Made by a program: the position numbers and the translations under genes. The notes under the pieces were generated by a model, which searched no databases, was not told the origin of the DNA, and saw nothing but the letters and a program-made list of their open reading frames with translations. Source: a virus. From it: a stretch of DNA of 43,319 bases. The stretch's first letter is position 1. Each line of letters opens with the position of its first letter. Below, piece after piece: positions 1 through 43,319 of the stretch. The stretch covers positions 1 to 43,319 of IMG/VR virus record IMGVR_UViG_3300004461_001679, one strand, 5' to 3'.

Positions 1-454
1 TTCTATCACCAGTTTTCTCGCCATAGTTTAATACTCTAACAAGACTGAACTTTAATTGCGGTCCAAATGGAGTTTGATTTGCCAATGCGTTGTGTACAGC
101 ATCTATATGATGTTTGTCTTTTAGATATTGTTTATCGATACCAACTTGATCTAATAATTTTTTAGGGACTTTTGTTGCTAGTGATCCTATTGTTATAACT
201 TTACGCAAAGGTGCATCATGTGTCCAACGTTCTTGTAATTTCAGTAGTAATGAGGATTGTGAAGCACCCACGTGTGCTATGTTTAAAAATACATCTCTGG
301 CTAACACTTCACTAACTGTGTTGTTGAGACTGTCTGTATTTGTAAAATCATATCCTGTGGTTCTACTAATACCTAAACACTGATATGTTTTTGAATAATG
401 TTCATATACATCTTTTCCCATGGGAGATGTGTGTCCTGTGATTGCTATTCTCAT
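1..454 (-). CDS. SDR-type NAD(P)-dependent dehydrogenase/epimerase, partial (C-terminus off the left edge)
   Basis: Translating the minus strand from the ATG at 454 gives 151 open codons that run off the left edge, so the C-terminus is missing. The N-terminus MRIAITGHTSPMG is a Rossmann beta-strand followed by a glycine-rich nucleotide-binding loop. Ser91 and Tyr110-x3-Lys114 (YLKDK) match the Ser and YxxxK catalytic residues of short-chain dehydrogenases/epimerases. By family it would oxidise, reduce or epimerise a small molecule such as a nucleotide sugar, in the cytoplasm. The start overlaps the stop of the gene before it as ATGA (454-451), so it is the last visible gene of the left-hand operon. 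The cofactor loop GHTSPMG is not the classical TGxxxGxG, so it may belong to an atypical or epimerase-like branch. The family call is fairly sure; the substrate is unknown. Confidence 0.75.
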   Translation of the reverse strand, partial: MRIAITGHTSPMGKDVYEHYSKTYQCLGISRTTGYDFTNTDSLNNTVSEVLARDVFLNIAHVGASQSSLLLKLQERWTHDAPLRKVITIGSLATKVPKKLLDQVGIDKQYLKDKHHIDAVHNALANQTPFGPQLKFSLVRVLNYGEKTGDR

Positions 455-1029
455 AATACTGTAAACCTCACAATCTGTATAAACCTGCTGTCTTCTTCAA
501 GACCTGTTCCGTATTCTTCCAGTTCAAACATGATCGGGTGTATTCCTCTGTAATAAAAATCTTTTTCAGCAAAAATTCTTCTACCGCCTTCTACTTTTTC
601 ATTAACCAATATTGCTTCGCCATTCAGTTTGAAATGAAACATTTCGTCAAGTATGCCAAATTTTTCATTAAAACTTTTGTAATCATCGTTGTTGGTTGTG
701 TTTAAGTTGTAACAAAATTGAAAGTTCCAAGTATCTTCTTGTTTGCGGTTCAATTTAATTTCAGCATTTAATTTAATACTTTCTTCGTTGGCCCAAGTCT
801 GTGTGTTGTCTAGTATTAATGTGTTGTTATCAAGTAGATCAATATCAACTGTGCGTTTGATAAAACCGTTCTCGGCAGTTTCTTTGCTTGATTGTATGTC
901 TTTAAAAATATTGTTGTTGTTCCAATACACATTCAATTCATCTTTTAAAAGACCTTCTGATACAAATTCATTTGCATCGTAACTGGATCTCAGCAATGGA
1001 AAGTAATCAAATACAAGTTTCTTTTTCAT
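451..1029 (-). CDS. Hypothetical protein, 192 aa
   Basis: I do not recognise this protein. The frame is open upstream to 1167, but the likely start is the ATG at 1029 (MKKKLVFDYF). It lies one base after the TAA of the preceding oxygenase gene (1033-1031), so the longer version would overlap that gene by 137 bases. The protein is charged, with alternating hydrophobic residues that suggest a beta-rich soluble fold; no signal peptide or membrane segment is seen. Its start is one base from the upstream stop and its end overlaps the downstream SDR gene as ATGA, so it is translated as part of the 3410-to-1 operon. Position among two oxygenases and a dehydrogenase hints at a role in the same modification pathway, possibly as substrate-binding or scaffold protein. 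That is guesswork from context. Confidence 0.7.
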   Translation of the reverse strand: MKKKLVFDYFPLLRSSYDANEFVSEGLLKDELNVYWNNNNIFKDIQSSKETAENGFIKRTVDIDLLDNNTLILDNTQTWANEESIKLNAEIKLNRKQEDTWNFQFCYNLNTTNNDDYKSFNEKFGILDEMFHFKLNGEAILVNEKVEGGRRIFAEKDFYYRGIHPIMFELEEYGTGLEEDSRFIQIVRFTVL

Positions 1030-1030
1030 T

Positions 1031-1585
1031 TTATCTTTTTGTTCCAAAGAAGTTGAAGATGTATTTGGGTCTTTGTCCGCAGTTAGAGCCGGCGTGCCAA
1101 GCATTTCTATCTGGCCATTTGTACACATCACCTGCTTTGGCATTGTAATACAAATCATCTTCCACAATTAATACATGTCCAGGGTGTGTATCTTCCATGT
1201 GTACATGAAATCTTTCTATGTTGTTTAATTTACATAGTTCTTCTTCATTGTCTTGTGTGTCCCAGTGCCAAGGAGCATGATTTCCTTGATGCACAACACT
1301 AACCCAACAACTTAAAACATCAACTCCAACGTAATCTGCAAATTTGTTTACAACACTTCTGTCAAAATTAGTTTCAGGTATACACATATCCCAACCAATT
1401 GTGCCATTTTCAGATGCAAGTTTATATCCTGCTTTGTTCCACGACTCGCTAATTTCTTTTATACCTGGAAGATCATCTTGTGTTGTGTGTCTTGGTCCTT
1501 GATATGCTGGTTTAGAATTTTTTATGGATTCAACAACTGCATTCCAGTCTATTACATCACTACAATTTCCTACGTATTGTTTCAT
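1031..1585 (-). CDS. 2OG-Fe(II) oxygenase-like protein, 184 aa (second of a tandem pair)
   Basis: The sequence carries the cupin metal triad expected of 2-oxoglutarate/Fe(II) dioxygenases: His107-x-Asp109 in APWHWDT and a distal His164 in AWHAGSN, with Arg172/Lys174 placed to bind 2-oxoglutarate. Such enzymes hydroxylate or desaturate amino acids, peptides, sugars or nucleobases. It is a clear paralogue of the next gene upstream (1582-2127): both begin with the pattern VGNCxDxxDWNA and share PGHVxIV and KWPD. The ATG at 1585 overlaps the stop of that gene as ATGA, so the two are translationally coupled. The Shine-Dalgarno is weak, which fits coupling. It closely resembles the small dioxygenases that are abundant in marine T4-like phages. 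The substrate is unknown. Confidence 0.75.
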   Translation of the reverse strand: MKQYVGNCSDVIDWNAVVESIKNSKPAYQGPRHTTQDDLPGIKEISESWNKAGYKLASENGTIGWDMCIPETNFDRSVVNKFADYVGVDVLSCWVSVVHQGNHAPWHWDTQDNEEELCKLNNIERFHVHMEDTHPGHVLIVEDDLYYNAKAGDVYKWPDRNAWHAGSNCGQRPKYIFNFFGTKR

Positions 1586-2127
1586 TCTGCGTATGCCAAG
1601 TAATTAAAATTAAATTTAGGCACAAGTCCACAATTAGTTCCGCCATGATATGATTTAAAGTCAGGCCACTTGTGAACATCTCCTTGTTTCTGATTGTACA
1701 ATGCTTCGTCGCCTACTATGAACACGTGTCCTGGTGCAGGTTCGTTAATCATTGCTGTGAATCTTACAGGATTGCCTTGCTCTGTGTATTTTTTCCAATC
1801 AACGTCCCAGTCCCAATGCCATGGAGCAGTTTTTCCTGGATATATTTTAGATATCCAACTCTTAATCATTCTGGGTGCACCAACAAACTCGCCAAACTTC
1901 TCAGCAACCTCCATTGAAAACTCATTGCCTGGATAATAATTGATCCATTCTATAGATTCTCTGTTGTAACTGCCTATAGTAGATAATGCATCATCAATCT
2001 CTTTTAATTCCGGTACATCTTTGACTGGAAGATATTTACAAGCAAGTTTACCTTCTTGATCCTGCACTTCTTTGATGATTGCGTTCCAGTCTAATATATC
2101 GTTACAGTTACCTACAAATTCAAGCAT
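1582..2127 (-). CDS. 2OG-Fe(II) oxygenase-like protein, 181 aa (first of a tandem pair)
   Basis: His104-x-Asp106 (APWHWDWD) and His161 (SYHGGTN) form the expected Fe(II)-binding triad on a jelly-roll core, and Lys171 is a candidate 2-oxoglutarate ligand. It shares its overall layout with the adjacent 1031-1585 product, so the pair arose by tandem duplication. The ATG at 2127 overlaps the stop of the kinase-like gene by 8 bases (ATGCTTGA) and has a good Shine-Dalgarno (AGGAGA) about 8 bases upstream, which fixes the start. Family knowledge points to hydroxylation of an unknown substrate with release of succinate and CO2, in the cytoplasm. The core triad is intact in both copies, so both are probably active, perhaps on different positions or substrates. 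Confidence 0.75.
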   Translation of the reverse strand: MLEFVGNCNDILDWNAIIKEVQDQEGKLACKYLPVKDVPELKEIDDALSTIGSYNRESIEWINYYPGNEFSMEVAEKFGEFVGAPRMIKSWISKIYPGKTAPWHWDWDVDWKKYTEQGNPVRFTAMINEPAPGHVFIVGDEALYNQKQGDVHKWPDFKSYHGGTNCGLVPKFNFNYLAYAE

Positions 2128-2740
2128 TTAAAAAATCTCCTGGCCACTCTGCATAATTGGTTTTAATTGTTTCTTTATACAGTTCATGAGTGTCTAATTG
2201 GTTGTTTAATATAAATTTATCAAATCTATCCGTTCTTATCAATGGTTTTAGATATTTTATATCAAGGTATCTATTATCATTGTCTGTGCAACCATATAAA
2301 TCCATACAGTGTGCTTCATTGTTATCATCAAAGTAAAAAGTATGAGGGTACATATTAATTTTATATATGTTTTGTTGCTCTAAATCTTGTTTTATTTGTT
2401 TAATTTTTTCTTTCCAATTAGGTATGCTGTCTATTTGGTTATTTTCAATCAAAACATTAAGATTTTTATTATACCATTTGAATTTAATTTCTCTTTTAGC
2501 ATAGTCAATGTCTAATAATTCTGGAATATATTTTGTGTCTTTCAATTTTGAAAGATACATCACTTCTTGATCAAACCAAAAGTTGTATAATTCTTCATTC
2601 ATAGATTCATTCTCAAAATAATCGTTTGGATTCCAATTCATACAGAACACAGTGTTGTCTTCGTTCACAAGCGGTTGGTAAAGCATATTTGCCACAGCCA
2701 GTCCTTGTTTATGTTTATAAAAATGTTTCCAATTATGCAT
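2120..2740 (-). CDS. Kinase-like (probably pseudokinase-like) protein, 206 aa
   Basis: The layout resembles a small protein-kinase-like or aminoglycoside-kinase-like fold. Glu59 in FDQEVMYL sits where an alpha-C glutamate would, followed by a strand and hinge-like segment (IKFKWYNKNLNVLI), a catalytic-loop-like stretch (MYPHTFYFDDNNEAHCM) and MDLYG (Asp147) where a DFG motif would fall. The usual HxD catalytic aspartate is not visible: the loop reads NMYPHTFYF. It may therefore be inactive, use another base, or not be a kinase. I place the start at the ATG at 2740, which overlaps the preceding oxygenase stop by 8 bases (ATGCATAA); a TTG at 2746 is possible but no Shine-Dalgarno supports either. 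It lies inside an oxygenase operon, so phosphorylating or binding the pathway substrate is a reasonable guess only. Confidence 0.45.
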   Translation of the reverse strand: MHNWKHFYKHKQGLAVANMLYQPLVNEDNTVFCMNWNPNDYFENESMNEELYNFWFDQEVMYLSKLKDTKYIPELLDIDYAKREIKFKWYNKNLNVLIENNQIDSIPNWKEKIKQIKQDLEQQNIYKINMYPHTFYFDDNNEAHCMDLYGCTDNDNRYLDIKYLKPLIRTDRFDKFILNNQLDTHELYKETIKTNYAEWPGDFLNA

Positions 2741-3410
2741 ATACAATATCTATTTTAAATCCACAAATTTGTTGCATCTTTAAAAGTTCATTTATTTTTG
2801 AACCATCACATAAAAATTTAATTGTGTGTTCATTAATTCTAGCAAATGAGTCTATTGATTGTTCTTTTGCTAATCTATTAAGCAGTATTGAAAAAGAACT
2901 GTCAAAAAGATATCTTAAATTGTACACTGGATCTTTTGATGTCATAACAACCTGTCTTGGATCTTTCATCATGTGATTACTTTGCAATCTCTTGCGTATT
3001 ACCAATTGATATCTGTTTTTGTATCCGTAATTAGATGCTGAATGAAGCACACCTGCATTCATCAAATACACTGTGTCGTCTGGTTTGGTAGCATACATCA
3101 TTTCATCTCCAATATCATGAAGGAAACTTTGTTCTGCATCTAGTGTGAGATGATATCTGTCATCTATATCAGCATGGGCAGAATAACTTTCTCCTGGTTT
3201 TAAAACAATAACTCTTGCCTCTCCGTGATCTGGTAGTTGTTTTAATAAATCTTCAATGGCAGTGTCTTTGTATTCTGATAATAACTCCCATGGATCATAA
3301 AAAAAATTTCCTGTGGGCTTATTTAAAACACTTTTACCTTCTGGTAAATGTTTTACCAAATCAAACAATATTTTGGAATCAGTTTTGGTTTCTAATTTTT
3401 GTAACATCAT
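2733..3410 (-). CDS. 2OG-Fe(II) oxygenase, 225 aa
   Basis: The double-stranded beta-helix dioxygenase signature is clear: KPGESYSAHADIDDRYHL gives His79-x-Asp81, GVLHSASN gives distal His123, and Arg133 ten residues later is the expected 2-oxoglutarate ligand. This resembles the aspartyl/prolyl-hydroxylase-like dioxygenases of phages. About 85 residues after the core have no recognisable domain. The open frame extends to 3479, but that would cross the divergent gene, so the start is one of two adjacent ATGs at 3410 and 3407 (MMLQKLETK). It is the first gene of the leftward operon and probably uses the minus-strand TATAAT at 3432-3427. It is not closely similar to the tandem oxygenases further on, so it likely has a different substrate. 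Confidence 0.8.
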   Translation of the reverse strand: MMLQKLETKTDSKILFDLVKHLPEGKSVLNKPTGNFFYDPWELLSEYKDTAIEDLLKQLPDHGEARVIVLKPGESYSAHADIDDRYHLTLDAEQSFLHDIGDEMMYATKPDDTVYLMNAGVLHSASNYGYKNRYQLVIRKRLQSNHMMKDPRQVVMTSKDPVYNLRYLFDSSFSILLNRLAKEQSIDSFARINEHTIKFLCDGSKINELLKMQQICGFKIDIVYA

Positions 3411-3426
3411 ATTGTACTTATCGTAA

Positions 3427-3434
3427 ATTATAAT
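3427..3434. promoter_or_regulatory. Shared palindromic -10 element between divergent operons
   Basis: The 61-base gap between the divergent starts (3410 minus, 3472 plus) contains the palindrome ATTATAAT. It reads as TATAAT on the plus strand (3429-3434) and on the minus strand (3432-3427). No strong -35 is seen on either strand: the plus strand has a poor match, and the minus strand has TTATCG at 3455-3450 with 17-base spacing. Expected transcription starts would be near 3441 (plus) and 3420 (minus), giving short leaders. Assignment as a sigma70-type promoter is inference from sequence. Confidence 0.45.
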
Positions 3435-3451
3435 GTGCGTACTTAATAGCG

Positions 3452-3458
3452 ATAAATA
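3452..3458 (+). promoter_or_regulatory. Possible T4-type late promoter box (ATAAATA)
   Basis: CGATAAATAAAG lies 13 bases before the ATG at 3472 and matches the ATAAATA core of T4-like late promoters seen at three other starts here (25512, 20629, 19135). The spacing is shorter than the 18-21 bases at those sites, and there is no Shine-Dalgarno between box and start, so it is the weakest of the four. If real, the plus-strand operon could be transcribed both early (TATAAT at 3429-3434) and late. Confidence 0.35.
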
Positions 3459-3471
3459 AAGATGTCCATAT

Positions 3472-4278
3472 ATGTCCAATTTAGAAAATATAAAATCTCT
3501 ATACCAATCTAGTGCCTATCGTGATATTCTTCACGATATAAATGGAGTAGTATTTCCTTTCAATCCTGAATGGAAAAATATTGGTATCAGTGTGAGTGGT
3601 GGAGCAGACAGTGCCTTGATGAGTGTGCTGTTGTGCAGTATCATATCTCAATTAAAATCAAATACCAATGTACACATTATTACTAACGTGAGATGTTGGA
3701 AGACCAGACCTTGGCAAAAACACAACAGTTTGAATGTGTTCAATTGGATTACTAATTCTTTTCCTAATATACAATTTAAAAGACACGAAAATTTTATTGC
3801 TCCTGATTTAGAATGGGGATCAGTAGGACCTAACATACAAGATGAGTATGGAAAATTAAAAAGCGGTAATCAAATAGAGTTAAGAGCACACGCAGAGTAT
3901 GTTGCTCATACAGAAAATTTAGATGCTTGGTACTGTGGTGTAACCAAGAATCCAGATAAAGAATTTGATGGTCGTCTATTGGCTCGAGACATCGAAGATG
4001 CTACATTAGATAGACTAATCAAAATACACATGGGCGGCTTGGCTTGTCACCCTTTCACACATGTTCAAAAAGATTGGATAGTTGCTCAATATAAAAAATT
4101 AGGCATAATGGACCTATTTGATCTTACAAGAAGTTGTGAAGGTGATAACCAGACATATCCTGAAGTCTTTGGAGACTTAGACTACAAGACATATGTCGAA
4201 GGGTCGCCTGTGCCAGTATGTGAAAAATGTTTTTGGTGTAAAGAAAGAGAATGGGGAGTAAGCAAATGTCAAGACTGA
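3472..4278 (+). CDS. QueC-like PP-loop ATP pyrophosphatase, 268 aa
   Basis: The N-terminal SGGADS (residues 42-47) is the PP-loop of N-type ATP pyrophosphatases. The C-terminus has Cys222 (LTRSCEGD) then Cys250-x2-Cys253-x2-Cys256 followed by KERE. This matches the zinc site and following residues of QueC (LTWSC..., CGxCxxCxER), the enzyme that turns 7-carboxy-7-deazaguanine into preQ0 using ATP and ammonia. The insertion between Cys222 and Cys250 is longer than in typical QueC. No queD, queE or folE is seen nearby, so it may convert a carboxylate of another substrate to an amide or nitrile. It is the first gene of the rightward operon; the ATG at 3472 has no clear Shine-Dalgarno. The next gene starts inside it (4266), a 13-base overlap. 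Fold and zinc motif are confident; the exact reaction is not. Confidence 0.7.
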   Translation: MSNLENIKSLYQSSAYRDILHDINGVVFPFNPEWKNIGISVSGGADSALMSVLLCSIISQLKSNTNVHIITNVRCWKTRPWQKHNSLNVFNWITNSFPNIQFKRHENFIAPDLEWGSVGPNIQDEYGKLKSGNQIELRAHAEYVAHTENLDAWYCGVTKNPDKEFDGRLLARDIEDATLDRLIKIHMGGLACHPFTHVQKDWIVAQYKKLGIMDLFDLTRSCEGDNQTYPEVFGDLDYKTYVEGSPVPVCEKCFWCKEREWGVSKCQD

Positions 4279-4889
4279 TAACGTTTGGTTGTTCTTATGC
4301 TTATGGTACAGGATTACCTGACTGTAACAATTGGATGTTTGATAAACTGCACAATTTAAAACCTAGCAAATTGGGTTGGTCAAGTTTGTTGGCAGACAAA
4401 ATGAAAGTTGAATGTGTTAACGAATCTTTTCCAGGTTCAAGCAACACAGAAATATTGTACAATGTATTAAAATTTGATTATAAGTCAGATGATACTGTGG
4501 TTATCATGTGGACACATTTTGTTAGGGATATGTTGTTTAATTTCCCTCACAAGTTTCCTTTCTTTAGAGATAGATTAGGTCCTTGGGCAAAAACACATCA
4601 AGAACGCAAATGGGCAGAGTATTTGAGTGAAAAAGATTATGCAATGAAAAGTTGGTTCAATATACAACATGCAGACTTACATCTACAAAAACAAGGAGTG
4701 GATTATATTCATTATCCTGCAACACCTGAAGAATTAAACAAAAACAAATTAGATTTTATTCAAGTAGAAAACTATCATAGCGATGGTATTGTGTACTTGG
4801 ACACAGCAACAGATGACATGCACCCGGGTATAAAAAGTAATCAACTGTTGTGTGATTCAATATATAGGAGATTAAATGACAGACCATAA
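4266..4889 (+). CDS. SGNH/GDSL-type hydrolase, 207 aa
   Basis: LITFGCSYAYG near the N-terminus is a GDS-like block I with nucleophile candidate Ser10. NESFPGSSN supplies the glycine/asparagine oxyanion-hole block, and DDMHPG near the C-terminus provides the DxxH pair (Asp183, His186). Enzymes of this fold cleave or transfer acyl esters on sugars, lipids or peptides, and stand-alone phage members are often linked to glycan decoration. There is no signal peptide, so it should act in the cytoplasm. The ATG at 4266 is preferred over 4251 because GGGGAG lies just before it at the right spacing. It overlaps the QueC-like gene by 13 bases and the next radical SAM gene by 14, so it is part of one operon. 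Confidence 0.75.
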   Translation: MSRLITFGCSYAYGTGLPDCNNWMFDKLHNLKPSKLGWSSLLADKMKVECVNESFPGSSNTEILYNVLKFDYKSDDTVVIMWTHFVRDMLFNFPHKFPFFRDRLGPWAKTHQERKWAEYLSEKDYAMKSWFNIQHADLHLQKQGVDYIHYPATPEELNKNKLDFIQVENYHSDGIVYLDTATDDMHPGIKSNQLLCDSIYRRLNDRP

Positions 4890-6294
4890 CGAATATTGGC
4901 AGAATCCTAAAGATACCCAGTTGGGTAAATGGCAAAAAGAACTTGAATCTGTATCAGGCAGTTCTACATTTTGTATTCTACCATGGATACACTTTGCTAC
5001 CAGACCCAATGGAGATATGAGATTGTGTTGTTCAGCAAATGCCAGCGGCGCTGGTTCCGACCACGAAGTTGGTCTTGTAAAAATGGAAGATGGCAAACCT
5101 GCAAACTTTGGCAAACATACTCCTATGGAGGCATGGAACAACGACTACATGAAGTCTGTGCGTACAACTATGATGAAAGGTAACGTACCTAATAGTTGTC
5201 GTAAATGTTTTCAAGAAGAAAAGGTGGGTGTAGTTTCAAAACGTATATGGGAAACAGGCACATGGTACAAAGATGGTGTAGACATTCCTGAACTGTTAAA
5301 ACAAACCAAAGAAGATGGCACAGTGCCAGAACAATTAATGTATTTGGATCTAAGATTAGGACACACTTGTAATATAAAATGTGTGATGTGTTCGCCACAT
5401 GACAGTTCTAAATGGGTTAAAGATTGGCAACAGTTAATGCCTCAATTGAAAGATAAAAATGTAAAAGATCAATTACAATGGAATAAAAAAGAATTCAACA
5501 ACAAGTGGCATGAAAAAGATACATTTTGGCAAGAGATGTATGCACAGATTCCTAACTTGAAACAGGTGTACTTTGCAGGAGGGGAACCTCTGATGATCAA
5601 GGAACACAAAATGTTTATAGAAGAAATTATTAGACAAGGCTATCAAGATAAGATATTGTTGCGTTACAACTCAAACGGATTGTTAGTGGATGAAGACTTA
5701 ATTCAGTTGTGGAGTAAATTTAGAAAAGTTAAATTTGCTGTCAGCATGGACGCAATGGGTAAACGTGACGAGTACATACGTTATCCTACAGATTTTAAAA
5801 CAGTAGAAAAAACTTTACACATGCTGGACAATACACCAGACAATATACAAACCAGTTTGGCAACAGCAATACAAATTTTTAACATAAAACACTTACCAGA
5901 CTTCATGAAGTGGAAAGTGGAAAGTGGATTTAAAAAATTAAATGCAGGCACAGTGCCTGGAGATGTACAGATGGGCGGTGGCTTGGTTAATATGCACTTG
6001 TTGTATATTCCTACTTTCTTAAGTATTCAAATATTACCCAAAGAAGATAAGCAAGAAGTTGAAGAAAAATTTATGGACTTTAAAGATTGGTTATGGAAAA
6101 ATTATAGACAGGATGACGACTATTGGAAACATAATCCATATGGATGGCGTCGTTGGGAGGCTGTACTTAAACATATGAATCAAAATGATCACAGTCATTT
6201 ACTTCCAGGCTTTAAAGAATATGTAAACAAACTAGATGCAATACGTGGTTTAGAAGCCGCAACAGTATTTCCGGAGTTAAAACATTTATTATGA
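4876..6294 (+). CDS. Radical SAM enzyme with N-terminal twitch-like domain, 472 aa
   Basis: The N-terminal domain has Cys33, paired Cys51-Cys52 and Cys108-x2-Cys111, the pattern of a half-SPASM (twitch) auxiliary iron-sulfur site placed before the core. The radical SAM core follows, with Cys165-x3-Cys169-x2-Cys172 (CNIKCVMC) holding the 4Fe-4S cluster that cleaves SAM, and GGEP at 235-238. This architecture is the family named 'twitch domain-containing radical SAM protein'. Its reaction is not established; relatives with auxiliary clusters usually modify peptides or carbohydrates. The ATG at 4876 has a textbook AGGAG at 4866-4870 and overlaps the previous stop by 14 bases. It is paralogous to the 8132-9406 gene: motifs FCxxP(W/F), CC, CxxCF and FAGGEPLM align. 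The last ~130 residues are extra and unassigned. Confidence 0.85.
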   Translation: MTDHNEYWQNPKDTQLGKWQKELESVSGSSTFCILPWIHFATRPNGDMRLCCSANASGAGSDHEVGLVKMEDGKPANFGKHTPMEAWNNDYMKSVRTTMMKGNVPNSCRKCFQEEKVGVVSKRIWETGTWYKDGVDIPELLKQTKEDGTVPEQLMYLDLRLGHTCNIKCVMCSPHDSSKWVKDWQQLMPQLKDKNVKDQLQWNKKEFNNKWHEKDTFWQEMYAQIPNLKQVYFAGGEPLMIKEHKMFIEEIIRQGYQDKILLRYNSNGLLVDEDLIQLWSKFRKVKFAVSMDAMGKRDEYIRYPTDFKTVEKTLHMLDNTPDNIQTSLATAIQIFNIKHLPDFMKWKVESGFKKLNAGTVPGDVQMGGGLVNMHLLYIPTFLSIQILPKEDKQEVEEKFMDFKDWLWKNYRQDDDYWKHNPYGWRRWEAVLKHMNQNDHSHLLPGFKEYVNKLDAIRGLEAATVFPELKHLL

Positions 6295-7253
6295 ACGTAG
6301 TACAAGTATGGAATCCTCAACCTAAAGAAGTGTTGCGTATCGAATTTATGATAGGTAATACTTGTAATTTCTCTTGTTGGTATTGTTTCGAAGGTTCACA
6401 TGAAGGTACTCACAGATGGACCGACGACATGGATCAATTGGTGTTGAACTTTAAACATCTATTTGAAAAATACAAAGCAATTGGCAAAACAAAACTTGAA
6501 TTACACATTGTGGGAGGAGAACCTACATTGTGGCCTAGACTGGGAGAATTTGTTACAGAAATTAGAAAAACAATACCTTCATACATCACAATCAGTTCCA
6601 ATGGAAGCAGAACTGTGAGATGGTGGCGTAAGTACGGAGAAGTGTTTGATAAAATTTTATTAAGTGCTCATTGGAAACAGATTGATGTGCCTCACTTTAT
6701 TGAAGTGGCAGACACACTGCACGAACTGGATAGAAGTCCTAACGCAATGGTTTTAATGGATCCTACACAATGGGACGTGTGTTTAGGTTTGATCAATAAA
6801 TTTAAACAAAGTAAGTATGATTGGTTTATAAGTGCTATGGAAGTTATGCACAAAACAATCAATTACACAGAAGAACAAAAAGCATTTGTTGCCAAACCTA
6901 CAAAAAGAAGACCTAGTCTATGGTATCTATGGACACACAGAAAACATTTGAAAAGCGAACCCACTGTTAAATTTGAAGATGGATCTTCAAAAAAAGTTAA
7001 TCGTAACTGGTTGGTGTTAAACAAACAAAATGATTTCCGAGGCTGGATGTGTAATATAGGAGTGGACAGTATGATGATAGACCCTGCTGGTCTAATCACA
7101 AGTGCTTGTAGAACTACATTATTTGAAAATTATAATATATATGATCCAGACTTTGTGACAAAATTCAATCCCGACATTAAACCAAAAATATGCGACAAAC
7201 GTAACACTTGTATGTGTCAGCCTGAAAGTTTGTTGGATAAAGTTAAACTTTAG
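6291..7253 (+). CDS. Radical SAM enzyme with C-terminal auxiliary Cys cluster, 320 aa
   Basis: Cys25-x3-Cys29-x2-Cys32 (CNFSCWYC) and GGEP at 75-78 define the SAM-cleaving core. A C-terminal set, Cys254 (GWMCNIG), Cys273, Cys301, Cys307 and Cys309 (CDKRNTCMC), looks like a SPASM/twitch auxiliary 4Fe-4S site. The start overlaps the upstream stop as ATGA, so it is translationally coupled to the twitch enzyme and the two may act as partners. It ends the rightward operon, and its last 11 bases overlap the end of the opposing 7243-8139 gene. Core Cys positions are identical to those of that opposing gene (25/29/32) and the GWxCN(A/I)G motif is shared, so the two are paralogues in mirror arrangement. 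The substrate is unknown. Confidence 0.85.
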   Translation: MNVVQVWNPQPKEVLRIEFMIGNTCNFSCWYCFEGSHEGTHRWTDDMDQLVLNFKHLFEKYKAIGKTKLELHIVGGEPTLWPRLGEFVTEIRKTIPSYITISSNGSRTVRWWRKYGEVFDKILLSAHWKQIDVPHFIEVADTLHELDRSPNAMVLMDPTQWDVCLGLINKFKQSKYDWFISAMEVMHKTINYTEEQKAFVAKPTKRRPSLWYLWTHRKHLKSEPTVKFEDGSSKKVNRNWLVLNKQNDFRGWMCNIGVDSMMIDPAGLITSACRTTLFENYNIYDPDFVTKFNPDIKPKICDKRNTCMCQPESLLDKVKL

Positions 7254-8139
7254 ATTTAGTTATATTGATATCTGCGGCACACGTACACCATTCACGTGTA
7301 CAGTTGATTGCTTCTGTAGGTTGTGCAAAAGTTCCTTCATAGATGTTTCCAATAGGACCTCCCACTCTGCAAGTGGCTCTGTGAACTTCTCCGTCCCAAT
7401 TAATCATTAAACTTTCTAATCCAGCATTACATTTCCACCCTTTGAATTGATTTGTTTTTGCGATCAACAAGTCGTTGGTGTTACAAGATTCAGTTTCATC
7501 TATCATTGTGTTGTGTGGAGGATTATGATTTTGTGTTACCAAAAAATCTTTTTCATCTGCAGAATAACGTTCCATGTCTTCAAAAACATCATGTGTTTCA
7601 GTCCAACGAATTGGTCGTAGAGCATAGTTTATTCCTGCTTCTTTCAGGCGTCTACAAGCGTCAGAGACGTCATCTAAATGCCCTGGTAACATCATCATAT
7701 GCACTAGTATATTTTTATTTTTTGTGTGTTGTGCGACGTTTAAAACTGTTTCTATTACTTTTTGGTAGTCATATTCAAAGTGTACAGAGAACACAATATG
7801 GTTTATCAATCTATCCAAAATATCTATGTAGAATTCAGCAGTCCTTGTACCATTTGTAGTTACATTTAACCATGACACTTTTGGTTTAGCATACTCCAAC
7901 AGATCTAAAATTTTTGGATGTACACATGGTTCTCCACCTGTAAAACTTATTCTTATGTTGTTGATTTTAGAAAGTTCGTCCACAGCATTTTTTAATATGT
8001 TGATGTCTGTATGTGGACTTGTGTTGTCATGTATCACTGCTGGACAGTAAGAACAATCGTAATTACATCTTTTACCAAGGTTCCATTCAACCTTTACACT
8101 TTGTTTAATGTGTGGATATAAATGCTCTACCTTAAACAT
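7243..8139 (-). CDS. Radical SAM enzyme with C-terminal auxiliary Cys cluster, 298 aa
   Basis: Cys25-x3-Cys29-x2-Cys32 (CNYDCSYC), GGEP at 68-71 and the auxiliary set Cys237 (GWKCNAG), Cys257, Cys280, Cys285 and Cys287 (CTREWCTC) match the 6291-7253 product in order and spacing. The open frame runs up to 8196, but I choose the ATG at 8139: it has GGAG upstream (CCGGAGTTTCGAGATT) and gives an 8-base overlap with the previous stop (ATGTTTAA). It also places the first cysteine at residue 25, as in the paralogue. It is the last gene of the long leftward operon from 18217 and collides with the plus-strand operon over 11 bases (7243-7253). A radical-based modification of a peptide or glycan is the family expectation; the product is unknown. 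Confidence 0.85.
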   Translation of the reverse strand: MFKVEHLYPHIKQSVKVEWNLGKRCNYDCSYCPAVIHDNTSPHTDINILKNAVDELSKINNIRISFTGGEPCVHPKILDLLEYAKPKVSWLNVTTNGTRTAEFYIDILDRLINHIVFSVHFEYDYQKVIETVLNVAQHTKNKNILVHMMMLPGHLDDVSDACRRLKEAGINYALRPIRWTETHDVFEDMERYSADEKDFLVTQNHNPPHNTMIDETESCNTNDLLIAKTNQFKGWKCNAGLESLMINWDGEVHRATCRVGGPIGNIYEGTFAQPTEAINCTREWCTCAADINITKSKV

Positions 8140-9406
8140 AATCTCGAAACTCCGGATTGATTTTTTCAAACGGTCCTTGGTTTCTTGTAAGATCAAGTTT
8201 TCTATTAAAGTCTACACAATCTAGCCAATATTCATTTAGGTCTTTTGCTTGTAAAAAGTTTATGTTGTCTTGTATTTGTTGTTGTGTAATTTTTTCTAAT
8301 ATTGGGTGTTGTTTTACTATTTCATAATCTTTTATTTTAGGTTTCATTGCTTCTAGTTTTGCAACCACTTGATCTTTCAATGCTTTGGGCAACACTTGTG
8401 CCGATAATGCTCTAGGATAACTCACTCTGTGACTGTAAAACACAATCTTCATCTCTCTTAAAAAATAATCTATAACTTTGTCTATCTGCATTATGTTGTT
8501 TGCTTGTACAGTAAATGCACCTACTATTCTACTAACTGTTTTAATTTTTTTCATTTCTTTAATATTGTATTCAACATCTGAAAATTTACCATTGCCTCTA
8601 ATATATTCATATGTGTCGTGTAACCCATCTATACTAACATTCACAGCAACACTTTTAAACTTGGGCCAATAATCATGCACAGTTCTTCCACCTTTAATGC
8701 CTAGTTTAGTTCCATTTGTGGCATACTTAATTTCAATATTATCTCCATTTTTAGATAATAAATCTAGTATTTTATAGTGTACAGGATCCATTAAAGGTTC
8801 TCCTCCAGCAAATTCCACACGTCTAAAGTGCGGCAGTAGTTTTTCTAAATTATCCCAAAAGTGATCTTTGTCTTCAAATATTCCCACATAAGGTGCTTTG
8901 GTTAAACCTAAACTTTCAACAGCATCTACTAGATAGTTTCCTTCTTTTTTATAATGATCAACAATAGCATTCCAATCTTTCCATTGTGTAGAATCTAAAG
9001 GATTACACATTCTGCATTTTAAATTACATAAGTTATTAACTTTAATCTCTATTGTGGGTAGTTCAAACGGCATTGAATAATCATCGTTAAGTGTATCTAA
9101 TGCATTTGGGTATAAATTAATTCTAGATTCTGGAGACGAATCAGTGATATGTCTTTGACGTAGGCTTTGGACTCCTTGGTCTTCTAAATCAAAACAAGGT
9201 TCACACACATCTGGACGTTCATCATTTAATACCTGACGTCTTACATCTTTCATTTTGTCTGAGTTCCATGCTTCTTCCAGACTCATATCTTTTATATTAG
9301 CAATAGGAAGACTGCGACAACACACCTTAATTGCTCCATCTTCTCTAGTAGCCAATCCTGTAAAAGGGTGCATACAAAAGGTACAACTGTTCTTATTTTT
9401 CTTCAT
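8132..9406 (-). CDS. Radical SAM enzyme with N-terminal twitch-like domain, 424 aa
   Basis: The N-terminal auxiliary-cluster domain has Cys8, Cys11, paired Cys29-Cys30 and Cys68-x2-Cys71. The radical SAM core has Cys127-x3-Cys131-x2-Cys134 (CNLKCRMC) and GGEP at 201-204, followed by NGTK and a later DG segment typical of the TIM barrel. It is a paralogue of the 4876-6294 protein, from which it differs by a shorter domain linker (39 against 57 residues between the CC pair and CxxC) and a different C-terminal tail. The start is well supported by GGGAGGAAG just before the ATG at 9406. It overlaps the 461-aa gene by 14 bases and the next radical SAM gene by 8. The pairing with a following radical SAM gene is the same as in the opposing operon. 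Confidence 0.85.
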   Translation of the reverse strand: MKKNKNSCTFCMHPFTGLATREDGAIKVCCRSLPIANIKDMSLEEAWNSDKMKDVRRQVLNDERPDVCEPCFDLEDQGVQSLRQRHITDSSPESRINLYPNALDTLNDDYSMPFELPTIEIKVNNLCNLKCRMCNPLDSTQWKDWNAIVDHYKKEGNYLVDAVESLGLTKAPYVGIFEDKDHFWDNLEKLLPHFRRVEFAGGEPLMDPVHYKILDLLSKNGDNIEIKYATNGTKLGIKGGRTVHDYWPKFKSVAVNVSIDGLHDTYEYIRGNGKFSDVEYNIKEMKKIKTVSRIVGAFTVQANNIMQIDKVIDYFLREMKIVFYSHRVSYPRALSAQVLPKALKDQVVAKLEAMKPKIKDYEIVKQHPILEKITQQQIQDNINFLQAKDLNEYWLDCVDFNRKLDLTRNQGPFEKINPEFRDYV

Positions 9407-10778
9407 CTTCCTCCCACGGATCTTTAGGATTTACCCAATCTTTTCCAAAACGCCACATTGGTGCTTTTAATGTTTCAATATCAACTTCGTAAAAATCTTG
9501 AACTGAGCCTGCGTCGATATCATATTCCACAAAACCTGACCATGCGTGTTGTGATACTATTAACTGTATTTTATCGTATTTTTCTTTTAATAACCGTAAC
9601 AGTTGGTTCTGTTTAAACACTCTTTGTTTGGTTGGCACAAACGGCACTGTTGGCTCATAAGCAAAGATGTTACTGATGTTGAATATAACATTCTTATGAT
9701 TTATAGGTGTTATAGTGAATTCATTCAACAGATCACATTCGACAAATTTGAATTTAACTTTGTCTTTAATATGCCATAAATGACTGACCGTTTCAAAATA
9801 CTCTGCTATCTCTAATTTAGAATTTATCCAGTCTGGTGTTTTGTGTCTATTTACAGATACTAAAAACTTATGATAATCCCCACCATCGAACTTTTTTATT
9901 ATTTCTTCCATGTAGTATAATGCATTGGGATTCCAATCATAAAACACAACTTCAGTTTCTGCATCATATCCGTGTTTTTCCAAATACTTTAACCAGTTAA
10001 GACCACTAGCAGGTGTAATTAATTGGTTAATTGTTCCTGTACTTACAGACTGTAATTCTTCTGTGTTAATTGGATAAAACAATCTATTAGCACTCTGGTT
10101 GTATTTCTTAAAAATTTGTTTGCTGTTTTCATTAAAATCAGTTTCGTGTACTGCATAATAACACTTCTTGCTCATTCTTAAATCTTCATCAAATATTATA
10201 ATTTTTTCTTTGTTATCCAATGCTGTTCTAATAACATTCCATCCATGCCATTTGTGTTTGAATGTTTTAAGTTCATTACCAGGTTTAATCCATAAAGGTG
10301 TATAATCGTCATGAAAGTTTTCATCACTTCTTATAGGCTCTGTGGTAAAATGTTCTGAGTTTCTTTTGAGCTCACCTATCTCTGGTAGTTCTAATTCTGT
10401 GTGTTTCTTTAAATTAATCACATAACATTGTTCATGAAGTTCGTAGTAGCCTTCTTTTCTATCTAGAACGTGTCCGGCTATGTAAAAATCTTGTTCAATC
10501 ATTTTGTGCAGATGTGTAAAGAACGACCCACCTTGAAACTCTGTGTCAGGAGTAAACACAACAGCATAATCATATTGATCAATTATTTTGCTTATTGTTG
10601 CATCTATTGATATAGACACTACTACATCATATCCCATTACATTTAATTTTCCAATTTGATATTCAACAATATTTTGAATTAATTCTTTTGCTGAATTATT
10701 TTTAATTGCATGAAAATTACTTTCAAGAATAAAAATTATATTATGTTTTTTATGCTGTGCATCATATTGAAATGCCAT
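9393..10778 (-). CDS. Two-part protein of unknown function, 461 aa
   Basis: I do not recognise the whole protein. The first ~150 residues read like a nucleotide-sugar-binding or GT-A-like fold: alternating strands, DYAVVFTPDTEFQGG at about 74-88, and CYVINLKKH. A middle segment follows, and from about residue 270 a Rossmann-type region begins: VVFYDWNPNALYYMEE resembles a methyltransferase acidic strand-2 loop, then VKFKFVECDLL and VIFNISNIFAYEP. The C-terminus is strongly acidic (DPWEEDEEK). It may be a fusion of a transferase-like and a methyltransferase-like domain, but catalytic residues cannot be assigned. The ATG at 10778 has AGGAG upstream and overlaps the oxygenase stop by 17 bases. 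It sits between an oxygenase and two radical SAM genes in one operon. Confidence 0.6.
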   Translation of the reverse strand: MAFQYDAQHKKHNIIFILESNFHAIKNNSAKELIQNIVEYQIGKLNVMGYDVVVSISIDATISKIIDQYDYAVVFTPDTEFQGGSFFTHLHKMIEQDFYIAGHVLDRKEGYYELHEQCYVINLKKHTELELPEIGELKRNSEHFTTEPIRSDENFHDDYTPLWIKPGNELKTFKHKWHGWNVIRTALDNKEKIIIFDEDLRMSKKCYYAVHETDFNENSKQIFKKYNQSANRLFYPINTEELQSVSTGTINQLITPASGLNWLKYLEKHGYDAETEVVFYDWNPNALYYMEEIIKKFDGGDYHKFLVSVNRHKTPDWINSKLEIAEYFETVSHLWHIKDKVKFKFVECDLLNEFTITPINHKNVIFNISNIFAYEPTVPFVPTKQRVFKQNQLLRLLKEKYDKIQLIVSQHAWSGFVEYDIDAGSVQDFYEVDIETLKAPMWRFGKDWVNPKDPWEEDEEK

Positions 10779-11421
10779 ATTTTTTAATACTCCTATCTAA
10801 TAATTCGTTAAATTGTTTTCTTTTGTTGCCAATGTGTGCTTGGGCAATCATGTGTATTCTTTCAACGTTAGCATTGTTCACTACTTGATGATCTTTTAGT
10901 ATATTAATTAAAAATACTTTGCCGTGTTCCCAAGGCACTATTCCATGATCTTTAACTTCCATGTAACAAAATGATGGATGTAGTACAGCAACATTTATGG
11001 GTATTAAATATTCACAAAGGTCGTCAGGCAACGGATGACCTGGATCATCATTGTGCCAATCTATTTTTCCTCCTGGATTTAATTTCATAAATCTTATTCT
11101 ACTGTACTTTTCTGCTGGAAAGTCTTCCCAAAACTTTTTCGCTGTTGGAGTAACTTGTTGCAGACTGGTCCACGTATATGGAGCATTCAGTTCATCTTCA
11201 TAACCATACTCTTTTGCTACTCTTGTTTTGTCTACACCTAATCCATGCAGACAACAACTTTCCCAACCGTTATGAGTTTCATCTTCTCTGTGCTCTACAT
11301 AATGACCATTTACATTATCAAATTCTTTTGCGTCTAGATACTCCATAAAATTTATATCCAGTTCTAACCAAGGCAAACTGCCGTCTTTAAATTTATTAAA
11401 AATTTTGGTTGCTGTATCCAT
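10762..11421 (-). CDS. Aspartyl/asparaginyl beta-hydroxylase-like 2OG-Fe(II) oxygenase, 219 aa
   Basis: The core reads MKLNPGGKIDWHNDDPGHP, giving His123-x-Asp125. Distal His178 lies in KDHQVVN and Arg188 ten residues later matches the 2-oxoglutarate-binding arginine, the spacing of the Asp/Asn beta-hydroxylase family. Members hydroxylate protein or peptide side chains or small amino acids. The N-terminal half (HNGWESCCLHGLG) is typical of phage members of this family. The ATG at 11421 follows the methyltransferase-like stop by one base, and no strong Shine-Dalgarno is seen, which fits coupled translation. This oxygenase differs in type from the three in the leftmost operon. The substrate is unknown. 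Confidence 0.8.
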   Translation of the reverse strand: MDTATKIFNKFKDGSLPWLELDINFMEYLDAKEFDNVNGHYVEHREDETHNGWESCCLHGLGVDKTRVAKEYGYEDELNAPYTWTSLQQVTPTAKKFWEDFPAEKYSRIRFMKLNPGGKIDWHNDDPGHPLPDDLCEYLIPINVAVLHPSFCYMEVKDHGIVPWEHGKVFLINILKDHQVVNNANVERIHMIAQAHIGNKRKQFNELLDRSIKKYGISI

Positions 11422-11422
11422 G

Positions 11423-12028
11423 TTATTTCTTGTGCCCTATAATCATAAACCTGTTATATTTTTCTGTAGACAATGAAGCACTTGAATCAACAACAAGTCC
11501 ACAGTCTTTTTTAAATTCTTCTAGAGTCTTTTTACAATTCACATGTTCTTCACAGTCAAAGAAATCGTTGCTTTGTAAAACAATTCTTTTATTGTTTGGC
11601 AATTTATCCAACCATTCAGTGTATTGTGTTGGTGTCATATGTTCACACACAGTATTAATAATTAGATTGTGCTTGTTATAATCTTTATACGTCAACATGT
11701 CTGACGTAATTGCTTGAAATCTTCCTTGTATTTCATAATCTTTATTCATTGTGTTTGCTACTTGTTCGCATTCACTGTCTATATCCATACTAACGATTCG
11801 AGTGATATCTAATTCACTATTAAATAATAATGTTGCTAACACACCGTTCCAACCGCCACATAATAAAATGTTATAAGGAAGTGTTTGTTGATGTTTTTCC
11901 AAGTAATCTATTAACCAAACTTTACTGTTGATTTGACCTTTCCAAAAACTTTCCAATGTACGATGTGTATCATCAGACTGTCTAATTGCATCCATCCAAA
12001 ACATCACATCTGTAATATTAACTTTCAA
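11423..12028 (-). CDS. Class I SAM-dependent methyltransferase-like protein, 201 aa
   Basis: NILLCGGWNGVLATLLF is a motif-I-like glycine loop, followed by RIVSMDID, the acidic residue at the end of strand 2 that binds the SAM ribose. ITSDML and NLIINTVCEHM resemble motifs II/III and IV. Length fits a single Rossmann domain. The start is a TTG at 12028, not ATG: AGGAG lies seven bases before it (AGGAGCTCAAT), whereas the first ATG is eight codons inside and has no such site. It overlaps the stop of the upstream radical SAM gene by 11 bases. It may methylate the product of the neighbouring enzymes, or supply a related SAM-using step; the substrate is unknown. A non-methylating Rossmann role is also possible. 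Confidence 0.65.
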   Translation of the reverse strand: MKVNITDVMFWMDAIRQSDDTHRTLESFWKGQINSKVWLIDYLEKHQQTLPYNILLCGGWNGVLATLLFNSELDITRIVSMDIDSECEQVANTMNKDYEIQGRFQAITSDMLTYKDYNKHNLIINTVCEHMTPTQYTEWLDKLPNNKRIVLQSNDFFDCEEHVNCKKTLEEFKKDCGLVVDSSASLSTEKYNRFMIIGHKK

Positions 12029-13004
12029 ATTGAGCTCCTAGTTTATCAAAAGATCCACACTGTTTGCCACATTCTTGTAATGGTGTGTGACCCCATGTTT
12101 GTTCTATCTTGTCAAAGTGTCCATTTTCAAAGATTTCTTTTAAACTGTTTTTATTTAGATTTGGAAACTCGCCAATTCTTGTCATATAATCTATTCTGCT
12201 TTCTTGCATAGGCGGAATCCATTCCATGTCTAACCAACAACATGGCGAAACATTACCACAAGCACTCACATACAACTGACTATTTTTCACTGCTTTACAC
12301 ACAATGGTAGGAGTGGTTTCTTTTTGTGATTTTTCAATTAGCGGAATCATACTGGTACTTTTTTGTGTGGGTTCTAATTTGTGTAAAGGTTTACCTTCCT
12401 CGTCTATAACTTGTAGATAATCATTTTTAAATCTAGAAGTATGTTTTGATGAAAACATTTTAAATCCTAAATCTTTACTCATTTGTTCTGCTTGTTCAAC
12501 TTGATGTTCGTTGTGCTTAAACACCAACATATGCCATTTGGCAAATCCGCCTGCACCAATAAATGCTTTGGCATTTTCAATGATTTTATTAAAATCTGTA
12601 GATATACGATACAAGTGATTGGTGTCTTCCAACCCATCTAATCCAAAAGTTACTTTTACTTTTTCATGTGCTAATTTCGTCCACCATTCAGTGTCTCTAG
12701 CACTGCCATTTGTGTGCATGGCAAGTCTTATAGAAGGATTTGTTTTACGTAGATGTTTGTATATTTCTAATGTGTCTTTACTTACAATAGGATCTCCTAA
12801 ATTACCACACATAAACATACTGTCTATTTGTTTAATAAAGTCCTCAGAAAACCATTTTTTAAATGTATCCAGTGTTATTTCATCAAGATGTATAAAAGGA
12901 TTCAGCGGTCCTCCTTGTATTCTTCTAGGACACATTGGACATTTGGCTTGACACTTACTAGTAATTTCTAAATGAACATCTTTTATGTCTGTTAGTTTAT
13001 ACAT
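12018..13004 (-). CDS. Radical SAM/SPASM enzyme, 328 aa
   Basis: Cys18-x3-Cys22-x2-Cys25 (CQAKCPMCPR) is the SAM-cleaving site, and GNLGDP (67-72) replaces the usual GGEP. The C-terminal half has Cys236, Cys249, Cys255-Cys256 and Cys312-x3-Cys316, a SPASM-like auxiliary cluster with the typical pattern of text between (VSACGNVSPCCWL). This is the most conventional SPASM member of the six and is only distantly similar to the other five. SPASM enzymes typically modify peptides (RiPP maturation) or carbohydrates. The ATG at 13004 overlaps the previous radical SAM stop by 8 bases (ATGTATAA), so the two are translationally coupled and may act in sequence. Confidence 0.85.
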   Translation of the reverse strand: MYKLTDIKDVHLEITSKCQAKCPMCPRRIQGGPLNPFIHLDEITLDTFKKWFSEDFIKQIDSMFMCGNLGDPIVSKDTLEIYKHLRKTNPSIRLAMHTNGSARDTEWWTKLAHEKVKVTFGLDGLEDTNHLYRISTDFNKIIENAKAFIGAGGFAKWHMLVFKHNEHQVEQAEQMSKDLGFKMFSSKHTSRFKNDYLQVIDEEGKPLHKLEPTQKSTSMIPLIEKSQKETTPTIVCKAVKNSQLYVSACGNVSPCCWLDMEWIPPMQESRIDYMTRIGEFPNLNKNSLKEIFENGHFDKIEQTWGHTPLQECGKQCGSFDKLGAQFES

Positions 13005-14085
13005 TTGTTCTTTCTTTTTTAAATTGCTTAGATTGTTTTCTACTAATTTCTATTATTTCTTCATCCACTTGAATCTGTTCTAAAAAGTCTTTTTTTCTGT
13101 GCTTAGGTATTTTGCTATCAGCAGAACTTACACAGGTTGGTGTAATACATTTTTTTGCTTGTTTAAACAGATTAAATCCTTCATCAATAGTGCCCAACGG
13201 CTCATCATGACAACTGTATGCTCTTTTTACTTCTCCACCTGGCTCTCTTATGATACAACTTTGATATCCAGCATTGCAAGTCCAATCTTTAAATTTATTA
13301 AAGTCAAATGCATTAAATCTTTCTGCTTGATCCAGGTGATAAACATTATTCTTAAAATCCATCATAGTTATTTGTTGTATCGATGACCCATCATGTTTTT
13401 TTAAAGGAAACCCTTGTTGCATTAATTTGATTTGTTCTTCTGAATAACCACTAACAATTTCACTAGCAGATTCATTACTTTGAGGTTTCAATGTTACATT
13501 TATTCCACGTTGATTAAATCTTTCACATCTTTCATACAATTCGTTAAACAATTCAGGAACCATTACTTGATTAATTGTAGTATGTACTCCATTCTCTTGT
13601 AGCATTAATAACTTATCACCAAATGTCTTCTCATCAGCAAATTCATGATGATAACTTGCTGTAATACTTCTACGCACAAGAGATTCTGTTGCTGTTAACC
13701 AAACTTTCCACCATTTCATTCCAGGAGAACAATTTGTTGTCATGTGTATACTTTGGTATTTTGCTCTGTCATTATTAGCATAATGTCCAATCAAAGGTAA
13801 AAATCTTTTGTATGCTGTTGGTTCTCCTCCTGAAAAACTAAAATGAAAACTGTTAAACCCGTTTGCCTTGGCTTGTCTTTTAATCTCAGTTATTGTATTT
13901 TTGTAAACTTCAAGTGGTCGGTGATCCAGTTGTTTACTATGAGCATAAGGCCAACAATATGAACAATTATAATTACAAAATCTACCTAAGATCCAACTCA
14001 CATTGAATAAGTCCTTAGTCATCATGGTACTTTGTCCAACGTGTGTTATATTTTCAAAAGGTATTCTAGTAGTATTCACTGACAC
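12997..14085 (-). CDS. Radical SAM enzyme with C-terminal Cys cluster, 362 aa, GTG start
   Basis: Cys37-x3-Cys41-x2-Cys44 (CNYNCSYC), GGEP at 86-89, and the late motif DWTCNAG (Cys270) with Cys277, Cys292, Cys313 and Cys318 place it with the 6291-7253 and 7243-8139 enzymes. It lacks the final CxC of those two, ending CITPTCVS, so its auxiliary site may bind differently. The start is a GTG at 14085: AAGGAG eight bases before it (TTAAGGAGACTTGCA) supports this over the ATG at 14025. The GTG start overlaps the previous stop by 20 bases. A basic tail of about 40 residues (DKSxxx-type lysine-rich) extends past the cluster. It is the third member of this paralogue group and is paired with the SPASM gene. 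Confidence 0.83.
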   Translation of the reverse strand: MSVNTTRIPFENITHVGQSTMMTKDLFNVSWILGRFCNYNCSYCWPYAHSKQLDHRPLEVYKNTITEIKRQAKANGFNSFHFSFSGGEPTAYKRFLPLIGHYANNDRAKYQSIHMTTNCSPGMKWWKVWLTATESLVRRSITASYHHEFADEKTFGDKLLMLQENGVHTTINQVMVPELFNELYERCERFNQRGINVTLKPQSNESASEIVSGYSEEQIKLMQQGFPLKKHDGSSIQQITMMDFKNNVYHLDQAERFNAFDFNKFKDWTCNAGYQSCIIREPGGEVKRAYSCHDEPLGTIDEGFNLFKQAKKCITPTCVSSADSKIPKHRKKDFLEQIQVDEEIIEISRKQSKQFKKERTNV

Positions 14086-14755
14086 TGCAAGTCTCCTTAA
14101 ATTGTTGTTTTAACCAATCAAAATCATTTATAAGATTCAGTTTGTCTTTGTGTTCTATTCCAAACTTTCTACCTTGTTTTGCACCTTCAATAGCAAAGTC
14201 TCCATAAGGTCTATTCGCACCTTTGCTACACCAAATGTTTAGCCTGTGCTCTGTTTCATCGTTCTCTTGTCTATCTATTACTTTAGAACTTAACTTAACA
14301 CATTCTCTAAAAGCAGATTTCCAAGCACTAAATGGGTCTGAATTAAAACCTGTTATGTTTGATACTTGCTTTATTGCTTTAAAATTATTTGATATACTGG
14401 TTGTCATGTCTGTTGTGTTTGTGTTCATTTCTAATGTTAATTGCTTTGGCAATAATTTTACTCCACCGTATCCGTATTGTAAATCATTAATAGGATTACG
14501 ACTTTGCCAAACATGAACTGTTTCTAAATTGTACTCATTTACTTGATAATCAAAATTAAAATCTTCTACTATCTGAGCATCAGCATCAACTACCCAAAAC
14601 ATCTTTGTGACAGATACTTTTGCCGCTTCAATATGTGCTTGATGGATGCCTTTAACTCCTTGTACTCGTTGAGCAATAGGAAAACGTTCACACAATGTTT
14701 TATAATTGTGATCCGCCAATGCTTCATTGTAACTTATAAACACAATATCGTACAT
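14066..14755 (-). CDS. GT-A-like glycosyltransferase, 229 aa (second of a tandem pair)
   Basis: The N-terminus MYDIVFISYNE begins a GT-A-type fold, and FWVVDADAQI contains a DxD motif (Asp57-Ala-Asp59) that would bind metal and the nucleotide-sugar. It is a paralogue of the next upstream gene: both share the pattern RVxGVKGxxxAHxxAA before the DxD, a mid-region YGxG, and RPYGDFAIEGA/NPYGIHAIHGA near the end. The length (229) is short for family 2 enzymes. The ATG at 14755 overlaps the upstream stop as TAATG with GAGGA about 11 bases before it. It should transfer a sugar in the cytoplasm; a related 'nucleotidyl' or acyl role cannot be excluded. The fold is fairly likely, the donor and acceptor unknown. 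Confidence 0.6.
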   Translation of the reverse strand: MYDIVFISYNEALADHNYKTLCERFPIAQRVQGVKGIHQAHIEAAKVSVTKMFWVVDADAQIVEDFNFDYQVNEYNLETVHVWQSRNPINDLQYGYGGVKLLPKQLTLEMNTNTTDMTTSISNNFKAIKQVSNITGFNSDPFSAWKSAFRECVKLSSKVIDRQENDETEHRLNIWCSKGANRPYGDFAIEGAKQGRKFGIEHKDKLNLINDFDWLKQQFKETCSVSEYY

Positions 14756-15663
14756 TAAATTGTTTTCCTCATTATTCTTGGAGTGTTAAGGTATACTTTC
14801 TTAAAAAATTTACTTTGTTCCACAGTTAATGGTTCAATAGGTAATTCGATATCGTGCTCAGCAGTAATCTTTTTGCCTAGTTCGATACTGTCTTGATAAA
14901 AATTAACTTTAACATCATCATGAAGTTCAAACTTCCAATACTTTTCAAAATATCTATATTCGTTTGCTTGACTGAAATCCCAATCTGTACACATTGTGAG
15001 ATAGCAACCTGTTCTTGCTCCATGAATAGCATGAATACCATAAGGATTATCCATACCCACTGTCATCCATACCAGTAATCTTTGATAGTTTTGCCACCAC
15101 AAGTCTTTTGGTGCTTGTCGCACATTTTTATCCAAACTCATTTTAACACCTTCTCTGAATCCGGCTCTCCAGGATTGATATGCAGATCCATCTATGTAAC
15201 TGGTTGAATAATTTTCATTAAACTGATAGTAATTTGGAAAATGACAAAATTCTATTACATTTTTGTTTGTGCTATCTGCTTCACCATCATGATTCTCGTG
15301 TGTCTTCATATTTTTTACAAAATCTTTTGTCCAACATTTTAAACTGCCGTTGCCGTATCTTAATCCATTAAGATCAATATTTCCACACCAACTAAATTGA
15401 TAGGTATTGTCTAGTCCTAACGAATTTAAGTCAACTATCACATTCAAAAAACTGTCATGTATTTGTGTGTCAGCATCAACTGTGATAAATCTATCTGTTT
15501 CAGATATTTCTGCCGCTTTTTTATGTGCTGTGTCAAAGCCTTTAACACCGTGTACACGTTTTGCCCAGGGTATTTTTCTTTTTAAGTTAGCAAAATTCTT
15601 TTCAGCATTGGGTTCATCAACACTTAAAAACACAAAATCCATATCAGATACCTTTAAAATCAT
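14755..15663 (-). CDS. GT-A-like glycosyltransferase, 302 aa (first of a tandem pair)
   Basis: FITVDADTQIHDSF carries the DxD motif (Asp63-Ala-Asp65) after a GT-A-type N-terminus (DFVFLSVDEPNA). It is about 70 residues longer than its paralogue 14066-14755, mostly at the C-terminus. The ATG at 15663 overlaps the previous stop as ATGA and has GAGG eight bases upstream (GAGGTAGCACA), preferred over the internal ATG at 15642 (MDFVFL), which also has a possible site. Tandem duplication with divergence suggests two steps on related acceptors. No transmembrane segment is seen. Confidence 0.62.
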   Translation of the reverse strand: MILKVSDMDFVFLSVDEPNAEKNFANLKRKIPWAKRVHGVKGFDTAHKKAAEISETDRFITVDADTQIHDSFLNVIVDLNSLGLDNTYQFSWCGNIDLNGLRYGNGSLKCWTKDFVKNMKTHENHDGEADSTNKNVIEFCHFPNYYQFNENYSTSYIDGSAYQSWRAGFREGVKMSLDKNVRQAPKDLWWQNYQRLLVWMTVGMDNPYGIHAIHGARTGCYLTMCTDWDFSQANEYRYFEKYWKFELHDDVKVNFYQDSIELGKKITAEHDIELPIEPLTVEQSKFFKKVYLNTPRIMRKTI

Positions 15664-16256
15664 TGTGCTACCTCATATGAATAATTGTAAATTTTTCTAC
15701 AAAACAATCTTGGTGTTTGATTAGATTTATGCTCAAATTGAATATCACCAGTAGTACACAACTGCTTTAAGTCTACATCAAAGGAATAATCAGGAACACT
15801 TGTATTGTGTTGTGGTGTAGTAAAAAATTTAAACACATTATTGTCTTGTTTTACTGTGTTTTGTATTATATTTTTTAAATCATCATCTATACTAACGTTC
15901 CATTTTTTATTTTTCATATCCAGTTTGAATCTAACACATGAATCTTTATCATTTTTTATTATTTCGTAAACCACTTTGTTAGTATGGTTGTCTGTTTTTA
16001 TATCAGTTTGCAGTTTGTTGTTTACTACATACCGCGATTCGACAACATATTCGGTGTCTTTGAATACTACTCTGTAATCTGATAGTTGCTTTGATCCGCT
16101 TTGAACCTGTGTTGCTAGTTCTTCTGTAATTTCTACACTGTGTCCTTGTTGTTGCACACTACACCCAAGCACTTCATTAGATTCTGGATTGAAATGAAAA
16201 TAATATTTCACTGCAGGACGTATTACATCAAATTCTAGCGGCGGTCTTATGTTCAT
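15660..16256 (-). CDS. Hypothetical protein, 198 aa
   Basis: Not recognised. The sequence MNIRPPLEFDVIRPAVKYYFHF leads into a charged, beta-strand-rich protein with repeated YRVVF/SRYVV-type strands, three cysteines and no signal peptide, membrane segment or nucleotide motif. The ATG at 16256 overlaps the previous stop as ATGA with GGAG eight bases before it. It sits exactly between the two pairs of glycosyltransferase-like genes, so a partner, chaperone or acceptor role is plausible but unproven. It could be a carrier or substrate protein for the modifying enzymes. Confidence 0.65.
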   Translation of the reverse strand: MNIRPPLEFDVIRPAVKYYFHFNPESNEVLGCSVQQQGHSVEITEELATQVQSGSKQLSDYRVVFKDTEYVVESRYVVNNKLQTDIKTDNHTNKVVYEIIKNDKDSCVRFKLDMKNKKWNVSIDDDLKNIIQNTVKQDNNVFKFFTTPQHNTSVPDYSFDVDLKQLCTTGDIQFEHKSNQTPRLFCRKIYNYSYEVAQ

Positions 16257-17074
16257 TGTAGTTGCTCCAGCATCTTGTCTGTTAAAAAATTATCTTCCAC
16301 ATAGTGAAACAAACCGTGTTGTTTAATATTGCCTACAAATAATTCATTTTGTGAATTAAGATTGTAATCAATTTGTTCAGTCCACAACTTTAATTGACTT
16401 TGATAGTGTTGTATTTTGGGTTTCATGTGAGTAAATGTTAAATTGTTATGTTTACTGAAAACTTTGTGTTGTATACCCAACAACTTAATTGCTATTGCAG
16501 TAGCAACATCCATACTACACCAAGACTGTGTTTTATTTTTTGTGAAACGTTTGCTGTATTGTTCATAGTTTATCACTATATCTGTTAATAATTTAAAAAA
16601 TACTTCGTTGTTTTTGCATTTTTTAAAATAATGAAATCCACAATACACATTAGGTAATGAATTTTCCACAAAGACTTTTCTATAATAATCACTTGTTACC
16701 CAATCATTTCTGTAAGTTTTTACTTTATTGGTATAATATAATTCATAGTTGCTTAACTGTTTCCACCAATGTTCTATGTTTTCCAACAACAGCATATCTA
16801 CATCTATCACAATAGATTGGTCAAATGGACTGGTATTATAAATTTTACATCTATTATTAACTTTCCAGTCACTGTCGACTGCTAGATCATCTCCGGGTAT
16901 GTCTTTGATTATATCAAAGTGCTTTTGATAGTTTTCAGGGACAACAATATCAGTGATCAAACACACTTGCTCGTTGGGCATAAATTTTTTAATGCTTAAA
17001 CTACAAGCGACTGCTTGTTTAAGATAATCACAAACATCGTTCTTCTGTACAAATAATATAAAACCTCTATTCAT
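16253..17074 (-). CDS. Glycosyltransferase-like protein (GT8/GT-A type), 273 aa (second of a pair)
   Basis: RGFILFVQKNDVCDYLKQA opens a GT-A-like fold, and IVIDVDMLLLENI has a DxD motif (Asp91-Val-Asp93) in the context 'I-hydrophobic-DxDML', as in family 8-like transferases that use UDP-sugars. It is a paralogue of 17067-17879 (FxxNxxxxDYxKQAxxCxxxIKK and VCLIT are common to both). The ATG at 17074 overlaps the previous stop by 8 bases (ATGAATAG), without an evident Shine-Dalgarno. Length is in the range of GT8 members. Probably a cytoplasmic sugar transferase; the sugar and acceptor are unknown. Confidence 0.6.
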   Translation of the reverse strand: MNRGFILFVQKNDVCDYLKQAVACSLSIKKFMPNEQVCLITDIVVPENYQKHFDIIKDIPGDDLAVDSDWKVNNRCKIYNTSPFDQSIVIDVDMLLLENIEHWWKQLSNYELYYTNKVKTYRNDWVTSDYYRKVFVENSLPNVYCGFHYFKKCKNNEVFFKLLTDIVINYEQYSKRFTKNKTQSWCSMDVATAIAIKLLGIQHKVFSKHNNLTFTHMKPKIQHYQSQLKLWTEQIDYNLNSQNELFVGNIKQHGLFHYVEDNFLTDKMLEQLQ

Positions 17075-17879
17075 GTTGATCTATAATTTTATTCAATCCT
17101 ATTTTGTTCATTATGTGTATGTTCATATCTTTTATTTGACATTTCGTTCCTCGTTCAAATGTAAAACTCCATTTATTATCCACGTACGAGTTTACCTTAT
17201 CTTTGTCTGTGGTATAAAACAGTTTGCCTGGCAGTTGTTTGGGCCAATCGGTTTTATCAAAATTATTAATCATATGAATTGCCACAGCAAATGCAAAGTC
17301 GTTTCTGTAAATTGTGTTTATAATTTGATATTTGAACCTATAAAATTCCCATTCATTTTTTACATGATTAATTAATTCAAATAAAATTTTAGTTCTTTCA
17401 GTTTTCTTAAAATAAAACACTGTGGCCCAACACATTTCAATACCAGTATCGCTTATGTATTTCATTTCCTCAGTGTATCTGGATTCAAAGTCTATGTGTT
17501 GTGCTTTGTAATTAATTAAAAAGTCTTCCTTGCTGTCAAACACTTTGTTAAGATTGTTGTTTGCTACCACATAGTCTGTGTCCATCACAATGGTTTCATC
17601 ATATGGTGTTAAAGAGTACGCATCGGGTCTTGAAGTGTTGTTCCAGAAATCTTCATAACGTTGTGTAGCATTATTGAATGTTTTAGTTTGAGTAGTGGTT
17701 GGCTTTTTTACCACAATCACATGATTAAAATTATTGTGATCTTCATTGAATTTGTCTGACGTAATCAAACACACTGGCAAATTTAGATGTTTCTTTATTT
17801 GTCCTGCACAAAAATTAGCCTGTTTGACATAATCCACAGTGCTGTTGTTGTGTGCAAAAAGCAAAACTCCTTTGGTCAT
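17067..17879 (-). CDS. Glycosyltransferase-like protein (GT8/GT-A type), 270 aa (first of a pair)
   Basis: TIVMDTDYVVANNNL gives the DxD motif (Asp100-Thr-Asp102), and KGVLLFAHNNSTVDYVKQANFC at the N-terminus (residues 3-24) matches the paralogue. A later Cys-containing segment (IEMCWATVFYFKK) aligns with VYCGFHYFKK in the partner protein, suggesting a shared active-site wall. It follows the small 111-aa gene after 2 bases, with GGTGAG upstream of the ATG at 17879. It is the second gene from the early-type promoter at 18230-18258. The pair could add two sugars to one acceptor. Confidence 0.6.
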   Translation of the reverse strand: MTKGVLLFAHNNSTVDYVKQANFCAGQIKKHLNLPVCLITSDKFNEDHNNFNHVIVVKKPTTTQTKTFNNATQRYEDFWNNTSRPDAYSLTPYDETIVMDTDYVVANNNLNKVFDSKEDFLINYKAQHIDFESRYTEEMKYISDTGIEMCWATVFYFKKTERTKILFELINHVKNEWEFYRFKYQIINTIYRNDFAFAVAIHMINNFDKTDWPKQLPGKLFYTTDKDKVNSYVDNKWSFTFERGTKCQIKDMNIHIMNKIGLNKIIDQHE

Positions 17880-17881
17880 GA

Positions 17882-18217
17882 TTAGATCTCACCTTTATCT
17901 TTCACCAATTGATTGTATTCCACAAAGTACTGATTTAGATTACGTTGATACAAGTCAGTAATATTGTTGTGAAAGGAGTTGATGTCTGTGATTTTTACCG
18001 GAAGTTTGTAATCATCAAGAAAAATTGCTTCATTAGTTTTTTTGATGTTCATCAATGTTAAACAATAGTTGATTAGATTGAGATCAACGGTAAATTGATG
18101 TCCTTGAGTGTACAAGATATTATTCTCAAGACACTGTTCTTTTAACAGTTTTATTTGATTGTTGAACGTGCTTAGACGCTCTGCGTATTCCAAAGATTTT
18201 GATAAGGATTCATCCAT
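17882..18217 (-). CDS. Small protein of unknown function, 111 aa
   Basis: First gene of the enzyme operon. It begins MDESLSKSLEYAERL, with heptad-like leucine and charged residues, so a helical/coiled-coil protein is likely; the C-terminal half (NSFHNNITDLYQRNLNQYFVEYNQLVKD) is also helical. No catalytic motif is visible. Similar short helical proteins occur beside tail-fibre genes in T4-like marine phages and may be fibre chaperones, but that is from memory of genome layout. It is also the size of a possible peptide substrate for the radical SAM enzymes, though it has no obvious leader/core or cysteine-rich segment. The ATG at 18217 lacks a Shine-Dalgarno and would follow a leader of only ~6 bases from the predicted start of transcription. 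Confidence 0.6.
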   Translation of the reverse strand: MDESLSKSLEYAERLSTFNNQIKLLKEQCLENNILYTQGHQFTVDLNLINYCLTLMNIKKTNEAIFLDDYKLPVKITDINSFHNNITDLYQRNLNQYFVEYNQLVKDKGEI

Positions 18218-18234
18218 AATATTAAAAATATTAT
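18216..18234. repeat. AT-only inverted repeat over the -10 and start codon
   Basis: ATAATATT, three A, AATATTAT: a perfect 8-base palindrome with a 3-base loop. It lies over the minus-strand -10 box (18235-18230), the predicted transcription start (~18223) and the first two bases of the start codon (18217-18215). It could be an operator or could form a hairpin at the mRNA 5' end. All A/T content makes chance occurrence fairly likely in this AT-rich sequence. Confidence 0.35.
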
Positions 18235-18258
18235 ACTTGATTTTTGGATATAAGTCAA
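18230..18258 (-). promoter_or_regulatory. Strong sigma70-type promoter for the enzyme operon
   Basis: On the minus strand TTGACT (18258-18253) and TATAAT (18235-18230) are separated by exactly 17 bases. This differs from the bacterial consensus at one position only. It lies in the 48-base gap between the last structural gene (stop at 18266) and the ATG at 18217, the largest gap on this strand. The predicted transcription start is near 18223. It would make the enzyme operon readable by unmodified host RNA polymerase, i.e. early in infection, unlike the fibre genes behind late boxes. Confidence 0.75.
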
Positions 18259-18265
18259 CTATAGA

Positions 18266-19135
18266 TTAGAAATTATCGCCAGAACCACGCACAACTCCTG
18301 GTGCAGTACCAATTACATCTGTGATTGCTGTTGCTGTGTAGAAGTTAGATGTTAAATTAGAAATATTTTCATCTGGATTACCACCTGATTCGTCTCTCCA
18401 AGTTACTGTGAATCGTATTTGAGTAGCACTTGATTGAATTACATCTACATAATAATCGTTTTGAGCATATGCTCCACCACCTGCATCAAAGTTTGATAAT
18501 AGTCTTTGTGAGGATCCTGTTAATTCAAAATTTCCTACTGATGATCCATCCACTGTACCGTTTCCTGTATGTGTTGTTCCATGAGCACTAAATTTAAGAT
18601 TTCCGCCCATTACTGAATTCCAAGAACTACCTTTTGAACTGGAATCTGATGTGCTGGATGAAATTTGAATATATCCACCTGAGTTAAAATAATATCTTCT
18701 AGCGTCTGCAGATGTAAAATTTACGTTCACAATAAGAGTAATTGTTCCATTCCATGAACCTCTTGTGTTAGATAAAGCAGTTGCAACAACTTGTTGCGTT
18801 GAATCAACTGTTAATCTATTTGTGCTGATTGTTGTCGCTAATGCTTCGTATTGATCCCAACCTGTGTAACTAACACCATCATTTTCTTTGATCAAGTCAC
18901 CTTGATTGACTGCTTGAATTACATTTGTTGATGGATTGCCACCAGTTTGGTGTTTGTATGCTTTTCTTAAATCTTCGTATGAGTTATTGATGTTTGTTGC
19001 GTTGATCAAATCGCCAACTTGTACAGACTGAGTTGTAAGTGTTTGTCCATAACCAGTGTCACCTGAACCATTTCCTAACACATTATCTATCTGTTGTCTT
19101 AAAGTGTTGAATCTATTTGCTGTTACTAAAGCCAT
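18266..19135 (-). CDS. Probable virion structural protein (tail/fibre), 289 aa
   Basis: The protein starts MALVTANRFNTLRQQID and is rich in Gly, Ser, Thr and Asn with alternating beta-strands, as in tail-fibre or adhesin proteins. It has no enzymatic motif. The N-terminal ~100 residues are more helical and could be an attachment segment; the rest (NGTITLIVNVNFTS, TGNGTVDGSSVGNFELTG) looks like beta-sandwich. Proteins with this beginning are found with fibre genes in marine T4-like phages. It is preceded by the late-promoter box at 19162-19156, and a Shine-Dalgarno-like AGGA lies before the ATG at 19135. It closes the structural module: the enzyme operon starts just after. Receptor binding or virion decoration is inference. 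Confidence 0.65.
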   Translation of the reverse strand: MALVTANRFNTLRQQIDNVLGNGSGDTGYGQTLTTQSVQVGDLINATNINNSYEDLRKAYKHQTGGNPSTNVIQAVNQGDLIKENDGVSYTGWDQYEALATTISTNRLTVDSTQQVVATALSNTRGSWNGTITLIVNVNFTSADARRYYFNSGGYIQISSSTSDSSSKGSSWNSVMGGNLKFSAHGTTHTGNGTVDGSSVGNFELTGSSQRLLSNFDAGGGAYAQNDYYVDVIQSSATQIRFTVTWRDESGGNPDENISNLTSNFYTATAITDVIGTAPGVVRGSGDNF

Positions 19136-19150
19136 TTATTTTTATTCCTA

Positions 19151-20629
19151 CTAACTATTTATTAGGCGTAGTGCTACCTCAACCAGTTTTGTGGATGTAT
19201 CTGAATTTGATTCTAATGCAAAACCAACCAATTGTCCTTTTTTGGTTGTAGTACCTAAACCTAAATCTGCCGCATAAATTTTTTCACCTTTTTCAACTGC
19301 ACCTGTAACTTTAACTGGCACACGTCCAACAAAAGCAATTGCTTGTCCTTCAGCGTCTTTGTTCATTAAGAAACCAGGATTGCCTGATATAACTCCAAAC
19401 ACATTGCCACCAAATGGACCACCATCAAAGAATGCTGTTGTTTCTGCGTCACCACCAATTGCCATTACTGTTCCAACTTCGTATTCTTTATCTGTTGAGT
19501 AAATCTCAGCCAAGTCAGCATAAGAAGCCTGTGTTGCTCTACCATTGAACACACTGGCTGTAATTTCTCCTGATGCATCTCTCAATGCTGTGGTGTTGTT
19601 TACAGCATTTGTAGAACCTAAATATGTTGTTGCACCAAAGTCTATACCTGAAGCACTGTCTGCCAACCCTTTAAAATAGTTTGCATGTACTTCGTACCAC
19701 TTGTCTGTTACTATTCCTAAATTTTTATTACCAGTACCTGGAAGAATACCGTCTGCATTTACAAAAGCGATTTCATTAACAGTACCACTATCATTAACTT
19801 TTAAAGAAATTTTACTGCCTATTTCATTGGCAATAGATCCTTCTGTACCATTCACTATTGAAACTTTTAAATCATTTGAATCTCCAACAGTAAATCCTAC
19901 ATCACCAAATCTTACAATACTAGAAAAAGCACTTGCTCCTGATCTAATAAAGTCTGCGGCTAAAAATCCACCCAATCTATCTGAGTTGGATGAAGTACCC
20001 CAATATCTATGATCTGTAGATGTAACACCATTTGTTGTTGACTGTGTGTTTACTAATGTAATACCTTTTTTAACAACATCGAATCCTGTAATTTGGTTAG
20101 ATGGATCTGTTGTACCTATTGTGAATTCTGCTGAACTGAATAACATCACAGTATCATTATTAATTTTACCTTCAATAATGAGTTGGTTGGCATTTAAATT
20201 ATCTCTAATCTGTCTTGAAACAAATTGAGTAACTGTGCTACCTGTACCTTGTGGACCTACAAGAACAAAACTTGTTCCGTCCCAAGCATACAATTGACTG
20301 TTTGCTGTGTCCCACCAAAAATCACCAGTGGTTAATCCTACTGGTGCAGTGGCACTAACTTCAGCACCGCCTGTTGTTCTGAATTTTGTTCCATCATAAA
20401 ACTTTAATTTACTTAAAGATGTATCAAACCATATTTGTCCACCCATAGGACGACTTGGTTGACTACCACTAGCAAAGTTTTCTAATAGGTGTAAAAAGTT
20501 TTCATTTTGGATTTCGCCGTATCCAGCATAATTTTTACCTATAAAACGTAGATTAGTTGTGTTGTCAATAGTACCGTCTTCTACAGTTGCTATCAGTGTT
20601 CCATCAAATTTGTTAACAATATATGCCAT
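19151..20629 (-). CDS. Tail-fibre-like protein with C-terminal peptidase-G2-like domain, 492 aa
   Basis: Residues ~1-125 form the module shared with the next two fibre genes (YGEIQNENFLHLLENFA, then GQIWFD and LKFYDGTKF). A beta-rich shaft follows, with strand repeats and DNxNAN-type turns. From about residue 370 the C-terminus (YADLAEIY, then FVGRVPVKVTGAVEKGEKIYA) resembles the peptidase G2/IMC autoprocessing domains of phage fibres, which trimerise and may be cleaved off. It has its own late box (20654-20648) and AAAGGG upstream of the ATG at 20629. It likely forms part of the host-binding apparatus. I am sure of the module sharing, less so of autoproteolysis. Confidence 0.7.
   Translation of the reverse strand: MAYIVNKFDGTLIATVEDGTIDNTTNLRFIGKNYAGYGEIQNENFLHLLENFASGSQPSRPMGGQIWFDTSLSKLKFYDGTKFRTTGGAEVSATAPVGLTTGDFWWDTANSQLYAWDGTSFVLVGPQGTGSTVTQFVSRQIRDNLNANQLIIEGKINNDTVMLFSSAEFTIGTTDPSNQITGFDVVKKGITLVNTQSTTNGVTSTDHRYWGTSSNSDRLGGFLAADFIRSGASAFSSIVRFGDVGFTVGDSNDLKVSIVNGTEGSIANEIGSKISLKVNDSGTVNEIAFVNADGILPGTGNKNLGIVTDKWYEVHANYFKGLADSASGIDFGATTYLGSTNAVNNTTALRDASGEITASVFNGRATQASYADLAEIYSTDKEYEVGTVMAIGGDAETTAFFDGGPFGGNVFGVISGNPGFLMNKDAEGQAIAFVGRVPVKVTGAVEKGEKIYAADLGLGTTTKKGQLVGFALESNSDTSTKLVEVALRLINS
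19156..19162 (-). promoter_or_regulatory. T4-type late promoter box (ATAAATA)
   Basis: CTAATAAATAG on the minus strand, with the core ending 20 bases before the ATG at 19135 and an AGGA site in between. It overlaps the stop end of the 19151-20629 gene. It matches the ATAAATA late-gene -10 element of T4-like phages. Confidence 0.6.
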
Positions 20630-20647
20630 AATACCCTTTGTTTCTTA

Positions 20648-20654
20648 TATTTAT
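20648..20654 (-). promoter_or_regulatory. T4-type late promoter box (ATAAATA)
   Basis: CGATAAATATAAG on the minus strand in the 30-base gap before the ATG at 20629. The core ends 18 bases before the start, with AAAGGG between. Same spacing class as at 19135 and 25512. Confidence 0.65.
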
Positions 20655-20659
20655 CGTTC

Positions 20660-22867
20660 CTACGAAGTTAATGTTAGTGTTATTTCTCTATCAAATTGCC
20701 AAACACCGCCATTAACACCAAATTGTAATAATTTTCTTGTAGGAGCAAAAGTGATCGATCCTGTTACGTTTGATGCATTAGACAGCTCTTCTAACACCTG
20801 TTTGTTTGCGGCACCCACAACTGGAGTTCTTTCTACTGTACCAACTGTACAAGTAGCACTGCCCCACCCTGCCGCTGAAGTATCCAAATTGATTGTGAAA
20901 CTCACAAAGTTTGGAGATTCTGCTGGAAATTCTGCCGCCTGTATTGTGTAATTGCCGTCAATATTTGCTGACACACCGTTCACCACAGTTGTGCCTGTGA
21001 TTACAACTGTTTGAGCACCTTCATAATAGTGCGAAGCAGTTGTTGTAATTTTTGTTGTTGTTCCTAAACTTGGATTTTGTGCACCAAATTGAACACTTGA
21101 AATAGTTCTTTGTTGTACAGTGACAGTTTGATCCACTTGAGCATAATTTTTCAAAGTTGAAAAATCAATTGTTGGTATTGTGAATCCTCCACCTACACCA
21201 TAATCAACTGTTAACACTCTTGCTAAAGCACCATCACCTCTTGCAGGTATCACACTGTTAACAAATATACCTAATGGTGGTTCAGCAGAACCACTTCCGT
21301 ATCCTGCAACAGGATATAATGTTTCTAATACTTCTCTTGTGTTAAGATAGTTGTTTCCCACTGCGTTTTGTGTAAAGCCTGATACATCTAATTGTAAACT
21401 AATAATTGCAGATCCATCTGTGTATTCTTTTGTGGCAACATCCGAAGCATTAATTGGTGCCCCAACGCCTGTAATTCTTTTGTTATTTAAAACTTCTATA
21501 GCCGCCGTGTCTGAACTTAATTTTAATGACTGTGAGTTTTGACTGGTAATTGTTGATCCATTAATATTAACATCATCTACATCTAAACTTACTAATGTTC
21601 CCAAAGATGTTAATGACGATCCTAAAACCGAACCACCTAAAGCAGTTTCTGTCAACACAGTGTTTGTGTTTATTTTTAATCCTCTGCCAATAGCAAAATC
21701 AAGCCATTCTGAACTTGTCCAAGCATCTGTGCCGTCTGCCCAGGCAAATGTTTTATCACCGTCTGTAGATTTTAAAGTTATTCCACCACCATTTGCTCCA
21801 GCATCGTTAGTTGTTGCACCTGTACTGGAAAGATTTAATTCTATGTTTTTGTCTTCAACTCTTAAAGTTACTGTGTCAACTGCTGTTTGTGTTCCGCCTA
21901 TGGTTAAGTTTCCATCTATGATTGCATTTCCACCTACATGCAAAGTTGCTGTTGGAGATGCTTTATAAATCCCTACTGCTGAAGCAGAAGAATCTATTTT
22001 GAATGCTGAAACTTCAGCCGGTGTTCGTACTTTAATTTCTACATCTTGATTTGATAGTTGGTTTGCTATTGTGAATGCATTGTTAGTGAATTGTAGTTTT
22101 GTGTTCTGATTTAGACCAACAGTTAAACCTGCATTGTTTTGAATTGTAAGAGCACCTGTGGTTGTGTCATCACTGTCTGAAACCAAATATTGATCTGCTG
22201 TACGAACAACACCATTGCCGTCCACTAATGATTCAGCAATTGTGGCTGTGCCTTTGTATTTGTAATCTGTACCTACTGTGTTAAAACCTTTTACTATTGT
22301 TCCTGATGGATTAGCAACTGTGACTAATTCAGCAATTCTAGATGCTACCGTTGGTGTAAAGTTTGAATTTGAATGAACGCCAACAATGTTACCACCTACA
22401 AACATTTTAATCACTGTTTGTGTAATATTTTGTGTGTCAAGCACACTTACTACTTGATGACCTGATGTTCCTTGTGCTGTTGAATAATCAGGACCTACTA
22501 GTTGTAATCTTGTACCATCATAAAAATACAATTGACTTGTTACACTGTTAATCCAAAGATCACCTGCAACCATGTTAGGTTGTGTCTCTGCAACTGTTGT
22601 TCCGCCTGATGATGTAAATGATGATCCGTTATAAACTTTTAATCTATTCTCTGCTGTGTCAAACCAAAGTTGTCCTCTGATAGGATTGATAGGAGCAGAT
22701 GTATTAGAAAAGTTTTCTAATAATTGTATAAAGTTTTCATTTAATACTTCGCCAAAACCTGAATAGTTTCTTCCTATCAGTGTAAGATCACTGGAAGTGG
22801 TATCTAATTGACCGTCAACTAAATCTACAAGTAAACTGCCGTCAGTTTTATTCAACCTATAACTCAT
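20660..22867 (-). CDS. Tail-fibre-like protein, 735 aa
   Basis: It carries the shared N-terminal module (YSGFGEVLNENFIQLLENFS, GQLWFDTAENRLKVYNG) and then a long beta-rich body. In the middle, LHVGGNAIIDGNLTIGGT followed by VEDKNIELN is a motif repeatedly found in fibres of marine T4-like phages. A DVNINGSTITS segment follows. The last ~260 residues are Thr/Val-rich and have no recognised domain; unlike its neighbours it lacks a collar or peptidase-like end. The start codon overlaps the previous gene as TAATG with a strong GGAGG upstream. Probably a distal fibre or a fibre subunit; the receptor is unknown. Confidence 0.75.
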   Translation of the reverse strand: MSYRLNKTDGSLLVDLVDGQLDTTSSDLTLIGRNYSGFGEVLNENFIQLLENFSNTSAPINPIRGQLWFDTAENRLKVYNGSSFTSSGGTTVAETQPNMVAGDLWINSVTSQLYFYDGTRLQLVGPDYSTAQGTSGHQVVSVLDTQNITQTVIKMFVGGNIVGVHSNSNFTPTVASRIAELVTVANPSGTIVKGFNTVGTDYKYKGTATIAESLVDGNGVVRTADQYLVSDSDDTTTGALTIQNNAGLTVGLNQNTKLQFTNNAFTIANQLSNQDVEIKVRTPAEVSAFKIDSSASAVGIYKASPTATLHVGGNAIIDGNLTIGGTQTAVDTVTLRVEDKNIELNLSSTGATTNDAGANGGGITLKSTDGDKTFAWADGTDAWTSSEWLDFAIGRGLKINTNTVLTETALGGSVLGSSLTSLGTLVSLDVDDVNINGSTITSQNSQSLKLSSDTAAIEVLNNKRITGVGAPINASDVATKEYTDGSAIISLQLDVSGFTQNAVGNNYLNTREVLETLYPVAGYGSGSAEPPLGIFVNSVIPARGDGALARVLTVDYGVGGGFTIPTIDFSTLKNYAQVDQTVTVQQRTISSVQFGAQNPSLGTTTKITTTASHYYEGAQTVVITGTTVVNGVSANIDGNYTIQAAEFPAESPNFVSFTINLDTSAAGWGSATCTVGTVERTPVVGAANKQVLEELSNASNVTGSITFAPTRKLLQFGVNGGVWQFDREITLTLTS

Positions 22868-24897
22868 TATGCTCCTCCAGTATAAATGATGTAGTTTAAT
22901 GTTAAGTATGGATTCATCACATCCATTGCTTGTCCTATTGTTCCGTCTATGCCACCTGAGTTTGGTAATTGTTGAGCACCATTGGCATTTGATAAATCTG
23001 GTCCGCTTGTTGTGGTTACTTCTGGATCTGTAGAAGTGCCTGCAATGTTTCTACCTGCAAAGAATTGATCTCCATTATCTGCTTTTAAATCGTGTTCGTG
23101 ATTTGGAAGATTTTCTTTTGCAATAGTTTTTGTTTCATTACCAGCACCTAAACCTAATCCGTCTGCTACCGGCGATGTTACTCTGTCTGCTGATCCTTGT
23201 CCCAATCCAGGATTGCTCATGTTGTCTTTACCTAGTGGGAATCTACCACGCATGTCTGGCAATTTAAATGTTGCTGAACTGCTTGGAGTTCCATATTGAG
23301 TTCCTATTGTTTGAAACAATTGATTATAAACTGATCTTTGTAATTCAGCACCATCACAAAACAACCAATCTGTAGGAGCAGTTGCTCCAGCATAAGGCAT
23401 CATTGATGCTACTGGTGGTGTTGGTATTGCGTTAGTGATTGCTCCAACAGTTGTTTTGTAAATTCCTGTTGATCCCGATGTTCTATTAATGATAATTTCA
23501 TCTCCAACATTGCTGGTAGTTGTTAATGTTTGGTTACCTATGAATGAATTGTTTATACTTGTTGTAAAAGTTTTTGTTGTTCCACCAGTTTGTCCGTCAA
23601 ACGAAACATCTACTGCTGTAACATCTCCTGCCAATCTAAATGTTGTTGCTTGAGCAAGTTTATCAGCAGAAGTGGCACTTGTGGCATTTCCTGTGATACT
23701 GCTTGTTACGACACTGCCTGCTTGTATTTGGTTGGCGTAAACTGTGTTGTATCTGTTTGTAGTTGATCCAATGTTGTAAGTTAAATTTTGAGAAGGTAAA
23801 ACTGATTGTGCTGTGATATCGCCAGCAAACGTTCCTGGTCCACCTATGTTTGCACTGAGAGCCACACCTAATCCACCTTTAGAAACAATTGCTCCTGAAC
23901 CTATATTGATTGATGGTGACGTGCTGTTTGACACTATTGTGCCTGATGATAAAATATTTCCTGTAACATCTAATGCTTCATTTGGATTTGTGTTGTTAAT
24001 ACCAACTTGTTGTTGTGAACTTATTCTCATCACTGTTGATACCGAACCGCCACTGTTTAATCTAAAGTCTATTTCTTCATCTTGTGTTCCTAATTGAATT
24101 ATACCTGCTTGATTTTCAACAAACATTTTAAATGTTCCAGCGGAACCAACTTCTAAACCTTGGTCAGTTTTAATTTTAATAGGAAAGTCAGTTAACGATG
24201 TTGTGTCTGATCTTAAAAAATTTCCTGCGGCAACTGTGGTGTTACCAACTACTAATGATTCTGCTTTTTCTGATGTTCCATATAGTTTGTTTACATCAGA
24301 ACCAAAATTTGTCGAACTTAAATTTACTCCTGGATTCAATGCTGAAAAGCCTGGGATAGTAATTTTAGGAGTGAATGAACTTTTAGAAATTATAGCAACT
24401 GTCTGTGCTTCAACTTCAAGTTTCACAATGCTGTATGATAAATCGTCTGTGCCTATTATTGATATAGGAGTTGCACCTGTTGTCAAACCTTGACTGTATT
24501 GCGGACCAATTAAAATCCAACCCGAACCAGTAAACAAATATAATTGTTGAGCATTTGTGTCTACCCATAAATCTCCTGAAATACTTTCAGATGCACTTGG
24601 TTGGTTGATTGCTTTTTTCAATCCACCTGATGCTACCCAATTTGCTCCATCATACACTTTAAGTTGATTTACACCTGCGGCGTTATCAAACCAAAGTTGT
24701 CCTTCAATAGGTCTTAATGGTGCTGTGCTGTTAGCAAAATTTTCTAGTAATTGTAAAAAGTTTTCCGATATAACTGTTCCGTAAGAAGTAGTATTCTTTC
24801 CTGGAAAATTAACACTGGTCTGATTGTTTACAGTGTTATCTTCTATAGTGATAGTACCTTTGTTTATAGCATCGGTAAAACTTATATTGTATGCCAT
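22867..24897 (-). CDS. Tail fibre with phage tail-collar domain, 676 aa
   Basis: The N-terminus has the shared module (YGTVISENFLQLLENFA, then GQLWFD and LKVYDGANW). The last ~170 residues form a phage tail-collar domain: MPYAGATAPTDWLFCDG, then LPDMRGRFPLG, the ENLPNHEH histidine loop and NPYLTLNYIIYTGGA at the C-terminus, the pattern of T4 gp12-like and other short-fibre tips. Between them lies a repetitive shaft (NIGSGAIVSKGGLGV, NLTYNIGSTTNRYNTVYANQI). The ATG at 24897 has AAGGA upstream and lies 3 bases after the preceding stop. It is the most confident receptor-contact candidate in the window. Confidence 0.85.
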   Translation of the reverse strand: MAYNISFTDAINKGTITIEDNTVNNQTSVNFPGKNTTSYGTVISENFLQLLENFANSTAPLRPIEGQLWFDNAAGVNQLKVYDGANWVASGGLKKAINQPSASESISGDLWVDTNAQQLYLFTGSGWILIGPQYSQGLTTGATPISIIGTDDLSYSIVKLEVEAQTVAIISKSSFTPKITIPGFSALNPGVNLSSTNFGSDVNKLYGTSEKAESLVVGNTTVAAGNFLRSDTTSLTDFPIKIKTDQGLEVGSAGTFKMFVENQAGIIQLGTQDEEIDFRLNSGGSVSTVMRISSQQQVGINNTNPNEALDVTGNILSSGTIVSNSTSPSINIGSGAIVSKGGLGVALSANIGGPGTFAGDITAQSVLPSQNLTYNIGSTTNRYNTVYANQIQAGSVVTSSITGNATSATSADKLAQATTFRLAGDVTAVDVSFDGQTGGTTKTFTTSINNSFIGNQTLTTTSNVGDEIIINRTSGSTGIYKTTVGAITNAIPTPPVASMMPYAGATAPTDWLFCDGAELQRSVYNQLFQTIGTQYGTPSSSATFKLPDMRGRFPLGKDNMSNPGLGQGSADRVTSPVADGLGLGAGNETKTIAKENLPNHEHDLKADNGDQFFAGRNIAGTSTDPEVTTTSGPDLSNANGAQQLPNSGGIDGTIGQAMDVMNPYLTLNYIIYTGGA

Positions 24898-24900
24898 TTA

Positions 24901-25512
24901 TTATCCTTCGTTAAACCCTGTTAAACTTTGAACTCTAACTGTGTAATCAATCTGAATCAATCTGTTTAAACTTTTTTGTACTGGATGAAAAATTACGTGT
25001 GTTAGTAATTTGCCTGTACCGCTGGGTGAATAACTTACTAATCCTAGTTCATCAAATACATATAAACTGTTTGAAACACTTGCAGTGTCAACAGCATCTT
25101 GTCCATTTGGTTCACCATAGTCTAACAAACAAGTTACAACAACGTCTGTGTAATTTGTTCCATTGATATGTCTTGTTTCTATTTTGTTTCTTTGTGGATC
25201 TAGGTTTGAAACTGATCTGTCGTCAACAATTTTTGTGTATGTTTGGTTGTACAGTGTAGCATTTGTACCTGTACTGTTTGGAGTAAGATATGTGATGATA
25301 CCTGTTGGGTCAACACTTGTTCCACCGTTTCCAAACGACATTGAATTTATGAATCCTTGCCCCTGATTAGCAACACTTTCTGCCAAAGCAACACTCATAT
25401 TCTCATAATGAATTGCGTTGCGTTTATCAACGAAAATCTTGTCTGATTCAGGATCATGTATTTTGATGTGTCCCTGTATTAGTACACCACTGTTCTCTTT
25501 AATTTTGCTCAT
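24901..25512 (-). CDS. Virion structural protein, baseplate/fibre-linked, 203 aa
   Basis: MSKIKENSGVLIQGHIKIHDPESDKIFVDKRNAIHYENM begins (residues 1-39) a beta-rich protein seen next to fibre genes in marine T4-like phages. No catalytic residues are visible. A GGTSVDPTGIITYL loop and a C-terminal strand pair (HVIFHPVQKSLNRLIQIDYTV) suggest a compact assembly component, perhaps linking fibres to the baseplate. It has a late box at 25540-25534 and CGGAG before the ATG at 25512. It lies between the giant protein and the fibre genes, which fits a connector role; this is inference. Confidence 0.65.
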   Translation of the reverse strand: MSKIKENSGVLIQGHIKIHDPESDKIFVDKRNAIHYENMSVALAESVANQGQGFINSMSFGNGGTSVDPTGIITYLTPNSTGTNATLYNQTYTKIVDDRSVSNLDPQRNKIETRHINGTNYTDVVVTCLLDYGEPNGQDAVDTASVSNSLYVFDELGLVSYSPSGTGKLLTHVIFHPVQKSLNRLIQIDYTVRVQSLTGFNEG

Positions 25513-25533
25513 TTTTACTCCGTTCTACCATTG

Positions 25534-25540
25534 TATTTAT
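25534..25540 (-). promoter_or_regulatory. T4-type late promoter box (ATAAATA)
   Basis: CAATAAATACAA on the minus strand; the core ends 21 bases before the ATG at 25512 and overlaps the stop codon of the giant gene (25537-25539). CGGAG follows as the ribosome site. It would let the fibre genes be transcribed independently of the 14.7-kb gene upstream. Confidence 0.6.
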
Positions 25541-28500
25541 TGCGGCACAGCCACTTCCTTTTGACGTATGAATCTTGCGATGTCATTTTCCGTCTGACTC
25601 AGTGGATCTGCTCCTGTTTGCCATATTTTACCTTGTTTTCTTACCAGCAAAATTTGGGCATTTTCGGCTGGTGTGTTAGTGAAAGTGATTACAGCAGTTG
25701 TACCTGATACACTAAAGTCTGCAGGCACTGTGCTATCTGCTTCTGGGCTGTCTTGCCCTAATGCAGGATCATATACACTGATACTATTTTTTCTCATTCT
25801 TTTACCACCTACAAACAGTTCAAATTCATTTGCTGATTTAGGTGTAAAACCTATGTTAAGAGTGTTGTTTACCACATCTGCACCTGTATATGTTTCAGAT
25901 ATGAAAGAATCTTGGTATGGTACATTTTGGAAAGCACTCTGATCGTACACATCAGTGTTGGCATGATGCACTTCTGCTATACCAGTACCAAATGTTCCAC
26001 GTCTTAGTTGTTCTAGAGTGTTACCATCTTTTTTGTAGTACTCAATTCTTTCGCCATCTATGAAGACAATACCCGGCAGTTGTGAAGCCACACTAGGTTC
26101 TGTGATTCCAACACCGTCTATCAGCACAATTTTTTGATCATTCCATAATAAATTTTGTGCCAACGTGTACTGTTTGTCATCACCGATACGTTTGAAGTGA
26201 GTTCTGTTCATGATATCTTTAAATTGTCTGTAAGCAAACTTGCCTACAAAACTTGGAGCAGTGAAATGAATCACATCTATTTCGTCATTCTGCGACAACG
26301 TTCTGTTAATTTTTAAATACATTTGATTGTTAGACACTGTGTAGTCCACACTAGGTGCTAACCATTCGCCATTTAAACACACCCAAACATATTGAGCATC
26401 AACAGCCGGTCTGTTTAGTTTTACAACACCATTTGTTAATTGATTGTATTGATAATAATCATCTGTGTTAACTGTGACTGTTAATTTTGCCACAACATCA
26501 TATTGTGTTCTGTCAATGTCTTGCACATCGTGTTTACTAAATTGGTAAACGGTGATTGTGCTTAAATCTGTTGGAGCAGTTGTAAATGTAATCAGTCCAC
26601 TGTCGTTCACACTGTATTCTCCGTTTTCAATATATACATCCAATGTATCATCTGCAACACCCACACCGCCAGTTAATGTAATACTCGAATTACCTGGATT
26701 CCATCTGTATTGACTGGACGTAAGTTCAACTTTATTTAGGTATGCTCTAACCTCTGAAGCATTGATTGTGCCTGGTAATACTTGCCAATTTTTAAATTCA
26801 TATTCTCTTAATGTACTCACAGTAAATTTTCTGTGGAATCCACTTCTTAAAACATCATTGTTAACTTTCACAATCACGTTATTTGTAAAAGGTGTTTGTG
26901 TGAAAGGTGTTTGATTCATTTGATATGTTGCTGTACTTCCGTCACCTGTAAAAGTGTCTTGAGTAACTTCGCTGAAAGATTGTGAAGCACTCTCATACAC
27001 CACTATGTTGATATAACTGTCTGATGTAGGAGCGGAATTAAATCTAATTGCCACTCTATTAGGAACAGCATAAGAAGAATCTGTTTCAATTACAGAATAT
27101 GTAGCATCTTCGCCATTTACTTTTACAAAGGTTTGTATATTTCCTGCTTTGAATTTTGCTCTAGTTACATATTCAACTGTACTTCCATCACCTGTGAATG
27201 CATCAACGTCAAGTATAGACTCTCCATTGTTACCCATTGTGATAAAGTTAATTTTATCACCCAGTGCTGGTGTTTGATTCAAGTTGATGTATTTGTCTTG
27301 GTAATTAATTGTGAATTGATTTGTGTTGTACAAAATATTGTTAATACTTAAAAATATTGCTGTGTTACTTTGTGGTGAGTCCACAAAGTTAAATTCAGTT
27401 GTTGCACCGTCACCAATATAGTTGTAACTGTTAATTTTACTACCCGAACTCTGACCTCTATCATACACTTGAATATCTAAAGTATCTAAAACTTGACCAG
27501 GTACAAATTCTTCAGGACCTTTAGCAGAAGTTTCTGTTACAAATCCGTCACCATCAACATTTATGTCTTCTGCATTTATACCTTGTGCTGTTGAGTATGC
27601 CAAATCTCCACCTTTAATTAAAGTATCAACTATGGTTGGATCTGGTAAAAATGCTCCATCACTGGTAGATTTTCTTACAATAATTGTATCGCCATTATCT
27701 GTTTCTAACATACTGATATCAACAGTTTTTGTAGATCCGTCACCTTGTAGTGAATTCATTTGTGCTAAAATATTTGTAGGTGCACCAAGATCAAATGCAG
27801 GATCATCCACTCTTTGTCCATTTTGATAAATGTGATATTCAATACCTGACGTTAGAGTGTTTGCTAGATTCAATGTTAATGTACTACCATCTAGATAGAA
27901 TACTTCATCTTCATAACTTTCATCAAATGTATCCCATTCGCCTTGCAGATAAGGTTCATTGCCCCAGCCTGAGTTGTTTTCAAATCCAATACTTCTCACT
28001 TCAACTCCACCGTAATCTATACCATCAATCACTTGTGCTAATTCTTTTCCAGGCATTCCTGATGTTGGTTGATACAATGCAAATCTGTCAGCAGTGTTTA
28101 ACACATCTTCATTTATTTTGTAACTAATTGAAATTGTAGATAAATTTACTGGCGGTAAAACAAATTGAATATATCCTGTTTGTCTTGTATATGTTTTTGT
28201 TGTGTCTGTTTCATTTTTGTATACAAATGTGCTTTTCAATTGTTTTTTGCCTGCTACAAGAATAGTAATTGTGTTTGTGCGTAGATCCATTGGCCATTTT
28301 AATTTAAATTTCAATTGACTGTTGTTACCTGTGAATGTTTCTGTTCTTTGTAAACTGGTAACGAACGTATCACCTGTGTTTCTGTCAAATTTTATTCCAA
28401 TGTGAGTTGTACGAGGTAAACTTTCACCTAACACAGCACTTGCTTTGGCTAGAGTACCTGTTGTTGAACCACTTAATGTTACTGTTGGAGAAGAAATATA

Positions 28501-31500
28501 TCCTGATCCACTGTTTGTAACATTTATTCTGTATACCACACCATTTTTAATATATGCTGTACCAGTTGCACCAGTTCCGCCACCACCTGTAATTTCAACA
28601 GCAGGGGGATTAGTATAAGCAGTTCCACCATTAGCAATATTAATTGCTGTGATTTTGTAACCTATGTTGTCTTTCCAATTTTTATCTGGATATGTAGTAA
28701 TGTTGTCTGCACCCACTAACTGATCGTTGTTGATTGTGACCTTAGATGGAGTTATTACACCATTGATATATTTTGGTGCATAATCAAAATCAGTTATTAC
28801 AGAGTTTGTTGGTTCTGTTTTCTCATACGAACTAACATATTCCCTAATCTTAGATTTATATGGTTTAATTTCTTGTACATAATCTTCGTAGTTTGATAGA
28901 TTATCATTTTTAAATGTAATTTTCTGTTCTAATTGTCCAACATTGTGTTGAGCCTTAACAAAACTTGTTTTAAACACAAAATCATTCAGTTTGTTTTCCG
29001 ATAAAGCATACTGAATACCAGCAAAGTACATTTTATTATACTCTATTGCTAATTCTTCTACAAATATTTTGTCTCTAATTGTCTCTAATATTATACGTGT
29101 TTCCTCAATTGGTTGTCTGTCATACAGTTGAACATCAAAACTGTTTGAATCAAAACCTATGTTGCCACTGTACGCATACAAGTTATCCAAGAATTGAATT
29201 GTTCCATTTTGTCTTCCCACTGTTTGATAGTTTACAGTGTAATCGACATCTACTTGGTTATCAATTTTTTTCAATAGTAACCAACCGCCGGATCCAATAG
29301 TTTCAATTTTTATAATTTGTCCTATACTGTCATCTAATGCATTTATTTCGTAACTTTGTGATATCAAATGATCAATAGCAGTAATTTGACTGTAACCTGT
29401 TTGATACCAATCAGCATAACTCCAATACAGATTTACATTGAATGCTTGTATTTTTGTTTTCTGCCAACCATCTCTACTGTTGTAATCATATATTGCCCAT
29501 TTTCCATCTACTGTACTGTCAGCAGTGACTAACGTGCTAAATGTTCTTACTTCTATCGTTGCATCTTCTTTGTAATTACTACCTGCTTGTAAAATTTTAG
29601 CACTGTTGATCGATCCATTAACATCAGTTGTTAAACTTATCACAGCACCTTCACCTGTAATGCTTTTTATTTTGTACGTTGGTATTGATTTGTAACCTTT
29701 ACCAGCATCTGTTATTACAACATTAGAAATTTTTCCGTTTGTAACTGTGATGTTTAATGATGCAGGTTTAACTGATCCTACTCCTACAGAATCCAATTCA
29801 TTTTCGGTGTCAACAGTTGTGTCAAATACTCCTGTATTAATAGTTGGTGCTGGATCTGATTTTATTAAATTACTGATGTCAATTTCATCAACAACCAGTT
29901 TTGTTTTTAAAGAAGTGTTAACTCTTTCAATTGTTTGTTTAAGTGCTTCTTGTTTATTAGCAAACCAACTCTGTCTTGGAGTTTGTAATGTACCATATTT
30001 TAATTTGTCACTTAAATTAGGGTCTGGTACAGGATTAGATTTTGAATCATATCCAATTAAACTGTTAAACCACACTGTTTCTATGTCTTTAGGCAGTGTA
30101 CTTGTAGCAGAATCTTGTGTTAGTAAAGCATATTCTTTATGAACATTATTTTTACTAGCAATTGTGTTCAATCTGAAACTAATAATTGTGTCATTACTTT
30201 GAATAAATGAATCACAGTTTACAAGAGCAAATTTGTTTTTGCCAAACACTGTTACATATTTGTAACCTTGAGCTCTTGGATCTTTAATTAAATTTTCAAC
30301 AGCATTGGCGCTTAATGTTCTTGTTTCTATTTCTGGTGTTGTTGTTTTGCTTTTAACCCAATAAAAATATCTATTAGATAACACTCCAGCAACTTTATCA
30401 TAAACTTTTTTGGTTACAAAGTCTGTTGTATTTTCAACTGTTCCTGTAATGCCTAATGCACTTCCTTCATTAGATTGACTAATAGTATTATATTGTGTAG
30501 GAGTGTAAGGTGATTCAATCCATTCGTGTACATCAATACTAGCACCTACAAATAATTTATTCCAATATGAATTATTAAAAATTATGTTGCTTTGATATGG
30601 ATAATAATATGTTGCTTTGCTGATGTTCCACCATAATTTTCCTACCTGAGTATCATCCCAGTGATTGGTTTTATCCATTGTTCCTACTGCTGTAGAACTG
30701 TTGTACACAGCCGGGTCATAATTTGTTTTGTATGAAATTTCAGATTCTGCTGGTCCAGGAATTTTTCCAAATATTGGATCAACATAATCTAATGTTGTTA
30801 ATAATTTGTTTGTCGATTTACTGTAAAGGAAAACTCCTTGTATTTTTGATAAGTCTGGTTGATCAACCCCTTCACTGCTTTGATGTATACTAGTCCAATT
30901 GAATTCTGTAGGTGATTTTCTAAAGTCTACCAATGTGCCCATTTGACTGTTGGCTAATTGTAATTTAGGCAGTCCAACATAAACGTGATTGTTGTTGACC
31001 AACAAGTTCGTTCCAAATTGTTCTAAAGTGTCGTTGATGTAAGTGAATTTTTCACCATATAGTAATGTGTTTTCAAATTTTTGATACAGATGAATTGAAC
31101 CCACATCTGATTGTATTTCAACAAATTTGGTCATTGTACCATCAAATACTGTTTGTCCATTATCAATAAGTGTTGATAATTGTTGATCGCCTTTTAATGA
31201 CGTTACTGCTAGTACATCTCCACTAAACGATAGAGTATTTCCAAATTGTTCCGAAGTTTCTTTGCTTGGACTTACTAGTGTTTGATTTAATGTGTACTGT
31301 CCAGAATCGTTGTTAACTTTTTTGTAAACATACACTGATCCCATGTCTATATCAACAACATCTTTCAACGGACTTCCAACAGCGATCAATTCACCGTCTC
31401 CTGATATGCTTATGTCTGAACCAAAGTCAATTATTGGAGCAGAATCATCTGCAGGTGTTATTGTTTGTTTGTATGAATAGTGTCCGTCGCTTTGTCTGTA

Positions 31501-34500
31501 CACAACAACATTTTGACCATCATCGCTGTACTTGTTGGTTAACACAATATTAATACCATTTGTATCAACATCAAATGTGTTTGCAAATTTAATTAAGTTG
31601 TTTTGATTTAAAGTTGAATCACCTTGTAATTCAATACCACTGTCATTAGGTACATATCCTAAAAAGTCTGTGTGCGTATCTTGTAAATCCCATAAACTTA
31701 ATTGCCAAGAATTTGCACTGATGTTTGTTTTTGCTTTGTATAACTGATTGCTAAACACAACTAATTCGTCTTTTAGGTAATCAGTTTGATCATCAAACAC
31801 GCCCATATAATATTGATCAACACCCAGACGCCAATTTTTTGTAGCACTGTAATCTACAAAATAAATTTTTCCTGGTAAACTGGAAGTTCCATTACCTTCA
31901 GCACCAATAAATGCTGTTGTAACATTTCCAACATCACGTAATTGAATTTTACTTCCTAACCTTAAACCACTTTGAGTGTCAGGCACAGTGTATGCTGAAT
32001 TGTATTCGAACAGACCTTTTGTATTCTTTTTGTAAATTAAAAATGCACCTTGATTGGTGTAAACACTCTGAACACCTTCCCCAATTGGAATATTGTATGT
32101 TTGGACCCAATCTCTGTTTTGGCTTCCTGGTATGTTAGCACTTTGATTAATTCCTGGTACATTTTCAAATTCGTCCCATATCCAGTACTCCATATCGTTA
32201 ACTGTGTAGAAGTCAGGATTTCCAGATGCTGTAATAGATGATGTATGTTGGAAAACTAAAATGTCTCCGTCTGCATTTCCTGATTGAACTGTTTGTTCAA
32301 TAGATCCTATAGTTCTGTTTACACCTCCGCCTATTCTAGTGATAGTTGATGGTGCACTAGCATTAGATCCTAAACTGAACTGTTTGTTGTTTGAATTATT
32401 AAAGTAAATTCTTATTTTTTCTAATCCTATAAACTGAACAAACGTAACATCTGCCTGTGCTTGAGTGTTAGGATCATATATTTGATGCACTCCTACTGAT
32501 GGGAAATAATAATTTGCATTGTTGTCTGGCTGTGAATCTACATCAACATAACCTTCCCATATGTCTACTACTTCTTTAAGTCCATTTGTGTCGTCATTGT
32601 CAATATTCAATCCGGCAAAATCAAAAGCGCCTGAATCAACATTATTAAACCAAACACTTACGTAGTTGGTTGAATTGCTAGAATTTAATGTGCTGTCATG
32701 AGCTATGTCGTACCCTGTTCTTACAAACCATTTATTGCTTAAAATTGCTTGAGGACTTGGATTAGTAACCCATGTGTTCGATCCTGCGTCAATGTAATAA
32801 TCTTGATAATATGTTCCAATTCCAAATTGTGCTTTTACCAATGGTGCTTGAGGTGTTATTGGAGCAATAGGTTGTTCCATTGAACTGAAAAATCTATTAG
32901 TGTCTCTAACTTCATTTAATACTTTTATGTCTTGAATTACAACGTTGGTTGTAACATCTGATCCTGCGTTTGTGGTTACATTAGCACCTATGTTTATTTT
33001 CCACCAACCACCAAGGTAATCGTAGTCTTCTGAATTCACTCTTGAATACACTCCTATAGGCAATATATCCAAAGTTAAACTTCCGCTTTCAGCAAATACA
33101 CCACTCACATCTTTAAGATATATTATAGATTTTGCGGCAACTTTTCTCACATACACCACAGTACCTTGTGCTGTGTCTGTGTTTAATAAATTTCCTACAA
33201 CAGGATCTGTTAATGTATTTGATACTTCTAAAATTTCGTCAATCTTTTCTTGAATAGGCATATCAGCACCGCTGAAAATATTGTCTTTAATTGTTGGAGA
33301 TTCAACTCCATTAAAAGGTTGATTCGCCACTTTAGCATAATTGTTTCTGTCTATTGGATAATCACTACTGAAATCAACATAATCTAATATCAGTCTATCA
33401 CCTATTTTAGTTGCTGTGTACTGTTCTGTGGATGCTCTTACCAGTATATGATCTGTTGTTTGATTTAGGAATACACTGTCGCCTATCAATAAACTTGTTG
33501 TTTGGAATCCAACGTTCTCTTTGTAAAAAGCAGATGAATCAAATGTTGAGAATAAATCCTGTGCTATTGCACCTTCCACTTGATTAGTTGCTCTCCAAAG
33601 TTGTTGTTTGTACTGAACTATGTTTCCAACATTGTAATTAGAACTTGTACTGTACACTCCTTTGTACTCAGTTTTTAAATTACTGGCATCAGGTGCACCT
33701 ATTACTACAAAATTTCCATCTGGAGAAATGTCAACTGCTTTACCAAAACTACTGCCTGAAGCAAATAGATCGATATTTGTTAACAATGGATCAGTTGTTG
33801 GTGCTTCAATAATTTGTACTAATATTAATGATCCGCTCTCAGAACCTCTTGTGAATACATAAATTTTTCCATCTCCATCTGATGGTTGACTAACCAATAC
33901 TGTTGAGTTTTGTTTGTTTGCGGCTATCACCGTGCCAAAACTTTGATCTCCTGATGTGCTTGTAGAACTTAATTCATTGTGTTTTTTAAACACAAATTTA
34001 TTGTTAACAATTTTCCATTTACCGTCATCTGATTCGTTAATCCAAAATTTTTCATTATCTTTAAGACCTTGATCATTTATTCTTGTGTTGACGTCATTTA
34101 TAGAATTTAATCTTGATTCAGTGAATCGTTTAATAAAGCCTACAGCAGAGTCTATTGAAGCAAATCCTGTTACGTCTTCACATTGAATTGATGTTATTCC
34201 TACAAACGTAGATTTGAAAACATAATCTGTACCATTAGCATTTACTACAAATATTTCACCAACTGCTATGTCTGGATTATTCAATGTGTTTACTGAAATA
34301 ACACTGCCGTCTTTGATAATCGACACAATTTGTTGATCTGTGTTGCTGTATCTTAAAACACTCCAAGTACCTTTGTTGTTACCAATCCATACATACTGTC
34401 CTTCATCTAGAGTTGCTACACTTGTTGAAGTTAATAAGTCATCATACTGTGCCAGTGTTAACGAAATATCTATTGGATTTACAGGTCCTGCAGTTTTGAT

Positions 34501-37500
34501 ATATGTGTTTTTGTCATACTTTACAGGAAATGGTGTGTGTTGATAATCTTTAGGTGCTAGATAAGTCTGTCCCGATTGTATTCTGTAAACCAAATCAGTT
34601 GCTGTTGCTGGTTGATCATTTGTTAGTAAAATAGGTTGAGGATTTAATCTAACTTGGGTTTCATTCAGACTGTATTCTACTTCGTCAAAAGTGTCCACTG
34701 CTCCGTATTGTCCTTTGCGGATTGCCCACTCTTCAAAAAATTCTAAACTTTCTTTGTCAGCACTTGCTAGTGCATCAAACAATTTGGTAAGAGCATTTGC
34801 TGTTCCTTTTTCTTTAATATATCCTTGATAAAATTTATATTGGCTGACTTCATCGTTAATAATGTTACTTAGGTATTCTCTAGGTTGATAACCAATTAAA
34901 TGTTGAGCAAGTTTTTGTTGTTGTCTGTCAAAGTTATCTGTGTCTAAATCATAGAAATCAGCAAATTGGTTTGTTTGATAATCAAGGTTTGATAACAAAC
35001 TGCTTTCTGGTTTGTTGTCTAATTTACGCCAATTGTTATCATTAAATTCTGTTGTTCCTTTTAATTTTGTGTTTGCTGTGTAATAAAATTGTTTGTGTTT
35101 TACCACATCACTCATTGAGTAATCGGTGTAAGGTTCCCAAAGTACAACTTTTGCTTCATCAAATACAAATCCTGGAATATTTAAACTACCATCCCATTCT
35201 GTAACATATCCTAACATTTTAATTCTATCCTGCTTGTACCCACTTGCTGGATCATAAATTAAATCGTTAAATGATGTTGTGTTATCTATTAAACATACAT
35301 GTTCTTTTTGTACAAGTGGAACTTTAGCAAAGTATATTCCATTTATTGTGTTCTTTGTGAACAATTCAAACGTGTTTGATTTTCTAACAATTCGTAAATT
35401 TACTCTATCCAGTTTATTACCATCTTCTTTTAACACACCATAAGAGTAGTAATTTTCTATAACATTATCAGTTGTAGCATATTGTGATGTAACAACTATT
35501 TTTTTGCTGGCAGGACTTAAACTGATTACTGCACCTTCGTCCCAGTTTTGTGTTGTCCAAAATAAAAATTCTTTAGCACTTAATTGCCAGTTAGCAACCA
35601 ATTGTGTTGTTGGATCATATTGATCAAATTCAAAACCTTTGGCTTTAAGATATGATTCATATCCCAGTATCACATCAACAACTGTTTGAATGTCTTCAAA
35701 CACTGTTCCGTATGCTACAGATTGAACTGTATCTGTTAAGAAAGTTTTTCTTAAAACAGCAGATGCACCGCCTTCAGATGGTAATTCTACTAACTTGATA
35801 AATTTTGAATCATCAAAGTTTGCAGTTGAAATATGTGTTTCATCAGTAGCATAAAAATTGTTTGCAAATTTTACATAAGACCCACTGTCATATCTTTTGT
35901 TTTCACTCCAATTAACAAATGAAGAACTAATTCCGCCCACTGTTATTACTGGATCACTAGTTTGTTCAAATGGAGAATGGTATCTAATGTAAGGATCATT
36001 TTTATCATATCCTTTTAAACTGAAACCGCTTGCTAACTTTTCAATAATTAATCCACTGTAGGTCAAAATTTCTACTGGTGTAGACACATTGTAAATCAGT
36101 TGATAGTTTTCTTCTGGTACAAATAGTGTTGATGAATTTAACGGCGTTTTACTGTCTAGTAACAGTTTAAATTTGTCTTTGTTGCTGTATCCTCTTACTT
36201 TAAAGCCTATTTGTGTTTGTAATCCAGCAAACTGTTTTTTGTAATCTGTATAGTTTGTTGTTTGAGAATTTTCAACTATTTCATAAACATAGTTTAATAA
36301 TCCAGCAGTTAATATTACTGTGCTGTCATCAACACTGCTCGGCCAGATAATATCTGAAGGTCTTATAGCAGTTGACGAATTGTACACAATCTGTCCACTA
36401 GCATTTCTGGTAATTTTATTTGTGTCTAATCCTATACCTATTGCTTTGTTTGGTTGATGTAAAATATAACTTTTTAAAAGTGCAAACGGATAATGCACAC
36501 TTCTTCTCCATGTATTTTCTATAGGAGAATAATCACCAAACTTAAATTTGTCTTTGGTAAGTTGTAATACTTGACCTCTTGCATATGCACTATCATACGG
36601 ACTTCTGATATTGCCTTCGCTGTCCACTGGGATATTGTTTGTTAAACCGGGTCTTTTGTATTTGTTTTTGATTACAATTTTTTTATTAGGTTCTCTTACA
36701 ATGCCTTTCTCTAAATCTTGCCACAAAATTAAATTGTCTTTTGTGTACGGTGCTGGACCATACACAGTTTCCCACCATGTAGGTTCTTGCGAATATCCAA
36801 GCATTTCCCATGGAGCAATATTTGGTCTGTCGGTGTCGTAAGCATGAGTGTACACACCTCTCCAGAATCCTAACAAGTTTTCATTTTGAGGAGAAACCAT
36901 ATTGCCGTAGTTCCAAGTCAAACTGTTGTCTTGTGTGTGATAAGTGTTTGCTGTGTAATCTTCGTTGCCTGTAAATGTTAACCAGTCATTAAAATCGCCT
37001 AACAATGTTTTATTAATTGATTCAAATGTAAATTTATTTGTGCTGTATGCTCTTGGCACAAAAGATTTAATACCAAACAATTCATCATTGTATGTTGTTT
37101 TAATATTGTTAAAAATTCTTCTCTCCATTTCCAATATAGCATCATCTCTAAAGTCATTGAATGCAACTATGATACTTCCGTCATGACCTTGAATAACGTT
37201 CACTGGAGTAATTGCTGTTGTGTCTAAATAAATTTTAGGAGTGTATTTTGGATATAGTCCTAATTTAGTTGGTGTTGCTGGAATGTGTGATCCGTTAGTT
37301 GTTTCAAACTCGTTAACCACAATAATATCATCTAGTGCAACTGTTTTCGTAACTTGAACAAATCCGTTAACAAATACATAATCAACACCATACACTATCT
37401 GTGTATCGTTGTGATACACGTACACTGCTTTAGTTGATAATGCTGTTAAATTAAAGTTATTAGACAGTGCAAAAAATTTATTATCTATATCTAAAACTGT

Positions 37501-40212
37501 GTGTCTAGTGGTTTTGAATGCACCAATACCCAGCATGTCTGTTTGGAAATACGGTAATGAATTATTATTGTCTTTGTTGAGTTTAATTAAAATTTTATCA
37601 ACCACTTGACTAGGAGTTCCGTCAAATCCTAAATCGTCCATAGCACTAATAAATGATCTTTTGAATTTAAAGTAATCGTTTTGACTTCTAGTGACTGCTG
37701 AAATTAGGTTTACATCTTTGTTGTTTAACAAGTACGAAGCCAACACCATTGGTCCACTGTGTTGTAAAAATTTTCTACCGTATTGTGTTGCATTTGGGAA
37801 GTCTCTTAAATTGCTAAATCCTGGAGTTACACCTTGAATGTCTTTTAATTCATTAGTAATTGATTTAACATGATCAGTTACTTGCCCAACTGTGAATTTT
37901 GTTGTTTTTGCATTAAGTGGATTGGATTGTAAGTTTGTTGGAAATTCATAATGACCATTACTGTTTTTAGGTGTTGCACTACTTGTTTTAATTACAACTA
38001 TATCATTAACTGTTAAATTAGTAGTGAAATTAACATATGCTTCATTGTTGATTCTTAAAATTGACCAGTCGGTATTTTCAATTTTTTTAACATTATTAAC
38101 AAATACATTCACGTTTAGATCATTTAAATCGCCACTCTTTTTGTAAACGTCAATAGCAAAATCATTTTTCTGATTGTTAGATGCAACATACTGTCTATTA
38201 ACTTTTTGAAAACTGTCAGTGGGTGCTTTAGTCCAACCATTTACTGTTGTAAAGTTGCCACTAGCATTGTATTTTTTCAAAAATGCTGTTTCAGAAGTTA
38301 AAGTTCCGTTGATATTTTGTGATTGATATGTGTAATTTTTGTTTAATAAATCAAAATCAAAAACAATATCTCCAATGTTTTCTACATTTGAATAAGTTAA
38401 TGCAAATCCTAATTCAGTATCTACTGTGCCTGTGCCTTCAACATAAGTGAATATTTTGTTACCCATAAACGAACTGTTAGGATATACAATACTGTCAGTG
38501 AAACTTACGCCATTGCTATCAAACAAATCAAACAAAGGAGTTTGATTAACTTTATTTTTTACTTGTGCTGATTTCCATGTTGTTCCATTGTAATAGAACC
38601 ATTTTCCTTGATTCACGTTTCCGTCAGTAGCCAAAATAGTTTCTCCTTGTGATGGAGAAGCATTTGCACTTTCAACCAAACTGATTTGAGTTGTAACTGT
38701 TGTTCCTTCAGTAAACTTAATAAATTTAACTTCAAATATTTTGTCTTTAACAAGAGGATCGTTGTCAGCAGTAAACAACACTTTCATTCCATTTGTTAAT
38801 GCGATGCCGTCAATGAAAAAACCTTGAGATCCTTCAACATCACTCATTACATCTGTTGTAACTGTGTCTATAAGATCAATATTTTCTTTCTTTTTAAAAC
38901 CAAAATTATATAGTTTGATACCTGCTTCAAATTCAATGATAGGTCTTCGTGCTCTTGTGGCTTGATCAATATTTGCAATTTGTCCGTTTGCTTTAGCACT
39001 TTCTTCTATAACAGATTTATGAATCCATCTGTTGGATCTACTCCAAGGATTTCTGTCTGGAGATGATCTGTTTATAACAATGTAATCTTTATCAACAGCA
39101 TACGATGTGGCTGTTCCAAATCCCACAGTGTCAAAGTTTTTTGAATCAAATGGAATTGGTGTTACATCAGTGAAAGCACTCTTTACTTCTAGTTCTTGTG
39201 CATTTATCAATTGAATTGCGTCACCTACACCTTCAACAAAATAATCTTTTTCAGCATATTCCACAGGTGTAACTGTGCCAGCAAAATTTATTTTCATACC
39301 ATTTGATAATGCTACTCCATCAGCAGTGGTGTAATTCTTTTTGCCTAATACTTCATTAGTAATATCTATTGTTGAATTTTCTTCAATGTCGTATATTTGA
39401 ATCAATCCCCAAGCATTAATATCGTTATCACTTCCGTAATATAGTTTTTCTGGTGCAGATTCTTTCACTTCAAAAGTTATAATTCCCTTTTCAACACTTT
39501 GCACATCGATACCATCAGTAACATTGTACGAAGCATCTAGTATTCTTTGTGTTCTTATAACAAAAGGCAATCCTTCTGCATCAATATCAAACTTGTATGT
39601 TTGACCTTTGTATAATTTTAATGTTGGGTTTGCTGTAAGTCCGTTGGGCGTAAAGATGTAAGCATAGTTGTCTGATTGATCAGACTTTGTTACTGAGTAT
39701 GTGCTGATAACATTTCTCTGTTGTCCCGATATTGTAACTATGGATGCACCATAAGGCATCCAAAAATATTCTCTGTAATTTACAAATTTGTCCCAATCGA
39801 TTCTTGGTGACCAAGCATAATATTCTTGAGCATTAAGAACACTGTGATCAGAAACATCACCATTTAAATTTTGTATTTGATTAACAAAGTCTATGTAGTC
39901 TGAATAAAAGTTTACATTACCTAAATCGTCTTGTTGCACTATGCTGGGTTCAAATTTGTAATTTTCTCTATCAGCAGTTACTTCAGGCACATACAAATCA
40001 GATGCTTTGTAGGCATCTGTAATCTTACGTCCATAGTAAGCATTTAATTTTTCTAATGTTCCTTGAGATATTAGTTGGTCAACTGTGCTGTGTAAAAATT
40101 TGTTGTTGACTGGAGTTCTAAAATACTTAGGTAAAAATTCTGAAGATTCTCTTTTACCGTCATCCTTGCCTGCAGGCAAACTGAAGTCTTTTTGATTGTT
40201 GTCGTATGCCAT
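25537..40212 (-). CDS. Giant virion structural protein, 4,891 aa
   Basis: A single uninterrupted 14.7-kb frame. The N-terminus (SEFLPKYFRTPVNNKFL) matches the large structural proteins carried by marine T4-like phages beside the baseplate genes. Visible parts: four aromatic binding-module-like repeats (residues 1435-1474, 1692-1731, 2185-2233, 2803-2844); FG-GAP-type strands near 2155-2175 and 2870-3105 (FGSDISISGDGELIAVGSP at 2930), like a beta-propeller; glycine loops GKGYKSIP (~3505) and GGGGTGATGTAY (~3870); and a C-terminal series of GDGST beta-repeats (4261-4420). Near 4710-4756 IDGERIEYY and RRGTFGTG follow a motif common in phage structural proteins. No catalytic site is seen. The ATG at 40212 overlaps the upstream stop as TAATG, with GGAAGTGGA upstream. 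It probably forms a long adhesin or baseplate-attached fibre. Confidence 0.85.
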   Translation of the reverse strand: MAYDNNQKDFSLPAGKDDGKRESSEFLPKYFRTPVNNKFLHSTVDQLISQGTLEKLNAYYGRKITDAYKASDLYVPEVTADRENYKFEPSIVQQDDLGNVNFYSDYIDFVNQIQNLNGDVSDHSVLNAQEYYAWSPRIDWDKFVNYREYFWMPYGASIVTISGQQRNVISTYSVTKSDQSDNYAYIFTPNGLTANPTLKLYKGQTYKFDIDAEGLPFVIRTQRILDASYNVTDGIDVQSVEKGIITFEVKESAPEKLYYGSDNDINAWGLIQIYDIEENSTIDITNEVLGKKNYTTADGVALSNGMKINFAGTVTPVEYAEKDYFVEGVGDAIQLINAQELEVKSAFTDVTPIPFDSKNFDTVGFGTATSYAVDKDYIVINRSSPDRNPWSRSNRWIHKSVIEESAKANGQIANIDQATRARRPIIEFEAGIKLYNFGFKKKENIDLIDTVTTDVMSDVEGSQGFFIDGIALTNGMKVLFTADNDPLVKDKIFEVKFIKFTEGTTVTTQISLVESANASPSQGETILATDGNVNQGKWFYYNGTTWKSAQVKNKVNQTPLFDLFDSNGVSFTDSIVYPNSSFMGNKIFTYVEGTGTVDTELGFALTYSNVENIGDIVFDFDLLNKNYTYQSQNINGTLTSETAFLKKYNASGNFTTVNGWTKAPTDSFQKVNRQYVASNNQKNDFAIDVYKKSGDLNDLNVNVFVNNVKKIENTDWSILRINNEAYVNFTTNLTVNDIVVIKTSSATPKNSNGHYEFPTNLQSNPLNAKTTKFTVGQVTDHVKSITNELKDIQGVTPGFSNLRDFPNATQYGRKFLQHSGPMVLASYLLNNKDVNLISAVTRSQNDYFKFKRSFISAMDDLGFDGTPSQVVDKILIKLNKDNNNSLPYFQTDMLGIGAFKTTRHTVLDIDNKFFALSNNFNLTALSTKAVYVYHNDTQIVYGVDYVFVNGFVQVTKTVALDDIIVVNEFETTNGSHIPATPTKLGLYPKYTPKIYLDTTAITPVNVIQGHDGSIIVAFNDFRDDAILEMERRIFNNIKTTYNDELFGIKSFVPRAYSTNKFTFESINKTLLGDFNDWLTFTGNEDYTANTYHTQDNSLTWNYGNMVSPQNENLLGFWRGVYTHAYDTDRPNIAPWEMLGYSQEPTWWETVYGPAPYTKDNLILWQDLEKGIVREPNKKIVIKNKYKRPGLTNNIPVDSEGNIRSPYDSAYARGQVLQLTKDKFKFGDYSPIENTWRRSVHYPFALLKSYILHQPNKAIGIGLDTNKITRNASGQIVYNSSTAIRPSDIIWPSSVDDSTVILTAGLLNYVYEIVENSQTTNYTDYKKQFAGLQTQIGFKVRGYSNKDKFKLLLDSKTPLNSSTLFVPEENYQLIYNVSTPVEILTYSGLIIEKLASGFSLKGYDKNDPYIRYHSPFEQTSDPVITVGGISSSFVNWSENKRYDSGSYVKFANNFYATDETHISTANFDDSKFIKLVELPSEGGASAVLRKTFLTDTVQSVAYGTVFEDIQTVVDVILGYESYLKAKGFEFDQYDPTTQLVANWQLSAKEFLFWTTQNWDEGAVISLSPASKKIVVTSQYATTDNVIENYYSYGVLKEDGNKLDRVNLRIVRKSNTFELFTKNTINGIYFAKVPLVQKEHVCLIDNTTSFNDLIYDPASGYKQDRIKMLGYVTEWDGSLNIPGFVFDEAKVVLWEPYTDYSMSDVVKHKQFYYTANTKLKGTTEFNDNNWRKLDNKPESSLLSNLDYQTNQFADFYDLDTDNFDRQQQKLAQHLIGYQPREYLSNIINDEVSQYKFYQGYIKEKGTANALTKLFDALASADKESLEFFEEWAIRKGQYGAVDTFDEVEYSLNETQVRLNPQPILLTNDQPATATDLVYRIQSGQTYLAPKDYQHTPFPVKYDKNTYIKTAGPVNPIDISLTLAQYDDLLTSTSVATLDEGQYVWIGNNKGTWSVLRYSNTDQQIVSIIKDGSVISVNTLNNPDIAVGEIFVVNANGTDYVFKSTFVGITSIQCEDVTGFASIDSAVGFIKRFTESRLNSINDVNTRINDQGLKDNEKFWINESDDGKWKIVNNKFVFKKHNELSSTSTSGDQSFGTVIAANKQNSTVLVSQPSDGDGKIYVFTRGSESGSLILVQIIEAPTTDPLLTNIDLFASGSSFGKAVDISPDGNFVVIGAPDASNLKTEYKGVYSTSSNYNVGNIVQYKQQLWRATNQVEGAIAQDLFSTFDSSAFYKENVGFQTTSLLIGDSVFLNQTTDHILVRASTEQYTATKIGDRLILDYVDFSSDYPIDRNNYAKVANQPFNGVESPTIKDNIFSGADMPIQEKIDEILEVSNTLTDPVVGNLLNTDTAQGTVVYVRKVAAKSIIYLKDVSGVFAESGSLTLDILPIGVYSRVNSEDYDYLGGWWKINIGANVTTNAGSDVTTNVVIQDIKVLNEVRDTNRFFSSMEQPIAPITPQAPLVKAQFGIGTYYQDYYIDAGSNTWVTNPSPQAILSNKWFVRTGYDIAHDSTLNSSNSTNYVSVWFNNVDSGAFDFAGLNIDNDDTNGLKEVVDIWEGYVDVDSQPDNNANYYFPSVGVHQIYDPNTQAQADVTFVQFIGLEKIRIYFNNSNNKQFSLGSNASAPSTITRIGGGVNRTIGSIEQTVQSGNADGDILVFQHTSSITASGNPDFYTVNDMEYWIWDEFENVPGINQSANIPGSQNRDWVQTYNIPIGEGVQSVYTNQGAFLIYKKNTKGLFEYNSAYTVPDTQSGLRLGSKIQLRDVGNVTTAFIGAEGNGTSSLPGKIYFVDYSATKNWRLGVDQYYMGVFDDQTDYLKDELVVFSNQLYKAKTNISANSWQLSLWDLQDTHTDFLGYVPNDSGIELQGDSTLNQNNLIKFANTFDVDTNGINIVLTNKYSDDGQNVVVYRQSDGHYSYKQTITPADDSAPIIDFGSDISISGDGELIAVGSPLKDVVDIDMGSVYVYKKVNNDSGQYTLNQTLVSPSKETSEQFGNTLSFSGDVLAVTSLKGDQQLSTLIDNGQTVFDGTMTKFVEIQSDVGSIHLYQKFENTLLYGEKFTYINDTLEQFGTNLLVNNNHVYVGLPKLQLANSQMGTLVDFRKSPTEFNWTSIHQSSEGVDQPDLSKIQGVFLYSKSTNKLLTTLDYVDPIFGKIPGPAESEISYKTNYDPAVYNSSTAVGTMDKTNHWDDTQVGKLWWNISKATYYYPYQSNIIFNNSYWNKLFVGASIDVHEWIESPYTPTQYNTISQSNEGSALGITGTVENTTDFVTKKVYDKVAGVLSNRYFYWVKSKTTTPEIETRTLSANAVENLIKDPRAQGYKYVTVFGKNKFALVNCDSFIQSNDTIISFRLNTIASKNNVHKEYALLTQDSATSTLPKDIETVWFNSLIGYDSKSNPVPDPNLSDKLKYGTLQTPRQSWFANKQEALKQTIERVNTSLKTKLVVDEIDISNLIKSDPAPTINTGVFDTTVDTENELDSVGVGSVKPASLNITVTNGKISNVVITDAGKGYKSIPTYKIKSITGEGAVISLTTDVNGSINSAKILQAGSNYKEDATIEVRTFSTLVTADSTVDGKWAIYDYNSRDGWQKTKIQAFNVNLYWSYADWYQTGYSQITAIDHLISQSYEINALDDSIGQIIKIETIGSGGWLLLKKIDNQVDVDYTVNYQTVGRQNGTIQFLDNLYAYSGNIGFDSNSFDVQLYDRQPIEETRIILETIRDKIFVEELAIEYNKMYFAGIQYALSENKLNDFVFKTSFVKAQHNVGQLEQKITFKNDNLSNYEDYVQEIKPYKSKIREYVSSYEKTEPTNSVITDFDYAPKYINGVITPSKVTINNDQLVGADNITTYPDKNWKDNIGYKITAINIANGGTAYTNPPAVEITGGGGTGATGTAYIKNGVVYRINVTNSGSGYISSPTVTLSGSTTGTLAKASAVLGESLPRTTHIGIKFDRNTGDTFVTSLQRTETFTGNNSQLKFKLKWPMDLRTNTITILVAGKKQLKSTFVYKNETDTTKTYTRQTGYIQFVLPPVNLSTISISYKINEDVLNTADRFALYQPTSGMPGKELAQVIDGIDYGGVEVRSIGFENNSGWGNEPYLQGEWDTFDESYEDEVFYLDGSTLTLNLANTLTSGIEYHIYQNGQRVDDPAFDLGAPTNILAQMNSLQGDGSTKTVDISMLETDNGDTIIVRKSTSDGAFLPDPTIVDTLIKGGDLAYSTAQGINAEDINVDGDGFVTETSAKGPEEFVPGQVLDTLDIQVYDRGQSSGSKINSYNYIGDGATTEFNFVDSPQSNTAIFLSINNILYNTNQFTINYQDKYINLNQTPALGDKINFITMGNNGESILDVDAFTGDGSTVEYVTRAKFKAGNIQTFVKVNGEDATYSVIETDSSYAVPNRVAIRFNSAPTSDSYINIVVYESASQSFSEVTQDTFTGDGSTATYQMNQTPFTQTPFTNNVIVKVNNDVLRSGFHRKFTVSTLREYEFKNWQVLPGTINASEVRAYLNKVELTSSQYRWNPGNSSITLTGGVGVADDTLDVYIENGEYSVNDSGLITFTTAPTDLSTITVYQFSKHDVQDIDRTQYDVVAKLTVTVNTDDYYQYNQLTNGVVKLNRPAVDAQYVWVCLNGEWLAPSVDYTVSNNQMYLKINRTLSQNDEIDVIHFTAPSFVGKFAYRQFKDIMNRTHFKRIGDDKQYTLAQNLLWNDQKIVLIDGVGITEPSVASQLPGIVFIDGERIEYYKKDGNTLEQLRRGTFGTGIAEVHHANTDVYDQSAFQNVPYQDSFISETYTGADVVNNTLNIGFTPKSANEFELFVGGKRMRKNSISVYDPALGQDSPEADSTVPADFSVSGTTAVITFTNTPAENAQILLVRKQGKIWQTGADPLSQTENDIARFIRQKEVAVPQ
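31681..31806 (-). repeat. Protein repeat 4: CBM5/12-like aromatic module in the giant protein
   Basis: Residues 2803-2844: MGVFDDQTDYLKDELVVFSN then QLYKAKTNI and LSLWDLQD. Same spacing Y..D.LVVF..QLYKA; sits just ahead of the FG-GAP-like strands. Confidence 0.45.
33514..33660 (-). repeat. Protein repeat 3: CBM5/12-like aromatic module in the giant protein
   Basis: Residues 2185-2233: GVYSTSSNYNVGNIVQYKQQ then LWRATNQV. It is the clearest Y..G..V.Y....W.A match, with Y in place of the leading W. Confidence 0.5.
35020..35139 (-). repeat. Protein repeat 2: CBM5/12-like aromatic module in the giant protein
   Basis: Residues 1692-1731: WEPYTDYSMSDVVKHKQFYY with TANTKLKG and WRKL. Same W...Y......V...K.FYYTA pattern as repeat 1, with aromatic residues at equivalent places. 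Confidence 0.5.
35791..35910 (-). repeat. Protein repeat 1: CBM5/12-like aromatic module in the giant protein
   Basis: Residues 1435-1474: W-x-E-x-x-x-Y-D-S-G-S-Y-V-K-F, then NFYATDETH. Pattern W...Y..G..V.F...FYA matches the short carbohydrate-binding (chitin/cellulose-binding 5/12) layout; sugar binding is inference. Confidence 0.5.
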
Positions 40213-43200
40213 TAATATCCACTTCCCCCACTAGAGCCTCCTGAGCTGGTAGGTAATGTTCCACTTAATGTGCTAACTGTTGACGAACTTGTTGCGATGT
40301 TTCCGTCTGCTTTAAGTTTAGAGGCTGTTACAGCATCTATTATTTCAACATCAGAAACTTTTGCGCCACTAATAAAAATTTCATCATTTTCTGATTTAAT
40401 TTCAAACAGACTTCCAAATGCTTTTGAACCTTCTTTAGGCACAATAACAAATGTTGCTATGTCTGGTGCTAATTCGTTCATCACATATGTGCTTAATTCT
40501 GAGAAATAAAATGTATCACCAAATTCCCAATTTTCTAAAGCAAAGAATTGATTTATTGCTGTGATAACTCGACTTTTAATATCACTATCATTAGTAACTT
40601 GACTGGAATTTTTAACAATTTTAAATGTTGCTTGTAAACCTGTGTCGGATTGTGATCCAAATAATATTTTGTATTTTACCGGATGATACACAATCGTGTC
40701 ACTGATTGATTTAATTTTTGCTAACGGTGTATTAAAGTTTGTGTACAACGAATCACTGCTTGGTAATAGTGGTTTAGTTGCTGTTGCTCCTGCTAACCAT
40801 AATCTAAAATTGATATCATATGTTCTTGTTAAAATATACATATCCATTATGTTAGATGAACTAGGATCTAATCTTGTGTTACCGTCCACTGTGTGAACGT
40901 ATTGAAACTTAACACCGTCTCTTCCAATGTGTGCAACATAATTTGTTACAGTTGCAGTGGTGTTGGTTGTTGTGTTAACCTGTTTAAAACTGTTGCTGTC
41001 TATCAAGTACACAATTGAATTGTTTGGATAATCTCCAATAGTGCCTACCGATGTTTGTCTAACATAAATGTTTTCTGTGCCTGCACTAACGTATTGATAC
41101 TGTTGTGTTCCATCGCTATCATTTATTAATTTTTGAAAAACATATTTTGTAGTTGGATTAGTAGCAGGATCAACCACAAGATCAAAAGCATTTGGATTGT
41201 CCACTATGCCATCTTGATCAGAATCAAATTGAGTAAGTTCTATTTTAGCACTGTCTACATATCCGCTTAAAGATCTGTACTCAGTGGACACAGCAAAATT
41301 GATATCGTTGTTGAATGCATTGTTACTGTCTGGTTTTGTGTTCACTGACATCACACTCACTTTGTCTTGAAGTGTTGTTCCTGTTTTGGCATTGAAATTT
41401 CTATCAGCACTGTCATAAAAGAATCTTACTTCTTTTTTGCTTTCAAACACATATCTTAAACCTCTGTATGTGATTGTGTAAGTAGCACCGTTGTTGATAC
41501 ATTTGATTAACCAACTTGAATCTAGTTGCTGATTTGATTCATCGCCTGTTTTACCAATGCTGAAATCTCCATACACATTTAAATTGTTTTCGTCAACAAC
41601 CATCCATTTTCTTGTTTGTACATCATAACGTATTCCAAAATTGTTATAAGCAAAAGCCTGGTCAATAATAACTGTTTTAACATCATCAGAAAATTGTTTT
41701 GCAAATTTAGGTAATATTTCACTAACAATAGCACCTGTAGGAATAACATCGTTGAATTTAATTGCTCCTGCTCCTGCTGTGGTATTGGTTGTCCCATCAT
41801 TGTACACACTAACAACTGATGTCCAAATATATTCTTTTGATCCTGGATGATCTGCGGCTCCACTCATTAATGAATTGTCTTCCATAAAGTGCTTGCCAGT
41901 TGGTGCAACAAATTTAATCATAGCACCCGGTTCGATATATTTCAACTGACTTGCTGTGTATGTGCCAACTTGATAATCTAAAACATTTACAGCATCTATT
42001 AATTTACCTGTAGATTCATTTGTAGCAGTTGTAACTTGTTGCCAAACTGGAATTAAATCAGTTAGTAATATTTTAGGAAATTTTTCTATGTAGTAGTTTC
42101 TAGTTTGATTTTTAGATAATAAAGGTTCTAATTGATTTATAATTACACCTTCAATGTCTGTTTGTGTTGAAAAACTAAACGAGTCAACATTTTCAGTTTC
42201 TTCTTTGTATATTATGCCATCAGCACCAAACACATTTGTGTTGCTGTATTTTCCTGTGGCATCTATTAAATCATAATATCTTGATATTCCGCTTGAAGTT
42301 CTATTTGTTGCTTTTACTTTAATAATTTCTTGATTAGTTCCTAATGGTGCAATTTGATAATCTTCACCGGTGATCATTCTGTTTTGTGTGTAGTATGTTG
42401 CTGGAGCATTTAATCTGATGTTGTCGTTAGTTTCAGATGTTGTTGCATTATCAACTGTGTATTGCAATCCAAATGTTAATGTTAAAACTTCTATTTGATT
42501 GTTTGATGAAACATACTGTACATCCACTTGAACGTTTTGCATATCAGCAGGAGTAATTCTAACATTTTGATTTTTACTTCTTCTGTAGTATACTTTAAAG
42601 TTACCTTGCGGTAAATTTCCAAATATTCCATCTGCAAATTTAAGACTGATTGAATCATCTGTGTCACTTAACACTGTGTAAATATTTCTTAAATCTTTTG
42701 CTGTTGAATTGTATATAACATTGTTACCTGTTACAGCATCAACTTTTGTCCATTCAGAATCTTCTAACCCTGTGTCAGTGTCCAATTGATATAACCAAAC
42801 ATCTGTGTTGTTTACATTGTTGGATTCAATTGCAACTGATTGATTGTTTGATGGTACATCAATTGTGAAGTCACCGTTATCAAGTACACCTTGTCTAAAG
42901 TGTGCAAAAAATCCTGTGTTGTTACTGCTGTTGCCTTTGCCATCATCTCTGTGAAGCACACTGAATTTTCTTCCTGTTAGTGGTGATTCTTCCATAATAG
43001 CACCATTGTCAAAAGAAGTTGAAACAACTTCAAATGGTAAATTTTGTCCATTTGCTGTTTTGTTAAAAGCATACACAGGCACTTCTGTGCTGTTGGCATT
43101 GATTCTGTATTGGCTGGTTGGGATTGAATCTATGTTTTCTAATTTTACTGGATTGCCAAATTTTTCATTTTCTGCCAATGAAGCATTTAACACTTTTGTA

Positions 43201-43319
43201 AATTGTTCGTTCCAGTTTGTGTTGCCGGCATCATTCCAACTGACTGTTTGTCCGCTTAAATTTAAATTATTACTGTCCACAACATTTTCAGTTGTGCTGA
43301 CACTTACAACTTTCATCAA
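40212..43319 (-). CDS. Baseplate wedge-like protein (gp6/gp7-type), at least 1,035 aa, probably partial
   Basis: The frame is open to the right edge. Its first in-frame ATG is at 43316 and a TTG at 43319, but nothing upstream is visible, so the true N-terminus may lie outside. RMITGEDYQIAPLG and YSNTNVFGADGIIYKEE are signatures I associate with large baseplate proteins of T4-like marine phages. KFADGIFGNLPQGNFKVYYR resembles the baseplate-J core. Near the C-terminus, INQFFALENWEFGDTFYF with ELSTYVMN looks like the end of a J-type wedge domain. The last ~30 residues are Ser/Gly-rich. T4 gp7 is 1,032 aa, but the sequence suits a gp6/J-domain type as well. It lies just upstream of, and overlaps, the giant gene by one base, consistent with joint assembly at the baseplate periphery. 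Confidence 0.65.
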   Translation of the reverse strand: MMKVVSVSTTENVVDSNNLNLSGQTVSWNDAGNTNWNEQFTKVLNASLAENEKFGNPVKLENIDSIPTSQYRINANSTEVPVYAFNKTANGQNLPFEVVSTSFDNGAIMEESPLTGRKFSVLHRDDGKGNSSNNTGFFAHFRQGVLDNGDFTIDVPSNNQSVAIESNNVNNTDVWLYQLDTDTGLEDSEWTKVDAVTGNNVIYNSTAKDLRNIYTVLSDTDDSISLKFADGIFGNLPQGNFKVYYRRSKNQNVRITPADMQNVQVDVQYVSSNNQIEVLTLTFGLQYTVDNATTSETNDNIRLNAPATYYTQNRMITGEDYQIAPLGTNQEIIKVKATNRTSSGISRYYDLIDATGKYSNTNVFGADGIIYKEETENVDSFSFSTQTDIEGVIINQLEPLLSKNQTRNYYIEKFPKILLTDLIPVWQQVTTATNESTGKLIDAVNVLDYQVGTYTASQLKYIEPGAMIKFVAPTGKHFMEDNSLMSGAADHPGSKEYIWTSVVSVYNDGTTNTTAGAGAIKFNDVIPTGAIVSEILPKFAKQFSDDVKTVIIDQAFAYNNFGIRYDVQTRKWMVVDENNLNVYGDFSIGKTGDESNQQLDSSWLIKCINNGATYTITYRGLRYVFESKKEVRFFYDSADRNFNAKTGTTLQDKVSVMSVNTKPDSNNAFNNDINFAVSTEYRSLSGYVDSAKIELTQFDSDQDGIVDNPNAFDLVVDPATNPTTKYVFQKLINDSDGTQQYQYVSAGTENIYVRQTSVGTIGDYPNNSIVYLIDSNSFKQVNTTTNTTATVTNYVAHIGRDGVKFQYVHTVDGNTRLDPSSSNIMDMYILTRTYDINFRLWLAGATATKPLLPSSDSLYTNFNTPLAKIKSISDTIVYHPVKYKILFGSQSDTGLQATFKIVKNSSQVTNDSDIKSRVITAINQFFALENWEFGDTFYFSELSTYVMNELAPDIATFVIVPKEGSKAFGSLFEIKSENDEIFISGAKVSDVEIIDAVTASKLKADGNIATSSSTVSTLSGTLPTSSGGSSGGSGY

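Follow-up and report, generated by a model that had tools for sequence, protein, structure and literature searches.

The 48-nt gap between the tail-fibre genes and an eleven-gene enzyme operon in the marine phage DNA analysed here (positions 1–43,319 of an IMG/VR record, referred to as the window) contains a site that is well supported by its retention over deep divergence as a genuine σ70 (RpoD)-type promoter. Marine phages commonly carry islands of enzyme genes next to their tail-fibre genes, which may serve either the virion or the host; a timing promoter conserved across many uncultivated lineages offers a handle on the role of such an island, the enzymes of which probably precede the fibres. 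Our explanation, which we hold with a probability of roughly 0.8, is that the RpoD-type site would start the operon early, that the fibre genes would await a late sigma factor, that read-through would add late expression of the operon, and that the operon would constitute a kit for fibre maturation and surface modification. This last element is the most likely role of the operon and also the least certain part of the explanation.

Along its minus strand, the window carries in order a baseplate wedge protein (40212–43319), a 4891-aa protein and fibre-like genes down to 18266, followed by the gap (18218–18265) and the eleven tightly packed operon genes (18217 down to 7243). The baseplate protein shares ~31–35% identity with its counterparts in jumbo phages, among them Atu_ph07, SCTP-2 and K64-1, which points to the window belonging to the same broad jumbo-phage group as phage vB_PcaM_CBB; no isolate phage with this operon was found. 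The 4891-aa protein is encoded by a single open frame (25537–40212) located between the baseplate and fibre genes. The gene just upstream of the promoter (18266–19135, minus strand) encodes a fibre-associated protein that is syntenic in most of the relatives checked and has no Pfam or PHROG match, and the C-terminus of the fibre gene at 19151–20629 displays a weak match (E = 6e-5, below the curated cut-off) to Peptidase_G2, an autoproteolytic intramolecular chaperone domain.

Conservation of the junction promoter

The site (18230–18258, minus strand) consists of TTGACT at 18258–18253 and TATAAT at 18235–18230, separated by a spacer of 17 nt, and matches the σ70 consensus (TTGACA and TATAAT, 16–18 nt apart) in 11 of 12 bases. 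The −35 element starts 8 nt past the stop codon of the gene at 18266–19135 and the −10 element ends 12 nt ahead of the ATG of the gene at 17882–18217. A preliminary description of this DNA had placed TTGACT, 17 bases and TATAAT between the last structural gene and the first gene of the enzyme operon, with a start near 18223; the sequence of the gap confirms the former, and the predicted +1 (~18223) agrees with the latter. The window holds a single copy of the exact pattern, and the probability of an 11/12 match inside the 60 nt preceding the gene at 17882–18217 is ~0.004. In a 17-kb stretch of DNA as AT-rich as this, a match of this type is no rarity, and sites scoring at least 9/12 in the region are at chance level (70 observed, 73 expected from shuffles), for which reason the window sequence alone is not decisive. 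No Shine–Dalgarno sequence was found in the 48-nt gap of the window, and the operon gap of its close relatives (L001) holds no NTAAATA late-type box, the mark of a gp55-type late promoter. An AT-only palindrome, ATAATATT-N3-AATATTAT, at 18216–18234 covers the −10 element and the start codon, and is found in close relatives only.

Relatives were gathered from viral contigs by means of the first and second genes of the operon, and the gap promoter was looked for in 23 related loci with protein identities as low as ~41%. The gap ahead of the first operon gene scores 10–12 of 12 in all 23 and contains TTGA[CT][TAC]-N17-TATA[AC]T, with the exact 17-nt spacing, in 22. When spacers of 13–21 nt were compared, 17 nt was the sole optimum in 22 of the 23 loci; the one exception, L071, has kept TATAAT and not a well spaced −35 element. 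These scores, together with the spacing optimum, rule out a chance origin of the site. As a control, the stretches preceding 257 other genes of these loci were scored; 5% of them reach 10/12, and some of these cases are extra genes beside the same fibre/operon junction. In 19 representatives, the base counts per column are T19 T19 G19 A19 C18 followed by T, A or C for the −35 element and T19 A19 T19 A19 A13/C6 T19 for the −10 element, and the spacer sequence is variable. The conservation of both elements in related genomes, proposed earlier as a check on the promoter, was thus borne out in the same gap.

The gap sequences of seven close relatives are 94–100% identical to that of the window, compared with 37–71% for the four-fold degenerate positions in the two genes that follow, a mark of purifying selection on the promoter. 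Outside the window's clade, conservation is confined to the hexamers and their 17-nt distance, and the remaining gap diverges. The length of the predicted leader, computed for 19 loci with +1 placed 7 nt past the −10 element, also varies in an orderly manner. It amounts to 6 nt in the window's clade; leaders of 0–8 nt (seven loci) are never accompanied by a Shine–Dalgarno sequence, whereas those of 9–20 nt (12 loci) have one in 11 cases. Such covariation is as expected if the transcript begins at the gap promoter.

Early and late promoter classes

Two promoter classes recur in long relatives of the window. The motif ATAAATA falls within the 90 nt that precede a gene start in 22 of 26 occurrences in G003, 17 of 21 in G004, 21 of 36 in G002 and 30 of 48 in G001, against a background of 4–7% of positions. 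The genes behind it are annotated (PHROG) as tail tube, tail sheath, baseplate wedge, virion structural and head–tail adaptor proteins, and ten further late-box genes that were scanned comprise three with virion-type annotations and seven of no annotated function. On the other hand, σ70 sites precede genes for the late sigma factor, the small (beta) subunit of RNR, an exonuclease, HNH and other endonucleases, a phosphoesterase and GTP cyclohydrolase, so that sites of the type seen at the operon stand before early or middle genes in related genomes. These comparisons support the view that the operon carries the host-σ70 class, and it very probably has an early, RpoD-type start of its own. The earlier suggestion that the island could be expressed early by the host polymerase is strengthened accordingly by the company that this class keeps in relatives.

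Ahead of the late sigma factor gene, TTGACA-N17-TATA[AC]T is kept in G002, G003 and G004 at 68–73% protein identity. This second deeply conserved promoter, TTGACAAAATTAA...TATA[AC]T, is located at 11612–11639 of L102 (G003:C1:91611–91639) and has equivalents in G002 and G004, with similar sites in about ten long relatives. A search for a phage-encoded sigma factor with a Sigma70_r2 domain gave no match in 12 long relatives, the fragmentary state of which leaves absence unproven. A σ70 site that precedes the major head gene in G002 was considered as a counter-example and set aside; its −35 element runs into the last part of the preceding coding sequence, as judged by eye, and its −10 element is not retained in G003.

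In phage vB_PcaM_CBB (and GAP32), RpoD-like sites are concentrated before presumed early genes, ATAAATA stands ahead of structure-related genes and a gp55-like late sigma factor is encoded (PMC5259590). Because the same RpoD-like and ATAAATA classes recur in the window's relatives and in CBB, the contrast between early and late genes drawn in the preliminary description is well founded. The sites of CBB are predictions in one genome, whereas the σ70 site of the window sits within the fibre/enzyme junction and is traceable across many uncultivated relatives. The promoter classes of uncultivated jumbo-type phages are, in this way, readable from metagenomes by comparison.

Within the window, ATAAATA occurs four times, always just upstream of a gene. 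The three boxes of the minus strand each lie 18–21 nt ahead of a start codon: that at 19156–19162 is 20 nt before the gene at 18266–19135, that at 20648–20654 precedes the fibre gene at 19151–20629 and that at 25534–25540 precedes the gene at 24901–25512. The genes at 20660–22867 and 22867–24897 have no ATAAATA box of their own, and the statement that the structural genes upstream of the operon have such boxes therefore holds for the former three and not for these two. The fourth box (3452–3458, plus strand), contained in GATAAATA at 3451–3458, stands before the enzyme genes at 3472–7253, and is kept in L129 and has drifted in L130 and others. A division into σ70-driven enzyme genes and late fibre genes is consequently upheld for the operon but fails for these plus-strand genes; since they carry a late-type box, the enzyme genes are not uniformly early. 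The region at 3427–3458 is a divergent start region with ATTATAAT (TATAAT on both strands) and the GATAAATA box, and separates a minus-strand 2OG-oxygenase gene set from plus-strand PP-loop, SGNH and radical SAM genes.

The operon is likely also to be expressed late, by read-through from the box at 19156, 0.9 kb upstream of the gap, because the 48 nt that separate the operon from the fibre genes showed no terminator-like site and because one clade has an added CTAAATA box (eight loci, 9–19 nt before the operon −35 element). The fibre genes of that clade likewise use CTAAATA. Dual early and late expression would be the likeliest state of the operon.

Operon genes and their possible role

The first gene of the operon (17882–18217; all of its genes are on the minus strand) encodes a 111-aa protein with a predicted H-EE-H-EE-H fold (pLDDT 91.7) for which the match to prefoldin and DUF4376 proteins is moderate. 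Many DUF4376 proteins are among its best matches in BFVD (TM about 0.5–0.65, 8–18% identity), and prefoldin subunits are the nearest PDB folds, with Z up to 8.0, a match flagged by the tool as possibly unspecific for helical proteins. Membership of DUF4376 by sequence was rejected, as profile searches were without match: for the proteins of the window and six relatives, the PF14301 (DUF4376) profile gave none at E ≤ 10. In the Alteromonas phages V22 (gp27) and A5 (gp9), DUF4376 proteins whose genes directly follow those of the fibres act as tail-fibre chaperones (PMC7289586, PMC10579305). The small protein of the window resembles them in having its gene immediately behind a fibre gene and may do so in its predicted fold, and differs from them in lacking a PF14301 match and in the early-type promoter that parts it from the fibre gene; it is a candidate tail-fibre chaperone. 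Gene 57A of T4, a fibre chaperone made early, was given no weight in the argument, and nothing on its early expression was found in a paper on T4 tail morphogenesis.

The second gene (17067–17879) encodes a 270-aa GT8-like glycosyltransferase that combines a GT-A fold with a DxD motif (MDTDY); Asp100 and Asp102 are invariant, the nearest solved folds are those of glycogenin (Z 15), LgtC (Z 14) and UGGT, and no sequence relatives were found in the PDB. The core is completed by conserved genes for a 273-aa protein related to phrog_1903, of unassigned function (16253–17074), a 198-aa protein (15660–16256) and a 302-aa protein (14755–15663) in which a D-x-D motif (VDADTQI) like that of glycosyltransferases was recognized by eye. 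Domain matches in the distal operon (7243–14755) include four radical SAM proteins, two of which carry SPASM, and an Asp/Arg-hydroxylase-type 2OG oxygenase, among others, and the content of the radical SAM part differs between relatives. The order fibre gene, promoter and genes for 111, 270, 273, 198 and 302 aa is found in most relatives, some of which have extra fibre-like or unrelated genes inserted. In L062 (6406–7605) and L078 (6367–7594), the 111-aa gene is separated from the fibre genes by an extra gene encoding 383–391 aa, which is provided with a near-consensus σ70-type promoter of its own with a 17-nt spacer.

In the mechanism that we propose, the host RNA polymerase would recognize the gap site as a σ70 (RpoD)-type promoter and the eleven genes from 18217 down to 7243 would be switched on early in infection, the upstream fibre genes having to wait until a phage late sigma factor of the gp55 type acts at their ATAAATA boxes, and late transcripts from the 19156 box would probably continue into the operon. 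Its enzymes and candidate chaperone would in this manner be made ahead of the fibres themselves, as a kit comprising the prefoldin/DUF4376-like protein, glycosyltransferases, and radical SAM and 2OG enzymes.

Early timing is compatible with host-surface remodelling and with a fibre-maturation kit alike. The operon might instead act on the host, with early enzymes remodelling the cell surface (for example, excluding other phages) or metabolism and gene 1 being an enzyme accessory rather than a chaperone, and we regard this as a serious possibility that falls somewhat short of even odds. The early-type promoter and the enzyme-rich distal gene content are in its favour, as is the interpretation given by their authors to the glycosyltransferases of the pelagimyophage host recognition cluster, an island of variable content, set within the structural region, in which tail fibres occur together with glycosyltransferases and radical SAM proteins (PMC7029224). 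The island of the window is alike in composition and placement, although it belongs to another phage group and shows two clear promoter classes, whereas the middle and late promoters of pelagimyophages were left unresolved by those authors. The persistence of the core genes next to the fibre gene in deeply divergent lineages, the chaperone-like predicted fold of gene 1 and the late-type box added in one clade speak against an action on the host. It had been argued earlier that early expression tells against a role purely in virion assembly; this does not follow, because gene 1 has a prefoldin/DUF4376-like predicted fold and stays near the fibre gene in the relatives checked, and we lean towards the fibre-maturation kit on account of that fold and that location.

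Two further readings concern the gap itself. It is improbable that the site is inactive or minor and that the operon is expressed late only, through read-through from the ATAAATA at 19156: the failure to find a terminator in the gap and the position of this box 20 nt ahead of the last fibre gene would suit such a scheme, but the hexamers and their spacing are under strong selection and the pattern of leaders and Shine–Dalgarno sequences points to a start in the gap. Slightly less probable still is that the conserved gap is an operator, an RNA structure or a recombination site merely resembling a promoter; the 17-nt spacer and the AT palindrome are indeed nearly invariant in the window's clade, yet beyond it the hexamers and the 17-nt distance alone remain.

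For the preferred reading, a fibre-maturation kit under an early promoter, a more detailed version can be put forward tentatively, in which the kit would be ready before the late fibres, these would be folded and modified as they emerge, and in some lineages the first cistron would be translated from a leaderless early mRNA. The predicted leader is 0 nt in L065 (near 7657) and L066 (near 3439), the mRNAs of which would be strictly leaderless, and that of the window (6 nt) nearly so. A leaderless transcript that starts from a σ70 promoter at, or a few nucleotides before, the AUG and lacks a Shine–Dalgarno sequence is known from PRM-cI of phage lambda, which the starts predicted here resemble; they differ in gene and regulation, and in that their leaderless state is a prediction. 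The kind of promoter described here is already known, and it is the depth of its conservation at the fibre/enzyme junction and the leaderless and leadered series that are useful and testable: the related loci form a natural series in which one promoter is predicted to give rise to both leaderless and leadered mRNAs.
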